Source: Acinetobacter sp. MB5 (lineage in GTDB: Bacteria; Pseudomonadota; Gammaproteobacteria; Pseudomonadales; Moraxellaceae). Taken from it: 64,000 bases of DNA. A program made the position numbers and the translations under genes. Within the stretch, counting starts at the first letter, position 1. The number at the start of each line of letters is the position of its first letter. This document shows positions 1 to 64,000 of the stretch, piece after piece. The stretch lies in assembly GCF_003261585.1 (NCBI RefSeq), contig NZ_POVU01000010.1, forward strand, positions 1-64,000, given 5' to 3'. Under the pieces are notes generated by a model. It made no database searches and had not been told where the DNA came from. It worked only from the letters and a program-made list of their open reading frames with translations.

Positions 1-100
1 TAAGGACTTTTGTTGAATGGATGACTCCATTTAAATCCAAAGCGATATCAGTAAATGTTCCACCGATATCTACACCAACACGACAGATTGAAGTCGTCAT
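1..100 (-). CDS. Hydantoinase A / oxoprolinase-family protein, N-terminal fragment
   Basis: Only the first 33 codons lie in the window; the rest is beyond the left edge. Reading the minus strand from the ATG at 98-100 gives MTTSICRVGVDIGGTFTDIA, continuing through ALDLNG. The DIGGTFTD stretch is the phosphate-binding start of the HyuA/oxoprolinase/acetone carboxylase beta family of the ASKHA ATPase fold. These enzymes open hydantoin or oxoproline rings, or act in carboxylase complexes, using ATP in the cytoplasm. An AAAGGT ribosome site precedes the ATG. The gene is divergent from the LysR regulator at 739, a usual arrangement for a regulator and its target. The substrate cannot be told from this fragment. 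Confidence 0.8.
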   Translation of the reverse strand, partial: MTTSICRVGVDIGGTFTDIALDLNGVIHSTKVL

Positions 101-738
101 CGTTCTTACCTTTAAAAAAATTGATTTCTTATTCGCTAATTGTTTGTAGCTTAAAATCAAAATAAAGCGTCAATAATAATCCGTCAACATTATTTAAATA
201 TCCAAAAAAATCATTTTTTGATCAAAATACAAGAAATGCAACATGCAAAAAAACAAATTTAATTACACAAAAACAATAATTTAAGTTAATTTTATTTTTT
301 ATAAATTAAGTTTATAAACCTATGATTAAAAATCAGGAAAATAAGTAAATAGATCATTCCAATTTTTCTCTTGATGTTATTTGATTTATTAATATTATAA
401 AATGGAGTTTTTCTTATTTAAAATAATCTAAATTATTATATCTAAAAATTTTAATTTTAATAATGCACCATCATGTCACATCATTATAATTTCATGATTT
501 ATTATAGTTCAAAAATGGATTATATTTCATTCAAAATAATAATTAAGTCTAAAATTTAGACATATTTTCAATTCATTTAAAATATAGTAGACAATCTGGT
601 ATAAATATTGCTAAAAATTGCATTTTAAAATTTATCAGTGCGTGATTTGCGTATGGTTTACAGCATCAGCACGCACTATCTTTAAGGATGAAGATAGCAA
701 CGCCGCACTGATCCGAGACTATATGCAGAGGAATGACA
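101..738. other. AT-rich divergent intergenic region
   Basis: About 640 bases lie between the divergent hyuA-like and LysR genes, with extremely high A+T content and many A or T runs. I see no credible coding frame and no RNA gene. It presumably holds both promoters and the LysR operator, but no single site stands out enough to call. Confidence 0.5.
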
Positions 739-1641
739 ATGCAAAAAATGCCTTCGAGAACATATCCCTCAACCATGTCTTTACGATGTTTTGAAGCATC
801 TGCTAGATATTTAAGCTTCACCAAAGCAGCCCAAGTCCTGCATATGACGCAAAGTGCAATAAGCAAACAAGTTGCTCATCTTGAAGAAAGCTTAAACATC
901 CGACTCTTTGAACGTTCATTACAACGCTTACAACTCACCCCAACAGGTAAACTATTTTTAAAAGAAACTCAAATTATTCTCAATCAAATTGAAGTTTCCG
1001 TACTAAATGTCCTTGCTCACCATAATGAATCTGAAACACTTAATCTTGCAGCACATCCAACATTATGTTCACGTTGGCTGATTCCAATCCTCAAAGGATT
1101 TAGTGATATTAACCCGAAAATTAATCTTGAGTTTCAGGAACAAATTAGCTCATCAGATATTGATATTAGTCAAGTAGATATCGCATTTTTATATGGTGAT
1201 GGGGTATGGCGAGATATGACAAGCATTAAGCTGTTTGAAGAAGAATGTATCGCTGTCGCTTCTCCCGACTTAATTCGATTTCCACTGAATCGTGTAGAAG
1301 ATTTCCAAGATTATATTCTGATTCAATCTCGTGCACGCCCACGTGCTTGGGATGATTTTTTTCAAGCTCAAGACTTCAGCCATGAAAAAACCTTTTTTGG
1401 CCCACGTTTTGACACTTTCTCAGCATGCGTCAACTCCGCAATCATGAAATCAGGTATCGCACTTGTCCCTAAATTCTTTGTGAAAAAGGAATTACAAAGT
1501 GGTGAGTTAATTCAAATCTGGCCTTATGAAATGCAGACAAATCGCTCTTATTACATGATTTATCCAACATCTATGTCTAAAACACCAAAAATCACCACCA
1601 TGGTACAATGGATTAACAATAAATTAGATACTGATGACTAA
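739..1641 (+). CDS. LysR-family transcriptional regulator (GcvA-like)
   Basis: About 300 residues, the usual LTTR length. A winged helix-turn-helix fills roughly residues 12-72 (LRCFEASARYLSFTKAAQ, then MTQSAISKQVAHLEE), followed by a periplasmic-binding-protein-like effector domain to the C-terminus. The upstream AGAGGA site is too close to the ATG at 733 and well spaced from the ATG at 739, so I start at 739. The gene diverges from the hyuA-like gene and is followed 142 bases later by a HisC-like aminotransferase in the same direction. It may control either or both. The effector is unknown. Confidence 0.88.
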   Translation: MQKMPSRTYPSTMSLRCFEASARYLSFTKAAQVLHMTQSAISKQVAHLEESLNIRLFERSLQRLQLTPTGKLFLKETQIILNQIEVSVLNVLAHHNESETLNLAAHPTLCSRWLIPILKGFSDINPKINLEFQEQISSSDIDISQVDIAFLYGDGVWRDMTSIKLFEEECIAVASPDLIRFPLNRVEDFQDYILIQSRARPRAWDDFFQAQDFSHEKTFFGPRFDTFSACVNSAIMKSGIALVPKFFVKKELQSGELIQIWPYEMQTNRSYYMIYPTSMSKTPKITTMVQWINNKLDTDD

Positions 1642-1655
1642 TTTGGATCTGGTTC

Positions 1656-1683
1656 ATCCATTTTAAATCATGAAAAAATGGAT
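1656..1683. terminator. Hairpin after the LysR gene
   Basis: ATCCATTTT (1656-1664) pairs exactly with AAAATGGAT (1675-1683) around a 10-base loop, 15 bases after the LysR stop. There is no T-run after it, so it is only a possible terminator. Confidence 0.35.
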
Positions 1684-1783
1684 TAGCCATCATCCGAATT
1701 GGAAGGTGGCCGATTCATTTCTCCTTACCAAGATTCATTATAATGAATAACTTGAAGAAATTTATATTGGTAGGGAAACACAC

Positions 1784-2887
1784 ATGCAATATCACCATGC
1801 TCAGATTTCAACTGCTCAAAAACGCTTTTGGAGTCCTTCTATTCGTGAACTTACACCCTATCAACCTGGTGAACAGGCTCTAAACACTGCGGTGATTAAA
1901 CTCAATACCAATGAAAATCCATATCCCCCATCTCCTCAGGTAATGCAAGCCATTATGGAAACCTTATGGGAAACAGCAGATGTACTTCGTTTATATCCAG
2001 ACCCAGATGCCAGTAAGTTATGTAAAGCAATTGCTAATACAATGGGATTGGAGGCTGACAATGTTTTTGTTGGAAATGGTTCAGATGAAGTTTTGGCTTT
2101 TATCTTTAAAGCGTTTTTTCAGCATACTGATCAACCTGTGCTATTTCCAGATATTAGCTATAGCTTTTATCCTGTCTATACTCAATTTTATCAACTTAAC
2201 TCTGAGATCATTCCTGTAAATCAAAACTATGAAATCTGTGTCGAAGATTACGAAAAAGACACTGCTGGTATTATTATTGCCAATCCTAATGCGCCCACAG
2301 GAATCGCATTAGAGCTCCAGCACATCAAAACTTTGTTAGAAATGCATCCTGATCATGTTGTCGTCATTGATGAAGCCTATATTGATTTTGGTGCTGAGTC
2401 AGCAGTGAGCTTAATTAAAGATTATGATAATCTCGTGGTTTGCCAGACAACTTCCAAATCACGTTCTTTAGCTGGACTACGTGTCGGTTTTGCTTTAGCA
2501 CAACCACATCTAATTCAAGCATTAAACATCGTAAAGAACAGTTTCAACTCTTTTCCAGTTGATAGTTTAGCTATTGCAGCAGCCACTGCAGCATTTGAAG
2601 ATCATCATTATTTCAAACAAACATGTTTAGATATTATTCAGCAACGTGAATTTCTTGTTAGGGAGCTAGAAGCTCTAGGTTTTATTATTCTTCCATCTAA
2701 GACCAATTTTCTGTTTGTAAAACATCCCTCATACGATGCTCTTACTCTCGCACAACAATTAAAACACTCAAATATTTTGGTAAGACATTTTAACCAGCCA
2801 CGCATCAATAATTTCTTAAGAATCAGTGTTGGAATACATGAGCATAATCTCAAACTAATTGATACATTAAGAAATTTTCTAAGCTAG
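1784..2887 (+). CDS. hisC: Histidinol-phosphate aminotransferase-like PLP enzyme
   Basis: A 367-residue fold-type I class II aminotransferase of HisC size. It shows the N-terminal LNTNENPYPPSP motif, VGNGSDEVL (cofactor phosphate loop), IIANPNAPTG, the aspartate of DEAYIDF, and the PLP lysine in TTSKSRSLAGLRVGFA. HisC moves an amino group between histidinol phosphate (or aromatic and related amino acids) and 2-oxoglutarate in the cytoplasm. No other his genes are present. The gene stands after a LysR regulator, so a catabolic or accessory copy is likelier than the housekeeping enzyme. The exact substrate is uncertain; the symbol reflects family, not proven role. Confidence 0.8.
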   Translation: MQYHHAQISTAQKRFWSPSIRELTPYQPGEQALNTAVIKLNTNENPYPPSPQVMQAIMETLWETADVLRLYPDPDASKLCKAIANTMGLEADNVFVGNGSDEVLAFIFKAFFQHTDQPVLFPDISYSFYPVYTQFYQLNSEIIPVNQNYEICVEDYEKDTAGIIIANPNAPTGIALELQHIKTLLEMHPDHVVVIDEAYIDFGAESAVSLIKDYDNLVVCQTTSKSRSLAGLRVGFALAQPHLIQALNIVKNSFNSFPVDSLAIAAATAAFEDHHYFKQTCLDIIQQREFLVRELEALGFIILPSKTNFLFVKHPSYDALTLAQQLKHSNILVRHFNQPRINNFLRISVGIHEHNLKLIDTLRNFLS

Positions 2888-2948
2888 CAACATATAAATT
2901 TGCATTAATCCCCAATTAAAATGGACACTTCAAAATTAAGATATAGAG

Positions 2949-2974
2949 GCACTGTTGCAAATAGAGATCCGAGT
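2949..2974 (+). repeat. IS6-family-like terminal sequence, copy 1 (26-bp direct repeat)
   Basis: Begins GCACTGTTGCAAATAG, which matches the IS26/IS6-family terminal repeat core GGCACTGTTGCAAA when the preceding G is included. The same 26 bases recur in the same orientation at 9443-9468. No transposase is attached here. The two copies bracket the RND efflux region. Confidence 0.7.
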
Positions 2975-3075
2975 TGATGATTTTCCATTTTAAAAGTACT
3001 TAAAGACCGAAAATGCTATTCACTAGATAGACTTCACCTTGGGACTGACCATAATAAAATTATGAAGCTTGTCCT

Positions 3076-3732
3076 TTATGCAGTATATATAGTGAAAAAG
3101 GAGGAAATGGCTCTTTGGCTTGCTGCCTGAATCCATTCCTCTGTTAAAGGTTGATTTAAGCCAAAATATAAAATATCAACAAACTCAGCTTCTATCAGTG
3201 CTCTTAAGTGACATTCAGAAATTTTAGGGTCGTGTGGTTTTAATTGACCTTCATCGATCGCTTGCTGTAATAGGGCAAGCATTGCCATTTTTCCTTTTCT
3301 TGGACCACGTTCATAACATAATTGTCCAAGTTCAGGATTTTTGGCACTCGAAATTAATAGCCGTCGAATGGCTAGACCATTGGGTGAGTAGGCAAAACGG
3401 ATCATGTTCTGTGCAAGATTCATGAGGTGACTTTTGAGATCAGTCGTATCTGAGTGATTAAAGACTAGATTACGATGAAACTCCACCTCAGCTTCATAGA
3501 GCAGTGATTCAATAAACAACTCTTCTTTGGATGGGAAATAGCCATACAGCGTTGCTTTAGATACCTGTGCCTGATCTCGAATAGCATCCATCGTTGTACT
3601 TTCAAAACCTGAAATTTTAAAGACTTGCGCTGCTGCTTGCAGGATTGCCAGCCGAGTTGCTTCGCTTCTTACCTTAGCCAATGACACACCATCCATTGAG
3701 TGAATTCGGTAGTTTAAGTTTGACATGTTCAT
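3076..3732 (-). CDS. TetR-family repressor of the adjacent RND pump
   Basis: A 218-residue TetR/AcrR regulator. The N-terminal helix-turn-helix runs from about residue 25 to 70 (RLAILQAAAQVFKISGFE, then VSKATLYGYFPSKEELF), followed by an all-helical ligand-binding domain with a C-terminal half of TetR_C type. It is divergent from the efflux operon at 3778, with a perfect 11-bp inverted repeat in the 45-base gap. It very likely represses both itself and the pump, being released by a pump substrate. The ATG at 3730-3732 and another at 3724-3726 are both possible starts; neither has a strong ribosome site. Confidence 0.9.
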   Translation of the reverse strand: MNMSNLNYRIHSMDGVSLAKVRSEATRLAILQAAAQVFKISGFESTTMDAIRDQAQVSKATLYGYFPSKEELFIESLLYEAEVEFHRNLVFNHSDTTDLKSHLMNLAQNMIRFAYSPNGLAIRRLLISSAKNPELGQLCYERGPRKGKMAMLALLQQAIDEGQLKPHDPKISECHLRALIEAEFVDILYFGLNQPLTEEWIQAASQRAISSFFTIYTA

Positions 3733-3738
3733 ATTGTC

Positions 3739-3767
3739 AAACTAAACTGAACCGTCCAGTTTAGTTT
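3739..3767. promoter_or_regulatory. TetR operator between repressor and efflux operon
   Basis: AAACTAAACTG (3739-3749) and CAGTTTAGTTT (3757-3767) form a perfect 11-bp inverted repeat around a 7-base centre. The site lies between the divergent tetR and efflux starts and ends 11 bases before the efflux ATG, so bound repressor would block both promoters. Assignment to this TetR protein is by position. Confidence 0.8.
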
Positions 3768-3777
3768 AGATAGAAAT

Positions 3778-5199
3778 ATGTCCAACTTAAGGCTTTATCG
3801 GCTCGGGTTATTGGCATTTATGTTGACCTCATTATCGGGGTGTATTAGCCAAGCACCTTACAAAGCACCAAACGTGAAAATTTCACCACATTGGGAAACC
3901 CCATCTGTCAGTTCAGCCCAAAAAATGAGTGATCTAACCGAATGGTGGGGGCAGTTTAATGATCCTGTTTTAAGTCAGATGATTCAGCAAGCTCAGGAAA
4001 ATAGCCCAACATTATTAAAAGCATGGGCAAAGATTGAGCAGGCTCGAGCCTCTTATGCCAGTGCAAGATCTAGCTTATTTCCATCATTAACAGGCAGTGC
4101 TTCAAGTACGCGAACCAAAGACACGACGGTATATACTCAAAGTTCAGGTAGTCTAGATGCCTCTTGGGAAATTGACTTATTTGGCAAGCTGCGTAGCGCC
4201 AGTCGTGCCGAAGCGGCACGTGTTGAGGAACAACAGGCAAACTGGCACGATTCGCGTGTATCACTTGCCGCAGAAGTTGCCGATGATTATGTGCAATATC
4301 GTTCTTGTGAAATGTTGGTACAAACCTATCAGCATGAACTGAGTTCAATGCAAAAAACTGAGCAGGCTATCGCCTTGATGGTTAAAGCAGGTTTTACAGC
4401 ACCTTCAGATGGAGCACTTGCCCGTGCCAATTTAGCAAGTACTCAGTTGAGTTTGCTCAGTCAGCAAAAACAGTGTGATTTGTTGGTGAAAAGTCTGGTT
4501 GAAGTTACGGGAATTCAGGAAACTGAGCTGCGTACCTTGCTTGATCGTCAAAAAACCAAAGCCTTACCTGTACCAGCTTTATTTGATGTTTCCAGCATTC
4601 CCACCAATATGCTGCGTAACCGTCCTGATATTGCAGTCTATGAACGTGAAGTCTACGCCACTTATGCTGAAATTGCAGAAGCGCAGGCTGATCGTTATCC
4701 AAGTTTGTCACTTTCAGGCAGTATCAGCGCTTCAATGACCAGTGGCGTGTCTTCAAGTGCCTGGTCATTTGGCCCTACTCTATCAATTCCAGTTTTCGAT
4801 GCAGGCAAAAAGAAAGCAGCACTGAATAGTGCCAAAGCTGCTTATGTAGCTGCCGTTGCAGATTATCAATCTCAAGTGAAATCAGCAGTTTCAGAAGTTG
4901 AACAGGCTTTGGTACAGCTTGATTCGATTGCCAAACAAGAACGATCTTCTGAAATGTCAGTACAAGAAAATCAACGTTATTTTCAGGCTTTATATAACAG
5001 TTGGAAAGCGGGAAATACCAATTTGCTGGATTTAGAGTCTGCACGACGCTCCGCATTATCAGCACAGCTTGACCAAATTAGCCTGCAAACCACACGTGTC
5101 CAAGAATGGATTGCCTTGTATAAAGCCGTAGGTGGTGGATGGCAGCAAAATCTTGAAATTAACCGACCAGATAAGCTTTTAAAAGATCTTAAGTATTAA
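3778..5199 (+). CDS. RND efflux outer-membrane lipoprotein (OprM/TolC-type, NodT family)
   Basis: A 473-residue outer-membrane channel. The N-terminus is a lipoprotein signal with lipobox LSGC (mature Cys at about residue 22). Two outer membrane efflux repeats follow, with the typical WWGQFNDPVLSQ start, alanine-rich periplasmic coiled coils, LRNRPDIAVYEREV and PTLSIPVFDAGKKKA. It would form the trimeric exit duct of the tripartite pump encoded by the next two genes. It is first in the operon, unlike the adaptor-first order of many RND operons. No clear ribosome site precedes the ATG, which is only 11 bases after the operator. Confidence 0.92.
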   Translation: MSNLRLYRLGLLAFMLTSLSGCISQAPYKAPNVKISPHWETPSVSSAQKMSDLTEWWGQFNDPVLSQMIQQAQENSPTLLKAWAKIEQARASYASARSSLFPSLTGSASSTRTKDTTVYTQSSGSLDASWEIDLFGKLRSASRAEAARVEEQQANWHDSRVSLAAEVADDYVQYRSCEMLVQTYQHELSSMQKTEQAIALMVKAGFTAPSDGALARANLASTQLSLLSQQKQCDLLVKSLVEVTGIQETELRTLLDRQKTKALPVPALFDVSSIPTNMLRNRPDIAVYEREVYATYAEIAEAQADRYPSLSLSGSISASMTSGVSSSAWSFGPTLSIPVFDAGKKKAALNSAKAAYVAAVADYQSQVKSAVSEVEQALVQLDSIAKQERSSEMSVQENQRYFQALYNSWKAGNTNLLDLESARRSALSAQLDQISLQTTRVQEWIALYKAVGGGWQQNLEINRPDKLLKDLKY

Positions 5200-5209
5200 G
5201 GAAACAAAC

Positions 5210-6346
5210 ATGAGTAAACCCGTTGATTGGAAAAAATGGGCTGTGGGCATTATTCTTGGAATTTTAGTGCTTGGTGTAATTTTTACACTTTTTTCCAAGA
5301 AATCAGCAGAATCCTCTCAAGATCAATCCGCATCAGCGAAAAATGAGCAAAGTGTTCTGTCGGTCAATGTCGTTTCACCGCAGTTAAGGACTTGGGAAAA
5401 TACCATTGATGCCAGCGGACAGATTGCACCGTGGCAAGAAATTATCGTCAGCCCTGAAATTAGCGGTTATCGAATTGCAAAGCTGTATGTCGATGTTGGT
5501 GATCATGTCAAGAAAGGACAGCTTTTAGTGACTTTGGCAGATGACAGTCTGAAAGCCGATTTGCGTAAAGAACAAGCGACAGTTCAAGAAAAACGGGTAA
5601 GTCTGCAACAGGCACAATCTGATTATCAACGTGCCAAAGTGATCGGTTCGGGTGGAGCATTGTCAGATCAAAAAATTGAAGAATATCGAATTGATGTGGC
5701 ATCTGCGCAAGCAAGTTTGGCATCTGCACAGGCAGACTTGGACAGCAGCAAGATTAAATTGGCGCAATCACGTATTTATGCTGTGGACGATGGCATAGTG
5801 TCATCCAAATCTGCGATCTTGGGCAACGTGATTAGTTCGGGGACAGAACTTTATCGCTTGATTCGACAAGGTCAACTTGAGTGGCGTCCAGAAGTTGATG
5901 CCAAACAAATTGGCAATATTAAAATTGGTCAAGCGGTTAACCTGACTTTATCGAATGGGACAGCACTGACAGGTGTGGTTCGAACAATTGGTCCTGCACT
6001 ATCGACCAGTACAGGACGTTCAACCGTTTATGTCCGTTTAAATGCGGGCGCTGCTCAGTCAGGCATGTTTGCTGATGGCAAAATCAATACAGGAATGACT
6101 ACCGCAAATACAATTCCGCAAACGGCATTGGTACAGCGTGATGGCCGTTCATATGTTTATGTGGTGAATACAGATCAAATTGTAAAAAGTATCGTGGTAC
6201 AAACGGGACGCTACAATCAAGGAGAAGTAGAGATTTTATCACCACTAGCAAATAATCTGCGTATTGTGCAGCGTGGTGGCTCATTCTTGTCTGAGGGTGT
6301 GAAAGTATCAATTTTGCCCTCTGAACAAGCGAAGGAGCGTCGATGA
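5210..6346 (+). CDS. RND efflux periplasmic adaptor (membrane fusion protein)
   Basis: A 378-residue HlyD/AcrA-type adaptor. It has one N-terminal membrane anchor (WAVGIILGILVLGVIFTLF) rather than a lipobox. A lipoyl-like half-motif DVGDHVKKGQLLVTL, a coiled-coil hairpin (about 110-165), a second lipoyl half and a beta-barrel follow. It links the inner-membrane pump to the outer-membrane duct. AAGGAA lies 8 bases before the ATG. The upstream gap is 10 bases and the stop overlaps the pump start, showing one transcription and translation unit. Confidence 0.92.
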   Translation: MSKPVDWKKWAVGIILGILVLGVIFTLFSKKSAESSQDQSASAKNEQSVLSVNVVSPQLRTWENTIDASGQIAPWQEIIVSPEISGYRIAKLYVDVGDHVKKGQLLVTLADDSLKADLRKEQATVQEKRVSLQQAQSDYQRAKVIGSGGALSDQKIEEYRIDVASAQASLASAQADLDSSKIKLAQSRIYAVDDGIVSSKSAILGNVISSGTELYRLIRQGQLEWRPEVDAKQIGNIKIGQAVNLTLSNGTALTGVVRTIGPALSTSTGRSTVYVRLNAGAAQSGMFADGKINTGMTTANTIPQTALVQRDGRSYVYVVNTDQIVKSIVVQTGRYNQGEVEILSPLANNLRIVQRGGSFLSEGVKVSILPSEQAKERR

Positions 6347-9300
6347 ACATTTCTGCATGGTCGATTAAAAATCCCGTTCCTGCCATCCTCTTATTCTTTT
6401 TCCTGACCATTCTCGGGTTGTTCGGATTCTCCCGCTTGGGCGTTCAAGACATTCCAGATATGGATTTGCCAACCATTAACATCACAGCAAGTCTAGAAGG
6501 TGCTGCGCCTGAGCAACTGGAAACAGAAGTTGCCCGAAAAATTGAAGATAAGTTAACCTCATTGTCCAAACTGGATCATATCACCACCACCATTACTGAT
6601 GGGCAAGTCAGTATTGCGGTCAGTTTTGAACTGGAAAAAAATTCTCAAGAGGCATTGTCGGAAGTTAGAAATGCAGTTGATAGTGCCAAAGCTGATTTAC
6701 CAAGCAGTATGAGTGACCCAACTGTTTCCAAAGATAATGCCGCAAGTTCAGCCTTGGTGACCTATAGCATTGAATCTAATCATTATGATGATAAAGATCT
6801 GTCTTGGTTTGTCGATAATGATGTGACCAAAGCGCTCATGTCAGTTCAGGGGGTAAATACTGTCACTCGAGTAGGTGGTGTAGACCGAGAAGTACAGATT
6901 GAACTAAATCCCACCCTGATGTCGGGTTTGGGGATTACACCTTCCAATGTCTCAAGCCAGTTAAAATCGATGCAGCAGGATGCTTCTGGTGGTCAGGGAC
7001 GTATTGGTGGTGAACACCAGTCTGTCAGAACCTTGGCAAATGTGAACAGTGTTGCCGATCTTGGCGCATTTTCCATTCCAGTTAGTGATGGGCGTTATGT
7101 TCATCTCAATGAAATTGCCAAAATTCAGGATACATATGCCGATGTGACTTCACGAGCGTATCGCGATGGAAAACCGATTATGGGCTTCCAGATCAAGCGT
7201 TCTAAAGGCTATTCAGATGTCGCTGTGACCAATGCTATTCGTGCTGCCATGCAGAAATTTCAGCAACAGCATCCAGAAGTTAAAATTGTTGAAGCCAGTA
7301 ATACGGTCGATCCAATTGAAGATAATTATCATGGTTCAATGGATATGCTATATGAAGGTGCATTTCTGGCGATCGTGATTGTCTGGTTATTCCTGAAAAA
7401 CTGGCGGACCACATTGATTTCGGCAGTTGCCTTGCCCCTTTCAATTATTCCTGCCTTTGGTGTGATGTATCTGTTGGATTATTCGCTAAATATCATCACG
7501 TTGCTGGCACTGTCATTGGTGGTGGGGATTCTGGTCGATGATGCGATTGTTGAAGTAGAAAATATTGAGCGGCATCTGAAAAATGGTAAAACACCTTATG
7601 AAGCCGCATTAGAGGCAACCGATGAAATCGGACTTGCTGTGGTTGCCACAACCCTGACATTGATTGCCATTTTCTTGCCAACTGCATTTATGAGCGGAAT
7701 TACGGGGCTGTTTTTTAAACAATTTGGGATTACAGCTTCTGTTTCAATCTTTGCATCTTTACTGGTGGCGCGCTTACTGACCCCAATGATGGCAGCTTAT
7801 TTATTGAAGCCGCATTCAGGTGAAGTGCAAGACGATCATGCAGATGGTTGGATCATGTCCAGCTATAAAAAGTTGGTTGATTGGACACTTGAACATCGCA
7901 AAATCACCATGTTTATGGCAAGCGGCTTCTTTTTGCTAACCGTGTTCATTGGTCTGCAAAACTCGGTATCGTTCTTGCCTGCTCAGGATAAATCACAATC
8001 CAAGGTTAAACTGGAATTACAGGCAGGTTCCAATCTGGCTGAAACCAATGCTGTTGCTTTACAGGCAGAGCAATTGATTCGTCAACTTCCTGAAGTTAAG
8101 CATGTCTTTAGTGTTGTTGGAAATAGCGATGATGTCACGCAAGCAAATTTAACGGTTGACTTGTTGCCACGCAGTGAACGTAAGCCAAAACAGGTTCAGG
8201 TTGAACAAGAAATTCGTGAAAAACTGAAAAACCTTGCAGGTGTTCGCGTGACTGTTGGGGGTGGAAATAATGGTGAAAAGCTTGAACTAACGCTGGCAAG
8301 TGACAATCCTGATTTGTTATTGCAAACAGCAAACAGTGCTGAAAATCAGTTACGAACCCTTAAAGGTATTGGAAATATCACTTCTGATGCAGCTATAGAA
8401 CAGCCTGAAATCCAAATTCACCCCAATATGGCACAGGCAGCATCCTTTGGAGTTACTTCTGAAGCTTTGGCTGATGCAATTCGTTATGCAACTTATGGAG
8501 GATATTCTTCAGACCTGCCGAAATTAAACTTTTCCCAGCGTCAGGTTGCCATCCGAGTGCGTATGAATCCTGAATTACGTCAGAATTTAGATGCAATTTC
8601 AAACATTAAGGTCGCAGCCACAGATGGCACAGTGACACTCGGCAGTGTTGCTAAAATTGAATTAGGTAGTGGGCCATCTCAGATCAACCGTTTGGATCGT
8701 CTTAGAAATATTACTATGTCTGTTGAGCTGAATGGTCGTCCAACGGGTGAAGTTCAAGCTGAAGCCATGAAACTGCCTGCCTTTAAGAATTTGCCCAAAG
8801 GGGTGAAGATGATTCAACAGGGTGAATCGCAGCGTATGGGTGAAATGTTGCAGGGCTTTGGCCTGGCAATGTTTGTTGGGATTGTGTGCGTCTATGCCGT
8901 CTTGGTATTGTTATTCCATGACTTTTTACAACCCGTCACCATTTTATCGGCATTGCCACTGGCATTGGGTGGAGCATTTGTCTCGCTCTATATTTGTGGC
9001 TTACCTTACTCGATGTCTGTCGTGATCGGGATTCTGATGTTGATGGGGATTGTTACAAAGAACTCGATTCTACTCGTAGATTACGCGATTCTTGCCCGTA
9101 GGGAGAAGAACTGTACACGTCTAGAAGCAGTGATGGATGCCTGTTCAAAACGTGCCCGCCCAATCATTATGACAACTTTAGCGATGGGTATGGGAATGAT
9201 GCCAAACGCCTTAGGTCTAGGTGCTGAACCAAGTATGCGGCAGCCAACCGCTATTGTGGTGATAGGTGGTTTACTGACCTCGACAGTACTGAGTCTGGTT

Positions 9301-9369
9301 GTTGTTCCTGTGGTATTTACTTATGTTGATGATTTACTGCTTTGGTTCAAGAAGCACTCGGCACAATGA
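6343..9369 (+). CDS. RND multidrug efflux pump, AcrB/HAE1 family
   Basis: A 1008-residue resistance-nodulation-division permease, about 40 residues shorter than AcrB. It has the first membrane helix, large porter loops, a second helix block and the proton-relay residues: the Asp pair in GILVDDAIVEVENIER and the Lys in VTKNSILLVDYA. It exports hydrophobic compounds from the periplasm or inner leaflet using the proton gradient. Its ATG overlaps the adaptor stop (ATGA). The substrate range cannot be read from sequence. The operon and its TetR gene are bracketed by IS6-like repeats, consistent with acquisition as a unit. Confidence 0.93.
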   Translation: MNISAWSIKNPVPAILLFFFLTILGLFGFSRLGVQDIPDMDLPTINITASLEGAAPEQLETEVARKIEDKLTSLSKLDHITTTITDGQVSIAVSFELEKNSQEALSEVRNAVDSAKADLPSSMSDPTVSKDNAASSALVTYSIESNHYDDKDLSWFVDNDVTKALMSVQGVNTVTRVGGVDREVQIELNPTLMSGLGITPSNVSSQLKSMQQDASGGQGRIGGEHQSVRTLANVNSVADLGAFSIPVSDGRYVHLNEIAKIQDTYADVTSRAYRDGKPIMGFQIKRSKGYSDVAVTNAIRAAMQKFQQQHPEVKIVEASNTVDPIEDNYHGSMDMLYEGAFLAIVIVWLFLKNWRTTLISAVALPLSIIPAFGVMYLLDYSLNIITLLALSLVVGILVDDAIVEVENIERHLKNGKTPYEAALEATDEIGLAVVATTLTLIAIFLPTAFMSGITGLFFKQFGITASVSIFASLLVARLLTPMMAAYLLKPHSGEVQDDHADGWIMSSYKKLVDWTLEHRKITMFMASGFFLLTVFIGLQNSVSFLPAQDKSQSKVKLELQAGSNLAETNAVALQAEQLIRQLPEVKHVFSVVGNSDDVTQANLTVDLLPRSERKPKQVQVEQEIREKLKNLAGVRVTVGGGNNGEKLELTLASDNPDLLLQTANSAENQLRTLKGIGNITSDAAIEQPEIQIHPNMAQAASFGVTSEALADAIRYATYGGYSSDLPKLNFSQRQVAIRVRMNPELRQNLDAISNIKVAATDGTVTLGSVAKIELGSGPSQINRLDRLRNITMSVELNGRPTGEVQAEAMKLPAFKNLPKGVKMIQQGESQRMGEMLQGFGLAMFVGIVCVYAVLVLLFHDFLQPVTILSALPLALGGAFVSLYICGLPYSMSVVIGILMLMGIVTKNSILLVDYAILARREKNCTRLEAVMDACSKRARPIIMTTLAMGMGMMPNALGLGAEPSMRQPTAIVVIGGLLTSTVLSLVVVPVVFTYVDDLLLWFKKHSAQ

Positions 9370-9403
9370 AATTTAATTCACATGTGTGATCTATCATAAA
9401 GTA

Positions 9404-9439
9404 TTGGATTGCTCCTAGTATTTGGTGGTGGCAATCCAA
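9404..9439 (+). terminator. Hairpin after the efflux operon
   Basis: TTGGATTGC (9404-9412) pairs with GCAATCCAA (9431-9439), 35 bases after the pump stop. There is no T-run, so terminator function is tentative. It ends 3 bases before the IS6-like palindrome. Confidence 0.4.
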
Positions 9440-9442
9440 TCA

Positions 9443-9486
9443 GCACTGTTGCAAATAGAGATCCGAGTCAATATTTGCAACAGTGC
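9443..9486. mobile_element. 44-bp IS6-like palindromic relic
   Basis: GCACTGTTGCAAATA (9443-9457) and TATTTGCAACAGTGC (9472-9486) are perfect 15-bp inverted repeats separated by only 14 bases. Both match IS6-family terminal repeats facing each other, as if nearly the whole interior of an element had been lost. The first 26 bases repeat the sequence at 2949-2974. No gene is inside. Confidence 0.65.
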
Positions 9487-9560
9487 CCTAAAAATTGTAT
9501 TAAAAGATTGGTATATAAATTGCTGTTTCAATAATAAATAAGCTAGTTCAAAGTTTTTTT

Positions 9561-10532
9561 ATGCTCAATGACCATCTTCATGCCAAACGAATCGGTTTTT
9601 TACTTCTTGATGGATTTTCGATGATCGCATTTTCAAATGCTATTGAAGTTTTCCGTATGGCAAATTACGTTGAAAAGGATCATTTGTATCAATGGAATGT
9701 GACTGGTTTAGATGGTCATCATACGTGTGCCAGTAATGGTTTGCAGGTGCAACATACTTGCCAAATGCCACATCTTTTTGAAATGGATATTGTTTTTGTC
9801 TGTGGTGGTTTTCAACTATTTAAAAGCAATACACAAACGCATAAAAAATTTTTAAAACGGTTGGATCAGGCCAATATAGCCTTAGGTGGTATTTGCACTG
9901 GTGCATATGTCTTAGCCAGCGCAGGGTTATTGGATGGTTATCAGGCCAGTCTACATTGGGAAAATTCACTAACTGCTCAGGAAGAATTTCCACAAGTAAA
10001 TTTTAATGCGCATATTTTTAGTTTAGATCGCAATCGCTTTACCTGTTCTGGAGGACTCGCTTCTATTGATATGTGTTCACAATTAGTAGAACAGCATTAC
10101 AGTGCTAATTTAGCGAGAAGAATTTGTGAACAATTCATTGTGCATCACTTACGCGAAAATACAGATATTCAACATCAACCCATTCCCCAAAAAGGAAAAA
10201 ATATTCAATCCTCGGTCAAGGCGGCTATTGGTTTAATGGAAAATAATATTAATGAGCCATTAAGTATCCTAGAAATTTGCCAATTCATTCATAGTCACCC
10301 CCGTACTTTAGAACGGTTATTCCAGTCTCATTTTAGCTGTTCACCTAAAGAATATTATTTAAAAGTTCGCCTAACCCACGCAAAAAATTTATTAAAACAA
10401 TCTCCTATGAGTATTTCTAATGTAGCCTTGGCTTGTGGATTTGCCAATGCTTCAAGTTTTAACAAGGCTTATAAGAGCCAGTTTAAGTATTCGCCCAAGA
10501 ATGAACGTTGTATTTTGGAATTGGCCAGTTAG
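9561..10532 (+). CDS. GlxA-type AraC-family regulator of creatine use
   Basis: A 323-residue two-domain regulator. Residues about 10-190 form a DJ-1/PfpI-like amidotransferase fold including the nucleophile-elbow motif GGICTGAYVLASAGLLDG. Residues about 215-315 hold paired AraC helix-turn-helix motifs (SILEICQFIHSHPRTLERLF and NVALACGFANASSFNKAYK). Regulators of this kind (GlxA, GbdR, CdhR) control use of quaternary amines and related nitrogen sources. It sits 105 bases upstream of creatinase in the same direction, so it is the likely activator of that gene. A gap containing a long T-rich stretch separates the two. Confidence 0.88.
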   Translation: MLNDHLHAKRIGFLLLDGFSMIAFSNAIEVFRMANYVEKDHLYQWNVTGLDGHHTCASNGLQVQHTCQMPHLFEMDIVFVCGGFQLFKSNTQTHKKFLKRLDQANIALGGICTGAYVLASAGLLDGYQASLHWENSLTAQEEFPQVNFNAHIFSLDRNRFTCSGGLASIDMCSQLVEQHYSANLARRICEQFIVHHLRENTDIQHQPIPQKGKNIQSSVKAAIGLMENNINEPLSILEICQFIHSHPRTLERLFQSHFSCSPKEYYLKVRLTHAKNLLKQSPMSISNVALACGFANASSFNKAYKSQFKYSPKNERCILELAS

Positions 10533-10637
10533 TTTGTCGGATTTTGACAATTTTTTTGCGATTTTGGAAAAAAGTCCGTTTTTAAAAATACCTAAGCTTT
10601 ATTCATACAGACACAAAACCCTCAGAAGGTATCCGTT

Positions 10638-11876
10638 ATGAATACGCAAGCGAACATTGTAAAAGATACATTACCTTCACTTTTAACCATCGAAAATGGT
10701 GAAAAAGTGCAGTCAACATTTTCAAAACAAGAGTATGAAAATCGTCAAGCAAAACTGCGAAAAATGATGGAAGAACAAAAAGTTGATGCAGTGTTATTCA
10801 GCTCAAATCACAATGTAAATTACTATGTCGACTTTTTATACTGTTCATTTGGCCGTTTCTTTGGCGTTGTTGTTACTAGTCAAAAAGTCGTAAGTATTTC
10901 TGCCAATATTGATGGTGGTCAACCATGGCGTCGTACGGTAGGCGACTATAATGTCGTATACACAGACTGGCAACGTGACAACTACTTCCGTGCTGTTGCA
11001 CAAGAAATTCCAAACAAAGGTCGTATTGGAATCGAGTTTGATCACTTACCAATAGAACGGTTAAATAAACTTAAAGCATTCTTGCCAAATGTTGAATTTG
11101 TCGATATTAGTGCAGCTTGCATGAAGCTACGTATGGTGAAATCGGCAGAAGAAATTGCACATATTAAGCAAGGTGCTGCTGTGTGTGATATCGGTGGTTT
11201 TGCCTTAACTGCTGCAGTACACGAAGGCATTCGTGAACATGAAGTAGCATTGGCTGCAACACAAGCAATGGTTCGCGAAATTGCAAAACGCTATCCACAC
11301 TCAGAGTTGATGGATACTTGGACCTGGTTTCAATCAGGTATCAATACGGACGGGGCACATAACCCAGTAACCACTCGCCAAGTGCAAAAAGGTGACATCT
11401 TAAGCTTGAATTGTTTTTCGATGATTGCAGGATATTACACAGCGTTAGAACGTACACAGTTCTTTGATCATTGTGATGATGCTTCTCTTAAAATTTGGCA
11501 AGCCAATGTCAAAATCCACGAAGCTGGTTTAAAACTGATTCAACCAGGTGCACGTTGTTGCGATATAGCCAATGAGTTAAACGAAATTTACAGTGAAGAG
11601 GGTCTTTTACCGTACCGAACTTTTGGTTATGGACATTCATTTGGTGTACTGTCTCATTACTATGGTCGTGAAGCAGGTTTAGAACTTCGTGAAGATATTG
11701 ATACCGTGATTGAACCGGGCATGGTGATTTCTATGGAACCAATGCTTATGCTGCCTCAAGGAATGGCAGGTGCAGGTGGTTATCGTGAACATGATATTTT
11801 AGTCGTGACTGAGTCTGGTACTGAAAATATCACTAAATTCCCTTACGGCCCTGAACATAACATTATCAAGGCATAA
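10638..11876 (+). CDS. Creatinase (creatine amidinohydrolase)
   Basis: A 412-residue pita-bread fold M24 protein that closely resembles Pseudomonas creatinase along its whole length as I recall that sequence. Shared stretches include NVNYYVDFLYCSFGRFFGVV, SISANIDGGQPWRRTVG, DTWTWFQSGINTDGAHNPVT, FGYGHSFGVLSHYYGREAG and GYREHDILVV. The enzyme hydrolyses creatine to sarcosine and urea without metal; conserved His residues in the quoted motifs serve catalysis. AGAAGG lies 8 bases before the ATG. Neighbours are a GlxA-type regulator and an MHS symporter, which suits creatine uptake and breakdown. Sarcosine would be handled elsewhere; the nearby DadA-like gene at 23117 is a weak candidate. Confidence 0.9.
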   Translation: MNTQANIVKDTLPSLLTIENGEKVQSTFSKQEYENRQAKLRKMMEEQKVDAVLFSSNHNVNYYVDFLYCSFGRFFGVVVTSQKVVSISANIDGGQPWRRTVGDYNVVYTDWQRDNYFRAVAQEIPNKGRIGIEFDHLPIERLNKLKAFLPNVEFVDISAACMKLRMVKSAEEIAHIKQGAAVCDIGGFALTAAVHEGIREHEVALAATQAMVREIAKRYPHSELMDTWTWFQSGINTDGAHNPVTTRQVQKGDILSLNCFSMIAGYYTALERTQFFDHCDDASLKIWQANVKIHEAGLKLIQPGARCCDIANELNEIYSEEGLLPYRTFGYGHSFGVLSHYYGREAGLELREDIDTVIEPGMVISMEPMLMLPQGMAGAGGYREHDILVVTESGTENITKFPYGPEHNIIKA

Positions 11877-11881
11877 GCAAT

Positions 11882-11910
11882 AAGGCATCTCTATTCGGGA
11901 TGCCTTTTTT
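11882..11910 (+). terminator. Rho-independent terminator after creatinase
   Basis: AAGGCATC (11882-11889) pairs with GATGCCTT (11899-11906), followed directly by a T-run to 11910. It separates creatinase from the symporter gene, so symporter expression needs read-through or its own promoter. Confidence 0.85.
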
Positions 11911-11924
11911 ATGGAGAAATCAAC

Positions 11925-13208
11925 ATGAATAAAAAAGCTGAATCTAATCGAAGTACCTTAAAACGTGTGGCAACAGCCAGTTTTATTGGTAACTTTGTTG
12001 AGTGGTTTGACTATGCTGCTTATGGTTTTTTAGCCACAGTAATTGCTTTGGTTTTCTTTCCAAGTAGCGATCCTGTTATTGCCCTAATGTCAACCTATGC
12101 TATTTTTGCTTTATCCTTTATTGTTCGACCATTTGGTGGGATTTTCTGGGGCTATATTGGCGATAAACATGGTCGAAAATATGCGTTGTCTTGGTCTATT
12201 ATGATTATGACATTGGCAACAATGTGTATTGCTCTTTTACCTAACTATGCTTCTATTGGGCTTTTTGCTCCACTTCTTTTACTTTTACTCCGTATGATCC
12301 AAGGCTTTTCAGCATCAGGTGAATATGCTGGTGCTTCAAACTTTCTTGCAGAATATGCACCTGAAAATAAAAAAGGTTTATATACTAGTTTAGTACCAGC
12401 AAGCACTGCAGCAGGTTTGTTATTAGGTTCATTGATGTCTGCGGCGATGTTTGCCTGGATGTCAGAATCATTTCTGCACGAGTATGGATGGAGAATTCCA
12501 TTTCTATTGGCGGCGCCACTAGGTTTAATCGGTCGCTTTATTCGCCTTAAATTGGAAGATACACCTGAATATGTGGCTCACCAAAAAACTAGTCACAAAG
12601 AAACATTCCCTATAAAAGCATTATTTACAGAATATCGCCAACCATTATTTAGAGCATTTGCAATAGCATCTCTTAATGCAACTGCATTCTATTTAATTTT
12701 TAGCTACATGCCGAACTACTTGTCAACTGAACTAGGTGTTAATAAAACAGAATCCTTTATCTCATCTGCAATTTCGTTAGCATTTTATATTGGTATTGTA
12801 TTTTTGATGGGTAAATATTCGGACCGTTTGGGTCGTAATAAAATGTTAGCGATGGCATGTGTCGGTTTTGTGATTTTGACCTTCCCGTTATTTTATTTGT
12901 TATCAGGCACATCATTCATTGGCATGATTATGATTCAATTGATTTTCTGTAGCTTATTAGCAATGAATGACGGTAGTTTACCTGCATATCTTACTGAACT
13001 CTTTCCAGTTCATGTTCGTTATACTGGTTTTGCATTTAGCTTCAATACAGCGAATGCCTTACTTGGGGGTACTATTCCACTCCTCGCGACATGGCTCATT
13101 CAGATCACAGGAAGCACACTAGCACCAGCTTTTATCCTGATCATCATCGCTCTATTTAGCATGAGTGTTTTGTTACAGCGTAATAAAGTGAAATTCGTGA
13201 CGGTCTAA
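11925..13208 (+). CDS. MHS-family (ProP-like) metabolite:H+ symporter, probable creatine importer
   Basis: A 427-residue, 12-helix major facilitator of the metabolite:H+ symporter family. Typical features are the N-terminal ATASFIGNFVEWFDYAAYGF, RPFGGIFWGYIGDKHGRKYA in loop 2-3, RMIQGFSASGEYAGASNFLA in helix 4, and YSDRLGRNK in loop 8-9. The family imports carboxylates, betaines and similar solutes across the inner membrane with protons. Position after creatinase suggests creatine or a related guanidino compound, which is inference. GGAGAA lies 8 bases before the ATG. Confidence 0.9.
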   Translation: MNKKAESNRSTLKRVATASFIGNFVEWFDYAAYGFLATVIALVFFPSSDPVIALMSTYAIFALSFIVRPFGGIFWGYIGDKHGRKYALSWSIMIMTLATMCIALLPNYASIGLFAPLLLLLLRMIQGFSASGEYAGASNFLAEYAPENKKGLYTSLVPASTAAGLLLGSLMSAAMFAWMSESFLHEYGWRIPFLLAAPLGLIGRFIRLKLEDTPEYVAHQKTSHKETFPIKALFTEYRQPLFRAFAIASLNATAFYLIFSYMPNYLSTELGVNKTESFISSAISLAFYIGIVFLMGKYSDRLGRNKMLAMACVGFVILTFPLFYLLSGTSFIGMIMIQLIFCSLLAMNDGSLPAYLTELFPVHVRYTGFAFSFNTANALLGGTIPLLATWLIQITGSTLAPAFILIIIALFSMSVLLQRNKVKFVTV

Positions 13209-13223
13209 TCCTTCAGGATTAGA
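13204..13223 (+). terminator. Hairpin overlapping the symporter stop
   Basis: TCTAATCC and GGATTAGA pair around a 4-base loop at the end of the symporter gene. There is no T-run, so function is uncertain. Confidence 0.4.
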
Positions 13224-13258
13224 TCTAGCTAACTCTGCTAAATGGAAATGAAAAAAAT

Positions 13259-13675
13259 ATGAAAATACAATCACAATGGTTTGGGGCATTATTAGTGATT
13301 ATGGGTGCAATTGGTTGGGGAACACTAGGAATTGCAAGCACCCAACTCGCAAGTACAAGTCTGAGTAATATTTCAGTTACTGGATTACGCATAGTAGGAA
13401 CTTTTGTATGTTTGTTAATATTATTGCCGTTCATCTATAAACTTTTGGCCACACTAACACCACAAGATATCCCACAAATAGTGATGCAATCACTTTTAGG
13501 TATGCTCGGAATGACATTTTGTTATTTGAATGCTGTGCAACATGTTGGGCCAGCGATTGCGGTCGCTTTACTTTATACAGCACCAATTTGGAGTGTAATT
13601 CTATCTTTTACATTCCTAAAAGAGAAAGTTTCTTTTAAGTCTTTGAATAGCCACCAAAATTCTAGACACATATAG
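13259..13675 (+). pseudogene. EamA/DMT-family permease, truncated
   Basis: The first ~120 codons read as the N-terminal half of a drug/metabolite transporter: FGALLVIMGAIGWGTLGIAS in helix 1, then four more helices ending FTFLKEKVSF. A full EamA protein has about 290-300 residues in ten helices. Here the family likeness stops near 13640, and a short unrelated tail (about SLNSHQNSRHI) leads to a stop at 13675. The break probably marks a recombination junction, because the next genes belong to a different, plasmid-like module. The protein is unlikely to work as a transporter. Confidence 0.8.
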
Positions 13676-13679
13676 CCAT

Positions 13680-13871
13680 CTACGCTTTAATCTTTCTTTT
13701 TTCTATCATTTCAGATAGCCAGATCGCTGTTTCCTCAATGCTTTGATGTTTAGGTACATCAATAACCGCAGAAGTTAAACCTTTTTTAATTTTTTCAACG
13801 TCATAGTTTACCCCTTTAACATCTCTCAATTCCGTGCTATTACGACGATTCAAATGGTTTTCTATAGCCAT
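13680..13871 (-). CDS. Small hypothetical protein
   Basis: About 63 residues, hydrophilic, starting MAIENHLNRRNSTELRD. An AAGG ribosome site 8 bases upstream favours the ATG at 13869-13871 over the farther upstream ATG at 13919. I recognise no family. It is the first gene after the EamA truncation and lies in tandem with the small helix-turn-helix gene at 13949. Confidence 0.5.
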   Translation of the reverse strand: MAIENHLNRRNSTELRDVKGVNYDVEKIKKGLTSAVIDVPKHQSIEETAIWLSEMIEKRKIKA

Positions 13872-13948
13872 ATTACAAGCCTTTATGAAAATTGATAAAA
13901 AGAAAAAATATCCACTCAACAGCTTACAGTACTTAAAGAATGAGTCTT

Positions 13949-14173
13949 TTATTCTGGTGAATATGACTTAATTTTTTCGAAAACTGGATAGAAATCTAAT
14001 CCTTCATCTTTCATCGTCGAAATCAACGCAACAATTACAGCGATATGCATAGGAACCATACCTTGTTTACTGTAATTCGTAATCGAATTGGGCTTCATAT
14101 CTAATAATGCAGCAAACTCCTTAATTGAAAGGCCTGCTTTACCGATAAGACGTTGAAATTCACTATATGGCAT
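13949..14173 (-). CDS. Small helix-turn-helix (XRE-like) protein
   Basis: 74 residues. GLSIKEFAALLDMKPNSITN followed by YSKQGMVPMHIAVIVALI reads as a Cro/XRE-type helix-turn-helix plus one helix, and little else. It probably represses its own promoter and that of the divergent gene at 14329; a perfect 11-bp inverted repeat lies between them at 14235-14273. Small regulators of this kind are common on Acinetobacter plasmids. Confidence 0.65.
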   Translation of the reverse strand: MPYSEFQRLIGKAGLSIKEFAALLDMKPNSITNYSKQGMVPMHIAVIVALISTMKDEGLDFYPVFEKIKSYSPE

Positions 14174-14234
14174 TTGATTAAATTTATAGAAATGGTATTG
14201 CAGGATTATAGCATAGGGTGATATTTACATAAAA

Positions 14235-14273
14235 ACACATAAATAAATGTGACTAACACATATATTTATGTGT
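14235..14273. promoter_or_regulatory. Inverted-repeat operator between divergent small genes
   Basis: ACACATAAATA (14235-14245) and TATTTATGTGT (14263-14273) are perfect inverted repeats 17 bases apart. They lie between the minus-strand helix-turn-helix gene and the plus-strand gene at 14329, so this is a likely binding site for the small regulator. Confidence 0.6.
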
Positions 14274-14328
14274 TATAAATAATTTTATCCAATAAACCTA
14301 TTTATCCTCTCTATCGGAGAAATGTCCT

Positions 14329-14574
14329 ATGTACTCATATCCTAACTCAATCAATGAAAAGAAAATTGCCCTGATGATCATGAATGACTTTTTCATTCAA
14401 AAAGCACATGAACTTTGGATTTTTTTACAACTAGACCAGAGCTTTAATGATTATGAAGCCACCCTGATTTGGACCCGACGTTATCTGGAAGAAAATCCAG
14501 AAGGTGAATATAGTGATATTCGAAAAGCCTTCATCTCTTGTTTCCCTGAAAATTTCTTCAACTTTGAGGATTAA
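14329..14574 (+). CDS. Small acidic plasmid protein, paralogue of the 21117 gene
   Basis: 81 residues with no family name that I know. The core DYEATLIWTRRYLEENPEGE and the end FISCFPENFF align with HEAILVWLDHLLAVQPEV and LLQHFPES of the protein at 21117-21371, so the two are distant relatives. The two genes point toward each other from opposite ends of the mobilization module. CGGAGAA lies upstream of the ATG. A second ATG (codon 17) could also serve as the start. Confidence 0.6.
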   Translation: MYSYPNSINEKKIALMIMNDFFIQKAHELWIFLQLDQSFNDYEATLIWTRRYLEENPEGEYSDIRKAFISCFPENFFNFED

Positions 14575-14872
14575 TTTTCTAAACGGTCATTCCTCTTTTT
14601 TAGCATTTGATCTCCGAGTGAATGCGATCAAAGAGGAATAATTTAGATCTATAAAAAGAAAACTTGAGCTGCTTAACGAGGAAATCTCATAAAAATATAG
14701 CTTTCAGCAGCCTAATTCGGCTTCTTTATTAACAGAAAAGAAATGATTTTTTTGCTGCTTTAACAGGATTTTGAGCGGGTAAAAATTGAGACCGAGCGCA
14801 GCGAGCTCGAGATTTTATAGACTTGAACAATGTGATATACATTGTTCCATCCTGTAAGTTTTTTTGGCATTC
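14575..14872. other. Non-coding lead-in to the iteron array
   Basis: I see no convincing gene. The stretch contains the palindromic GC-rich patch GAGCGCAGCGAGCTC near 14795 and an inverted repeat GAACAATG / CATTGTTC (14824-14847) just before the iteron-like repeats. Both fit a plasmid control region. Confidence 0.45.
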
Positions 14873-15050
14873 GTTACACGTTCAAATCGCGGGTTTTTAG
14901 TGCTGCGTTACACGTTCAAATGATTATTTTTTGAGCTTTGTTACACGTTAAAAGCCGTTTTGTTACACATTCAAATGAACTTTTTCTGTTTTGTTACACG
15001 TTCAAAGCTGTTTTGTTACACGTTCAAAGCTGTTTTGTTACACATTCATT
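14873..15050 (+). repeat. Seven iteron-like direct repeats of GTTACACGTTCAAA
   Basis: Copies start at 14873, 14907, 14940, 14962, 14993, 15015 and 15037. The consensus GTTACACGTTCAAA is exact in four; the others have one to three changes. Start-to-start spacing is 34, 33, 22, 31, 22 and 22 bases, close to 3, 3, 2, 3, 2 and 2 turns of DNA, so the sites face one side of the helix. That is typical of a Rep-binding origin. No initiator gene lies next to it; the only rep in the window (44741) has a different iteron. Confidence 0.75.
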
Positions 15051-15156
15051 TGTCAGCAATAGTGCTGTCAATGAGACAGTCTTGCTAAAAAATAAATCCA
15101 CATTTTTGATGTTCACATTCATATTCAGGGAATGAACCCAGCACCGGAGAGATGTC

Positions 15157-15513
15157 ATGAGTCGATTGGAAGTAACCACAGAACAAGAACGAGTTTTGGC
15201 AAAAGCGGTGATGAATGTTGCCACCCAACTGAACCTGAGTTCCATTCAGCTCGCAGAGATACTGGGTCTAGATCCTGCAAGCATTACCCAGCCAGAAGCA
15301 CTGCCCGAGTTAGATCCACACACGGAAACCGGACAAAGGGCGATGTATCTGGTGCAGATTTTTAAACGTTTATTTGCTATGACGGGTGGTGATGCGGTCT
15401 GGATGCAACAGTTTATGCATACACGAAATCAGGTAAGCAACGGCATTCCAGTTAAACAAATGAAGAGGCTGGACGGGATGAAGAATATTCTGGCCTTTCT
15501 TAACATGCAGTAA
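15157..15513 (+). CDS. Xre/MbcA/ParS-type antitoxin-like protein (DUF2384)
   Basis: 118 residues. An N-terminal helical segment with a degenerate helix-turn-helix (SSIQLAEILGLDPASI) is followed by the C-terminal DUF2384 toxin-binding region (VWMQQFMHTRNQVSNGIPVK ... NILAFL). Such proteins normally neutralise a RES-domain toxin encoded directly downstream. Here the next gene is a minus-strand DUF1778 protein and no RES gene is visible, so this is an orphan antitoxin or a plasmid regulator. GGAGAG lies 6 bases before the ATG. It follows the iteron array by about 100 bases. Confidence 0.7.
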   Translation: MSRLEVTTEQERVLAKAVMNVATQLNLSSIQLAEILGLDPASITQPEALPELDPHTETGQRAMYLVQIFKRLFAMTGGDAVWMQQFMHTRNQVSNGIPVKQMKRLDGMKNILAFLNMQ

Positions 15514-15547
15514 TTGATGTTTCAGTATTCACAGCAATCTTGTGAGA

Positions 15548-15739
15548 TTAAAAGCCGTCCTGATCTAGCAGCTGCGCGGCTTGTGTTAAGCGCTCCGAAA
15601 CCTTTGGTGGGGTATTCAGCAGCTGCTGCAAATGTTCAAACTCAGCATCACTGAGTTGAATCTCAACCTGTTCGCTCAATGCTGCGGTTTCACTGACCTG
15701 TTGACGGTCTTGTTCACAGGCTTGCTGATGTTGATTCAT
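15548..15739 (-). CDS. DUF1778 (TacA-type) antitoxin-like protein, orphan
   Basis: 63 residues. The C-terminal half, LSDAEFEHLQQLLNTPPK then LTQAAQLL, matches the toxin-wrapping tail of DUF1778 antitoxins that block GNAT acetyltransferase toxins of the TacT type. The N-terminal ribbon-helix-helix normally found before this tail is missing or replaced by a Gln-rich stretch. No GNAT toxin gene follows. An AAGGAG site lies 8 bases before the ATG, so the gene is probably translated. Confidence 0.6.
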   Translation of the reverse strand: MNQHQQACEQDRQQVSETAALSEQVEIQLSDAEFEHLQQLLNTPPKVSERLTQAAQLLDQDGF

Positions 15740-16028
15740 CGGTATGCTCCTTGTTATTTTATTGTGCTTTGAATACGGTGTTATTCAATGAATCTAGCGC
15801 TTGTGCATCATCTATATATGATCCATGCTGCAACTGATGTGATTTTCTGTGGACTGGTTATATCGCCAATCAACATACTGGCCATTCGATCTTGAAGATG
15901 ATGATTATACAGCAAGCGACTACACTGCTTATCATCTTTCATATTCTGCGTTGACGTTTCTATTTGGGATATGAAGCTGAAGCATTCAAACTCCCAAAAG
16001 TAGAATAAAGCTATTTTGTCTTCATAAT

Positions 16029-16083
16029 TTAGCCATATAGCTAACTTTTATATTATTATATGATATATTAGCCATATAGCTAA
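16029..16083 (+). promoter_or_regulatory. Twin HipB operators
   Basis: The palindromic 16-mer TTAGCCATATAGCTAA occurs twice, identically, at 16029-16044 and 16068-16083, 39 bases apart centre to centre. The second copy ends 17 bases before the hipB ATG. HipB dimers bind such paired palindromes and autorepress hipBA, so these are very likely its operators. Confidence 0.8.
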
Positions 16084-16100
16084 TTATCTTGGTGGAAATG

Positions 16101-16358
16101 ATGGCAACCAGAGCTGAGATTGGTCAGAGCGTTCGTCAAGCACGTAAAATATTAGGCTATACACAACAAAAATTATCCGAAGTGACGAGAATCAATAAAA
16201 CAACCATCTCGGAGATTGAAAATGGTCGGTTTACCGGATCTTTTGACATCTTTGAACGTGTACTGGATGCAGTTGGCTTGCAGTTTGAGGCGACACACAA
16301 AAAGCATAACTTACCGGATTGGGATGAAATCGAAGATCTGTTTTCTGAGGATGAATAA
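16101..16358 (+). CDS. hipB: HipB-type antitoxin / XRE repressor
   Basis: 86 residues. A canonical Cro/CI helix-turn-helix (QARKILGYTQQKLSEVTRIN, then KTTISEIENGRFTGSFD) spans about residues 10-60, with a short acidic C-terminal tail. HipB binds operator DNA and the HipA kinase, silencing the toxin. GGTGG upstream suits the ATG at 16101 (an adjacent ATG at 16098 is equally readable; a TTG at 16089 is less likely). Its stop overlaps the hipA start by one base. Confidence 0.87.
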   Translation: MATRAEIGQSVRQARKILGYTQQKLSEVTRINKTTISEIENGRFTGSFDIFERVLDAVGLQFEATHKKHNLPDWDEIEDLFSEDE

Positions 16359-17590
16359 TGAATAATCCGATTGATCTACCGAGTAAAATCAATACGATTG
16401 AGGTATACAATGGTCCAGTTGAGTTAGGTGTACTGTCTTATGGTTCCATACACCACTATCAACCGATTCAGGCAAGCCAACATATCTCACTGACCATGAC
16501 CCAAAAAGGCATGGACGGCTACTCTTCAGGTTCACTCCACCCGATATTCTCTCAAAACTTGCCTGAAGGTTTTAATCGCAGATTCATTGCTGAAAAATTG
16601 GCAAGATATGCAAAAGTCAATGATATGTATTTATTGGCCCTACAAGGCGATCAGGGCATCGGCATGCTCGCTTATCAAAGTGTGCTGAATTTACCTGAAG
16701 CCGAATCGCTTAGTTTAGGTGAAATTCTATCCTATAACAGTCATGAGCCACTGTTCCCTCAGTTATTGGAAAAATATTATCTACGAAATTCTTTGGCTGG
16801 CATGCAGCCTAAAGTCAGTATTCCTAATGCCAATACCATCCAGACGGATCGAACAGTCCAACAAAAAGATTTAATCGTCAAATCTTTCGATTCAGAATTT
16901 CCTTTACTGACGGTCAATGAATTTGTCTGTATGGAGACTGCCCGATACTGTGGGTTAAATCCTCCTAAAACCTATTTATCTGAAAATCTCGAAACCTACG
17001 TTGTCGAACGCTTCGATAAAACAGAGGACGGTTTAAAATTGGGGTATGAAGACTTTACGACCTTGATGAAAAAGTCGAATGACCCTGATGCCAAATATAC
17101 AGGGAGTTATGAAGCGCTGTTGAAAGCCACCTATCTTTATACAGGGAGTCTCGCTGAAGTTGAGAAAATGTATACCTACATTGTATTCAACTGTTTAATT
17201 GGCAATGGGGATGCCCATCTGAAAAACTTTGCACTGCAATATTCACCAGATATGCAACAGATATTTGTCTCTCCTCCCTTTGATATTACCCATACCCTGA
17301 TCTATGAAACGATTGATAATAAAATGGCGCTTAAACTCGAAGGGAGCAAAGCATTCCCCAATCTGTCACATCTCATCAAACTGGCACAAAGTAATCAATT
17401 CAGGATTCGAAATCCCAAAGAAATCATTGAATCTTTAAGTGACAAGATGATGGATTATCTTCAGCGCTCCAATGAAATTCAAAGTTTTGCTGGGTTACGC
17501 CAATCAATCGAAAGCTCGATATCCACAGTGATGACATCAGGTAGCTTGACTCAACCGTATCGTCATCACAAACAGAAAAAATTTGAATAA
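16358..17590 (+). CDS. hipA: HipA-type serine/threonine kinase toxin
   Basis: A 410-residue HipA. The N-terminal couple-hipA domain includes FSQNLPEGFNRRFIAEKLAR. The C-terminal kinase lobe shows the catalytic loop NGDAHLKNFAL and the metal-binding SPPFDITHTL. In known systems HipA phosphorylates glutamyl-tRNA synthetase and halts translation, producing persister cells. The start overlaps hipB, so the two are translationally coupled under the twin operators. All kinase motifs look intact, unlike the decayed hipA at 22048-22691. Confidence 0.88.
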   Translation: MNNPIDLPSKINTIEVYNGPVELGVLSYGSIHHYQPIQASQHISLTMTQKGMDGYSSGSLHPIFSQNLPEGFNRRFIAEKLARYAKVNDMYLLALQGDQGIGMLAYQSVLNLPEAESLSLGEILSYNSHEPLFPQLLEKYYLRNSLAGMQPKVSIPNANTIQTDRTVQQKDLIVKSFDSEFPLLTVNEFVCMETARYCGLNPPKTYLSENLETYVVERFDKTEDGLKLGYEDFTTLMKKSNDPDAKYTGSYEALLKATYLYTGSLAEVEKMYTYIVFNCLIGNGDAHLKNFALQYSPDMQQIFVSPPFDITHTLIYETIDNKMALKLEGSKAFPNLSHLIKLAQSNQFRIRNPKEIIESLSDKMMDYLQRSNEIQSFAGLRQSIESSISTVMTSGSLTQPYRHHKQKKFE

Positions 17591-17940
17591 TTCAGATGCA
17601 ACTGATGCCTGATGGCCCAGTTGCATCACTTCATCTTCAAATCTCACGACTTTTTGTTTTTGGATTGATTGCGCACAAATTCATAAAAATCTGACGGCCT
17701 CTTATTCATAGTTCGGGCGATATTCCTAAATAAAACACCAACAACATAAACCTAAAAACCTCACTTTTTGGCCGTTTTCTGGCTTTTTGCTGATCCTCAT
17801 TTGTACACTGAAACCAAGCTATTGAGATCATTACAGGATGGAGCAATGGGTCATCATTGCTGAGGTCTGCTCCTCATTCGAACTCACTGATGCCGGGTCT
17901 AAAACTTTATAAACACTTTAAAAAAAACACGGAGCATTGC
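17591..17940. other. Non-coding region before mobC, candidate oriT
   Basis: This 350-base gap between hipA and the mobilization genes has no convincing gene. In MOBP plasmids the transfer origin usually lies just upstream of the accessory and relaxase genes, so oriT is expected here. I see short T- and A-rich direct repeats around 17640-17780 (for example CTTTTTG and TTTTTGG runs) but cannot point to a nic site. Confidence 0.4.
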
Positions 17941-18255
17941 ATGCGCAATAAACAAATTCTGATTCGACTCAGCGATGCAGAACATCGAAAACTGGCTGAG
18001 CTATGCCAGCAACTCGATTTAAATCAGTCCGAGGTGATCCGGTATCAACTGTTCAGCCAAAGGCCGTCCGCACATGTAGAGCTGATACAGATTCAAGAGC
18101 TGCGCATCATTGCATTGCAGCTCAAACACATTTTACAACGCGATGATTGTCTCACCGTAGCAGAACGGGAGGATCATGCGACGGATCTTGAAGCACTGAT
18201 CGAGGCGCTTAAATTGATTGTGCGCAAATTAAGTCGAGGAGTGCATCTCGCATGA
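17941..18255 (+). CDS. mobC: MobC-like mobilization accessory protein
   Basis: About 104 residues. The N-terminus KQILIRLSDAEHRKLAELCQ then LNQSEVIRYQLF is a ribbon-helix-helix, followed by a helical tail, as in MobC/relaxosome accessory proteins that bind oriT and help strand opening. ACGGAG 8 bases before the ATG at 17941 favours this start over the upstream ATG at 17857. Its TGA overlaps the relaxase ATG (ATGA), so the two are coupled. Confidence 0.8.
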   Translation: MRNKQILIRLSDAEHRKLAELCQQLDLNQSEVIRYQLFSQRPSAHVELIQIQELRIIALQLKHILQRDDCLTVAEREDHATDLEALIEALKLIVRKLSRGVHLA

Positions 18256-21077
18256 TTCTGAAGCTGATTGCCAACACTCGCTCCACGTCATTGAAACAAC
18301 GTGTCAACGGGCTATTGAGCTATATTCAAAATCCTGAAAATACCCGTGCCAATAATTTGAGCAACTATATCCGTCAGCCGTTTGTGTCTCAGCCAGCATG
18401 GGATGAAGATGCGCTGCTTGAAAAATGTGTCTATGCGAACTCGCGCAATTTTCTGGATGATGATCCTGAACAACAAAAAATCGAAATGCTACAGACCGCG
18501 AGTTTAAATCGTCGTGTCGAAGACCCGATTGTGCACCTGGTGGCGAGTTTTAAAAAATTCGAAGTGCCAAGCATTGAGCAAATTGAACAGCAGATCAATA
18601 TTCTACTGCGGCATTTAAATGCTGAAGCGTTACAGGTGCAGTATGCAATGCATCTCGATACAGATAATGCGCATTATCATGTGGTGATCAACAAGATTCA
18701 TCCATTTGAAAAAAATCAGCATCAGCAGCATAAATGTGTCAACCTGGGTGACGGCTGGATTCTCAATGCACTGCATCGCAGTGCTGCAGAAATTGAAGCG
18801 ACGCAGGGCTGGCGTTCCGAACCCAATCCGATGTTTGTTTACCATCAACAATCTAAAACTGTGGTCCGCAATCCGGATTATCAATCGGCCCCTGCGGCTG
18901 AGAAACTCCCCACACAAATTTTAGATCAGGCTTCCCGGCATCAACAGCCCAGTACCCTGCAACAGAAGATTGATTTCGCAAAAAGCTATCAGCAGTATGT
19001 GGAGACGGCCGTCCAGAATATTTTGCGTCGCGTCAACAATTGGCCGGAGTGGCATCAGGCATTAGCGGAAAAAGGTCTGACGTTTGAAAAAAAACGTAAC
19101 GGGGCTGTGTTTCAGTTAAAGACCTTCTCTGAACAGATCACTTTTAAAGCCTCAATCTTTTGTCAAAAGCAAGCCACCCTGCCCCAGCTGCAGAACACAT
19201 GGGGAGCGTATCAGGCCGCCGAGGGAATCCGTCCCAAAGCCGTCCCGGATCAGGAGGTCCAGTCCCGGGTAGTCTCTCCGTCCGGCAAGAGCAAGGTTCA
19301 TCCATTTCATTTATTTCAACCTCAAGATTATCTGGTCGCAGAATTGCACACGATCTATCTCGCGCTAAAGACACAGAAAGACCAGATCACCGTTCAGCAT
19401 CAGCAGGCCTCAGCTAAGATCAAACTGGATCATGAATCTTATCAAAGTGTTGAAAGAGATATCAAAATTAAACAGCAACAACAGAAGTATCCATCGATTG
19501 CCTTGGCGCGGATCCAGACCGCACTGGATGATCAGCATGCTGAGCGACAGCAACATGACCGTGCCCATCGACGCAGCCAGTATGCACTGAGTCATCGGCA
19601 ATTGACGGCCAAGTTCGTGAAGGATGAACTACTCAAGGATGAGCTGGGACAACGGCTCTGGTCATCATCAACGGTAAATTCGGCACAGATCACCTCCTAC
19701 ACTGATTTTATCTCACAGCTCAATCGTGAACATCCACTGGTCATTGCCCAACAGTTTCTGCTGGATCAGCGTCAGTCTGGCAATTTTATTCATGCACCTA
19801 ATCCTGCTTGCCGTCAGGCGCAGCTGATCTATGACAAGCAGCTTAAACATGAGCCGATTGCGGTGATGAATCAGTACGGCATCCAGGTCTTTAGCCAGTA
19901 TTCCATCCCGAGGATTCAGCAATGTCTACAGCTCATTGATGCACATATCCCAATTGAATTTTCTGGGGAACCATCGTTTCAACAACAGGCGAAAATTGCC
20001 CTGCAGCATCGGGATCACCAGATTGAAGATCCTAATCCTCGCCACGAGCTACCACAGCTGGAGCAGATCGCATCCGCTGATCTTGAGATATTCTTTGATC
20101 AGCTGTATCAGCACTTTCAGCAACATCACAATCTACAGACCGCAATTTTTAAAGCCAACCTGCTACTCAGCTGCTGCCAGGTGAATACTGATCGACTGGA
20201 GCGGAACCTGAAAGAATACAGCGACGAATTTTTTAATTTCAACTTGCAGGCGCCGGATCGCAACAATCTGATGCTGCGCTTGAAAAGTGTGCTCTGTACT
20301 CAACCGATCGCGCAGAACCGGCAATATTTTAATGCGCAAGATCTTGATTGTGTTTGGCAAATCGCCTTAAAACTTGAATACAATCACTTACCACGCAAAA
20401 CAGCCCGGATCATCAACAAGCCAAGGCCCGAGGGTGGTTCGAAACTTGTGATTGAAGAGATTGTGTTACCCGAAAGAGATCCGGATTTTTTAAATGAGGT
20501 GATGCAAGAATTACAGTTCGAGTCTCGCAAATCCCGGCTGCAGCAACAGTTCCTCGAAATTTCTGAGATCAGTTCAACTTCAAATAGTCTGGGGGCATGT
20601 CAGCGCATCGAGATTGAAGTGAAACCCCTCCCGCACTTTCCCGCAGACCGGTACCAGATTATCTGTCAGTTTGAGCATCAGTTTTATATCGACCGAGAGC
20701 TGAATCAAACGGCCTTTATTGAAAACATGTATCAGGCATATATTACTGTCGTCAGTCCGCTGGAGGTTCATGTCCGTGATGCCCTATTTCTGGCCCATGC
20801 GCGATATGGAGAAGTCATGATCTCCGGCAACGAAGAATTCAAGACACAGGTGGAAGCCATTGCCCAGCAGTATCAGATTCCCGTGATCCGCAAAGAACAT
20901 CTTGAGCAGCGACAAACGTCACTTGAAGTTCCTGCTCAGCCGTCAGCGGTTGGAGTTACAGAGCATGAACGTCAGTCAAATCGACCTCAACCAGATCTAA
21001 CACCACCCGTTGAACCGCAGCAGCGGAATGAACCCAAACCTCAGAAAAGTGGATATGGCAATGACTTTGGCTTCTAG
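18252..21077 (+). CDS. mobA: MOBP-type relaxase
   Basis: 941 residues. The N-terminal relaxase domain carries the metal-binding motif III HLDTDNAHYHVVINKIHPFE, close to that of RP4 TraI, and a candidate catalytic Tyr near the start (LLSYIQNP). A long Gln/His-rich helical middle follows. The region DALFLAHARYGEVMISGNEE in the last 120 residues resembles the LPD7 domain of large relaxases. The protein nicks oriT and pilots the strand in conjugal transfer, using another plasmid's mating pore. No mating-pair genes are in the window. Base composition is visibly richer in G+C than most neighbours, pointing to separate ancestry. Confidence 0.87.
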   Translation: MILKLIANTRSTSLKQRVNGLLSYIQNPENTRANNLSNYIRQPFVSQPAWDEDALLEKCVYANSRNFLDDDPEQQKIEMLQTASLNRRVEDPIVHLVASFKKFEVPSIEQIEQQINILLRHLNAEALQVQYAMHLDTDNAHYHVVINKIHPFEKNQHQQHKCVNLGDGWILNALHRSAAEIEATQGWRSEPNPMFVYHQQSKTVVRNPDYQSAPAAEKLPTQILDQASRHQQPSTLQQKIDFAKSYQQYVETAVQNILRRVNNWPEWHQALAEKGLTFEKKRNGAVFQLKTFSEQITFKASIFCQKQATLPQLQNTWGAYQAAEGIRPKAVPDQEVQSRVVSPSGKSKVHPFHLFQPQDYLVAELHTIYLALKTQKDQITVQHQQASAKIKLDHESYQSVERDIKIKQQQQKYPSIALARIQTALDDQHAERQQHDRAHRRSQYALSHRQLTAKFVKDELLKDELGQRLWSSSTVNSAQITSYTDFISQLNREHPLVIAQQFLLDQRQSGNFIHAPNPACRQAQLIYDKQLKHEPIAVMNQYGIQVFSQYSIPRIQQCLQLIDAHIPIEFSGEPSFQQQAKIALQHRDHQIEDPNPRHELPQLEQIASADLEIFFDQLYQHFQQHHNLQTAIFKANLLLSCCQVNTDRLERNLKEYSDEFFNFNLQAPDRNNLMLRLKSVLCTQPIAQNRQYFNAQDLDCVWQIALKLEYNHLPRKTARIINKPRPEGGSKLVIEEIVLPERDPDFLNEVMQELQFESRKSRLQQQFLEISEISSTSNSLGACQRIEIEVKPLPHFPADRYQIICQFEHQFYIDRELNQTAFIENMYQAYITVVSPLEVHVRDALFLAHARYGEVMISGNEEFKTQVEAIAQQYQIPVIRKEHLEQRQTSLEVPAQPSAVGVTEHERQSNRPQPDLTPPVEPQQRNEPKPQKSGYGNDFGF

Positions 21078-21116
21078 ACAAGACGGCTCAAAAAAGCCTA
21101 AGTGAAGAATCATACG

Positions 21117-21371
21117 TTAAGCCAGTACATAGCTCGATTCTGGAAAATGTTGTAACAATGCCATTTTCACTGAATCAGGCGTATTGACTTCAGGCTGGAC
21201 GGCCAACAAATGGTCTAGCCAGACCAGAATGGCTTCATGATTGTTATAACAGTGATTGACGTCCAGATAACTGGCCATGCCGAAACCCATGGCCACGTTC
21301 AGTTCTCTGATCAATTGATAGCCTAAAGACCTGGCTTCCGGGCTAATCCATAATTCATGGGGTGTCATCAT
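21117..21371 (-). CDS. Small hypothetical protein, paralogue of the 14329 gene
   Basis: 84 residues, no named family known to me. The stretch NNHEAILVWLDHLLAVQPEV and the end LLQHFPESSYV parallel the protein encoded at 14329-14574. It is convergent with the relaxase gene and divergent from the XRE regulator at 21568, whose two operator-like repeats lie between them. A role in plasmid maintenance is a guess from context only. Confidence 0.55.
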   Translation of the reverse strand: MMTPHELWISPEARSLGYQLIRELNVAMGFGMASYLDVNHCYNNHEAILVWLDHLLAVQPEVNTPDSVKMALLQHFPESSYVLA

Positions 21372-21474
21372 GATAAAACCTTTTTTGCAATTGATGTTGT
21401 CTCGGGTTCTATCGTTCTGGATTACAAGTTATAATCGCTGTGTAACGAGGAAATAATACTTGTAAAAGGTAGAT

Positions 21475-21546
21475 ATAACCTGCTGTAGGTTATAAATTAT
21501 CAAAGTATTCGCTAAATTGCAATAAAAATAACTTACAGCAGGTTAT
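21475..21546. promoter_or_regulatory. Paired operator-like repeats before the XRE regulator
   Basis: ATAACCTGCTGTAGGTTAT (21475-21493) and ATAACTTACAGCAGGTTAT (21528-21546) are near-perfect inverted copies of one another, and each is itself partly palindromic. They lie in the divergent gap between the 21117 and 21568 genes and are likely sites for the XRE protein. Confidence 0.65.
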
Positions 21547-21567
21547 TTTATATTTTTAGAAGACTAT

Positions 21568-21795
21568 ATGATTCATTGCAAGTTATCCAGCCTGATGGGC
21601 GACCGTAGAATTTTAAAGCTGAGTGACGTGGCCACTGCCACAGGCGTCAACCGCAATACATTGACCAGTATGTATTACGACCGTGCCGTCAGAATTGAAC
21701 TGCCGGTTGCCGATAAACTGTGTAAGTTCTTTAATTGCAGTATGAATGAGCTGTTTGAATATACCGATGAAGAGAGCGATACCGAATCAGCCTGA
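21568..21795 (+). CDS. XRE-family small repressor
   Basis: 75 residues, nearly all one Cro/CI helix-turn-helix domain: LKLSDVATATGVNRNTLTSM, then LCKFFNCSMNELFEY, with an acidic tail. This form resembles stand-alone HTH_26 regulators. It lies 21 bases after an inverted operator pair, implying autoregulation and control of the divergent 21117 gene. Confidence 0.78.
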   Translation: MIHCKLSSLMGDRRILKLSDVATATGVNRNTLTSMYYDRAVRIELPVADKLCKFFNCSMNELFEYTDEESDTESA

Positions 21796-21959
21796 TCCGA
21801 TTCTTCCCTGCAAGATCCGCATGGATGCCTGCTAATAATTCGCCTTGGTGTCATTCAACACGCCTCAATGGTGTAATGACAGTGCTTTAAAAGATGCTGT
21901 CTACAATTCCCCGTCATTAAGCTTATATCCTTAAACAAATTTCACGATAATCGAGGTCT

Positions 21960-21971
21960 GGCACTGTTGCA
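21960..21971 (+). repeat. IS6-like terminal sequence facing right
   Basis: GGCACTGTTGCA matches the outer 12 bases of IS26-type ends, then diverges. Its inverted partner TGCAACAGTGCC is at 24750-24761. No target duplication is visible (flanks CGAGGTCT and GTTTAATA). Confidence 0.5.
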
Positions 21972-22047
21972 GTAAGGATCACAATATGTCATTTGGGACT
22001 TAATTTGTATTTTTACTTAAATTTCAGTTAAAAAAATCAATGTTCTG

Positions 22048-22691
22048 TTATATCCATGATTGAACTATACATAGAGTAAATTCTCGAATTTGATTCGGGT
22101 AAAGGCGTTCTGCAATCTGGCTAAACTGCAGTGCAATTTCACGCATCTCCAAGAGAATCTCGTCAATTTCTTGTACCGTTAGATTGGTTTCTGAAGTACC
22201 GAGTTTATGTATATCTTTCTGGGAAATATGAGTGCTTCTCCCATAATGCCCATTTGATGATAACCACTAGGGCCTTCACAGAAGGTTACATCATAGGCTG
22301 GAGCCAATTGTAGCAGTGGAATATTTTCTAAGGCTTGCATCTCTGCTACACAGGGTTCAAAGGATAAGGCACCCATTGCATGTGTACTAATATAAGTCAG
22401 ACGTTCCAACGGGCCGATTCGAGCCGGATTCATTCCAATTTTTCTAAAATATCGAACCATCAACAACATGCCCCAACCATCCGAAAGCATCGTAGACTGG
22501 ACCAGATAGCTCCATATGGTGAGCAGGAAAGCCTTGTCTGAGTGGAAGACCATTTAATGGTAAGAGGTAAGAAGACAGCTCAATACCGCTACGTATTGCT
22601 TCTGAACTATACTCAAAAGAAATGATGGGTCGTCCTGTCATAGCTGTTGTGCTAATTAAAGTTCCCCACAGCCAAGATTCACCTCAACCAT
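22048..22691 (-). pseudogene. hipA pseudogene (frameshifted, internally deleted)
   Basis: Joining frames on the minus strand recovers pieces of a HipA-family kinase in order. An N-terminal piece reads LWGTLISTTAMTGRPIISFE and then SGIELSSYLLPL. A middle piece reads LSDGWGMLLMVRYFRKIG then MGALSFEP. After a large deletion, a C-terminal piece reads LAPAYDVTFCEGPSGYHQMG, followed in another frame by VQEIDEILLEMREIALQFSQ to a stop at 22048. The catalytic loop is missing and at least three frame changes are needed, so it is dead. It represents a different HipA subtype from the intact one at 16358. A possible remnant of its HipB partner ends near 22722. Confidence 0.8.
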
Positions 22692-23116
22692 TGTAATAAA
22701 CATTGAGTTTATGAAGTATCAGCCTTTCCTCTTAATACGCTGGCGTTTACTCTGGCTTTCATAACGTAAAATATCATTAACACTATTAAGCTGTGGTTGT
22801 AATAGCTTATTTCTATCTACAGATGTAAGAAATCAATAATTGATGCTGATATTTTCAGAGCTGTGAGAAAGTTTTCTTTTCTAGATTACATGAATAATTA
22901 TGTCTCACATTAGATAATCAAACCTGCACAATGGCATGTAAATTGCTGATACTTCATAACATTATTATAGATAACATTTTCTTGTAGCTTGCTGATGGGG
23001 TAAGTTAGCCCAAAAAAATATCAAGTCAAAGAATTTTAATAATGTAATTCATCTGAAAGTAAGCAGAAACTTTAAGTTTCTTTTTAAGAAATATCGTTGA
23101 TTTACAGGAATTAATT
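22692..23116. other. Non-coding region with possible hipB remnant
   Basis: On the minus strand a frame ending at 22722 reads VDRNKLLQPQLNSVNDILRY plus a basic tail. It may be the tail of the antitoxin that went with the decayed hipA, but it is too short to be sure. The rest, up to dadA, is A+T-rich with no gene that I can see. Confidence 0.35.
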
Positions 23117-24409
23117 ATGACACATGTTGTTGTGATCGGTGCTGGTATTACAGGTATTACATCCGCTTATGAATTATCTCAATTGGGCTATGACGTCACG
23201 GTAATTGATCGTCATTTATATGCAGCAATGGAAACCTCTTTTGCTAATGGGGGGCAACTTTCAGCATGTAATGCAGAAGTTTGGAATAATAAATCAAATG
23301 TTATCAAAGGATTAAAATGGTTGAGTCGAAAAGATGCACCATTACTGATCAATCCAACATTTAGTGTGCATAAATATAGCTGGCTCATGGAGTTTCTTGC
23401 CAATATCAAAAATTATGAAGCCAATACGATTGAGACAGTACGTCTGGCATTATTAGCCCGCCAACGCTTGTGTGAAGTCGCAAAAAAAGAATCTCTTGAA
23501 TTTGATTGGGAAAGGCGAGGAATCTTGCATATGTACCAAACTAAAGAAGATTATGATGCAGCGAAATTAGCCAATGATCTCATGCGAAAAGGGAAATTAG
23601 AACGTTATTCCGTTTCTCCTGAAGAAATGAAATCTATCGAACCTAGTTTAACTGGTGATTATTTTGGAGGTTTTTTCACACCAGAAGATGAAACAGGTGA
23701 TATTCATAAATTTGCCACTGATTTGGCAGAAAAAATTAAGCAATATGGCGTGAAATATCAGTTTGGTATAGACGTTAATGATATTCAAATTTTAGATGAC
23801 AAAATTATTTTGAGTTGTAAGCCTAGTGCCGAAAATATGAATGCAAAGGCTATGCAACAAAGTAAAATTGAAGCCGATTTGATCGTTGTATGCGGAGGAG
23901 TTGGTAGTTACCAATTGGCGCAAATGGTTGGCGATCGGATTAATGTTTATCCCGTAAAAGGTTATTCAATTACGGTCCAACTCAAAGATGAGAAAAGTGT
24001 GAAAAATGCACCTTGGGTTGGTTTAGTCGATGACAATGCTAAGATCGTTACGTCACGCCTTGGTGGAGATCGTTTTCGTGTTGCAGGTACGGCTGAATTT
24101 AATGGATATAATCGTGATACTCGTGCAGATCGAATTCAACCGTTAATTGATTGGGTAAATAGTAATTTAGATATTTCGACAGAGCACGTCATACCCTGGG
24201 CAGGATTGCGTCCAATGATGCCAGACACCATGCCTGTAGTCACTCAGTCGAATGTAACGACAGGCTTACAGCCCATGATGCCGATAGTTAGACAATCCAA
24301 ACATTCTCGGGTTTTCTACAATACTGGGCATGGACACTTAGGGTGGACGTTATCTACTGCAACAGCTGCCTTAATCAGTCAGGATATCTCTCAGAAATTC
24401 CCAATTTAA
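23117..24409 (+). CDS. dadA: D-amino acid dehydrogenase (DadA-like FAD oxidoreductase)
   Basis: 430 residues of the DAO family. The N-terminal FAD-binding motif is VVIGAGITGITSAYELSQLG, with the acidic ribose binder in VIDRH. ANGGQLSACNAEVW is typical of DadA, and the C-terminal GHGHLGWTLSTATAALIS closes the FAD site. DadA oxidises D-amino acids to 2-oxo acids and passes electrons to the respiratory chain at the inner membrane. AGGA lies 8 bases before the ATG. No alanine racemase gene is next to it. The segment is enclosed by IS6-like ends, so it may be an acquired extra copy. Sarcosine or another secondary amine is a possible alternative substrate. Confidence 0.85.
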   Translation: MTHVVVIGAGITGITSAYELSQLGYDVTVIDRHLYAAMETSFANGGQLSACNAEVWNNKSNVIKGLKWLSRKDAPLLINPTFSVHKYSWLMEFLANIKNYEANTIETVRLALLARQRLCEVAKKESLEFDWERRGILHMYQTKEDYDAAKLANDLMRKGKLERYSVSPEEMKSIEPSLTGDYFGGFFTPEDETGDIHKFATDLAEKIKQYGVKYQFGIDVNDIQILDDKIILSCKPSAENMNAKAMQQSKIEADLIVVCGGVGSYQLAQMVGDRINVYPVKGYSITVQLKDEKSVKNAPWVGLVDDNAKIVTSRLGGDRFRVAGTAEFNGYNRDTRADRIQPLIDWVNSNLDISTEHVIPWAGLRPMMPDTMPVVTQSNVTTGLQPMMPIVRQSKHSRVFYNTGHGHLGWTLSTATAALISQDISQKFPI

Positions 24410-24415
24410 TTTAAA

Positions 24416-24452
24416 TCAGCCTGAAATAGGTTTGATCTCTATTTTAGGCTGA
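24416..24452 (+). terminator. Hairpin terminator after dadA
   Basis: TCAGCCTGAAATAG (24416-24429) pairs with CTATTTTAGGCTGA (24439-24452) with one mismatch, right after the dadA stop, followed by AT-rich sequence. Confidence 0.65.
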
Positions 24453-24571
24453 AATATTAATTTTCCTATAGCAATACAAAAAAGCCATCCAGTTTCAATA
24501 TATGCAGAAAATTCAAATTATTTGAGATTATGATGCATTTACTCTTATTGATTAGCATCTTTCACTCTCTA

Positions 24572-24761
24572 AAGACCCCACAAATGATCTTTACACGATA
24601 GGCATTCAAAATACTGGTCTTTCTGGAATTCACGATAGTTAAGCGCACAGCCCAAGGATGATTTCATCCTGAAAATGCCAACCATAGGAAGGATTCATAT
24701 AGCGAGTCTTTAGCTAGAAAACTTTTTAAATTTATCAATAATGGCTATTTGCAACAGTGCC
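24572..24761 (-). mobile_element. IS6-family (IS1006/IS1008-like) relic with broken transposase start
   Basis: Read on the minus strand, the end GGCACTGTTGCAAATA (24761 down to 24746) is a full IS6-type terminal repeat. About 50 bases further in, a frame starts MNPSYGWHFQDEIILGLCA, and after a frameshift continues LNYREFQKDQYF. This matches the IS6 transposase start MNPFKGRHFQRDIILWAVRW ... ISYRELQEML. The frame then ends at 24572 without the DDE catalytic core, so the element is a dead 5' fragment. Confidence 0.72.
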
Positions 24762-24864
24762 GTTTAATATTAGCCCTTCGGTAGAATCATACCTCGGATG
24801 ATCTGGTCTCCCCCTATCGAAATGACAAATTTTTTAAATATGAATGCAATGAAGTGTTTGCTTA

Positions 24865-25812
24865 ATGAAAAATGTACTTCCATTTGTTTGTCCTCATTCT
24901 TGGCCACAAGCTCAGTCATGGATCGCTGCACTACAAGCAGCAATGCCTAAAGAACAAGTCGTTTTACTCGATGAACTTGATATCGCTGAACGGGAAGCCT
25001 GTGAAGTTGCAATTGTTGCTAACCCAGATCCAAATGACCTCAAGTTGTTACCCAATCTAAAATGGGTTCATAGCGTTTGGGCTGGTGTAGAACGACTCAT
25101 GGCAGATCTACAAAGCAACCATCAGCTCAAAGTGGTCAGATTGGTTGACCCACAACTCGCAGCGACCATGGCTGAAGCTGTGCTTGCATGGACATTATAT
25201 TTACATCGAGATATGCCACTTTATGCAAAACAACAGCGTGAGAAACATTGGTTAGAACATGAATATATCCCAGCCGAAGAAAAAATGGTTTCAATCCTTG
25301 GTTTAGGAGAACTAGGTCTAGCTGCGGCTTCTAAGTTAAGTGGAGCTGGATTTAAGGTCTGTGGATGGAGTAGAACGGCAAAGTCTATACCTGATATTCA
25401 ATGTTATCATGGTGATAATGGTCTTCTAGACATGCTGGCAAAGACTGATTTTCTCGTTTGTCTATTACCACTGACCCCTCAAACCAAAAACCTCATCAAT
25501 AAAAATGTTTTTTCAGCCTTAAAAAAACATGCCTCGTTTATTAATTTTGGTCGAGGGCCGATTGTTGATGATCATGCGTTGCAACAATCGCTAGAAAGTG
25601 GGTGTTTAGCTCATGCCGTACTGGATGTTTTTAATCAAGAACCACTCACCCAAGATTCGTGGCATTGGACTCATCAAAATATCACCGTACTCCCTCATAT
25701 TTCTGCCCCAACCAATAGAAAGACAGCATCTGCAATTGTTGCTCATAATATTGATGAATATCGTGTGAATGGCACAATTCCTAAATTTGTTGACCGTGTA
25801 ACAGGCTATTAA
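24865..25812 (+). CDS. D-2-hydroxyacid dehydrogenase (glyoxylate/hydroxypyruvate reductase A-like)
   Basis: 315 residues of the NAD(P)-dependent D-isomer 2-hydroxyacid dehydrogenase family, GhrA size. The Rossmann motif is SILGLGELGLAAASKLSGAG; downstream are LLPLTPQTKNLIN, FINFGRGPIVDDHAL with the substrate Arg, VLDVFNQEPL with the Glu, and HISAPT with the catalytic His. It would reduce glyoxylate or hydroxypyruvate in the cytoplasm. No strong ribosome site is seen before the ATG. It starts about 100 bases after the IS6 relic. Confidence 0.87.
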   Translation: MKNVLPFVCPHSWPQAQSWIAALQAAMPKEQVVLLDELDIAEREACEVAIVANPDPNDLKLLPNLKWVHSVWAGVERLMADLQSNHQLKVVRLVDPQLAATMAEAVLAWTLYLHRDMPLYAKQQREKHWLEHEYIPAEEKMVSILGLGELGLAAASKLSGAGFKVCGWSRTAKSIPDIQCYHGDNGLLDMLAKTDFLVCLLPLTPQTKNLINKNVFSALKKHASFINFGRGPIVDDHALQQSLESGCLAHAVLDVFNQEPLTQDSWHWTHQNITVLPHISAPTNRKTASAIVAHNIDEYRVNGTIPKFVDRVTGY

Positions 25813-25825
25813 TTCAGTTAATTGC

Positions 25826-25862
25826 GGGCTAGGTTACATGAAATGAGTACATGCCTTAGCCC
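25826..25862 (+). terminator. Imperfect hairpin after the hydroxyacid dehydrogenase
   Basis: GGGCTAGG near 25826 pairs with CCTTAGCCC ending at 25862, with one bulged base. A small inner stem CATG / CATG lies in the loop. There is no strong T-run. The remaining ~225 bases to 26088 hold no visible gene. Confidence 0.45.
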
Positions 25863-26088
25863 ATGGTCTACATATGCTGTGTCTTTGTTTTATGAATAGT
25901 CAAATGAATACACAGCCTAATACAGTTCATCCTAGAAAGGAAATTCCTCATTCCATCAATCATTTGTTAAAGGAGTAATTGGCAATTCAAGCTTCTCTTT
26001 TAGCAAAAGGAGCACTCTTAACTTTCTATTTTTAATAGATCGATGTCTGATCGGGTCTAAACCAATATTAAAAAAAATCGAAGGTCTC

Positions 26089-26973
26089 TTATTTTATAAT
26101 TTCTGTTTCAAGCCATTTTTCGAACATCTCTAATATCATTTCATTTATACCTGTTTCAGGTGGCTTGATTAAACAGAATCTTTTTTTGAGTACTTTGGAT
26201 TCAGGCCAAGGTGCGACTAACAATCCCTTCTGAACTTCATTTTCAATATACATCGATGGAACAAGTGCAACCCCCAAACCTGCGAGTGCTGCTGAAATGG
26301 CCATTTCATGCAGATCATATCGTACTCCCTGAGCAGGATGTTCAAGCTGTATGTCATTTTCCTGAATGTATTCCTCCCATGCCTCAGGATTTTGGTGCCG
26401 ATGGATGAGAGGTAGTTGATGTAATTGGCTGATGATGTCTTGATCTGTTAAAAGTGCAGGATGACATACAGGAACCAAGCGTTCTTCAAGTAAAAACTGT
26501 GTTCGCATACCCGTCCATGCAGGATGTTCGAAATGAATTGCGGCATCAAAACCACTGCCTGTCAAAATATAAGGGTCGGTGCGAACAGAAATATTGACGA
26601 TAATATCAGGATGTTGTTCTTTAAATTTTCCTAGGCGAGGAATGAGCCAACGATTGGCAAATGTAGGAAGAGAAGATATTTCCAAACTTCGAGTTCCCTC
26701 AGGCAAGCCTTTAATATATTGCGTATCTCGGTCAAGGCGTTCAAGGGTTTCACGAACATGATGAGCATAGCTAGCACCCACAGCATTCAGTTTTACTCGA
26801 CTGCCAACACGATCAAATAATTTACAATTTAAAAGCGATTCAAGACGACCTATTTGTCTACTGATTGCCCCTTCAGTTAATGATAGTTCTTCGGCTGCAC
26901 GGGCAAAATTACCATGTCTGGCGGCTGCTTCAAAAGCTTGTAAAGAACTACTACTGGGTATTTTTCTACGCAT
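26089..26973 (-). CDS. LysR-family regulator (GcvA-like)
   Basis: 294 residues. The helix-turn-helix lies in the first 65 residues (LQAFEAAARHGNFARAAEEL, LTEGAISRQIGRLESLL), followed by the substrate-binding-like domain with SLPTFANRWLIPRLGKF. GAGG lies 9 bases before the ATG. It is divergent from the 27127-28891 operon and is its likely controller; the 150-base gap contains no obvious T-N11-A palindrome that I can defend. Confidence 0.88.
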   Translation of the reverse strand: MRRKIPSSSSLQAFEAAARHGNFARAAEELSLTEGAISRQIGRLESLLNCKLFDRVGSRVKLNAVGASYAHHVRETLERLDRDTQYIKGLPEGTRSLEISSLPTFANRWLIPRLGKFKEQHPDIIVNISVRTDPYILTGSGFDAAIHFEHPAWTGMRTQFLLEERLVPVCHPALLTDQDIISQLHQLPLIHRHQNPEAWEEYIQENDIQLEHPAQGVRYDLHEMAISAALAGLGVALVPSMYIENEVQKGLLVAPWPESKVLKKRFCLIKPPETGINEMILEMFEKWLETEIIK

Positions 26974-27126
26974 AACTGCAACCTCAAGACTTTTAGAATT
27001 TGGCTCAGTGATTAAATGTCACTACATCATGAAATAATATCGATTTATACCCAGATAAATAGCCTTTAGCATGATGAAAAGTCAATAAATTGATGACTTG
27101 TTTTATTTTTATGCCGGGGTGGATCA

Positions 27127-27672
27127 GTGTTATATACCGTAGAATGTAGTTATCGCGATGCTCAAACTGAACAAGAATGGAATGATTTTTACAGCATCGA
27201 GAAATTAGCTGCCCTCATTTCAGTGACAGGGTTTATCACCTCACAGCGATTTAAAGCACTGACACCTGCATGCCCTGTTTATCTCGCGGTTCATACAATT
27301 AAAAATCAAGATGTAATCATCAGTGATGAATACAAACAAAAGGGAGGTGGCAATTTTGCACGTTGGCAGGCGAATATTACCGATTGGCATCGTAATCTCT
27401 ATGAAACTCAGGGAATCGCACCTGCGGTATCAGCAGATCAAGTCTTGTTGCTGAGTGCCCAACCACTTCAATTTGATGGAACAACAGCTCAACCACAGCC
27501 AATACAAATGCAGGCAATCGGTCTAGACCAATCACCGAGTTATCGTGTGGCTTATGTTCTGCCTCGATTGCTCGCTGAACAGCTTGCACAAGTCGCTGAT
27601 GTAGATCTCTATGCACCCATGACCGTCCAACTGCAAAATCCATCCTATTTTCAACTGAGTCATGAGGTTTAA
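27127..27672 (+). CDS. Hypothetical protein, possible dimeric alpha+beta barrel
   Basis: 181 residues with a GTG start preceded by GGGGTGG. I do not recognise a named family. The N-terminal pattern (MLYTVECSYRDAQTEQEW, then ALISVTGFITSQRFKAL) looks like the ferredoxin-like fold of EthD or monooxygenase-type proteins, which is inference only. It is first in a tight three-gene operon, with 3 bases to the tautomerase-like gene and then a metallo-hydrolase, so a small catabolic pathway for a keto or lactone compound is plausible. Confidence 0.6.
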   Translation: MLYTVECSYRDAQTEQEWNDFYSIEKLAALISVTGFITSQRFKALTPACPVYLAVHTIKNQDVIISDEYKQKGGGNFARWQANITDWHRNLYETQGIAPAVSADQVLLLSAQPLQFDGTTAQPQPIQMQAIGLDQSPSYRVAYVLPRLLAEQLAQVADVDLYAPMTVQLQNPSYFQLSHEV

Positions 27673-27675
27673 AGT

Positions 27676-28002
27676 ATGCCAAATCTTAGTTTTTATCTTT
27701 CAGAAGAGCTGTTTGAACACATGACAGATGTCTCATCGTTGACACAAGATTGTCAGTCCTTATGTGTTGAGCATCTAGGCGCTGAGATGGAAAAAGTACA
27801 TATCATTTATATTTCAGTGAAATCTGGTTGCGGACATCCCATATATGTTGAGTTAATTTATCGCTTATTAGCGAGCCGTTCACCAGAAGTGATGACTTCT
27901 TTTATGCACAAACTCGATCAAATTATTCAGAAAACTTTAGGTGCTATACCCCGTATTCGATGCTTTGGTTATCCCCATCAACAGCTTTATGCCTATCACT
28001 AA
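27676..28002 (+). CDS. Tautomerase-superfamily protein
   Basis: 108 residues beginning Met-Pro (MPNLSFYLSEELFEH), so the mature protein would expose Pro1, the catalytic base of 4-oxalocrotonate tautomerase-like enzymes. The length suits a two-repeat or CHMI/cis-CaaD-like member. It probably isomerises a 2-oxo or enol intermediate. It is 3 bases after the previous gene and 22 bases before the metallo-hydrolase, all in one operon. Confidence 0.62.
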   Translation: MPNLSFYLSEELFEHMTDVSSLTQDCQSLCVEHLGAEMEKVHIIYISVKSGCGHPIYVELIYRLLASRSPEVMTSFMHKLDQIIQKTLGAIPRIRCFGYPHQQLYAYH

Positions 28003-28024
28003 ATATGAGACTGAGGAAATATCA

Positions 28025-28891
28025 ATGAATCATCCAGAGTTTAAATCACATCAGATTGGTGACTTTTTAGTGACTGTATTGAATGATGGTGAAATGAATG
28101 TCAGTCTGACACTTTTATCTGGAATTGATGAAAAGTCTGCCGAGAAAATACAAGCTGATGCAGGCGTAATTCATTCTGAACTCATTGATATTAATTGCTA
28201 TCTCATTCAAGGCAAAGGACACACAATTTTAGTCGACTCAGGCACAGGAGGGCTCAATAATGCAGGGGGTCTGTTGTTAAAAAATCTGGGGCAACTTGGT
28301 GTTGCTCCAAGTGATATTGACACCATTCTTATCACCCATGCTCATCCTGATCATATTGGTGGATTGTTAGCTGAGAATGGACACCCCATTTATCCAAATG
28401 CAAAACTGTATTTACATACTTTCGAAGCTGAATATTGGCAGAATGATCAAGCATACGACCAAGCAACTGAACGCGGAAAACGTAATTTTGATCTGGTTCG
28501 TCGAACCTTGAATGCCTATGCAAAATGCATAGATTTTTTTGATGAGAATGAAGTCATTGAAGGAATCCGTCCGATTTTACTTGCAGGACATACACCAGGA
28601 CATACAGGTTTTCAGATTGGATCAGCTAGAAGTAGTATCTTGATCTGGGGGGATATTGTACATTTCCCAAATATTCAACTGACCAATCCATCTGTCTCTA
28701 TTGCTTTTGATTATGATCAAAATCAGGCAAAAATCACACGGGAAAAACTTCTACAGCAAGTGGCTGAAGAAAAGCAATTGATCGCAGGTATGCATATTGG
28801 GAAATCAGGATTTGCTTATATTCACTCTGATGAAAAAACGGGTGGATATAAGATTTCATATCTAGAAGAACTTCATTTAACTTATGGTTAA
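28025..28891 (+). CDS. Metallo-beta-lactamase-fold hydrolase
   Basis: About 288 residues. The zinc motif THAHPDHIGG (HxHxDH) is near the middle, with later ligands in AGHTPGHTGF, LIWGDIVHF and GMHIG. Such enzymes hydrolyse lactones, thioesters or related bonds. GAGGAA lies 7 bases before the ATG at 28025, which I prefer to upstream starts. A second, clearly related enzyme is encoded at 61923-62798 (both share HTILVDSG/RTILIDSG, THAHPDH and GHTPGHTG). It ends the operon of the 27127 and tautomerase genes. Confidence 0.83.
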   Translation: MNHPEFKSHQIGDFLVTVLNDGEMNVSLTLLSGIDEKSAEKIQADAGVIHSELIDINCYLIQGKGHTILVDSGTGGLNNAGGLLLKNLGQLGVAPSDIDTILITHAHPDHIGGLLAENGHPIYPNAKLYLHTFEAEYWQNDQAYDQATERGKRNFDLVRRTLNAYAKCIDFFDENEVIEGIRPILLAGHTPGHTGFQIGSARSSILIWGDIVHFPNIQLTNPSVSIAFDYDQNQAKITREKLLQQVAEEKQLIAGMHIGKSGFAYIHSDEKTGGYKISYLEELHLTYG

Positions 28892-29252
28892 ATAAGGTCT
28901 ATACAGATCAATAACTTAAATTTCAAACAATCTAAAAACTTTAAAAGCGGTGCTTGGAATGAGTCTATTATCTTTTGCCAATAATTTTGATTAAATATTG
29001 ATCAATTTTTTCTGAAAAACCCATGTCTCCATAGCTGAAATTATCCACAATTTCTGCGGATAAACCTCTGGATAAATTTTAAACAAAAATCAGGGCGACT
29101 TACGGATATGGCGTATGAAAAGTCTGACAACATGTCAGGCTTTTCATGGCTTCAATATGGCAATTATCTCAAGATATCTTATTGATTTTTATTGATCACA
29201 ATACTCATCTCTCGGCGTGTTCACCACATCTTTCAATAACATGAGCTTCTAG
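28892..29252. other. Convergent intergenic region with DnaA-box-like sites
   Basis: No gene is seen. TTATCCACA, a perfect DnaA box, lies at 29041-29049, and two weaker look-alikes (CGGATAAAC, TGGATAAAT) follow within 40 bases. There are no iterons here, so a second origin is not claimed. Confidence 0.45.
29115..29147. terminator. Bidirectional hairpin terminator
   Basis: ATGAAAAGTCTGAC (29115-29128) pairs with GTCAGGCTTTTCAT (29134-29147) as a 14-bp stem with one G-T pair. It lies between the convergent metallo-hydrolase and LysR genes. Confidence 0.65.
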
Positions 29253-30152
29253 CTAAGGAAGTGCGCTAAATAAATCAAAAATTACTTTTCTTAACCACTG
29301 GTTACTGCTCTGATGATGACAAGAGGTATGCCAGTATTGTCGTACAGGATAAGTCGGGAAGTCTAAGGGTGCTTGTAATATTTTCAGATTACCCCGCGAG
29401 AGTAAAACCTCACTGAGATAATAAGGAATCGTGGCAATAGCATCAGTCTCCTGTACAACCAGTCCAACACCAAGATAACTCGGCAATGTCATCAAAATAT
29501 TACGCTTTAGACCTCGGCTGATTAATTCATTTTCAATGTGATAATGACCAATGCTGGTATCCACATCGACATGCGACTCATGAATGTAGGTTTCAATATC
29601 TAGATGATCAGATTGAATTCGTGGATGATCCTTGCGGCTAATCACCACATAATATTGGGAAAATAATTGTTGCTGATAAAAACCTTGATCAAATTCTGGT
29701 AAAAAGCCAATGGCTAAATCAATTTCACCATTCGCCATCTGATAGCTGGTTTCACGGCTGATTGGGCGAACTTTTAAGCGAATAGAGGGAGCATATTGTT
29801 TTAAGTATTTGGTGAGCTTTGGCAACAACACTAGATGTGATACATCGGTCATGGCGATACTAAATAATTGATCAGACTGATTCGGCGTAAAATCAACTTT
29901 AAAATTATTCACACTTTCAATCTTGCCAATAATTTCACTGATTGGAGAAAATAATTGCTTAGCCAACTCGGTTGGTACCATTTCATTGCCCACGCGCAAA
30001 AATAGTGGGTCATTAAAATGGGTTCTAATTTTATTGAGATAGTTGCTCACTGCTGGCTGACTCAGCCCCAAATTTTCAGCCGCTGCAGAAACATTCTTAT
30101 ACTTGTAAATATAATAAAAAATCTCAAGAAGTTTGCTGTCGAGCTTAAACAT
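29253..30152 (-). CDS. LysR-family regulator
   Basis: About 299 residues from the ATG at 30150-30152 (MFKLDSKLLEIFYYIYKYKN); an in-frame ATG 60 bases upstream lacks support. The DNA-binding helix pair is VSAAAENLGLSQPAVSNYLN. The effector domain contains TDVSHLVLLPKLTKYL and resembles NodD/NahR-type members. It lies 330 bases before the RidA gene on the same strand and upstream of mesX on the other. It may regulate the methionine genes, but that is only positional. Confidence 0.85.
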   Translation of the reverse strand: MFKLDSKLLEIFYYIYKYKNVSAAAENLGLSQPAVSNYLNKIRTHFNDPLFLRVGNEMVPTELAKQLFSPISEIIGKIESVNNFKVDFTPNQSDQLFSIAMTDVSHLVLLPKLTKYLKQYAPSIRLKVRPISRETSYQMANGEIDLAIGFLPEFDQGFYQQQLFSQYYVVISRKDHPRIQSDHLDIETYIHESHVDVDTSIGHYHIENELISRGLKRNILMTLPSYLGVGLVVQETDAIATIPYYLSEVLLSRGNLKILQAPLDFPTYPVRQYWHTSCHHQSSNQWLRKVIFDLFSALP

Positions 30153-30254
30153 GTCACTTATTCCATAATCACAATATGCTTTTCTTAACTTAAAATTTCG
30201 AAATACATTCATTCAGGAGAATGATTGTATCTAATATTCATATTATTACATGCC

Positions 30255-30446
30255 TTTTTTAGTGCTGTAAGCTATATATATCACAAGCATAGCGGGTAAT
30301 GTCTTATATTCAAGCAAGGTCAAGTTTCTTATTCTAAATTCAATGAGGAACAGGATGTTATGGAACATCAAACAAAAAATAATAAGTTCTCACATCAGGA
30401 TCGTGAGAAATGACAGTAGTTGACCCTAAGACGCAAAAAATGAAAA
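30255..30446 (+). ncRNA. Candidate small RNA / dispersed repeat, copy 1 (degenerate)
   Basis: This ~190-base stretch is about 85 percent like 41833-42020 by eye, in the same orientation. Shared blocks include GTGCTGTAAGC, CACAAGCATAG, GAGGAACAGGATGTT and CCTAAGACGCAAAAAATG. The copy keeps four of the six GGA motifs of the other copy and has no terminator hairpin after the shared part. It is therefore more likely a decayed duplicate than an expressed RNA. Confidence 0.5.
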
Positions 30447-30482
30447 TCCAGTTAAGACGATATCTTTAATCGAGTACACTAT

Positions 30483-30962
30483 TTAAGTACTCGCAACAGC
30501 CACGACAAAACTAATTTCTACCGCAGCATTTTTGGGTAATTGACTTACACCAACGGATGTCCGTGTATGTTTGCCCAAATCTGAACCAAAAACTTCATAC
30601 AGAATCTCAGAAGCACCATCAGCAACCTCACTTTGCTGAGTAAAGTCAGCAGCAGAATGAACAAAAATATTCACCTGCAAAATCTTTTGAATAATTTCCA
30701 AGCAACCATAATGCTGTTTTAATATCGCCAAAGCGCGCATGGTGCTAATACGTGCAGCAAGCTGTGCTTGAATAAGATTCACATCTTGGCCAACTTTTCC
30801 TGCGACCTGAACAACATCACCCACCCTAGGAATTTGCCCACTAATATAAGCCAAACCATGATGTTCGATGAGCGAAGTATATTTCCCACCAATTTTAATT
30901 TCAGAGAAATCGAATCCTAGTTTTTCAGCTGCCTGATTAAAACGGATATCATGATTAATCAT
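30483..30962 (-). CDS. RidA/YjgF-family enamine deaminase-like protein
   Basis: 159 residues, in the YjgF/YER057c/UK114 fold. HHGLAYISGQIPRVGD near the start, then LARISTMRALAIL-type helices, NIFVHSAADFTQQSEVADGA and HTRTSVGVSQLPKNAAVEIS containing the conserved active-site Arg region. Family members deaminate reactive enamines or imines formed by PLP and FAD enzymes. AAAGGAA lies 6 bases before the ATG. The slightly long form resembles the chorismate-mutase-like RidA subgroup. Confidence 0.85.
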   Translation of the reverse strand: MINHDIRFNQAAEKLGFDFSEIKIGGKYTSLIEHHGLAYISGQIPRVGDVVQVAGKVGQDVNLIQAQLAARISTMRALAILKQHYGCLEIIQKILQVNIFVHSAADFTQQSEVADGASEILYEVFGSDLGKHTRTSVGVSQLPKNAAVEISFVVAVAST

Positions 30963-31375
30963 TTAAATTTCCTTTATAAAACATAATTTTATATTATAAA
31001 TTTAGTCTAAATAGATAAATGGTTACTGCTGAAAATCAATCTCGACATTTATTTTGACTATACCCTGAAAATTATTTTTATAGCGAATTTTCCTTTATAG
31101 TGAATTAAAATCCTACCTGAGAAATATTCATTTTTATTTAATACTGATGCTATTGGGTCATCTTTTGATTTGCTGTATTCTTGATCTACATAGGTTGATT
31201 TATCATCAAAACACCACATCATAATATTTCTATAAAATCCCCTCTTATTTTCAATAGTGAATTTTACTCACTTTTTATTGAATTAATATCATTTTTATTC
31301 ATGTCATGAATCGGGTATAAATTACTTCATTGAAGAAATTTAGATTTAATCTCAAAAATTAGGATGACAATCACC
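30963..31375. promoter_or_regulatory. mesX upstream region with palindrome
   Basis: This 410-base, A+T-rich divergent gap contains the perfect 15-base palindrome ATTCATGTCATGAAT at 31299-31313 (one central base), followed at 31318 by a -10-like TATAAAT. It suits a regulator site (MetR or LysR type) over the mesX promoter. I see no SAM riboswitch. Confidence 0.5.
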
Positions 31376-32368
31376 ATGAGTAAAGAGTTTGCATGTTCAA
31401 TCAAACGCATTCGTTTTGATGAAAACTATCAACCAGCAGATAGCACACGCCTAACGACTAACTTTGCTAACTTAGCGCGTGGTGAGAGCCGTGAGCAAAA
31501 TCTACGTAATACACTCCGAATGATTAATAATCGTTTCAATGCTTTAGCTCAGTCAGATAACCCAAATGGTGATCGCTATTCATTGGAAATTGATATCATC
31601 TCTGCGGATTTAGATATTGAAGGCAATGGTCAAACTTTCCCGATTATCGAAATGCTGAAAAGCACCATTACCGATCATCATACCAATCAGCGTATTGAAG
31701 GCATGATCGGTAATAGCTTCTCATCTTATGTGCGTGACTATGATTTCAGCGTGGTACTGAAAGAACATAATAAAGAGAACTCAACCTCTTATGCACCTGA
31801 AGGTTTTGGGGATTTACACGGCAAGCTTTATCAATACCTTGTGAACTCTGATACCTTTAAAGCTGAGTTTAATCAACAACCTGTGATTTGCTTGAGTGTT
31901 TCAACCGCACGTAAATATTACCGTACGACCAATGAGCATCCTATTTTGGGTGTTGAGTATAAGCAAGATCAGTACTCACGTACCGATGAGTATTTCCACA
32001 AAATGGGCTTACAGGTTCGCTTCTTTATGCCAAAAGGCAGTGTTGCACCTTTAGCATTCTATTTTGCCGGTGACTTACTGCGTGATTACACAGATTTTGA
32101 ACTGATCAGCGCGATCAGCACCATGGAAACATTCCAAAAGATTTATCGTCCTGAAATTTACAATGCAAATTCATCAGCGGCGCAAGTTTATCAGGCAAGT
32201 TTAGAGTACCCAGATTACTCATTGACTCGCATTGTCTATGACCGTGTTGAGCGTGGTCAGCTTGCAGTCAAACAAGGTAAATGGACGGAAGAGAACTTTA
32301 TTAAGCCGTATCAAGACATTCTTGAACAATGGGCTGAAAACTACAATGTAGAGCGTAACGCTGCTTAA
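31376..32368 (+). CDS. mesX: MesX (DUF1852), partner of the MesD methionine synthase
   Basis: About 330 residues of DUF1852, starting MSKEFACSIKRIRFDENYQP. AGGATGA upstream is well spaced for the ATG at 31376, less so for an ATG 12 bases earlier. Work on Acinetobacter baylyi showed that the DUF1852 protein MesX is needed for the folate-independent methionine synthase MesD to work, in an oxygen-dependent way; its own chemistry is not settled. It is 37 bases before mesD in one operon, the standard arrangement. Confidence 0.85.
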   Translation: MSKEFACSIKRIRFDENYQPADSTRLTTNFANLARGESREQNLRNTLRMINNRFNALAQSDNPNGDRYSLEIDIISADLDIEGNGQTFPIIEMLKSTITDHHTNQRIEGMIGNSFSSYVRDYDFSVVLKEHNKENSTSYAPEGFGDLHGKLYQYLVNSDTFKAEFNQQPVICLSVSTARKYYRTTNEHPILGVEYKQDQYSRTDEYFHKMGLQVRFFMPKGSVAPLAFYFAGDLLRDYTDFELISAISTMETFQKIYRPEIYNANSSAAQVYQASLEYPDYSLTRIVYDRVERGQLAVKQGKWTEENFIKPYQDILEQWAENYNVERNAA

Positions 32369-32405
32369 TTAACCCAAAACAGAATTTAGAGATAGAAGAT
32401 TTAAA

Positions 32406-33452
32406 ATGGCAATTTTATTACCAACATCAACGGCTGGCAGCTTACCGAAACCATCTTGGCTTGCAGAACCTGAGAAACTGTGGTCTGCATGGAAACTTGA
32501 AGGTGAAGAACTGCTTCAAGCCAAGCGCGATGCTTTAAGCTTATCGTTACATGAACAGTTGCAAGCAGGTATTGATATTGTTTCTGATGGTGAGCAAACA
32601 CGTCAGCACTTTGTGACCACGTTTATTGAACATCTTGAGGGTGTCGATTTCGAAAAACGTGAAACAATGCGAATTCGTAATCGTTACGATGCCAGTGTGC
32701 CATCTGTTGTGGGTGAAGTATCTCGTAAGCAACCTGTATTTGTTGATGATGCCAAGTTTTTACGTAGTCAGACCACACAACCAATTAAATGGGCACTACC
32801 TGGTCCAATGACCATGATTGATACATTATTTGATGGTCATTATAAAAGCCGTGAAAAATTGGCTTGGGAATTTGCCAAAATCCTCAACCAAGAAGCTTTA
32901 GAGTTAGAAGCTGCAGGCGTTGACATTATCCAGTTTGATGAACCCGCATTTAATGTATTCTTTGATGAAGTGAATGACTGGGGTATTGCAACTTTAGAAC
33001 GTGCACTTGAAGGGTTGAAATGTGAAACTGCGGTACACATTTGCTACGGTTATGGTATTAAAGCCAATACAGATTGGAAACAAACTTTAGGCAATGAATG
33101 GCGTCAATACGAAGAATCATTTCCTAAACTGCAAAAATCTAAGCTTGATATTATTTCACTCGAATGCCAAAACTCACGTGTGCCGATGGATCTGATTGAA
33201 TTGATTCGTGGTAAAAAAGTCATGGTCGGTGCGATTGATGTTGCAACCAACACCATTGAAACTCCTGAAGAAGTTGCAAATACATTGCGTAATGCACTTC
33301 AGTTTGTCGATGCAGATAAGCTTTATCCTTCAACTAACTGCGGTATGGCGCCTTTGGCACGCGAAGTAGCGCGCGGCAAACTGAATGCATTAAGTGCAGG
33401 TGCTGAAATTATTCGTAAAGAACTTGCGACGTCATACGCATCTATCGCGTAA
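32406..33452 (+). CDS. mesD: MesD-type core methionine synthase (MetE C-domain-like)
   Basis: 348 residues, about half of MetE, equal to its catalytic C-terminal barrel. It has DGEQTRQHFVTTF near the start, FDEPAFNVFF, and metal-ligand regions HICYGYGIKAN, SLECQNSRVP and STNCGMAPLAREVARGK (His, Cys, Glu, Cys for zinc). It would methylate homocysteine to methionine without methyl-folate polyglutamate; the natural methyl donor of MesD is unknown. It follows mesX and precedes a flavin reductase, fitting the oxygen dependence reported for the system. Confidence 0.87.
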   Translation: MAILLPTSTAGSLPKPSWLAEPEKLWSAWKLEGEELLQAKRDALSLSLHEQLQAGIDIVSDGEQTRQHFVTTFIEHLEGVDFEKRETMRIRNRYDASVPSVVGEVSRKQPVFVDDAKFLRSQTTQPIKWALPGPMTMIDTLFDGHYKSREKLAWEFAKILNQEALELEAAGVDIIQFDEPAFNVFFDEVNDWGIATLERALEGLKCETAVHICYGYGIKANTDWKQTLGNEWRQYEESFPKLQKSKLDIISLECQNSRVPMDLIELIRGKKVMVGAIDVATNTIETPEEVANTLRNALQFVDADKLYPSTNCGMAPLAREVARGKLNALSAGAEIIRKELATSYASIA

Positions 33453-33454
33453 GG

Positions 33455-33496
33455 TGAAAGAGCTACTCATGAAATAAATTGGGTAGCTCACTTTCA
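33455..33496 (+). terminator. Hairpin after mesD
   Basis: TGAAAGAGCTAC (33455-33466) pairs with GTAGCTCACTTTCA (33483-33496) with a small bulge. It lies between mesD and the flavin reductase and may terminate or attenuate transcription; there is no T-run. Confidence 0.5.
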
Positions 33497-33544
33497 AGTT
33501 CAACATGTACCTGTTTTATTAAGTACACATTTTAAGTCCATGGT

Positions 33545-33569
33545 TATATGATGCGAATCGCATGATATA
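33545..33569. promoter_or_regulatory. 25-bp palindrome before the flavin reductase
   Basis: TATATGATGCGA and TCGCATGATATA flank a single central base, with 11 of 12 positions symmetric. It lies 45 bases upstream of the flavin reductase ATG, and a dimeric regulator site is likely. Confidence 0.55.
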
Positions 33570-33613
33570 GCCAAATCTAAACAAAATGTACGGTTCAATT
33601 TAGGAACAAAAAG

Positions 33614-34105
33614 ATGATTGAAGCAACAGACTTTAGAAATGCAATGTCTTCGTTAACCAGCGCAGTGAGTGTTGTGACTACGGCAGGCATGTCTGATCGT
33701 CATGGTTTCACTGCATCTGCGGTGTGTAGTGTTACAGATACACCACCGACTTTATTGGTCTGCATGAATAAAGCTTCTCGTTCACATACCCATTTTGTCG
33801 AAAATAAGATTTTAACGGTGAATGTTTTAGGTGCACAGCATGAGCATATTTCTAATGTGTTTGCATCGAAACTGAGTTCAGAAGAACGCTTTCAACATGG
33901 TGTCTGGACAGAACTGGAAACAGGTGCACCTGTATTACAAGATGCTTTGGTGAATTTTGATTGTGAGATTGATCAAATTCAGGAAGTAGGTACACATACG
34001 ATTTTTATCTGTCGTGTTGTTGCGATTCAACAAAGTGAGCAAGATCAGAGTTTAGTCTATTTTAATCGTGCTTATCATCAGGTAGGGCAAACGGAAATCG
34101 CTTAA
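33614..34105 (+). CDS. Flavin reductase family protein
   Basis: 163 residues of the HpaC/flavin-reductase-like split-barrel family: FRNAMSSLTSAVSVVTTAG, GFTASAVCSVTDTPPTLLVC (flavin phosphate contact), LTVNVLGAQHEHISNVFA and a late FNRAYHQVG. It reduces free FMN or FAD with NAD(P)H for a partner oxygenase. Next to mesX-mesD, it may feed reduced flavin to that oxygen-dependent system, which is inference. It has its own palindrome upstream, so expression may be partly separate. Confidence 0.85.
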   Translation: MIEATDFRNAMSSLTSAVSVVTTAGMSDRHGFTASAVCSVTDTPPTLLVCMNKASRSHTHFVENKILTVNVLGAQHEHISNVFASKLSSEERFQHGVWTELETGAPVLQDALVNFDCEIDQIQEVGTHTIFICRVVAIQQSEQDQSLVYFNRAYHQVGQTEIA

Positions 34106-34403
34106 ATCGGCATGATGTTTTTGGTACTGTCACGCTAAGAATTTAAAGATGAAAATGATTGTAGACCTGCGTGCTTATCTAATTCCGATGAAATTTCTTT
34201 GCCAAGCTGAATAATTTAAATTCAAACATGATCTAGATTTTCTTTTTAAATAAACAACGGCCTTGCTTCATTGAGAAAGTAAGAGCATTCATGATCTCTG
34301 ATGATTTTTAAGATCGTATAAGACATCATATGGAATGCTCTATGTTCCCATCTAAAAGATAGGCTTACTTTCGGCTAAGGTTTCCAGATCAGGAAGATAC
34401 TTT

Positions 34404-35000
34404 TTAATTTGCTTTATGAATATTGAATAATCTTGCCAAAATCATGTCATACAAATAAACAAATGGTTGAGTGAATTGATTACCAATTTTTTTCCAGACT
34501 GGCTCCATGAGTAAAGCAATGCTGATGGACAAGATAAACGCACCAATCATATCGAATGGAAAGTGTACACCAATATATATCCGTGCCCATGCTACAGCCC
34601 ATGCCATTATAAAAATAACCCAACCAATTAAATATTTACGAGACAGTAAAAAAGTGACTGCGATTGAGCTAAATAATGTCATGTGATCACTAGGAAATGA
34701 TGGATCAGGCACATGATAAATAAGTGTTCGACCAATCCCCATCATAAACGGGCGAGGATGTGGATAAACATGGCCAATAATTTGTGCAATACCTAATGCC
34801 AACAAAGCCACACATACTGATTTCAATGCAATTTGCTTTTGAATATGATCACCAGTAGCCCAGTAAGCCAGCAAAAATAGCGGTATCAGATATAACAAAT
34901 CATTGGCAATAAAAATTGCAAGATGAATCGTCGATAAATGAGCCATGGGGCTAGCATTAATGGCCAGAAAAAGTTGCAGATTAAAGGGTTCTAATGACAT
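34404..35000 (-). CDS. PAP2-type undecaprenyl-diphosphatase (YbjG/BcrC-like)
   Basis: 198 residues, about six membrane helices. The start MSLEPFNLQLFLAINASP, IGHVYPHPRPFMMGIG, PSFPSDHMTLF and ARIYIGVHFPFDM give the three phosphatase motifs with the RP, PSDH and R...H...D residues. The order and spacing follow E. coli YbjG. The usual Lys of the first PAP2 motif is absent, as also in YbjG. It recycles undecaprenyl pyrophosphate at the periplasmic face and can give bacitracin tolerance. It is 18 bases after the membrane gene at 35019 in one operon. Confidence 0.85.
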   Translation of the reverse strand: MSLEPFNLQLFLAINASPMAHLSTIHLAIFIANDLLYLIPLFLLAYWATGDHIQKQIALKSVCVALLALGIAQIIGHVYPHPRPFMMGIGRTLIYHVPDPSFPSDHMTLFSSIAVTFLLSRKYLIGWVIFIMAWAVAWARIYIGVHFPFDMIGAFILSISIALLMEPVWKKIGNQFTQPFVYLYDMILARLFNIHKAN

Positions 35001-35018
35001 CTTATTTTCCCTAATCCA

Positions 35019-35849
35019 TTAGTCTTCTAACACACGAAAATCGGTATGTGCGGTATGTTTCGCTAAACGACGGCTATGCTGAATGTGCGACAACACAATC
35101 AAGATAGCCATGACAGCTATAGCGACCAATGATGCATTGAGTGTCCCCAAATCCAGCCCACCTTTTGCGATCGGTTTTGTCAAGAAATCACCAAAAGTTG
35201 CACCAAACGGACGAGTGAATACGAAGGCAATCCAGAACAAAATGATATGATTAACTTTTGAGAAATTATGCAACACGATGACCAATGCAATAATGCCACC
35301 TGTAACCATTGAGCCTTGTAAATAACTCAACCCTAAAGCATCTCCTAAAAAGTCACCAAATGCTGTACCTAAGCTGTTTGAGAACAAAATCGCGATCCAG
35401 TAATACAATTCTTTGGGTAATTCATAGATTGGGTAGACTGACAAATTACGATATTTTTTATACCAAAAACTTAAGGCTGCCACTAAGCCAGAGAACAAGA
35501 GCAAACTACCTCCTGTGTAGCCGAGATGGAAGGTACGGTCAATAGCATCTGAAATTTCTGTTCCCAATGTGGTCGTCCCGATAATCACCAACCAGAACAC
35601 CACAGGAATGAATTTTTTTAAGCGAAGTTGTACAGCCAATACGATCAGAAAACCAACACCTGTAATGGCGATTCCTGTTAAATAACCTAGATTTAATGTT
35701 TGAGCAATAAAGTCCCCTAGCGTTTCACCTAGGGTCGTTGCCACAATTTTTAGTAACCAAAATAGAAAAGTGACTTCAGCAACTTTATTGATTAAGGGTA
35801 TATCTGAGCGGTTAAGGTCAGAATTCATTTTATGATTGATTGTGCGCAT
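35019..35849 (-). CDS. Multi-pass membrane protein (COG4705-like)
   Basis: 276 residues with about eight membrane helices arranged as repeats. The motif T-x-G-[DT]-x-[IL]-[SG]-[DT] recurs (TLGETLGDFIAQ, TLGTEISDAID, SLGTAFGDFLGD, PFGATFGDFLTK), so there are four internal copies. This is the COG4705 membrane-anchored family of unknown function. AGGAA lies 9 bases before the ATG. It lies downstream of a two-component system, and a direct repeat typical of response-regulator boxes precedes it at 35919-35936. It is co-transcribed with the YbjG-like phosphatase. Confidence 0.75.
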   Translation of the reverse strand: MRTINHKMNSDLNRSDIPLINKVAEVTFLFWLLKIVATTLGETLGDFIAQTLNLGYLTGIAITGVGFLIVLAVQLRLKKFIPVVFWLVIIGTTTLGTEISDAIDRTFHLGYTGGSLLLFSGLVAALSFWYKKYRNLSVYPIYELPKELYYWIAILFSNSLGTAFGDFLGDALGLSYLQGSMVTGGIIALVIVLHNFSKVNHIILFWIAFVFTRPFGATFGDFLTKPIAKGGLDLGTLNASLVAIAVMAILIVLSHIQHSRRLAKHTAHTDFRVLED

Positions 35850-35918
35850 TTTTAAAATTCCTACTTACGTCAGTTGAACGCGAACGAACGAATGTTGGTG
35901 TTACGATACGTTGCTGAG

Positions 35919-35936
35919 ACTTAGCAGAAACTTAGC
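35919..35936. promoter_or_regulatory. Response-regulator-type direct repeat
   Basis: ACTTAGC occurs at 35919-35925 and 35930-35936, an 11-bp period as in OmpR/PmrA-class boxes, about 70 bases before the 35849 start. It is a likely site for the adjacent response regulator. Confidence 0.55.
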
Positions 35937-35985
35937 GACTCTTATCAAAGAGATGTCATGTACACTTTTTATCCGTATAGCCGTA

Positions 35986-36011
35986 AATCCTCGCCCTTTA
36001 GGGCGGGGATT
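35986..36011. repeat. GC-rich hairpin of IS200/IS605-end type
   Basis: AATCCTCGCCC, a TTTA loop and GGGCGGGGATT form a strong stem. Together with the preceding GCCGTA this looks like the hairpin at the right end of IS200/IS605 elements (also part of TnpB guide RNAs). No TnpA or TnpB gene is nearby. It could simply terminate the sensor kinase gene. Confidence 0.4.
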
Positions 36012-36034
36012 AATGGATAACCAGATTTAATTAA

Positions 36035-37678
36035 TCACTCTTGGGGCAGTACTAAGGTCACGCACAATCCCCGATTGGCGGTTAAGTTATAATCACTACC
36101 TTGTGACAAGGATAAAAATAGTAAGATTCCAGTCTGTTCACAGACCGTTTTTACAATAGATAATCCTAAGCCAGTACCTTTTGGTCCCTGACTCGCTGCC
36201 AGATTATCAGAACGGTGAACCGTTATATCTTGCGTGGAATTTAATCGGACAAATGGCTCAAAAGCTTGCAGATAATGTTCCTGATCAATTCCACATCCCG
36301 TATCAATAATTTGCAAGATGGTTTGTTTCGCAGGCAAATCAAAGGCCGTTTGTTGCGATGGCCCAATAACACAAACACTTTGGGACTTTAAGACATCTGG
36401 CCAGTTTTCAACAGATTTCAATGCAATACTGACTTGACCACCATCAGGTGTATATAGCACCGCATTTTGAATAATATTTTTAATTAACAATAAAATGGCT
36501 GTAGCATCAGCATGGATCGTAACATCTTGATGGTGAGTATTCTGGGAAAATTTATTGATATCAAGAACCAACTGAATCTGCTTATTATCAATAATGGGCA
36601 ATAACAAATTAACAGCTTGCTCTAATAGCGGACGAACAGCGACTGGTTGGATATGATCATGATTGGCATTTAGTCGTGCAAGAGTAAGTAATTGCTCAAC
36701 TAAATCTTGATTGCGTTTAACCCTTAAAGCCAATTTATCCAATCCTGCTCGAATTGTATCATCTGTTGCTAAACGCTGTAGTCGTTGTACCTGTAGAGAG
36801 ATTGCGGTCAATGGTGAACGTAACTCATGCGATGTATCCGCAATAAACCGTTGCTGTTGCTCAACATTATTTTTGACTTGTACCAACAACTGATTAATTG
36901 CGGTCATAAATGGTAAAATTTCATCAGGCAAGTTTGTCAAAGGTAATGGACTAAAATCAAAATCCTGACGTTGCATCACCGTATTTGCCAGAACCTTGAC
37001 TGGATGAAACATGCGCCACATGATTAAAGGTAATATTGCCCCTAGAGCTAGAATAGCCAAAAGCAATGGTGCAAGAGATTGTATGGCACTACTTTCAGCT
37101 AAATCAGCTTGTAAATCCGTTAATTGTCGAACAATAATAATCGCCTGATTTTTATCTAGCCGATAAACACGCCACTCTTCACCAGCGATCTGCTGAGAGC
37201 TTAAGCCATTTGGAAAATGTTGTAATTGTTGAAATGTTAAGCGATCACTTTGCAAAGGACTTTTGTTGAGTTGAATCTGAGTGTGGGTGTGATTCTCCAA
37301 GAGTGTATTTTTTTCAGTCGAAATTTGAGCAGGCTGAACCAGTCTAAAAACATCAATACTAATTCCATCGTCATTATTAGATAATTGATAATGCTGGCTT
37401 TTAGACAATGGATCTATCACTGAATCTTGGGCCAAATTGTTGTAAATTTTATGATTTAGATTTTGGTTTTCATTGTCAGCAATTAAATTCGCAATATTTT
37501 TGAGGTTATCATTTTGAAAATTACTGATTTGACGATAACTATTCCAAAATGCAAATCCACCTGCCAAAACCGCCAAAATAAGTAACGTGACAACCGTCCA
37601 TATAATCACCTGCTGTAATAATGAACGGTTTGTTTTTAATTTTAACGATGGCTGTTTATCAAGCATGACCTTCATCAT
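36035..37678 (-). CDS. Sensor histidine kinase
   Basis: About 547 residues. A first membrane helix (VIIWTVVTLLILAVLAGGFA) is followed by a long periplasmic sensor region and a second helix (LAPLLLAILALGAILPLIMW). HAMP-like and HisKA regions follow with the phospho-acceptor His in FIADTSHELRSPLTAISLQ, then the ATP-binding N, G1 and G2 boxes (NIIQNAVLYTP, DTGCGID, GTGLGLSIV). The start overlaps the end of the response regulator gene; ATGs at 37678, 37675 and 37666 are all possible. A QseC/PmrB-like orthodox kinase; the signal is unknown. Confidence 0.88.
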   Translation of the reverse strand: MMKVMLDKQPSLKLKTNRSLLQQVIIWTVVTLLILAVLAGGFAFWNSYRQISNFQNDNLKNIANLIADNENQNLNHKIYNNLAQDSVIDPLSKSQHYQLSNNDDGISIDVFRLVQPAQISTEKNTLLENHTHTQIQLNKSPLQSDRLTFQQLQHFPNGLSSQQIAGEEWRVYRLDKNQAIIIVRQLTDLQADLAESSAIQSLAPLLLAILALGAILPLIMWRMFHPVKVLANTVMQRQDFDFSPLPLTNLPDEILPFMTAINQLLVQVKNNVEQQQRFIADTSHELRSPLTAISLQVQRLQRLATDDTIRAGLDKLALRVKRNQDLVEQLLTLARLNANHDHIQPVAVRPLLEQAVNLLLPIIDNKQIQLVLDINKFSQNTHHQDVTIHADATAILLLIKNIIQNAVLYTPDGGQVSIALKSVENWPDVLKSQSVCVIGPSQQTAFDLPAKQTILQIIDTGCGIDQEHYLQAFEPFVRLNSTQDITVHRSDNLAASQGPKGTGLGLSIVKTVCEQTGILLFLSLSQGSDYNLTANRGLCVTLVLPQE

Positions 37679-38342
37679 CCTCTTGCTGAGTAATATACCA
37701 ACCCAGCCCTCGCACATTTTTTATGGTTTGATGACCAAGCTTTTTACGTAAATTATAAATCAGGAATTCAATCGCATTACTTTCAACCTCCATTCCCCAG
37801 CCATATAGTGAGTCTTCCAACTGGTTTTTGGATAATACTTTGTCAGGAGATAACATAAATGTTGTCAATAACATAAATTCTTTAGCCGTTACATCAATCA
37901 CGGTTTTGCCAGACAGCATTACGCGCTTATTGGCCGTATCTAGGCTTAAATTCCCCACAGTCAGTAAATTTTCAGCTTTTCCTTGTGAACGACGAATTAA
38001 TACTCGCATTCGGGCGAGCAGCTCACCCAGTTCAAACGGTTTAATGACATAGTCATCTGCCCCAGCATCGAGTCCTTTAATACGGTCATCTAGGGCATCT
38101 CGCGCGGTCAAAATCAATACAGGCGTTTCAAGTTTGGAATTTCGAATGGTTTTAAGAACGCCCATACCATCAATTTCGGGTAATCCTAAATCGAGTAGAA
38201 TCAAATCATAGGCTTGCGTTTCAACGGCTAAAATGGCATGTTTTCCATCTTTCACCCAGTCCGCAGTATAGGCCTCATCTTGTAATGCTTCAGTCAGTGT
38301 TTCACCAATCATCAAATCATCTTCAACCAATAATACGCGCAT
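37659..38342 (-). CDS. OmpR-family response regulator
   Basis: 227 residues. The receiver domain holds the acidic pocket VEDD and the phospho-Asp in YDLILLDLGLPEIDGM, with ILTARD and the Lys of DYVIKPFELGEL. The winged-helix DNA-binding domain (about 125-220) ends with FLIYNLRKKLG then NVRGLGWYI. QseB/PmrA-like. It pairs with the overlapping kinase and probably controls the membrane protein/phosphatase operon downstream, where an 11-bp-period direct repeat is found. Confidence 0.9.
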   Translation of the reverse strand: MRVLLVEDDLMIGETLTEALQDEAYTADWVKDGKHAILAVETQAYDLILLDLGLPEIDGMGVLKTIRNSKLETPVLILTARDALDDRIKGLDAGADDYVIKPFELGELLARMRVLIRRSQGKAENLLTVGNLSLDTANKRVMLSGKTVIDVTAKEFMLLTTFMLSPDKVLSKNQLEDSLYGWGMEVESNAIEFLIYNLRKKLGHQTIKNVRGLGWYITQQEDDEGHA

Positions 38343-38855
38343 GATTTTTTCCTTTCTTTAGATCACTCATTCCGCTAGAAATTGTATTCAGCATAAATAA
38401 CACATTGATTTGCGAATAATTAATTCAGTTTTATTCAGGAATCATGATACAAGCTTTAAGGCATTGATTAAACTTTGTAATTGCTTTTAAAAAATTTCAA
38501 TACTGGCTTGCAGCACTGATTTTTCAACTATTTTTCTCAAAAATATGAATTGCATTCAACTTACAATCTAAATTTTAAAATAAGGCTACATTGATTTTTA
38601 AGCATTTCAAACCATAAGGGGAAACTTAATATTTCATCTGTACCCTGCTATCAAGCAATAGCATCATCTTCAAGTCGAGATTGATTTAAAAAAACAAGTC
38701 ATCAGATCTGTGTGTATTGCAGCAAATATCATGCAATGGTTTAAAAAAAGCTTTGGATAAAAATAAAATTTACGGAAAGTATACCGATTACTAATTAACC
38801 CTTAATTTTCGTAATGGATTATATCTGAGCAAATTATTTTTCTAACTACCAATTG
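38343..38855. other. Non-coding gap between response regulator and GT87 gene
   Basis: About 510 A+T-rich bases between divergent genes. TATTCAG-type repeats near 38388-38445 could be response-regulator sites, but they are irregular. I see no gene and no strong hairpin. Confidence 0.4.
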
Positions 38856-40124
38856 ATGCATGAACAAATGGAAAAATTTAGACCGTATTACTATGTGTTG
38901 ATTACACTCATTATTTTAATCTTTGCATATTCAACTGTTTACCGAGTGGCGTGGGACGATATCCAACGTACGGACTTTACTGTATATACGGAAGCAGGCA
39001 AGGCGATTCTTTATCAATTGGACCTTTATCATGTTCAGAATATCCGTGGCTGGCGCTATGTCTATCTGCCACCTTTTGCCATTTTAATGGTGCCATTTAG
39101 CTTAATGCCTTTAGCCTTAGGGGCTTTTGTTTGGTATGTTCTGGAAATTGCAGCAATTTACTATAGCCTTGTCTTTTCAATTCGCATGCTTGGCTTTGAA
39201 ACCGATAAAAATACAAGATTTCTGTATTTTGCCTTACCTTTATTATCCTTAAGTGTTTTGCTGTTGTCTGGCATTATGCGCTGTCAGGCATCTGAGTTTG
39301 TGATTTTCTTTTCTATCGCAACTTTTTATTATAGCCAAAGAAATAAGGTAGTTTTATCTGCAATATCATTGGCTTTCGCCACATTAATTAAAGTATTTCC
39401 TGCGGCTCTAGTCCTGTATTTTATATTTAAGAAAAAATGGAATTATGCTTTCGCTTTTGCAATCGCTTTATTCATTTTGGGACTATTGTTGCCCTCTTTA
39501 AAAATGGGTTTGCACACGACATTGACAGACTATATAGACTGGTTTCATGTGGTTGGCTCAAAGGCTGTTGAATCAAATACAGACCGACAGTTCACTACAG
39601 ATCTCTATAAACAACTGCTGGATACGACTAAGTCAAGAAATCAATCTTTTGAAGCACTGCTGTTGACCTTATCGGTTCCAGCCGCGTGGGTAAAATATTA
39701 TGTTGCGGGCATTGCATTTGTTTCTTTAAGTATTATGTACCGCTTTTCAATGCGTATACACAACCAGCTGGATGAAATACGTTTGATCAGCGCTTTTCTA
39801 ATTTGGTCATTACTGATTACTCCGATTGCAGAAAGTCATTATTTTGGTGTGCTGATTTTGCCGTTGCTGACATTGTCATATATGGTTTTAAAGAGTCAAT
39901 CTCATATCGAAAAGCAGCACAAATTGATTACATGGGGAGTCCTTATTTGCATTGGTTGCATGATTCTGATCAGTTCTCCTGTTACGGAGACATTACGTCC
40001 ACTCTGCTGGTTATCAATTGCGATCTGGTATTTCTTGATGTACGGCTTTAAAAATCAAAATAGTATCGTTGATAATAGCCACCTCCCAAGTCATATTCCG
40101 ACAAAGAATGAATATAGTCTTTAG
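38856..40124 (+). CDS. GT87 (DUF2029) membrane glycosyltransferase-like protein
   Basis: About 422 residues with roughly ten membrane helices. The first periplasmic loop has DFTVYTEAGKAIL and WRYVYLPPFAIL, the GT-C pattern of the DUF2029/GT87 family, whose known members use polyprenyl-phosphate mannose donors. A basic-acidic loop (SNTDRQFTTDLYKQLLD) follows helix 8. The acceptor is unknown; a surface-lipid or glycan role is likely. I start at the ATG at 38856; an ATG 12 bases later is also possible. Confidence 0.75.
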   Translation: MHEQMEKFRPYYYVLITLIILIFAYSTVYRVAWDDIQRTDFTVYTEAGKAILYQLDLYHVQNIRGWRYVYLPPFAILMVPFSLMPLALGAFVWYVLEIAAIYYSLVFSIRMLGFETDKNTRFLYFALPLLSLSVLLLSGIMRCQASEFVIFFSIATFYYSQRNKVVLSAISLAFATLIKVFPAALVLYFIFKKKWNYAFAFAIALFILGLLLPSLKMGLHTTLTDYIDWFHVVGSKAVESNTDRQFTTDLYKQLLDTTKSRNQSFEALLLTLSVPAAWVKYYVAGIAFVSLSIMYRFSMRIHNQLDEIRLISAFLIWSLLITPIAESHYFGVLILPLLTLSYMVLKSQSHIEKQHKLITWGVLICIGCMILISSPVTETLRPLCWLSIAIWYFLMYGFKNQNSIVDNSHLPSHIPTKNEYSL

Positions 40125-40192
40125 TTTTCCTAAAAATAACAGCTTATTCAAAAACCAGTAGGATTTTAATTTAAAATCAATATATTGACATC

Positions 40193-40215
40193 ATCCCCGA
40201 CCATTTGGCGGGGAT
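40193..40215. terminator. Bidirectional GC-rich hairpin
   Basis: ATCCCCG and CGGGGAT pair around a 9-base loop between the convergent GT87 and MFS genes. It may be a terminator without a T-run. It also recalls the hairpin at 35986, so an IS200/IS605-type origin is possible. Confidence 0.45.
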
Positions 40216-40252
40216 ATAAGTCTATACTGATAAAGAATTTGCTTTAACCAAA

Positions 40253-41485
40253 CTATGATTTCATTGTTTTTATCACTGGCTGCCAGACTAATCCTACAAG
40301 TGCAACGATGCAGAAAATCACGCCTGCATAAAATGTGAATGATGCTCCAAGTCGATCCCACAACAATCCAGCCAGTACGCTTGCAACGAGCATAGCCAAT
40401 CCACTGACAAGATTGAAAAATCCATACGCTGTTCCACGCAAGTCATCGGGTGCGGTATCCGCAACCATTGTCGCCAGCAACCCCTGAGTCATTCCCATAT
40501 GGACACCCCACAGGGCAACACCAGCCAGCACAATAATCCAGTGATTGTCCATTGCCAGCACCAGATCGGCTGCAATCAATACAATTAACCCCAGCGCCAG
40601 TAGAGTCTTATGACTCATGTGGTCGGACAATTTTCCAAATGGATAAGCAGACAGAGCATAGACCAGATTCATCGCCACCATGACCAACGGGACTAATGCA
40701 ACTGGAATACCACTTTGTTGTGCACGCAAAACCAAAAATGCCTCACTAAAGCGGGCCAATGTAAACACCGCTCCAATACCCACCACCCACCAATACGAAC
40801 CATCTAGGCGCTTTAGGTTTTCCCGCTTGATCGGATTTGTACGCTTGGTTGCCTGCTGATGATCTGGCTCTCGTATACCAAATAGCAGCAATGCGACAGC
40901 CATTAGCCCTGGAATTACAGCAACCCAAAACACCGCACGAAAATCGTTGGCCCACAGTAGCATCAAGCCTACTGCTAACAATGGGCCAAAAAGAGCACCT
41001 ACAGTATCGAGAGCCTGGCGTAGACCAAACGCCGAACCACGTAATTGATCTGGCACAATATCAGCTATTAGGGCATCACGAGGAGCACCACGAATACCCT
41101 TTCCGGCACGATCTAATAGGCGGGCGGTTAGCACAAGATCAATCGTGGACGCCATGGCAAATAGTGGTTTGGTGAGTGCACTAATCGTGTAGCCAATCAC
41201 GGCTAAGCCTTTACGTTTACCGAGATAATCACTGACTGCACCAGAAAATATTTTAATGATGAGTGCAGTGGCCTCAGCCAAACCCTCAATCAGACCAATC
41301 GCAAGCGCACTTGCTCCCAGTGCCGTAACCATAAAGAGTGGCAGTAGGCTATGAATCATTTCCGATGAAATATCCATCAGCATGCTGACAAAACCGAGTA
41401 CCCATACGCCTGATGGTATTTGCTGCCTAGTGCTTTTTGGAGGTATTGTCATCGTCACACTCATCCCATGGCATCGGTGGACCAT
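40253..41485 (-). CDS. Major facilitator superfamily transporter
   Basis: 410 residues, 12 helices. FVSMLMDISSEMIHSLLPLF at helix 1, the loop 2-3 motif GAVSDYLGKRKGLAVIGY, RLLDRAGKGIRGAPRDALIA after helix 4 and GKLSDHMSHKTLLALG in loop 8-9 are all present. The subgroup is common in bacteria but I do not know a proven substrate. The N-terminus is uncertain: ATGs at codons 1, 8 and 12 lack clear ribosome sites, and membrane-protein logic favours codon 8 or 12. Confidence 0.82.
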   Translation of the reverse strand: MVHRCHGMSVTMTIPPKSTRQQIPSGVWVLGFVSMLMDISSEMIHSLLPLFMVTALGASALAIGLIEGLAEATALIIKIFSGAVSDYLGKRKGLAVIGYTISALTKPLFAMASTIDLVLTARLLDRAGKGIRGAPRDALIADIVPDQLRGSAFGLRQALDTVGALFGPLLAVGLMLLWANDFRAVFWVAVIPGLMAVALLLFGIREPDHQQATKRTNPIKRENLKRLDGSYWWVVGIGAVFTLARFSEAFLVLRAQQSGIPVALVPLVMVAMNLVYALSAYPFGKLSDHMSHKTLLALGLIVLIAADLVLAMDNHWIIVLAGVALWGVHMGMTQGLLATMVADTAPDDLRGTAYGFFNLVSGLAMLVASVLAGLLWDRLGASFTFYAGVIFCIVALVGLVWQPVIKTMKS

Positions 41486-41605
41486 AAAAACGACTGATTA
41501 AAAGCTTAGATGTTGTTTACTTTTTAATCTACACCTAAGCGGATCTAATTAATTGATTATTTTTACATAGACTAAAAAAATACAGTCCAAATGAGATTAT
41601 TAATC

Positions 41606-41800
41606 TCAATTGAGCGGGTCACAGGTTTTTAAGTGACGATATAGAGCTGATTTTCTAATTCCAAAAGCTTGGCCAAAAGAGCTTTTAGATATGTACAGCA
41701 CTTTTGCCCACGCCTGACATAAAGCAATTTCCCAATCAATTCTGAACCAATACACTTACATAGAAAAATTTTAGCCTCCCGAATTTTAAACATTGCGCAT
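41606..41800 (-). pseudogene. Serine recombinase C-terminal remnant
   Basis: On the minus strand a frame ending at 41606 reads WEIALCQAWAKVLYISKSSF, then GQAFGIRKSALYRHLK and TCDPLN. This matches the C-terminal helix-turn-helix of the intact recombinase at 60795 (LRQAWMEGQYSSKVALGKAF, then GISRQAVYRYLK). A frameshift near 41745 separates it from a preceding basic stretch (REAKIFLCKCIGSELI) that fits the linker. The catalytic N-terminal domain is gone. Confidence 0.68.
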
Positions 41801-41832
41801 TGGTGCTTTTTAAAAATCACTGCCTTGGTAAT

Positions 41833-42050
41833 TTTTTTAATGCTGTAAGCCATATCTCACAAGCATAGGGGGCAATGTCCCCTATTCAAGCAGGGTCAGA
41901 TTTCTTATTCTAGGCTCATTGAGGAACAGGATGTTCCGGAACATCAAACAAAAATAATAAGTTCTTGCAACAGGATCGTGAGGGATGACAGGAGTTGCCC
42001 CTAAGACGCAAAAAATGAAAAAAGCCCTGACATGATGTCGGGGCTTTTTT
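41833..42050 (+). ncRNA. Candidate small RNA with GGA motifs, copy 2 (intact)
   Basis: About 190 bases shared with 30255-30446, here followed directly by a strong intrinsic terminator, as expected for a small RNA gene. It holds six GGA motifs (within GAGGAACAGGATG, TTCCGGAACATC, ACAGGATCG, GAGGGATGACAGGAG), several in AGGA context. The palindrome GATGTTCCGGAACATC would place a GGA in or next to a hairpin. Such patterns are typical of CsrA/RsmA-sequestering RNAs, but this is inference. No protein frame is conserved between the two copies. Confidence 0.55.
42019..42050. terminator. Strong bidirectional intrinsic terminator
   Basis: AAAAAAGCCCTGAC and GTCGGGGCTTTTTT pair (one T-G pair), with A- and T-runs on both sides. 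It would end the candidate RNA on the plus strand and the EamA gene on the minus strand. Confidence 0.85.
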
Positions 42051-42117
42051 CATTTCGTTTAAGAGACTTATATGAATTGAAAATACTTTAACCATCTACC
42101 TTTAAAAAAAATATAGA

Positions 42118-43158
42118 TTATTTATGATCATGCTGATGATGGATATCAGGATAATGTGCATGGGTGTGCTGTAGTACTTCGTGTTTATGGAAATGACGAT
42201 GACGAACACCTTCGGCTACAGGATAATCATGATCGTGCTGATGATGTTCGTCATGAATATGCTCATGGTCATGGTAAAGTTCTTGATGCGTATGTAAATG
42301 CTCATGTTTTTCTGTTAAATGGAGCCATACACCAAAAGCCATCAAAGCGCCTGCAATTAACAAAGAAAGCGTGATGGGTTCTCCTAATACGACTGCGATC
42401 AATGCACCAATAAACGGAGCAATCGAAAAATAAGCGCCTGTTCTCGCTGTTCCCAAATGACGTAAACCAATCACAAATAACGTCAAACTAATACCGTAAG
42501 CAAAGAAACCGACTAACATTGCCCCAATGCTATTTAACATGGTTGGAAAAGTTGTTTTGACAGACATCGCTAATAGTAAGTTGACGATACCTGCACTTAA
42601 GCCCTTGATTGATGCGATCCATGTTGCATCTGTTAAGGAGACTTTACGGGTTAAATTGTTATCAATCGCCCATGCCAAACAGGCTGCGAGTACTAACCAA
42701 GATGCTGAAGCATGGGAGAAACTAAAATCACCTGACCAGCTTAAAATTAAAGCCCCGACAACAATCGAGATCATGCCAATAAAAATGCGTTTATCAACAT
42801 TTTCTTTAAATACACACCATGCCAATACTGCGGTTAAAACAGCTTCCATATTTAAAAGAAGTGATACATTTGTTGCAGGTAAATGAGACAGTCCAAGCAT
42901 AAGTAACACAGGCGCGATGACTCCACCACTTACAATCGTTCCAATGAGCCATGGAATTTCATCTTTAGCGAGATGCACTGGTGACGCTTTGGTAAGGAAA
43001 CGATAAATGCTAAGCCCTACGCCTGAACCAAGGTATAAAAGAGCGGCAAGTAACCATGGATTAATATCACTGAGTAATAATTTCGCTAAGGGCGTACTTA
43101 CACCAAATAAAAATGCTGCTCCTAAAGCGGATAACACACCAATATTTTTGATATCCAT
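42118..43158 (-). CDS. EamA/DMT-family transporter with histidine-rich tail
   Basis: 346 residues. Ten membrane helices in two EamA repeats (VLSALGAAFLFGVSTPLAKL at the start, FSIAPFIGALIAVVLGEPI near helix 9) occupy about residues 1-285. The last ~60 residues form a His/Asp/Glu-rich tail (HEHLHTHQELYHDHEHIHDE and more). The tail suggests metal binding or metal-linked regulation, as in ZIP and CDF transporters; the substrate is unknown. The start is 3 bases from an opposite-strand ATG. Confidence 0.83.
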   Translation of the reverse strand: MDIKNIGVLSALGAAFLFGVSTPLAKLLLSDINPWLLAALLYLGSGVGLSIYRFLTKASPVHLAKDEIPWLIGTIVSGGVIAPVLLMLGLSHLPATNVSLLLNMEAVLTAVLAWCVFKENVDKRIFIGMISIVVGALILSWSGDFSFSHASASWLVLAACLAWAIDNNLTRKVSLTDATWIASIKGLSAGIVNLLLAMSVKTTFPTMLNSIGAMLVGFFAYGISLTLFVIGLRHLGTARTGAYFSIAPFIGALIAVVLGEPITLSLLIAGALMAFGVWLHLTEKHEHLHTHQELYHDHEHIHDEHHQHDHDYPVAEGVRHRHFHKHEVLQHTHAHYPDIHHQHDHK

Positions 43159-43227
43159 TGTTTGAATTCACTGACCTCATTTTTTGTATTATATGATTAT
43201 CAAAATTTAAATTTGATTAATAAAGTC

Positions 43228-43521
43228 ATGATACTGATAAAAGGAGTCTACGCTCCTTTTTTAAGTGATTCTATAAATAAGGTTTGGGTTAAAGAAGCTG
43301 CGATCCAAATGAATGGAATCGATATTGTTATTCCTAATGTGAGTGCACTTACAGGTGGAACAGATTTACCTAATTCTGCTTTACTGCTCAATGCAGCATT
43401 GTCATGGTTACGTCAATCCCCTTCTAGTGCTGTCGTACTGATCTCCAGTGCTTCTGGTCGCGAAGTAAATATGTTTGCGGAGCCATATGGTGTTCAATTT
43501 TATATAAGCTCATCATTATAA
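43228..43521 (+). CDS. Hypothetical protein
   Basis: About 97 residues from the ATG at 43228 (MILIKGVYAPFLSDSINKVW); a start at 43162 would leave only 3 bases to the divergent EamA start and no promoter room. No family is recognised. Residues about 30-80 (IVIPNVSALTGGTDLPNSAL) look like an alpha/beta fragment. No clear ribosome site is seen, so it could be a gene remnant. Confidence 0.35.
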   Translation: MILIKGVYAPFLSDSINKVWVKEAAIQMNGIDIVIPNVSALTGGTDLPNSALLLNAALSWLRQSPSSAVVLISSASGREVNMFAEPYGVQFYISSSL

Positions 43522-43594
43522 ATGCCTTTTTATAAAATAAAGCTTCTTTCTCAATTTTGACCCAGATTTTGGTGTTCTTTTTTTCCAAGTTACT

Positions 43595-44131
43595 TTAGAA
43601 AGATGATCCGGGAAGCATTAAAAAATCGAGCTCCTCGGCTGTAGAACTCCTACCCAATACTTGATTACGATGGGGATAACGGCCAAAACGGTCAATGATT
43701 GCTTTATGCTTGATTTCAAACTCTAGATTGCCTTCTAGACCAGGCTGATTAAATAATTTGAGAGCTTCCTGATGAATCACGCTGGATTCAGAGTGCATGT
43801 AGGGGAGATAACAAAATGCACGCATATGTGGAGCCAGATCTTTATCACAACCGTTACGAATCGCTTCCTGAGCCAAGACCAATGCTAGTGAATCTGCACT
43901 GAATGCTTCTGCATGCCCCCTAAAAATATTTCTGGAAAATTGATCAAGTAGAATAATTTCAGCGAGTCGCCCCATCGCATTGTCACGCCAAGAAAATAGT
44001 TCAGCTCGTTTCGCCTGAACCAACAGGTCAGTAAAACGTTCACGAATCAAGAGATCCAATTCAGGTTCACTTTTGAACCACTGGCTAGGCTGAATCTCTT
44101 CAAACCAAAACTTGATAACAGTTTGATACAT
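43595..44131 (-). CDS. DUF924 family protein
   Basis: 178 residues. FWFEEIQPSQWFKSEPELDL at the start, GRLAEIILLDQFSRNIFRGH, then HMRAFCYLPYMHSESSVIHQ and DRFGRYPHRNQVLGR are the hallmark motifs of DUF924, an all-helical TPR-like family of unknown function. AAGGAA lies 9 bases before the ATG. It stands alone between a hypothetical gene and the replication region. Confidence 0.85.
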   Translation of the reverse strand: MYQTVIKFWFEEIQPSQWFKSEPELDLLIRERFTDLLVQAKRAELFSWRDNAMGRLAEIILLDQFSRNIFRGHAEAFSADSLALVLAQEAIRNGCDKDLAPHMRAFCYLPYMHSESSVIHQEALKLFNQPGLEGNLEFEIKHKAIIDRFGRYPHRNQVLGRSSTAEELDFLMLPGSSF

Positions 44132-44408
44132 TTAGTTTTTTCCTTGTATTTGTTTAGTTATATAAATGCAGCAATGAGAAAATGATGATCTTTATTGATA
44201 TGCTGAATCTCTTCATTAAATTCTACTCTGTTTTAAGCAATTTATTCGAAATAACATCTAATAAGCATCTTAAGCTACATATGTTCATGATTTATTGATT
44301 AATGCCGAATCCATTCATTGAAGAATAGATAAATTGTGTAATGTAGTGATGTCCTAGAATGGTGGTGAACCGAATAATCATGTGTATTCACAATTAAACT
44401 GAGATGAG
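44132..44408. other. Non-coding gap before the replication repeats
   Basis: About 280 A+T-rich bases between the DUF924 promoter and the first 138-bp repeat. No gene or defined site is seen. Confidence 0.4.
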
Positions 44409-44729
44409 CTTTCATCAATGATGAGGTTACTTAACTTATGTAAGTTATGAAAAAATCAAGCTTATCAGGAATCCGTCCACATATTGCCGTCCGGATGAAT
44501 GCTTTATTGCTATATCGGCCGTCCAGACACCATATCAAGACAATCACTTTCATCAATGATGAAGTTACTTAACTTATGTAAGTTATGAAAAAATCAAGCT
44601 TGTCAGGAATCCGTCCACATATTGCCGTCCGGATGAATGCTTTATCGCTATATCGGCCGTCCAGACACCATATCAAAGCAATCACTTTCATCAATGATGA
44701 AGTTACTTAACTTATGTAAGTTATGAAGC
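44409..44729. repeat. 138-bp tandem direct repeats, 2.3 copies
   Basis: Units start at 44409, 44547 and 44685 with an exact 138-base period; the third is cut after about 45 bases, just before the rep stop. Each full unit holds the palindrome TAACTTATGTAAGTTA, related to the CATAACTT octamer, and an iteron-like TCAGGAATCCGTCCACAT. It also has several GCCGTCC blocks. This suggests extra Rep- and partition-protein sites downstream of rep. Confidence 0.8.
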
Positions 44730-44740
44730 TTATTATTAAA

Positions 44741-45721
44741 TCATTTAAATTTTTCTTTGAAACCAACCTCTAATAAATACTGATAATACTTTTGTACATT
44801 TTTCTGCTCTTGAAGCTCGCTAGCTATTCTTTCACGGAAGTCATCTATTGACTCACCAATATTCGCATACTTCGCTCCAAATTTTGGATATAACACTAAA
44901 TCACATAGCTTATTTGCAAAAAAAACACTCTGCTTTGGAGTCAATAAATAACTTGGCTCTAACACGATCTCATTTGAGTTTGAATTTAGATCGACTTTAA
45001 GATCAAATGAAAATTCTATATGTGTAATTGTTCTGCCTTCTTTTCTTTGAACATAATTCACATCAATATCAGTAAATTTATTAATTTGATCTATTGCAAC
45101 TGTCAGCACGCGTTTCTTAAAATCGCCCATTACTTTATATTCATTTTCAAGTAAACCTAGCTTTTCTCTTAACTGAAGAATACTAATATATAATTTTCCT
45201 TTTCCCTTCCATCTGATCAATAATTCATATAGCCGTATAGCATAGACACTCGATAGTTGCGAAATTTGTTTTAATTCATAACGCGTGAATTTTTCTTCGA
45301 GCTTCACAAATAATTGTAAAATATCTTGCGTAAATACGAGCTGAGCACAAGCAGCTTCTTTGACATAACCAACTTTAGAGACCCAACGGCTTTTATAAAT
45401 CGCTGGTTTCCCTGTTAGAGGGTCTATAGCTTTATAAGTGAGCCGACGTTCAAATAAATTATCACATGCGGTCTGTAGGGCCTCATACGCTGATTGGCGG
45501 CCTAAATTGAAGTGCTTCATATATTCTGATGCGTGAATTGTCAAAACAGTATCTGAGGTAAGATCTTTTTCAATATCTCTTGCCGCGATAATTGCAATTA
45601 GAATTAAGCGTTGTTCAGATAAGTTTAAAGAGTAAGATGCTTCAATTAAGTTATTATCTTTATATATTACATTCGCCATGTCATGACTCATCATGAAAAC
45701 ACAATCTATGGACATTAACAT
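44741..45721 (-). CDS. Rep_3-family (RepB-type) plasmid replication initiator
   Basis: Up to 326 residues. Two winged-helix domains are expected: the N-terminal half has LSEQRLILIAIIAARD, and the middle has KLEEKFTRYELKQISQLSSV followed by YAIRLYELLIRWKGKGK, the conserved Rep_3 core. MGDFKKRVLTVAIDQINKFT belongs to the DNA-binding helix of the second domain. It binds the 22-bp iterons just upstream (45751-45882) to open the origin. The first 14 codons are probably not translated; MANVIYKDNN (ATG at 45677-45679) is a good alternative start. Confidence 0.88.
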   Translation of the reverse strand: MLMSIDCVFMMSHDMANVIYKDNNLIEASYSLNLSEQRLILIAIIAARDIEKDLTSDTVLTIHASEYMKHFNLGRQSAYEALQTACDNLFERRLTYKAIDPLTGKPAIYKSRWVSKVGYVKEAACAQLVFTQDILQLFVKLEEKFTRYELKQISQLSSVYAIRLYELLIRWKGKGKLYISILQLREKLGLLENEYKVMGDFKKRVLTVAIDQINKFTDIDVNYVQRKEGRTITHIEFSFDLKVDLNSNSNEIVLEPSYLLTPKQSVFFANKLCDLVLYPKFGAKYANIGESIDDFRERIASELQEQKNVQKYYQYLLEVGFKEKFK

Positions 45722-45750
45722 TTAACGTCCATATTTTAAAGTTTTTTTTT

Positions 45751-45882
45751 GATGTAAGGGATTTGTCTATATATGTCAGGAATCCGTCCACTTATTGTCA
45801 GGAATCTGTCATTTTGAATCACGGAATTTGTCCACATAATGACAGGAATTTGTCCATATAATGACAGGAATTTGTCCATATA
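45751..45882. repeat. oriV: six tandem 22-bp iterons
   Basis: Six contiguous units of 22 bases start at 45751, 45773, 45795, 45817, 45839 and 45861. The last two are identical, with core GACAGGAATTTGTCCATATA; the others vary (GTCAGGAATCCGTCCACT, GTCAGGAATCTGTCATTT, CACGGAATTTGTCCACAT), and the first is the most degenerate. The even period puts all sites on one helix face. They lie 30 bases upstream of rep, the usual iteron position. Confidence 0.88.
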
Positions 45883-45970
45883 TATTCTCTGAAAGCTATA
45901 TTCTGTAAGCTTTGCAGCGAATCTATAAATATAAAATAAATAAAATTATAAATTTAAAAAAAGAATTACT

Positions 45971-45979
45971 TGTGGATAA
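45971..45979 (-). promoter_or_regulatory. DnaA box in oriV
   Basis: TGTGGATAA, the reverse of the consensus TTATCCACA, lies 89 bases beyond the last iteron in a strongly A+T-rich stretch (45900-46050) that could be the unwinding element. Confidence 0.7.
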
Positions 45980-46057
45980 CTTTATAAAAAAGCCTTATTT
46001 TCCTATTTATAGTTGATTCAATGTATAAAAACTTATAAATTACGGTTAACAAAATTA

Positions 46058-46074
46058 CGTAACTTACATAACTT
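46058..46074. promoter_or_regulatory. parA operator: partition octamers abutting the start codon
   Basis: CGTAACTT (46058-46065) and CATAACTT (46067-46074) lie directly before the parA ATG, leaving no ribosome site. They match the octamer arrays at 47051 and 60499, so the ribbon-helix-helix partner probably autoregulates here. Confidence 0.65.
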
Positions 46075-46713
46075 ATGATTATTTTAGTTGGTGGTGAAAA
46101 AGGTGGAGCTGGCAAAAGCTGTCTTGCCCAAAACTTAAGCGTTTATTTACAAACAAAAAATAGAGATGTTCTTTTACTCGATGCGGATCCTCAAGGGACA
46201 ACGACAGACTGGATTAAAGAGCGTGATGATAATGAAGAATTGAAAAATATTCCATCGGTTCAAGCATCAGGAAACATTCGTCTTGTTTTAAAAGATTTAG
46301 CAAAAAGATATCAAGATATTGTCATTGATGCTGGTGGACAAGATTCTGAAGCCCTACGTTCTGCAATGACAATAGCAACGCATATGTTACTTCCTTTTAG
46401 ACCCAAACGTAGAGATCTAAAAACATTAGACCATATGGAGCAAGTGTTAAAATTAGCAAAAGCAGTCAATCCTGATTTAAATGCGCGAGCGATTATTACT
46501 CAATGTCCAACTCTACCATCGCAAGTTCAACGCATTTTAGATGCAAAGGATGCATGTTTATCTTTTGGCATTAAAGCGTTAGATCAAATAACTACAAATC
46601 GGAATGTTTATGATGATGCTGATGAAAACGGCCTTTCAGTATTTGAAGTAACAAGTGATCCTAAAGCAAAAGCGGAAATTGAAGGCATCGCACAAGAATT
46701 CTTAGGAGTGTAA
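46075..46713 (+). CDS. parA: ParA-type partition ATPase (short, type Ib)
   Basis: 212 residues, the short ParA form lacking an N-terminal helix-turn-helix. The deviant Walker A is GGEKGGAGKSCLAQNLS, Walker A' and B regions are LLDADPQGTTTDW and DIVIDAGGQD. It uses ATP-driven binding to the nucleoid to move the plasmid. The start is fixed by the P-loop; the ATG directly follows an octamer repeat with no ribosome site, so the mRNA may be leaderless. The partner gene is 3 bases downstream. Confidence 0.9.
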   Translation: MIILVGGEKGGAGKSCLAQNLSVYLQTKNRDVLLLDADPQGTTTDWIKERDDNEELKNIPSVQASGNIRLVLKDLAKRYQDIVIDAGGQDSEALRSAMTIATHMLLPFRPKRRDLKTLDHMEQVLKLAKAVNPDLNARAIITQCPTLPSQVQRILDAKDACLSFGIKALDQITTNRNVYDDADENGLSVFEVTSDPKAKAEIEGIAQEFLGV

Positions 46714-46716
46714 TTT

Positions 46717-47016
46717 ATGGTAGGTCTTAGTGGTTTGAAAAAGAAAACTGAAGAAATCTCAGAACAAGATCAGCTGGTTGAAAATTTCATTTCTGGTGCT
46801 GAAAAAAGAGTTAAGGATTTGGAAGTTTCTCAAAAGAAATTTGTTCGCTGTACATTCTCATTAAATGAAGAATTAAGTCAGCTTATTGATGATCTAATTG
46901 TTAAGAGCAATAACGCACGTGTGAACCGATCAAGTATTGTGAGAATAGCTCTAGAATCATTAGCTGAGCAAACCCCTGAAGAGTTTCAGGAACTCATTAA
47001 TAAAAATTCTAAATAA
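46717..47016 (+). CDS. Ribbon-helix-helix partition protein (ParB/ParG-like)
   Basis: 99 residues. A flexible charged N-terminal half is followed by a C-terminal ribbon-helix-helix: FVRCTFSLNEELSQLIDDLI, then RVNRSSIVRIALESLAEQ. This is the plan of ParG and omega proteins: the tail stimulates the ParA ATPase and the dimer binds short tandem repeats. It is 3 bases after parA and followed 34 bases later by seven CATAACTT octamers, the likely centromere. Confidence 0.82.
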   Translation: MVGLSGLKKKTEEISEQDQLVENFISGAEKRVKDLEVSQKKFVRCTFSLNEELSQLIDDLIVKSNNARVNRSSIVRIALESLAEQTPEEFQELINKNSK

Positions 47017-47050
47017 TAGAAATGCTATTTAATTTATTGAAATTAGATAG

Positions 47051-47106
47051 CATAACTTCATAACTTCATAACTTCATAACTTCATAACTTCATAACTTCA
47101 TAACTT
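47051..47106. repeat. Seven tandem CATAACTT octamers (putative centromere)
   Basis: Seven exact head-to-tail copies of the 8-mer CATAACTT, with no interruption, just after the ribbon-helix-helix gene and upstream of the siderophore promoter. The same octamer precedes parA and forms a longer array at 60499-60594. Confidence 0.85.
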
Positions 47107-47249
47107 ATGCATAAATAGGTGATTTTCCTAGAGAAAGGTGTATTTATTTTTTCATAAATACATGATTTAAAATAAATTATTATATTTTTAGATAGTTTTA
47201 CAAATTTTAAGGTCATTAAATAGAATTATTATTGTTTATTAATGTAAAT

Positions 47250-47268
47250 AATAATAATTATCATTTGC
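47250..47268. promoter_or_regulatory. Fur box upstream of the siderophore operon
   Basis: AATAATAATTATCATTTGC matches 14 of 19 positions of the Fur consensus GATAATGATAATCATTATC. It lies about 55 bases before the first synthetase ATG, so iron repression is expected. Confidence 0.78.
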
Positions 47269-47323
47269 AATATTTTTAACTAATGCTTAATATCCGCCTA
47301 CCTCCTGATAAAGAGTGATATTG

Positions 47324-49114
47324 ATGAAATCAACCACGGATAGAATAGCTTTACAGCATTTAATAAATTCATATTTCCAAGAAACAGGCTATGGCCACAT
47401 TATTTCTGTTGTAGAACAATCACAAGCACATCGTATAAAAAGTGATCATTCCCCAATTTTACGCATTCCACTTACATCACTTCAAGCACATGTTTATTTT
47501 CCTATTTCATATCAAAGTCATGTGGGGCGCCATCGATTTTCAGGCTTACCATGGGTTGAACGTGAGGGTATAGAAATTGAAATTAGCCCAATGAATTTAG
47601 CGGCTAATTTATTAGAAAATCTGGTTCATCAGCCTAATCAGACAGCATTAGATGCATCGTCTTTACTTGAATGTTGGATTCAGAGCCGCCGAGCTTTAAA
47701 TCAATTCCTAAGTTATCGGGAAGTTGAGCTTGATCAGGTGACGACACTAAAGCAAAGTTTTATTCAGAGTGAACAAGCTTTGGTGTTAGGACATAGCATG
47801 CATCCATCCCCAAAAAGTCGTCAGGGATTTGTGCAGGATGACTGGAAAATTTTCTCACCTGAAACTCGAAACACATTCAAAATGCAATTTCTCTATGTAC
47901 ATCCAGTACATGTCGCCCATGATAATGCGCATGGCATTTCGATTCCTACACAGTTGAAAAATGACTTAGAGCCTTATTTTAATGATTATCATCGGGCAAA
48001 AATGGCTGAATATCCTGAGTATGCTTTGCTGCCATTACACCCTTGGCAAGCACGTTACCTCAAAGATAAAGCATGGTATCAACAACTTTTACATGAAAAT
48101 AAGCTGATTGATTTTGGCGCTTTGGGATGGGACATGAAGGCAACGACTTCTGTTCGAACACTGTATAGTGAACAGGCACCATGGATGTTTAAAACGTCTA
48201 TGACTGTCGCGGTGACAAACTCTGTACGCGTGAATTTATATAAAGAATGTCACCGTGGATTATTGAGTTATCGCTTATGGCATGATGACTGTCTTGTTGA
48301 CTTTAGAAACCGTAATCCACGATTGCAGGTGCTAAGTGATCCAGCCTGGATTGCTTTAAAATTTAATAGCGAAGTGTTGGATGAAACGATTTGTATTTTA
48401 CGAGAGAATCCATTTAACGCTCAGGATGATATCACCTGTATTGCATCGCTTTGCCAAGACAACCCAATCCAAGAAAAAAATCGTTTTAATGAGATCTTCA
48501 CCACAATTTCAATAAAAACAGGAAAGTCTGAAGAAAAAATTGCTTTGCAATGGTTTGATCAGTTTTTGGAAATGACAATTTTGCCTTTGATGGAACTTTA
48601 TCACGAATTTGGTATGGCGTTTGAGGCACATCAACAAAATACCTTAATTGAACTCGAACAAGGCATGCCTAAAACAGTTTGGTTCCGTGACAATCAGGGT
48701 TTTTATTATATACGGGAATTAGCAACTCAAATATTAACGCGGTTTCCTCAATTGGAAACAGATGGGCAGGCAGTTTGTCCTCTTTCTTTGGTGAATGAGC
48801 GTTTCCGTTACTATTTTATTGGGAATACCTTATTTGGTTTGATCAATGCGATTGGTGCATCTGGCGTTGTTTCTGAAAAGAAATTGATTGAAATGTTGCA
48901 AGCTTATTTATTGCGAGCTTATAAAAAATACCCAGATAGTCAATTACTGCAAACGGTACTGTATCAGGAAAGCTTCCCATATAAAGGAAATATGATGACC
49001 CGTTTGTATGAGCTTGATGAATTGCAAGCCCATATTTCACAGCAATCGATTTATATTGATTTAAAAAACCCGTTGCATATTCAGCAGGCAGTTCGGGAGG
49101 CCGACCATGCTTGA
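47324..49114 (+). CDS. NIS siderophore synthetase (IucA/IucC family) 1
   Basis: About 596 residues. Family motifs are the nucleotide-binding GHSMHPSPKSRQGF (about residue 145), LLPLHPWQARYLKD (about 240), the KATTSVRTLYS and KTSMTVAVTNSVRVNLYKE core, and the C-terminal FhuF-like tail. NIS synthetases couple citrate or a substituted citrate to an amine or hydroxamate using ATP via an acyl adenylate. I start at the ATG at 47324 (MKSTTDRIAL) rather than a GTG 9 bases earlier. It is first in a long operon under a Fur box; the next gene overlaps by 8 bases. Confidence 0.88.
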   Translation: MKSTTDRIALQHLINSYFQETGYGHIISVVEQSQAHRIKSDHSPILRIPLTSLQAHVYFPISYQSHVGRHRFSGLPWVEREGIEIEISPMNLAANLLENLVHQPNQTALDASSLLECWIQSRRALNQFLSYREVELDQVTTLKQSFIQSEQALVLGHSMHPSPKSRQGFVQDDWKIFSPETRNTFKMQFLYVHPVHVAHDNAHGISIPTQLKNDLEPYFNDYHRAKMAEYPEYALLPLHPWQARYLKDKAWYQQLLHENKLIDFGALGWDMKATTSVRTLYSEQAPWMFKTSMTVAVTNSVRVNLYKECHRGLLSYRLWHDDCLVDFRNRNPRLQVLSDPAWIALKFNSEVLDETICILRENPFNAQDDITCIASLCQDNPIQEKNRFNEIFTTISIKTGKSEEKIALQWFDQFLEMTILPLMELYHEFGMAFEAHQQNTLIELEQGMPKTVWFRDNQGFYYIRELATQILTRFPQLETDGQAVCPLSLVNERFRYYFIGNTLFGLINAIGASGVVSEKKLIEMLQAYLLRAYKKYPDSQLLQTVLYQESFPYKGNMMTRLYELDELQAHISQQSIYIDLKNPLHIQQAVREADHA

Positions 49115-50510
49115 TTTTATTGGCGTAGGATTAGGGCCATTTAATTTGAGTTTGGCTGCTCTATTAAATCAACATGATGCTTTAAAGTATCGTTTTTTTG
49201 AGAAGCATGCAAAATTTGATTGGCATTCGGGATTACAACTTCCCAATGCTATGTTACAAGTTCCATTTATGGCTGATTTGGTGAGTCTTGTAGAACCGAC
49301 CAGTCCATATAGTTTTTTGAATTATTTGAAAGATCAACAGCGACTCTACAAATTTTACTTTCGAGAAAATCTTTATATTCCACGTAAAGAATATAACCAC
49401 TACTGCCAGTGGGTTGTAAAGCAATTACAAAATGTGCAGTTTGGGAGTAGAGTGACTGAGATTGCACCCATTTCTAAGGGCTTTCAAGTTATTACAGAAC
49501 AACAGGGACGGCTTTCAATCCATCAAACACGAAAGCTAGTTTTAGGTGTTGGAACAGTACCTAGACTGCCACAACCGTTACAGATACTCGCTGAACAAAC
49601 CCCGAACTGCTTACATTCATCGAATTATTTAAATCAACTGGATGAGAGTGACTTGAAAGGCAATGTAGTCTTAATTGGCTCGGGTCAGTCTGCTGCCGAA
49701 ATCTTTATCGATCTGTTTGATCGGCAAATTTCAAATGACACGGGTTTGGCGAAGTTTCATCTGTATTGGTTAACGCGTTCCCCCGGTTTCTTTCCAATGG
49801 AAAATACACCGCTAGGTCTAGAGAATTTTAGCCCAGATTATATGCAGTATTTTCATCAACTTCCTAAAGAACTAAAGGATAAATTGCCTGCTGAACAAGC
49901 TCACCTTTATAAAGGTATCAGTAGTAAAACGATTCGTGATATTTATGAGCGCCTTTATCATCGTAGTATCGGTCAGGCAGAAACCCATGTCACACTTGCA
50001 GGTCATCATCAGCTTGAAAATGCTGAACTTGCAAGCTCGAAACAGATTGAATTAAAGTTTTTCCAGACACAAAAACGTCATGTGATTCACCTGCAGGCAA
50101 ATACCGTAATTGCAGCAACGGGTTATCGTTATCCGACCTCTCATTTTTTGAATAAATTAAATCATCTTATTCCCCTAGATTCACAACATCGCTGGCAAAT
50201 TGATGCCAAACATCAGCTTCAATATGAGGGTGAAGGTGAAATTTATATTCAAAATACAGACTTACACCATCATGGCGTAGGGACACCAGACCTAGGTTTG
50301 GGGGCATTTCGTTCAGCAAAAATTGCCAATCAAATTTTAGGCCAACCCTATTTTGAGCTTGAAGCAAGGCAAAGCTTTCAAGAGTTTCAAATCTCTGAGC
50401 CACATCCATTACCAACAGTTGTACGAACATCTAAAGCTGCATATCGGTCAGAACATGTTTTGTCTCAGTTTTCAGGCAAACAAAATGCTGAGTACACCAC
50501 TAAGTCGTGA
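49107..50510 (+). CDS. Siderophore amine N-hydroxylase (lysine/ornithine/diamine monooxygenase, IucD-like)
   Basis: 467 residues of the flavin N-monooxygenase family. FAD site DFIGVGLGPFNLSLAALL, substrate region QVPFMADLVSLVEPTSPYSF, NADPH site VVLIGSGQSAAEIFIDL, and the late ATGYRYP motif. It would hydroxylate the terminal amine of lysine, ornithine or a diamine; in the related acinetoferrin the amine is 1,3-diaminopropane. Overlap with the previous synthetase shows coupled translation. No diaminopropane-forming dat/ddc genes lie in the window, so that precursor, if used, comes from elsewhere. Confidence 0.88.
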   Translation: MLDFIGVGLGPFNLSLAALLNQHDALKYRFFEKHAKFDWHSGLQLPNAMLQVPFMADLVSLVEPTSPYSFLNYLKDQQRLYKFYFRENLYIPRKEYNHYCQWVVKQLQNVQFGSRVTEIAPISKGFQVITEQQGRLSIHQTRKLVLGVGTVPRLPQPLQILAEQTPNCLHSSNYLNQLDESDLKGNVVLIGSGQSAAEIFIDLFDRQISNDTGLAKFHLYWLTRSPGFFPMENTPLGLENFSPDYMQYFHQLPKELKDKLPAEQAHLYKGISSKTIRDIYERLYHRSIGQAETHVTLAGHHQLENAELASSKQIELKFFQTQKRHVIHLQANTVIAATGYRYPTSHFLNKLNHLIPLDSQHRWQIDAKHQLQYEGEGEIYIQNTDLHHHGVGTPDLGLGAFRSAKIANQILGQPYFELEARQSFQEFQISEPHPLPTVVRTSKAAYRSEHVLSQFSGKQNAEYTTKS

Positions 50511-50521
50511 GGAGACGGGCG

Positions 50522-51943
50522 ATGGCTGAAATGCCAAAGTCATTACCTGTTGGATCTCGTTGGGTAATGTTGTGTGTCATGTTGGGTACAGGAACAGTGA
50601 GCCTGAATAACAGCAGTTTTAACCCTGCAATTGTTCAGCTTATGCATGATTTCCGTATTGGTGAATCTGTCGTGAGTTGGGTCATGGTCATTTTTTTATT
50701 GACCATGAGTTTAAGCTTGCTCATTACAGGATATCTAAGTCAACGGTTTGGAAAGCGTCAGGTTTATCTATGTGCATTGGCCGTTTTTGTACTGAGCTCT
50801 TTACTCGGTGTTTTCGTAAAACAATTTGAAACAGTGCTCCTCGTTCGTGCTTTGCATGGCTTTGCAAGTGGATTAATGATTCCTTTATCACTAGGCATTA
50901 TTTTTTCTGTGACACCACAAGATCAGCGCGGAACCGCTACTGGGCTTTGGGGGGCAATGATTATGCTTACTCTCGCTGGTGGCCCTATGATTGGTGCAGT
51001 TATTTTATTGTATTGGCATTGGCAGACTTTGTTTCTGATCAATATTCCATTGGGTGTCTCTGCATTCTGGCTAGGTTGGATACATTTACCTAAACAGCCC
51101 ATCAATCAATCTCAATCTTTTGATTGGTCTGGATTTCTCCTACTTTCGGTTGCAATTGTTGGTTTGCTCTTCGGATTAAGTCAGATCAAGCAACTTGGAG
51201 ATCTTCACCATGTAAACTTCTGGGCAACGCTGGGTTTAAGTGGGTTAGCTGGGCTACTGTTTTGCTTAACAAATCAGAAGAAAAAACATTCATTGATAGA
51301 TTGGAAACTGTTTAAAAATGCGAGTTTCAATCGCAGTTTGATGATTTCTGTTGTTCATACAGTGGGGCTATTTATTAGCTTACTACTGATACCTTTACTG
51401 ATTCAGAACACCTTGCAGTTGAGTCCGATTTGGACAGGTATTTTGCTGATGAGCAGTGCTTTAACCACCAGTTTATGTAGTAAATGGGCAGGGCATTATC
51501 TGGATCGACATGGTGCAAAATTATTAATTTCTGGAGGCATGTTATTCACTGCTACTGCATTTATAGGCCTCGCGGTGGGTATTAATCTGCCTATTCCATA
51601 TCTTGTGGTTTGCATGGTGATTCATGGACTCGGTTTTGGGTTGTCTTATATGCCGTCTACAACTGCTGGATTAAACAGTTTACATGATCAGGAATTGGTG
51701 ACGCAGGGTGCAGCGCTGAACAATTTGATTCGAAGAGTTTGCTCGGCTGTTGCCGTGGTCATCGCAGCACTCTATCTACAGATTCGTACAGATTCACTTT
51801 CATCCACACATCAACTAGATGTGGCACAACTTTCAGCAATGCGAGAGCTCTTTTTTATCTGTGCTGTGATGCTGTTTTTGGCATTACCACAGGCGTGGAA
51901 ATTTCCATCTCAAAGCTCATCCAAAGGCATGATTAAAGATTAA
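50522..51943 (+). CDS. MFS exporter of the siderophore (DHA2/EmrB-like)
   Basis: About 473 residues with about 14 helices. Helix 1 loop NNSSFNPAIVQLMHDF, loop 2-3 GYLSQRFGKRQVYL, helix 4 RALHGFASGLMIPL, motif C region LTLAGGPMIGAVI and GHYLDRHGAKLL in the second half fit drug:H+ antiporter family 2. In siderophore loci such proteins export the finished siderophore. GAGGAGA lies 6 bases before the ATG at 50522, a better start than a GTG at 50507 that overlaps the hydroxylase stop. Confidence 0.86.
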   Translation: MAEMPKSLPVGSRWVMLCVMLGTGTVSLNNSSFNPAIVQLMHDFRIGESVVSWVMVIFLLTMSLSLLITGYLSQRFGKRQVYLCALAVFVLSSLLGVFVKQFETVLLVRALHGFASGLMIPLSLGIIFSVTPQDQRGTATGLWGAMIMLTLAGGPMIGAVILLYWHWQTLFLINIPLGVSAFWLGWIHLPKQPINQSQSFDWSGFLLLSVAIVGLLFGLSQIKQLGDLHHVNFWATLGLSGLAGLLFCLTNQKKKHSLIDWKLFKNASFNRSLMISVVHTVGLFISLLLIPLLIQNTLQLSPIWTGILLMSSALTTSLCSKWAGHYLDRHGAKLLISGGMLFTATAFIGLAVGINLPIPYLVVCMVIHGLGFGLSYMPSTTAGLNSLHDQELVTQGAALNNLIRRVCSAVAVVIAALYLQIRTDSLSSTHQLDVAQLSAMRELFFICAVMLFLALPQAWKFPSQSSSKGMIKD

Positions 51944-51952
51944 GGAAAAAAT

Positions 51953-53779
51953 ATGAGTAATTTAACAACATCACATTTAGCTTTTTCACCGACCGTTACA
52001 TGGCAGCAGCCTGATCTAAATACAACACATCAGGTGGAACAACGTGTTATCAAACAACTCTTACAAGCTTTGATTTATGAAGAAATCATTGAAAGTAAAT
52101 ACGAAAATGGCGTATTTGTGATTGATACGCAAGATCAAAATAACCAACCTGTTCAATATCTGGCAAAAGGAATTCGGCATCTGAGCTTTGGTTTAGTACG
52201 TCTCAATCGGCAAGATGTGATGCGTCAAGACGATACTGGTCAGCAGACAACGGCCCGTTTGAATTTGTTGCTAGATGAGCTGGTCAGAACGATTACTGAA
52301 GCAGAAAAACGTGATGAATTTATCAGTGAGTTAAAACGTACGTTTATCCATGATTTACAATCCCAAGCTTGTTTACAGGCTTATAGTTTGCCTGCAAGCC
52401 AATATCATTATGATGAGCTTGAAACGTATTTGATGGAGGGACATCCCTATCATCCTTGTTATAAATCGCGTGTCGGCTTTAGTCTGCAAGATAATCTAAA
52501 ATATGGGGTTGAATTTGCACAGCCAATTCATTTGGTTTGGTTAGCTGTGCATGTGTCTATATTGACTCGCAATGTTTCAGGTCATATAGATGCAGACGAA
52601 TATTTGAATCAGCAACTGACTGAACAAGATCAACAGAATTTTAGCGAGATCCTGTTGGAAAAATCTGTTGATCCAGATGATTATGTCTGGTTACCTGTTC
52701 ATCCTTGGCAATGGGAAAACACTTTAATTCATGTGTTCTTTGAAGAAATTGTAAAACAGACCATCATTTACTTGGGGAAAGGTGAAACGGCTTACATCGC
52801 ACAGCAGTCGTTACGCACCCTGACAAATGTCAAACAGCCTGACCAGCCCTATATTAAACTGTCCATGAGTTTAACCAATACTTCCAGTTCACGTCTGTTG
52901 GCTGCACATGCTGCGATGAATGGCCCATTAATTACAGACTGGTTGCAGCGTTTAATGGACAACAGTGACATTGCGAAAACATTAGATTTTGCAATTCTAC
53001 GAGAAGTTCATGCGACAGCGGTTGATTTTGGCAAGTTGCCAAATTCCCATGCAAAACAGGCTTATGCAGCGATTGGCAGTTTGTGGCGTGAAAGTGTGCA
53101 TCAATATTTGAAAGCAGATGAAGATGCGATCCCACTTAATGGGATTGGGCATGTTCAACAAGATCAACAACTTTTAATCAAACCCTGGCTTGATCAATAT
53201 GGTACAGATCAGTGGATTGATCAGTTCCTTTCCGTCGTGATTCAACCGATTTTATTTTTCTTGTATGCGGAAGGTATAGGTTCAGAATCTCATGGTCAAA
53301 ATATTATTTTGGTTCATCGAGAGGGTTGGCCAACTCGTATTATTTTAAAAGACTTCCACGACGGTGTACGTTTTAGTCCAGAACATTTAACCCATCCTGA
53401 GCAATGTCCACAATTACATGCGCTGCCAAGTCAACATGCGAAAACCAATCGTATGTCATTTATCTTGACTGATGATTTAAATGCAGTACGTGATTTTAGC
53501 TGTGCTTGTTTATTCTTTGTTGCCTTGAGTGATATTGCAATTTGCTTAAAGCAAATGATTAATTTCGATGAAGAAATTTTCTGGAAAAAGGCTGCTCGCG
53601 TTATTCATGTGTTTCAAAAAATCCATCCAGAGCATCAAGCCAGATTCCAAAAATTTGATGTCTTTGCCCCTCAATATTGTGTCGAGTCACTGACTAAACG
53701 TCGTTTATATGGTGATACAGTCGTGCAGTTACGACAAGTCAATAATCCCTTGTATGCATTTCGACATGACCGTGTATGA
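51953..53779 (+). CDS. NIS siderophore synthetase (IucA/IucC family) 2
   Basis: 608 residues. LMEGHPYHPCYKSRVGFS (nucleotide site), VWLPVHPWQWENTLI, SLRTLTNVKQPDQPYIKLSM, EGIGSESHGQNIILVHREGW and LKDFHDGVRF are canonical synthetase motifs. The FhuF-like C-terminal domain is also present. It would make one of the two or three amide bonds of the siderophore. AAGGAA lies 6 bases before the ATG. Its stop overlaps the longest reading of synthetase 3. Confidence 0.9.
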   Translation: MSNLTTSHLAFSPTVTWQQPDLNTTHQVEQRVIKQLLQALIYEEIIESKYENGVFVIDTQDQNNQPVQYLAKGIRHLSFGLVRLNRQDVMRQDDTGQQTTARLNLLLDELVRTITEAEKRDEFISELKRTFIHDLQSQACLQAYSLPASQYHYDELETYLMEGHPYHPCYKSRVGFSLQDNLKYGVEFAQPIHLVWLAVHVSILTRNVSGHIDADEYLNQQLTEQDQQNFSEILLEKSVDPDDYVWLPVHPWQWENTLIHVFFEEIVKQTIIYLGKGETAYIAQQSLRTLTNVKQPDQPYIKLSMSLTNTSSSRLLAAHAAMNGPLITDWLQRLMDNSDIAKTLDFAILREVHATAVDFGKLPNSHAKQAYAAIGSLWRESVHQYLKADEDAIPLNGIGHVQQDQQLLIKPWLDQYGTDQWIDQFLSVVIQPILFFLYAEGIGSESHGQNIILVHREGWPTRIILKDFHDGVRFSPEHLTHPEQCPQLHALPSQHAKTNRMSFILTDDLNAVRDFSCACLFFVALSDIAICLKQMINFDEEIFWKKAARVIHVFQKIHPEHQARFQKFDVFAPQYCVESLTKRRLYGDTVVQLRQVNNPLYAFRHDRV

Positions 53780-53790
53780 GGGCGTGTGAA

Positions 53791-55692
53791 ATGAATACGA
53801 TGCTGCGACCTCAGACTAAAATTAATCAAGCTATTTTGACCGACCTGATCAATAGTTTATTGGCTGAACACTACATTTCAGAGCGCGTAATTTTTACATA
53901 TACACAAGCACTCACTATTTTGGAGAAAACATCATACAGATGCCTTGAAGCATTTGAAAATAATGGGAATGAACAGGATTATTTTGCAATATACGTTAAT
54001 CAATCTTCTAGTGAATATCTGGTCATTCCATTAAAAATGGCCATTAAACAACCTTGGGAAATGAAAAATACGATTCTTCATATTGTCAAGGAGCAGTATG
54101 ACTACATTTTAAATACGCCCTCTATTTTAGAAGTTATGGATGTATTACAAGATTTAGGTGTCTTTGAAGTATGTCAGGTTGAAAAGTTTGTGCAGTTTCG
54201 TTCAGATCTTGCCTACGCAATTGTGCAACATGAATTGAGTCAAGATCAGAAAATGTTGAATGGTGGTTTGTTATCTTACTCTCCTGCTGAATTATTTCGG
54301 AAATTTGAACAATATGCAGCATTACGTGACCGACCCTATCACCCTTTAGCAAAGTTAAAGGTCGGATTTTCCGCCGCAGAATATCAGGCTTTTAGCCCAG
54401 AGTTTCAACAGAAAATCCCCGTGTGCTGGGTTGCGATAAAAAAGGAAATGCTCGTTTATGGCACGGATATTGTTGACATTGAGCAACAACAACCTGCGCG
54501 CATATTTTTAAATGTACAACAAAATAGAGAACTTCAAGCAGAGTTAGATGACAAAAATATTGGTCAAGAATATCTAACCTTCCCCATTCATGCTTGGCAA
54601 TTTGAACATGTACTACCTGTACAATTTACACAGGAAATTGCTGAAAAAACGATTATTCCGTTGCAGTATAGTGTTGATCATTTTTATGCGAGTTCATCAC
54701 TTAGAAGTCTATTGTCCTGCTCTATGCCAGCAGATTGTTTAAAGCTACCTTTAGCCATTCAGGCTTTGGGTTCACTACGTTTTTTGCCTATCGTCAAAAT
54801 GATCAATGGGCAGAAAAATCAGAAGCTTTTACAACAGGCAAAACACATTGATCCTGTATTAGCAAAACGATTGTGGCTATGTGATGAAAATCAATGGTGG
54901 GGTTATTTACCCGATCAACCCAACAATTTAACAGCAGATAATTTGACATTGTTTGATGAACGGCCTATGCATTTGGCGGCTCAGCGCCGACAAATTCCCG
55001 CTGAATTGCTTCAAGAACCTTATCAACTCATTCCAATGGCCAGTTTAGGGCAATCCCTTGCAGATCAAAATATCTTTGACTTGATTTTGAAATGGCAAAA
55101 TCGTGAACCAACACTTGAGCAAATTCAGCAGGTCTTTTTTGATTTATGTCTGGACTTTTTTGAAATTAACTTACGTTTATTCCGTCTGGGCTTGATGGGT
55201 GAAATTCATGGGCAGAATATGTGTATTGTGCTTAAAAATGGGCACTTTTCAGGTTTGATGCTTAGAGATCACGATTCTGTTCGAATTCATCTACCTTGGA
55301 TGCAGCAAGTTGGGCTTGATGATCCTCATTATCTCAGTCCACATAATTTTAGAATTACCTTGTACCATGACACGGTTGAAGAGTTACTTGTTTACCTGCA
55401 AACGCTCGGTATTCAGGTCAATTTGGCAAGTATATTGGAGAGTGCAGCCCATTATTATGATTTAGATGAAGTGGATTTATGGCGCGTTCTAGCACAAGCC
55501 TTAGAGCAAGCATTAGCTATAACACCTTTTTCAAATCAAGCTTATACGCAGCTTTACGATTTACTTTTTGAACAGCAGGAATGGCCGTATAAACAATTGC
55601 TTCGCCCATTGCTAGAACAGCGTAATCGTACTGGTAGTATGCCTTCAAGCATTGGGAAAAATCGCAATGTTTTAAAGCATATAATGCAATAA
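53791..55692 (+). CDS. NIS siderophore synthetase (IucA/IucC family) 3
   Basis: About 633 residues, somewhat long for the family. Motifs: YAALRDRPYHPLAKLKVGFS, TFPIHAWQFEHVLP, SSSLRSLLSCSMPADCLKLP, LGLMGEIHGQNMCIVLKNG and LMLRDHDSVRIH. The HPWQ motif is HAWQ here, a small departure from the other two copies. The start at 53791 (MNTMLRPQ) has a GAGGG site 8 bases upstream; an ATG at 53776 overlapping the previous stop is the alternative. A third synthetase is more than a simple symmetric citrate siderophore needs. Confidence 0.88.
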   Translation: MNTMLRPQTKINQAILTDLINSLLAEHYISERVIFTYTQALTILEKTSYRCLEAFENNGNEQDYFAIYVNQSSSEYLVIPLKMAIKQPWEMKNTILHIVKEQYDYILNTPSILEVMDVLQDLGVFEVCQVEKFVQFRSDLAYAIVQHELSQDQKMLNGGLLSYSPAELFRKFEQYAALRDRPYHPLAKLKVGFSAAEYQAFSPEFQQKIPVCWVAIKKEMLVYGTDIVDIEQQQPARIFLNVQQNRELQAELDDKNIGQEYLTFPIHAWQFEHVLPVQFTQEIAEKTIIPLQYSVDHFYASSSLRSLLSCSMPADCLKLPLAIQALGSLRFLPIVKMINGQKNQKLLQQAKHIDPVLAKRLWLCDENQWWGYLPDQPNNLTADNLTLFDERPMHLAAQRRQIPAELLQEPYQLIPMASLGQSLADQNIFDLILKWQNREPTLEQIQQVFFDLCLDFFEINLRLFRLGLMGEIHGQNMCIVLKNGHFSGLMLRDHDSVRIHLPWMQQVGLDDPHYLSPHNFRITLYHDTVEELLVYLQTLGIQVNLASILESAAHYYDLDEVDLWRVLAQALEQALAITPFSNQAYTQLYDLLFEQQEWPYKQLLRPLLEQRNRTGSMPSSIGKNRNVLKHIMQ

Positions 55693-55704
55693 GTGGGACG
55701 GAAT

Positions 55705-56517
55705 ATGTGTACATCAATTCCATGTATCGCACATGATTGTGATATTGAGCTTTCAGATTTTTCTGCTTTTCAAAAAGAATTAATGTCAACGCTCAACATT
55801 CAAGTCATGTTGGTAGATGCATGTACGTATCGAGGTGCAGATTTACTTGATCCTGTTCGATGTTTTGAAATAATTCAAATATTTGCAGAAAAAATAAAGG
55901 CAAAAAATAGCACCTGCGCAGGTTCAATGTTGATTAAGTATTGGGTTGTGCCCTTATTGTATCCATATTGGTATAGCTCACTATTTCAACAACGACAATT
56001 GCCTTGGGCATTCACTGAGTTTGTATTTGATTTACCTGAGAAATGGGCTTGGAACCGTACGCTTACCTTGAATATTAGTCCAAAGAATACTTCGACTTTG
56101 CTACAGGAAAAATATGATTTTGAATCATTATTTTTTATGGTTTTTAGAGATTTAAATTCGATTTTTGAGGTGATCAGTCAGGTAGCCAAAGTTCCTAAAA
56201 AATTGCTTTGGGAAAATACAGCACTTCGTATTTTGCAGTTTTACGACATGATACTCCGTAAACAGCAATTGATTTGTGGACAGGCCATTCAGCAACAACG
56301 TCAATTTCTCATGCAATTATCAGCCAAGCATTTTGAATTAACGCATAACCCCTTTGGTGATTTGATCGAGCATTGGAATCCAGACATAAAAACCTATTGC
56401 AGACAGAAATGTTGCTTTTATTTTCAGCTTCCAGAAGCACAGTATGAATACTGTAAAAGTTGTCCTTTACAAAACCGCGTAAAAACAAAAGATAAATATC
56501 TATGCACCAACATTTAA
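55705..56517 (+). CDS. FhuF-like ferric-siderophore reductase
   Basis: About 270 residues. The C-terminus has the FhuF-type [2Fe-2S] motif: CC in YCRQKCCFYFQL, then CKSC after ten residues (CC-x10-C-x2-C). The family releases iron from hydroxamate siderophores by reduction in the cytoplasm. I start at the ATG at 55705 (MCTSIPCIAHDC), with GGGACGGA just upstream, instead of the GTG at 55693. It overlaps the next gene by 16 bases. Confidence 0.85.
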   Translation: MCTSIPCIAHDCDIELSDFSAFQKELMSTLNIQVMLVDACTYRGADLLDPVRCFEIIQIFAEKIKAKNSTCAGSMLIKYWVVPLLYPYWYSSLFQQRQLPWAFTEFVFDLPEKWAWNRTLTLNISPKNTSTLLQEKYDFESLFFMVFRDLNSIFEVISQVAKVPKKLLWENTALRILQFYDMILRKQQLICGQAIQQQRQFLMQLSAKHFELTHNPFGDLIEHWNPDIKTYCRQKCCFYFQLPEAQYEYCKSCPLQNRVKTKDKYLCTNI

Positions 56518-57119
56518 ATCAATTAATAACCGATTATGCCAATATTTCAACATCAACCATTGGGCATGTCCTTGATCATGGTTACTTACCTCAGATACAT
56601 GCCATAAACCCTGTGCAGCATGTTGTGGGTAAAGTGCGAACGGTGATCTTAGATTCAATCAATGCCATGAATCTTCGTCAGGCGCTCTTAGACAGTCAAC
56701 CTCAGGACATTTTAGTTATAGATGCACGGGCGCTTAAACACCGTGCGTGTTGGGGTGAGCAACGCCATCGGGCCGCGATCTTTCATCAGCTTGCTGCTAT
56801 CGTTATTTTAGGAAATGTGACTGATGTAGATGCACTCAAGAACATGAAAGTTCCCATCTTTGCACAGTCCGTGAGCTGTTTAACGACCCGTAATCAGGGA
56901 GACAGTATTGTACATTTTGATCAAGTTATTGAATTTGAAGGTACATGTATTTCTTCAGGCGATCTAATGATTGGTGATGCAGATGGTGTATTTATCTTAA
57001 ACCCGAGTATTGCTTGCCAACATTTAGAAAAATTTAAATCAATGGAGCTCATGGAGCAACAAAAGCGAGACCATTTTTTTCTTCAGCATCAACGACGTGA
57101 CTATTATCACATTGTTTAA
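56502..57119 (+). CDS. RraA/aldolase-like family protein in the siderophore operon
   Basis: 205 residues. VGKVRTVILDS, PQDILVIDARALKHRACWGE, AIVILGNVTDVDALK, VPIFAQSVS and SSGDLMIGDADGVFIL follow the RraA / 4-hydroxy-4-methyl-2-oxoglutarate aldolase fold. Aldolase members carry Arg-Asp in the DG-x-V-RD motif; here it is LGNVTDVD, so the catalytic Arg is Thr and only the Asp is kept. It may be a remodelled or inactive aldolase, or make or break a 2-oxo acid for the siderophore. It overlaps the reductase gene and is followed 25 bases later by the acyltransferase. Confidence 0.75.
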   Translation: MHQHLNQLITDYANISTSTIGHVLDHGYLPQIHAINPVQHVVGKVRTVILDSINAMNLRQALLDSQPQDILVIDARALKHRACWGEQRHRAAIFHQLAAIVILGNVTDVDALKNMKVPIFAQSVSCLTTRNQGDSIVHFDQVIEFEGTCISSGDLMIGDADGVFILNPSIACQHLEKFKSMELMEQQKRDHFFLQHQRRDYYHIV

Positions 57120-57144
57120 AAAATAGTGAATGAAGGAAATTTCG

Positions 57145-57750
57145 ATGTCGACATTATCATCACAGTTTGCAAACCATTTTACCTATCAAGAACGCCAGAT
57201 ACACTATGCTTTACGTGCTGTAAAAATTCCTGAAGATTTACCATTACTGCATAAGTGGATGCATGAGCCACATGTTATTCCACAATGGCAACTGAATAAA
57301 TCGGAAACAGAACTCGCTATTTATTTTGAAAAAATGATCGTTGATGATCATCAACGCTTGTATATGATTCAAATTGATGATCAAGATGTAGGCTATTGTG
57401 AAATTTATGAAGCTCAGCGAGATCGGCTTTCTCTTTATTATCTAGCACAGCATGAGGATGTCGGATGGCATATTTTATTGGGAGAAAAAACAGTTGTTGG
57501 TCAGGGACATTTTAGAGCTGTTATGAGAATGATCTTTCATTTTATATTTGAAAACTCTTCCGCTCAAAAGATTGTCGGTGAGCCTGATGAAAATGTAAGG
57601 TCATATCGCTATGTTGCTGATGAGATTGCATTAGAAGCTCAAGGAAAAATAAAAATGCCTGAGAAAAATGCAATTTTATATTACTGCTATCGAGATCATT
57701 TTTATAAAAAACTGAATGAACTGGCTATTGGAAATCGTATGCTGTGCTAG
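57145..57750 (+). CDS. Siderophore N-acyltransferase (IucB/AlcB-type GNAT)
   Basis: About 201 residues of the siderophore GNAT group (PF13523-like). LPLLHKWMHEPHVIPQW near the start, GYCEIYEAQRDRLSLYYL, and the acyl-CoA region GEKTVVGQGHFRAVMRMIFH then KIVGEPDENV are present. It acylates the N-hydroxylamine to make the hydroxamate; the acyl group could be acetyl or a longer chain as in acinetoferrin. AAGGAA lies 8 bases before the ATG at 57145. It is the last gene of the operon before the receptor. Confidence 0.85.
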   Translation: MSTLSSQFANHFTYQERQIHYALRAVKIPEDLPLLHKWMHEPHVIPQWQLNKSETELAIYFEKMIVDDHQRLYMIQIDDQDVGYCEIYEAQRDRLSLYYLAQHEDVGWHILLGEKTVVGQGHFRAVMRMIFHFIFENSSAQKIVGEPDENVRSYRYVADEIALEAQGKIKMPEKNAILYYCYRDHFYKKLNELAIGNRMLC

Positions 57751-57902
57751 TTTCTATCTTTTGAACTGATATTTTAAACCCTTTTATACTTTTCTATAAC
57801 CTGAATTGAAAATCACGAATTGAGGAAATATATCATCCTATTTCTTCAATTCTCAGATTTTCTCTTTAATTTTGATTAAATAAAGAATAAAATCTTTTAA
57901 TT

Positions 57903-57921
57903 AATAATGATAAGTATTATT
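57903..57921. promoter_or_regulatory. Fur box upstream of the receptor gene
   Basis: AATAATGATAAGTATTATT matches 15 of 19 positions of the Fur consensus and lies about 40 bases before the receptor ATG, giving the receptor its own iron-regulated promoter. Confidence 0.82.
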
Positions 57922-57962
57922 ATTTGCAATAAATTATACATCTTAAGTATTGAGGCTTTAGA

Positions 57963-60143
57963 ATGCGTCTTTTTCAATTTAGTTTCGGCTTGCTTGCCGT
58001 TGCTGTCAGTAGTCATTTGTATGCGGAGAGTGATATTGAGCTCTCAGAAAACACTCAAAAACAAGTTGCAGAGCTATCAAAAATTGTCGTGACTGCCACA
58101 AGAACACCAAAGAATATTGCGGAAATCGCAGGGACTGTTCAGACCATTAGTGGAGATGAAATTGCTCAGCAATCTGGTACAGGGCGCAGAGTTGCAGATG
58201 TATTGGCACAATTGATTCCTTCTTTGGCACCGAGTACAGGTACAACCAGTAACTATGGTCAAACTATGCGTGGCCGAACTATTTTGGTGATGATTGATGG
58301 CGTTCCTCAAACAGGGTCACGCGATACGGCTCGCCAACTCAATAGTATAAGTCTGGATTCTATTGATCATATTGAGGTGGTTTCTGGCGCGACCAGTATT
58401 TATGGTTCTGGGGCAACAGGTGGGATTATTAATATTATTACCAAACGGGTCGATAAAGATAAACCTGTCGCATTTAGCACCAAGTTTGGCTTAAGCTCGG
58501 CAAATAATTTTCGCGGTGATGGCTTGGCCTATGAACTAGGTCAAACTGCATCATTTAATACGGATAAATGGAATGGCTTCCTAGGGGCAAATTTCACCAG
58601 TACAGGCTCTCAGTTTGATGGAAATGGTGACCGTATTTCAGTTAGTCCATGGCAGGGAAGTACGATGGATACAGACACCATTGATCTCAATGGGCGTTTG
58701 GGGGTGAAATTAACAGATACCCAAACCTTAAGTTTTGGTGCACAGTATTTTAAAGATCAACAAGATACAGAATATGGGCCAGATTATACCAATACAACCT
58801 CAGACTATTACACTGCTAAAAAAGGTTGGAATGTTCCAGATCAACCTTTTACTGAGCGTTATGGGGTAAATACCCAATATCAAGACCAAGATTTTTGGGG
58901 GCAAACATTTAACCTTGAAGCCTATTATCGAAAAGAAAAAATGCGCTTCTTACCCTATTATGGCGCGACGGTTCAAAATGGCTATAGTGTAAAACAAAGT
59001 GAATCCAATAATGATTTTTATGGTCTCCGTTCCACATTGCAATCTAAGTTTACTATTGCAGATCGTGTACTCAATTTGACTTATGGTTTGGACTATGACC
59101 ATGAGAATGATCGTCAGTGGGCGGACCTCTATACTGCCTCAGATAATGGTTTAACTTATACCGCAACAGGCGCAACACAAAGCCAGGGCCCTGACACTCA
59201 TATTGATAATGTTGGTGTTTTTACTCAGGCAGATTATGAGTTAACAGATCGTCTGAATCTACAAGGTGGGATACGGTATCAATATATTCAAGCCAAAACA
59301 GATGCTTATGTACCAGCACGAGAAACCACTTTAGTTGCTGGAGGAAAAACGGATGCAGACAAGTTTCTATTTAATTTAGGGGCAGTATATAAGCTGACAG
59401 ATATACAACAGATTTATGCCAATTTCTCTCAGGGATTTAGTTATCCCGATGTACAACGAATGTTGCGTGATGTCTCAACCTATAATGTCACCACTGCAAA
59501 TCTACAGCCGATTACTGTCAATAGCTATGAGTTGGGGTGGCGTTTAAATCAAGATCAGGGACTAAATCTAGGGTTAACTGCTTTTTATAATACCTCTGAT
59601 AAATCAGTACAGTTCAGTAGTCGTGCCGCACATGTTGTGAACACCGATCAACGTGTCTATGGAACTGAATTTACGATCAGCTATCCATTTATGGAACATT
59701 ATAAAGTTGGTGGAACTTTGGGTTATACCCGTGGGCAATATAAAGATGCATCCAATTCATGGCATGAACTGAATGCATTTAATGTGTCCCCAGTCAAAGG
59801 CACAATCTTTGGTGAATGGATGAATGCAGATGGTTATAGTCTTCGGGTACAGGCTAATGCAGTTAAAGGTTCAGACAAGGCTTATAAAGATGATTTAAAG
59901 CTTGCCGCAAAAGGGTATAGTGATGATAACAATGCTGCTGCAATCAAAGGTTATACGACTATGGATGTGTTAATGCATTTCCCTGCATATAAAGGCCGTG
60001 TTGATTTTGGTGTTTATAATCTATGGAATCGTCAATATAAAACTGTTTTTGCACAACAGGCTGCGGCAACCAATTCTAATCAGTACCTTGATATTCCAGC
60101 TCAAGGTCGTATATTTGCTTTAAGTTATACCATTAATTATTAA
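57963..60143 (+). CDS. TonB-dependent ferric siderophore receptor
   Basis: 726 residues. A signal peptide MRLFQFSFGLLAVAVSSHLY ends at AES. The TonB box region LSKIVVTATR is followed by the plug (IDGVPQTGSRDT, IEVVSGATSIYGSGATGGII) and a 22-strand barrel ending in the aromatic FALSYTINY. It takes up the loaded siderophore through the outer membrane using TonB energy. It has its own Fur box and closes the locus. No periplasmic binding or inner-membrane ABC genes are next to it, so inner-membrane uptake must use other loci. Confidence 0.93.
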   Translation: MRLFQFSFGLLAVAVSSHLYAESDIELSENTQKQVAELSKIVVTATRTPKNIAEIAGTVQTISGDEIAQQSGTGRRVADVLAQLIPSLAPSTGTTSNYGQTMRGRTILVMIDGVPQTGSRDTARQLNSISLDSIDHIEVVSGATSIYGSGATGGIINIITKRVDKDKPVAFSTKFGLSSANNFRGDGLAYELGQTASFNTDKWNGFLGANFTSTGSQFDGNGDRISVSPWQGSTMDTDTIDLNGRLGVKLTDTQTLSFGAQYFKDQQDTEYGPDYTNTTSDYYTAKKGWNVPDQPFTERYGVNTQYQDQDFWGQTFNLEAYYRKEKMRFLPYYGATVQNGYSVKQSESNNDFYGLRSTLQSKFTIADRVLNLTYGLDYDHENDRQWADLYTASDNGLTYTATGATQSQGPDTHIDNVGVFTQADYELTDRLNLQGGIRYQYIQAKTDAYVPARETTLVAGGKTDADKFLFNLGAVYKLTDIQQIYANFSQGFSYPDVQRMLRDVSTYNVTTANLQPITVNSYELGWRLNQDQGLNLGLTAFYNTSDKSVQFSSRAAHVVNTDQRVYGTEFTISYPFMEHYKVGGTLGYTRGQYKDASNSWHELNAFNVSPVKGTIFGEWMNADGYSLRVQANAVKGSDKAYKDDLKLAAKGYSDDNNAAAIKGYTTMDVLMHFPAYKGRVDFGVYNLWNRQYKTVFAQQAAATNSNQYLDIPAQGRIFALSYTINY

Positions 60144-60498
60144 AACTGGCAGATTAACACCTATGTAAGATGATAAGAGTGCGTTCTTAGTTAAAGAGTT
60201 CTTCAAATCTTTTATTTATTATTTTTTAATGACATGGTAAGCCATCACTTTTTCTAGCACTTTAAGCCTCTGATAGTGTCCACTGATCAATAAGTGGACT
60301 TTATTGGAGGCTTATTAAATGCTCTGTACGCTCAAACCTTTATTGTGGTTTTCACTGTGAGCAGCCATTCAGCTCAGTATTTGTTTTTGGGTTTTTAGTC
60401 AGCCCTGTTTCGTATGCGAGTAATTGATTGGTAAACCTTCTGCAAGGTACTAGAATTTAGGTATTGATACGTTTGTATTTACAGGTTTAACTAAACTT
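60144..60498. other. Non-coding region after the receptor, with long hairpin
   Basis: No gene is seen. An imperfect 50-bp palindrome lies at 60264-60313: outer arms AAGCCTC / GAGGCTT and inner arms GTCCACT / AGTGGAC. It could be a terminator, or the fused ends of a lost insertion sequence. The remainder up to the octamer array has no recognisable content. Confidence 0.45.
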
Positions 60499-60594
60499 CA
60501 TAACTTCATAACTTCATAACTTCATAACTTCATAACTTCATAACTTCATAACTTCATAACTTCATAACTTCATAACTTCATAACTTCATAACTA
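60499..60594. repeat. Tandem CATAACTT octamer array, 11 full copies plus one partial
   Basis: Eleven exact head-to-tail copies (60499-60586) and a twelfth differing in its last base. The same 8-mer occurs seven times at 47051-47106, so the two arrays bracket the siderophore locus. It lies 200 bases before a serine recombinase gene. Confidence 0.88.
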
Positions 60595-60794
60595 GGATAT
60601 TCATTAAATTAATATGCTAATTTTAAAAATTATAATTAGTGTTTTATTAGACTATACCCTAAAGTAACACTGATTTTCTCATTATAAGAGTGTATCTTTT
60701 AAATGATTTTTGATCATAAATAACATGTAACTTTTATATTTAAGATTTATAATAAACACTTTGAGTGATTTATCGCCAATTTATGGGGTAAAAG

Positions 60795-61370
60795 ATGAAA
60801 GGTCAAAAAATAGGCTATGTTCGAGTCAGCTCAGTTGAACAAAATACTGGACGTCAATTGGAGGGGATTGAAATTGATCGGCTGTTTATTGATAAAGCTT
60901 CAGGTAAAAATACCGACCGACCTAAATTTCAGGAAATGCTGAACTATGTCAGGGAAGGGGACATGGTTATCGTGCACTCGATGGATCGATTTGCCCGTAG
61001 CTTAAAAGATCTCGTTGAAGAAGTAGACAAACTGGTCAAACGTGGTATTGCGATCCAGTTCATGAAGGAAAAGATCACTTTTACTGCTCAAGCAACACCG
61101 ATGGATAATTTGATGTTGCAATTGATGGGTGCTTTTGCTCAGTTCGAGCGTGAGATTATTTTAGAACGACAAAAAGAAGGGATTAAACTGGCAGCTGCTC
61201 AGGGTAAATATAAAGGTCGGGTGCATAAACTCAAACCTGATCAGGCAAATGCTTTACGTCAAGCATGGATGGAAGGTCAGTACTCTTCTAAAGTTGCTTT
61301 GGGGAAAGCTTTTGGGATTAGTCGGCAAGCTGTTTATCGTTATTTAAAGGTTGGTACAGAAGCATTTTAG
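60795..61370 (+). CDS. Serine recombinase (resolvase/invertase family)
   Basis: 191 residues. The catalytic domain starts GYVRVSSVEQNTGRQLEG, with the nucleophile Ser in VSS, then MDRFARSLKDLVEEVDKL and AQFEREIILERQKEGI. The C-terminal helix-turn-helix is KVALGKAFGISRQAVYRYLK. It may resolve plasmid multimers or invert DNA. GGGG lies 7 bases before the ATG. A res-like 34-bp segment (AGTGTT ... AACACT, 60638-60671) lies upstream. A decayed relative is at 41606-41800. No transposase accompanies it, so a plasmid-resolution role is plausible. Confidence 0.9.
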   Translation: MKGQKIGYVRVSSVEQNTGRQLEGIEIDRLFIDKASGKNTDRPKFQEMLNYVREGDMVIVHSMDRFARSLKDLVEEVDKLVKRGIAIQFMKEKITFTAQATPMDNLMLQLMGAFAQFEREIILERQKEGIKLAAAQGKYKGRVHKLKPDQANALRQAWMEGQYSSKVALGKAFGISRQAVYRYLKVGTEAF

Positions 61371-61437
61371 GCAGCTTCAAAAAGAGGCTGCTTCGTGTCT
61401 AGGACTGAGAGCAGTCCAAGTTGCAGATGAGACTAAA

Positions 61438-61818
61438 CTATAAATAGTTTGAGATCTCAATTAAGTTAAGATCAGGATCACGTATGTAAACAGAAAGAAT
61501 ATTTCCAACAGCTCCAGTACGTTGAATAGGACCTTCACTAATCTGTATATGTAAATTGTTTAAATGCTCAATCACTTTCTCTAAAGGGTCATGTGCAATG
61601 AAACACAAATCAGCAGAGCCTTTGGTTGGATTTTCCGCTTTAGGCTCAAATTCATTTCCTGCCTGATGAAGATTAATTTTCTGTTGGCCAAACTTCAAAG
61701 CTTTACGGTTATTTCCAAATGAAATTATTTCAAATCCTAAAGCTTTTTGATAAAACGAACATGTTGCTTCTATATCTGCAACAGTTAGCACTAAATGATC
61801 TAAGTGGCTAATATTCAT
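61438..61818 (-). CDS. VOC-family (glyoxalase/bleomycin-resistance fold) protein
   Basis: About 126 residues from the ATG at 61816-61818 (MNISHLDHLVLTVADIEATC), which has AAGGA 7 bases upstream; a longer start is unsupported. Two beta-alpha-beta repeats are visible: HLDHLVLTVADIEATCSFYQ and ADLCFIAHDPLEKVIEHL, ending SVYIRDPDLNLIEIS with the late metal-ligand Glu. Members are lyases, dioxygenases or antibiotic-binding proteins; the role here is unknown. It is downstream of the metallo-hydrolase on the same strand. Confidence 0.82.
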   Translation of the reverse strand: MNISHLDHLVLTVADIEATCSFYQKALGFEIISFGNNRKALKFGQQKINLHQAGNEFEPKAENPTKGSADLCFIAHDPLEKVIEHLNNLHIQISEGPIQRTGAVGNILSVYIRDPDLNLIEISNYL

Positions 61819-61922
61819 TGTTTTTCCTTTATGTTGTCTGCTTTGAAATTTAAAATATTGTAAATTCACTTTATTGGGTCAAAACAATAGTATGTTTTAT
61901 AAAATGAAACAATCAGTAAAAA

Positions 61923-62798
61923 TTAAACTGCTGGAGACCACATATCGTAGTTCAATACATACTGATTGTTTTCACGATGAATTCGCCCAGAAGCAGGCAA
62001 GTTAAAGTGCATTCCACTGATGGATAGTTTATCGGTCGCAACGCGATCCAATAATGTTGCACGAACTGCAGCAGCTTCATTAGGATCACTGTCAAATGCG
62101 ATAGTGACTTCTGGTTGTGCCATTTGCAGATGAGGGAAATGTACAATGTCACCCCAGATGAGTAGTGAATCTTTTTCATTACCAATGAGATAGCCTGTAT
62201 GACCCGGGGTATGACCAAAAAGAGGGACTGCTTGAATTCCGGGCAAGATGGCCTCATTTTTAAATGGCACTAATTTATCGTTGTAAGCATCAAAGGCATT
62301 TCGTGCAACACCAAAAAATGGTTTAAAGCCATCAGGCACAGATGCATAAATCATATCATCGCGCCAGAAATTAATTTCTTTTTCATGGACATAAAGTTCT
62401 TGGACATTACGGAAAATCGGTGTTGCCAATGGTGCAGCTAAACCACCTACATGGTCTGGATGTGCATGTGTTAATAGCACAGTATCAATATCGAGCGGGT
62501 CGATGCCTGCGGCAGACAATGCAACTTGTAACCGGCCACCCCATCCATTAATTCCGCCTGCACCACTATCAATTAAAATTGTACGACCTGCTGTTTGCAC
62601 GATAAAGGCATTGATATTCATACGAGGTAAAGGATCAATACCTCGGTTTGCCAATAAAGCTTCAGCTTTATTGGCTTCAATACCATTTAATAATTCAAAT
62701 GATACATCTAAGTAGCCATCACTAAGCATCGTCACGATGGCATCACCATAGCGTTTTTTATTTACAGCAGGTGCTTGATAGATTTGGTTAAGCTTCAT
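61923..62798 (-). CDS. Metallo-beta-lactamase-fold hydrolase 2
   Basis: About 291 residues from the ATG at 62796-62798 (MKLNQIYQAP), preceded by AGGAAAA. Zinc motif LLTHAHPDHVGGL, later ligands in LFGHTPGHTGYLIG, LLIWGDIVHFPHLQM and GMHFNLP. It is clearly paralogous to the enzyme at 28025. It is divergent from the LysR regulator at 63069, a likely regulator-target pair. It probably hydrolyses a lactone or thioester; the substrate is unknown. Confidence 0.85.
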   Translation of the reverse strand: MKLNQIYQAPAVNKKRYGDAIVTMLSDGYLDVSFELLNGIEANKAEALLANRGIDPLPRMNINAFIVQTAGRTILIDSGAGGINGWGGRLQVALSAAGIDPLDIDTVLLTHAHPDHVGGLAAPLATPIFRNVQELYVHEKEINFWRDDMIYASVPDGFKPFFGVARNAFDAYNDKLVPFKNEAILPGIQAVPLFGHTPGHTGYLIGNEKDSLLIWGDIVHFPHLQMAQPEVTIAFDSDPNEAAAVRATLLDRVATDKLSISGMHFNLPASGRIHRENNQYVLNYDMWSPAV

Positions 62799-63068
62799 AA
62801 ATTTTCCTAAAAGGGTTTTATACCTAGTTCCCAAATGCTGAGGTGTGAGAGCTAGATATTTAAATAATATATTGGGATTGCGTTGTTAATGTTTGCTATT
62901 GAGCAATCTGCTTTAAACAGTGCCATTGGATAAATTGGATGACGATCAAATAAAGCAGCTAACATTCTTGTGTTTCAGTTTATGTTAACTTTAAATTATC
63001 GTGGTTGAATAAAAATACTTACATTGGATACTTTTAGGAAACAATGAAGTGTATATGGGAATGAAAAT

Positions 63069-63989
63069 ATGGGCGTTCGTAACCCGTGGGAAGATCGATT
63101 TTCAGGCATAGTGACATTTATTACTGTCGTCGAAGCTGGAGGTTTTTCGAAAGCTGCATTCCGAATGAACCTTACTCGGTCTGCAATAACTAAATCGATT
63201 TCAAAGCTTGAACAACGACTCGGAATTCGCTTATTTCAGAGAACAACAAGGCAGCAGTCCCTTACGCATGAAGGCGGACTTTACTATGAGCATTGCTGCA
63301 TGATGTTAGATAATCTCAATGCTTTGGAATCAGAACTACGAGACGGGCAATTAGGTCCAGAAGGAATTATTAGAATAAGTTGCCCTGTATTATTTGGACG
63401 GAGATGTGTTGCCCCAATTGTGAGAGATCTTACAAATATACATTCTAAGATCCAAATTGAAGCTGAGTTTTCAGATCGAGTTGTAGATATTCTTAGAGAG
63501 GGTTTTGATATGGCTATCAGAATAGGTGCTGTTGCTGATTCTACAACTTTGATTGCTAAGAAAATTGCAGTACAAAGAATGTCTATTTTTGCCGCACCGA
63601 AATATTTAAATCAGTTTGGTACCCCTACATCGATTAATGACCTACAACAGCATCGTGGAATTCTATATGGAAGGATGTCCCATATCCAACCATGGACAGT
63701 TAGAGATAATAAAGGAATCTTTACTGATGTCATACTTCCAAGCAGAGAAATATATGATGATTTACAGGTGATTGCGGATTCAGCAGTTGCGGGAGGAGGA
63801 TTAGCATGGCTACCAAACTGGCTAGCAGCCCCCTATATTGAATCAGGAAGTTTGAAACTTGTCATGGATAGTGATCAAGTTCAACCTATTGATATTCATA
63901 TAATTTGGCCAAAAACAAAATATCTTCCTTATCGCACAAGGCTTTTAATAAATTCATTTGTAGATCAAGTACCTTTACTAATGGGATAA
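63069..63989 (+). CDS. LysR-family regulator
   Basis: 306 residues. The helix-turn-helix covers about residues 10-70 (FITVVEAGGFSKAAFRMNLT, then SAITKSISKLEQRLG), followed by an effector domain with GIIRISCPVLFGRRCVAPIV and AVAGGGLAWLPNWLAAPYI. This pattern is of the CrgA/AaeR-like subgroup. It diverges from the metallo-hydrolase gene, with a 270-base gap holding both promoters. It ends just before the window edge with its stop inside the window. Confidence 0.9.
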   Translation: MGVRNPWEDRFSGIVTFITVVEAGGFSKAAFRMNLTRSAITKSISKLEQRLGIRLFQRTTRQQSLTHEGGLYYEHCCMMLDNLNALESELRDGQLGPEGIIRISCPVLFGRRCVAPIVRDLTNIHSKIQIEAEFSDRVVDILREGFDMAIRIGAVADSTTLIAKKIAVQRMSIFAAPKYLNQFGTPTSINDLQQHRGILYGRMSHIQPWTVRDNKGIFTDVILPSREIYDDLQVIADSAVAGGGLAWLPNWLAAPYIESGSLKLVMDSDQVQPIDIHIIWPKTKYLPYRTRLLINSFVDQVPLLMG

Positions 63990-64000
63990 ATATAATACTG

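Follow-up and report, generated by a model that had tools for sequence, protein, structure and literature searches.

Aerobactin (iucABCD), which is lysine-based, is made by NIS chemistry with a hydroxylase and an acyltransferase, one IucA and one IucC synthetase. For acinetoferrin, the accessible part of PMC13320182 ascribes biosynthesis to acbABCD. Baumannoferrin is an asymmetric citrate siderophore composed of citrate, diaminopropane, diaminobutyrate, decenoate and alpha-ketoglutarate; the available text of PMC10483418 assigns both bfnG and bfnI to biosynthesis, and we found no reaction for bfnG in that text. The part of PMC7595644 accessible to us gives gene names and mutants, and we did not find enzyme assignments in it. 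As to synthetase types, SbnE is type A, SbnF is type C and alpha-ketoglutarate is the substrate of SbnC, according to the available part of PMC3179956.

The locus described here lies in a 64,000-nucleotide stretch of DNA (the window) and, in our judgement, very probably belongs to the baumannoferrin (bfn) family of NIS siderophore loci, with a plasmid as its probable location. Its nine intact ORFs (ORF list of the window) occupy positions 47324-60143, all on the + strand. Pfam and NCBIfam profile searches confirm the families of all nine proteins, and with them the statement of the first-pass annotation that three complete IucA/IucC synthetases are accompanied by an N-hydroxylase, a GNAT acyltransferase, an MFS protein, a FhuF-like reductase, an RraA-like protein and a receptor. 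The order begins with NIS synthetase 1 (47324..49114; BfnA/AcbA-like, 50% identical to BfnA), for which the start is ATG 47324, with GTG 47315 possible. A BfnB-like flavin N-hydroxylase (49107..50510; Lys_Orn_oxgnase, PF13434, 1.6e-110; 60% to BfnB) follows; among NCBIfam models it scores highest with that of a putative histamine N-monooxygenase, at 423 bits, far below the cut-off of 700. Next are a BfnC-like MFS exporter of the DHA2 type (50507..51943; MFS_1, TIGR00711 above cut-off; 55% to BfnC), NIS synthetase 2 (51953..53779; 61% to BfnD) and NIS synthetase 3 (53776..55692, with ATG 53776 or 53791 as its start; 49% to BfnE). The remaining four genes encode a BfnF-like 2Fe-2S ferric-siderophore reductase (55693..56517; FhuF_C, PF11575; 33% to BfnF), a BfnG-like RraA-like protein (56502..57119; PF03737; 51% to BfnG), a BfnL-like GNAT acyltransferase (57130..57750; Acetyltransf_8, PF13523, 2e-39; 52% to BfnL) and a BfnH-like TonB-dependent receptor (57963..60143; Pfam; 69% to BfnH).

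In comparison with the bfn locus of A. baumannii (L084; tblastn and pairwise alignment), the counterparts of bfnA-bfnG stand in the same order at 33-61% identity. All nine genes have bfn counterparts, and the earlier view that baumannoferrin- and acinetoferrin-type loci are the nearest is right. Collinearity with bfn, a characterised cluster with a known product, is complete in content (9/9) and holds for eight of nine genes in order, the acyltransferase gene being displaced: here the bfnL counterpart sits ahead of the receptor gene, unlike in A. baumannii. In addition, bfnI-K are missing; tblastn gave no match for bfnI, bfnJ or bfnK anywhere on the contig, the window included, and the best BfnJ match in the genome, on another contig, is 36% identical. 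Since bfnI-K are absent, we regard the locus as a bfn-type relative and not as the bfn locus itself.

The first-pass annotation took the additional synthetase and the RraA-like gene as signs of a citrate siderophore that is asymmetric or additionally substituted, possibly new. An asymmetric citrate siderophore is likely. The bfn locus, though, likewise contains three synthetase genes and, as bfnG, an RraA gene, arranged as they are here, and the composition published for baumannoferrin leads one to expect a third synthetase and an RraA protein. These genes are therefore no sign of novelty, and with bfn counterparts for all nine genes the suggestion of a new compound mostly falls. What is left of it is that, with only 33-69% identity to bfn, the exact product may differ, for example in its acyl chain or amine. 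A structurally new citrate siderophore, made by baumannoferrin assembly logic with a different acyl, diamine or cap, is possible, though somewhat less likely than not; it is compatible with a bfn-family locus and is an alternative for the product only. The modest identity of the acyltransferase (52%) and the type-B synthetase (49%) to the bfn versions, the separate clade and the different gene content speak for it, while conservation of all nine functions, the same precursor genes in the genome and the lack of any extra tailoring gene in the locus speak against it.

The separate clade was found in a tree in which the locus falls among eight related loci (L004-L011), sister to the bfn clade with support 1.000. 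These include loci of A. baylyi DSM 14961 (L005), A. soli (L009), A. guillouiae (L010) and A. pittii ANC 4050 (L007), the others being L004, L006, L008 and L011. By tblastn, six of them have all nine genes in the order seen here; the A. pittii locus and L011 carry the receptor gene in inverted orientation. Eight genes are 57-78% identical to those of the window (77% for the A. soli receptor). The FhuF-like reductase reaches 40-54% (54% for the A. baylyi copy), and by these identities its gene is fast-evolving. Six of the eight loci are probably chromosomal, their contigs measuring 332 kb to 3.8 Mb; the contigs of the other two measure 105 and 127 kb. Our literature search, which covered the sources in part, found no product chemistry for any member of this A. 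baylyi/soli/guillouiae-type clade. The real differences from bfn are thus the sister clade, the absence of bfnIJK and the probable plasmid location. Being sister to the clinical bfn loci, the A. baylyi-type clade makes the family open to study in a laboratory species.

All three synthetases carry IucA_IucC (184-245 bits) and FhuF domains in Pfam searches, and they are the only PF04183 matches in the 3.67-Mb genome (E <= 0.001). Judged by their closest homologues, each represents a different type: A (IucA-like), C (AsbB/SbnF-like) and B (SbnC-like). NIS synthetase 1 has IucA (5jm7, 1.8e-50) as its best PDB match. For NIS synthetase 2 the best match is AsbB (3to3, 8.4e-121), and the SbnF model of NCBIfam scores 505 bits, under its cut-off of 900. 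NIS synthetase 3 matches 7cbb best (3.9e-81) and the SbnC model at 390 bits, under the cut-off of 700; it is predicted to use alpha-ketoglutarate. With three synthetases of three types, an aerobactin locus is rejected on gene content. The idea of the third synthetase as an add-on to a two-synthetase pathway is also rejected, because bfn, related Acinetobacter loci and the loci that we take to be achromobactin-type (in Pseudomonas, on Sodalis pSG1 and in Acinetobacter) show three synthetase matches too.

For acinetoferrin we used an acinetoferrin-type locus (L139) as a stand-in for acbABCD/actBCAD of A. haemolyticus. The acyl-hydroxamate module is common to both, with NIS synthetase 1, the hydroxylase and the acyltransferase 51%, 52% and 54% identical, and counting the receptor the range is 49-54%. 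If these similarities meant that the locus makes acinetoferrin, with two acyl-hydroxydiaminopropane arms on citrate, one would expect two synthetases, as in the stretch fetched for L139, which has no type-B synthetase or RraA gene. Here both are present, in contrast also to the acbABCD description in the accessible part of PMC13320182, and NIS synthetase 2 shares only 28% identity with the second L139 synthetase. With three synthetases, one of them type B, an acinetoferrin locus is rejected on gene content and is highly improbable. The achromobactin-type loci also have MFS, type-C and type-B synthetase, FhuF-like and RraA (Thr) genes. They have no match for the N-hydroxylase or the acyltransferase, and the pSG1 locus itself includes genes for an aminotransferase, a PLP enzyme, an aldolase-family protein and an ABC transporter. 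Hence an achromobactin locus is rejected as well: hydroxylase and acyltransferase are present here, and none of the nine genes is an aminotransferase, decarboxylase-type or ABC importer gene. A plasmid-borne locus of Moraxella osloensis (NZ_CP068110) shares NIS synthetases 1-3, hydroxylase, acyltransferase, MFS, RraA and receptor genes at 34-45% identity; there the acyltransferase gene comes after the hydroxylase gene and fhu-type ABC genes follow.

These comparisons suggest that the locus combines an acinetoferrin-type acyl-hydroxamate module (NIS synthetase 1, hydroxylase, acyltransferase) with an achromobactin-type diaminobutyrate/ketoglutarate module (NIS synthetases 2 and 3, RraA, MFS), which would account for three synthetases and so explain the architecture. 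From orthology and the published baumannoferrin composition we infer the following order and substrates. The N-hydroxylase and acyltransferase would convert 1,3-diaminopropane into an N-hydroxy-N-acyl arm, which the type-A synthetase would join to citrate; the type-C synthetase would attach 2,4-diaminobutyrate at the other carboxylate of citrate, and the type-B synthetase would cap the diaminobutyrate amine with alpha-ketoglutarate. Diaminobutyrate and diaminopropane would be supplied from another contig (C60). Precursor genes are present there: a dat gene (829 bits, above cut-off) adjoins a pyridoxal-dependent decarboxylase gene, which was assigned only from its Pfam family and its place next to dat. 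Going by their families, the MFS protein would export the product, the TonB receptor would import the ferric form and the FhuF-like reductase would release the iron.

Two Fur boxes had been proposed, and Fur-box-like sites do precede both transcription units. Overlapping sites, two matches at 15/19, lie 5' of the biosynthetic operon (47244..47268), and matches at 15/19 and 14/19 lie 5' of the receptor gene (57903..57927); those at 47244, 47250 and 57903 each agree with 15 of 19 positions of the Fur consensus. When the two upstream regions were simulated with a first-order Markov model, such sites were rare, scores of at least 15 arising in 4/300 and 0/300. Simulations of the whole window (n=20) gave a mean of 0.65 sites of at least 15 against four observed, three of these at the siderophore locus. 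By blastn the stretch 47244..47268 is partly conserved 5' of related loci. Given the family and the sites, Fur would repress both units at high iron. These sites also bear on whether the locus is non-functional, or serves piracy only with the receptor retained while biosynthesis decays. Such decay occurs in a relative (L147) reduced to FhuF, RraA (with one stop), GNAT, receptor, bfnI-K and a fragment of NIS synthetase 3. We consider it very unlikely here, with nine full-length ORFs free of internal stops and Fur-like sites in place.

Location between partition repeats, as plasmid cargo, had also been proposed. Perfect arrays do lie on both sides of the locus, (CATAACTT)7 at 47051..47106 and (CATAACTT)11 at 60499..60586. 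The first is directly 3' of a cassette of a RepM replication initiator gene (44741..45721, - strand), a ParA-like ATPase gene (46075-46713, + strand) and a small partner gene (46717-47016, + strand), and an array occupies the equivalent position in four of five other plasmids fetched for the cassette, the fifth having a degenerate copy only. This position points to a possible partition role for the arrays. None were found near L004-L011. The cassette is about 80% identical in nucleotides to 28 Acinetobacter plasmids (repM in those listed), the relaxase region of the contig shares about 90% identity with plasmids of A. ursingii and A. baumannii, and no tRNA genes were found on the 95,365-bp contig. 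The siderophore locus is thus probably plasmid-borne. No overlap between the contig ends was found that would close it. Megablast of the locus DNA against 72,556 plasmid records gave no match; three A. baumannii hits from another search were rejected as plasmids, their records of 3.7-4.1 Mb being of chromosome size. The two arrays suggest either that the locus was inserted into an array or that two replicons fused, and no empty site was found in the plasmids fetched. A complete baumannoferrin-type iron-acquisition system can occur, then, on a probable Acinetobacter plasmid, and from such a location it might move between species.

The RraA-like protein belongs to the fold family of the HMG/CHA aldolase and retains its metal-binding Asp. 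The catalytic, enolate-stabilising Arg ahead of that Asp, a feature of the aldolase, is missing: Thr-107 aligns with Arg-123 of 3NOJ. This Arg is essential in the 3NOJ aldolase (PMC5065237, accessible part). We surveyed 83 loci (the best 80 of 225 confirmed, plus three from the plasmid collection), a set biased to NIS synthetase 2 relatives and blind to genes lying further off than about 10 kb. In the 65 siderophore loci with RraA, the catalytic position holds Thr in 64, Ala in one and Arg in none, and a type-B synthetase is present in 65/65. Arg-88 and Ser-125 are invariant and Arg-130 is nearly so; 3NOJ, 3K4I and 5X15 have other residues there. The converse fails, as five Bacillota loci have a type-B synthetase without RraA. 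Tentatively, and with the balance slightly against us, we propose a distinct enzyme subfamily dedicated to alpha-ketoglutarate-bearing citrate siderophores, with a reaction unlike the aldolase's on the ketoglutaryl or citryl part. It could close a ring in the ketoglutaryl amide, or dismantle the siderophore beside the FhuF reductase. Fourteen Acinetobacter genomes have a more distant SbnC-like gene without RraA of this type; they too are exceptions to the converse and make a dedicated subfamily slightly less probable. Whatever its reaction, the survey points to an RraA subfamily that accompanies type-B synthetases in Gammaproteobacteria and in a small number of Bacillota.

The siderophore locus at 47324-60143 is real, and its nine plus-strand genes are present as the first-pass annotation gave them, with gene families that agree with the Pfam and NCBIfam results. 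The 3.67-Mb genome has no PF04183 match beyond the three synthetase genes of this locus (NIS1-NIS3). Between 47324 and 57750 neighbouring genes either overlap or stand no more than about 15 bases apart, and a 212-base gap separates the receptor gene from the one before it; hence two transcription units are likely. Fur-box-like sites precede each unit, matching the Fur consensus at 15 of 19 positions. Simulations of local sequence reached as good a match in 4/300 and 0/300 cases for the two upstream regions. Sequence 5' of the first gene is also partly conserved upstream of related loci (blastn).

When the nine proteins were compared with 83 loci by tblastn, the locus was found to be collinear, gene by gene, with that of A. 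baumannii (L084). The published baumannoferrin gene table lists bfnA, bfnD and bfnE as NIS synthetases, bfnB as hydroxylase, bfnC as MFS, bfnF as 2Fe-2S protein, bfnG as RraA, bfnH as receptor and bfnL as acyltransferase (PMC10483418); these names were matched to the unannotated L084 by gene order and family. Over aligned positions, identity to L084 is 50% for the bfnA counterpart, 60% for bfnB, 55% for bfnC, 61% for bfnD, 49% for bfnE, 33% for bfnF, 51% for bfnG, 69% for bfnH and 52% for bfnL. Two genes, for the third synthetase and RraA, had been read as pointers to novelty; since both have bfn counterparts, both are part of a known system. What was found earlier holds good, and the reading of its chemistry largely so, but the system itself is of a known kind, of which this locus is a representative.

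What might such a set of synthetases make? The best solved structures are IucA-like 5jm7 for NIS1 (1.8e-50), AsbB-like 3to3 for NIS2 (8.4e-121) and, for NIS3, entry 7cbb (3.9e-81), which we take to be SbnC, a type B synthetase. In NCBIfam, NIS2 matches the SbnF model (505 bits) and NIS3 the SbnC model (390 bits), each under the model's own cut-off. In staphyloferrin B synthesis SbnE is of type A and SbnF of type C, and the substrate of SbnC is alpha-ketoglutarate (PMC3179956). One synthetase of each type is compatible with an asymmetric citrate siderophore bearing a ketoglutarate cap.

Two other kinds of locus resemble this one in part. Those of Sodalis pSG1, of Pseudomonas and two of Acinetobacter, which we take to be achromobactin-type, are like it in the MFS (38-42%), NIS2 (46-50%), NIS3 (34-42%) and RraA (35-43%), but have no match to its hydroxylase or GNAT. 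L139, a locus of the same genus that we label acinetoferrin-type after the acbABCD description in PMC13320182, is like it in NIS1 (51%), hydroxylase (52%), GNAT (54%) and receptor (49%); its second synthetase, however, is distant (28%), and the 18 kb examined have neither the type-B synthetase nor the RraA that the window has. Given these partial matches, the bfn family reads as a combination, and we infer that an acinetoferrin-type module was joined to an achromobactin-type module.

A tree built from eight concatenated proteins places the window next to A. soli (support 0.985), and A. baylyi joins these two (1.000), all within a clade (L004-L011) separated with support 1.000 from the bfn clade of L012-L016 and L084; L085 of Moraxella is the distant branch. 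The genes bfnI, bfnJ and bfnK, present in 6/6 loci of the bfn clade and also in L147, a decayed locus, have no match in the window, the rest of its contig, L004-L011 or L144-L146. L147 (genome G111, contig C32) is of the window type; the C-terminal fifth of its type-B synthetase remains, followed by FhuF, RraA, GNAT, receptor and then bfnI-K, which points to bfnI-K having originally stood behind the receptor in the window-type clade.

The sets of loci and genomes behind our distribution counts overlap. NIS1 has matches in 79 of the 175 Acinetobacter genomes compared, a set with a single genome for each species that includes the window's own. The match is at 72% or more in 13 (own included) and at 49-53% in 48 others (counted from the listing; one match is in two pieces). 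A type-B synthetase matching over at least 558 residues at 38% or more is present in 20/173 genomes: those 13, six of bfn type and one of achromobactin type. Nine of the 12 other window-type genomes have the locus in a probably chromosomal setting, on contigs of at least 332 kb; in the remaining three the contig measures 49-127 kb. The baumannoferrin cluster is described as occurring within and beyond the A. calcoaceticus-baumannii complex (PMC9162365), and the A. baylyi siderophore system as not histamine-based (PMC2265553).

The RraA-like protein (56502-57116) differs from its aldolase relatives at their catalytic arginine: there, siderophore-linked members have Thr in 64/65 cases and Ala in one. 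Across Acinetobacter all 22 siderophore-type matches have Thr; all 11 other RraA-family controls (eight lower-scoring loci from the genus search and three matches from a stretch of the own genome) have Arg. A PDB profile search with 28 siderophore members gave HMG/CHA aldolase 3NOJ as first match, with Thr-107 opposite Arg-123 and Asp-108 opposite Asp-124. In that aldolase Arg-123 is essential (activity undetectable with Ala, kcat cut 181-fold with Lys) and Asp-124 is metal-binding (PMC5065237). Has the site then simply decayed? The 28-member alignment has 20 invariant positions, with a similar picture in 66 sequences, and some of these are common to aldolases. No variation is seen at Arg-88 and Ser-125 and almost none at Arg-130, positions at which 3NOJ, 3K4I and 5X15 have other residues when aligned; this pattern of residues speaks for remodelling of the active site rather than decay. 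Among the full-text matches listed in open-licence literature, only PMC10483418 combines RraA, siderophore and achromobactin; in that paper RraA is a gene label and bfnG is placed with the biosynthetic genes.

In the 83-locus survey 70 loci have a type-B synthetase by best match, and all 65 with an RraA match are among them; 13 have neither, and the five type-B loci without RraA are all from Bacillota. The 20 Acinetobacter type-B genomes all have Thr-form RraA, which occurs outside them twice: in L147, with its type-B remnant, and in L140, a remnant where it adjoins a different SbnC-like gene. In 15 genomes the SbnC-like match is more distant (29-36%, over shorter stretches), and since 14 of these are without siderophore-type RraA, type-B synthetases can do without it: the association goes one way and is no strict pairing. 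Of the 48 genomes whose NIS1 match is at 49-53%, 41 likewise have no siderophore-type RraA (own count). Inheritance of one operon accounts for much of the linkage, but the linkage persists among loci of different gene arrangement in several families. At L140 (G044, contig C5) the FhuF fragment, RraA, GNAT and receptor adjoin a different NIS cluster, which contains the SbnC-like gene and one synthetase frame of double length (1232 aa); this cluster type was seen in 14 further genomes.

The window covers the opening 64 kb of a contig that is 95,365 bp long and has no tRNA genes. Its repM-parA-partner cassette (44996-47107) has about 80% identity with 28 Acinetobacter plasmids, the relaxase region about 90% with A. 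ursingii and A. baumannii plasmids, and the remainder is a mosaic of IS elements and accessory genes. Arrays of CATAACTT lie on both sides of the siderophore locus. In 4/5 other plasmids compared for it, this cassette is likewise followed by such an array, of 6-15 copies; the fifth has a degenerate one. From their position, the arrays may act in partition. Of 19 related siderophore loci checked, 0 have an array of this kind. Repeats adjoin repM at 44409-44727 and 45779-45888: tandem units of 138 bp (two complete ones and the beginning of another) and iteron-like ones of 22 bp, with a core in common.

Megablast of the siderophore locus against 72,556 plasmid records, from which those of the same or a very near genome were possibly excluded, gave no match. 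Among the best 40 of 1834 protein matches to NIS2 in the plasmid collection, only three chromosome-sized A. baumannii records exceed 60%; the others are below 47%, Moraxella osloensis plasmids among them at about 43%. As far as searched, the probable plasmid location in Acinetobacter, the RraA pattern and the variant clade are new; among listed open-licence matches on plasmid-borne or non-baumannii baumannoferrin loci, none describes this locus in its title or the start of its abstract.

Ten Moraxella plasmid records were among the listed NIS2 matches; on one plasmid of M. osloensis (NZ_CP068110) the bfn-like L085 is followed by genes for a SIP-domain protein and an fhu-type ABC importer. Elsewhere in the window, a cassette at 9573-13610 (GlxA-type regulator, M24 peptidase, MFS and EamA transporter genes) is common to several Acinetobacter plasmids at about 81%, and one at 31280-34106 (methionine synthase, MesX oxygenase, flavin reductase) to A. 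lwoffii and related plasmids at about 78%.
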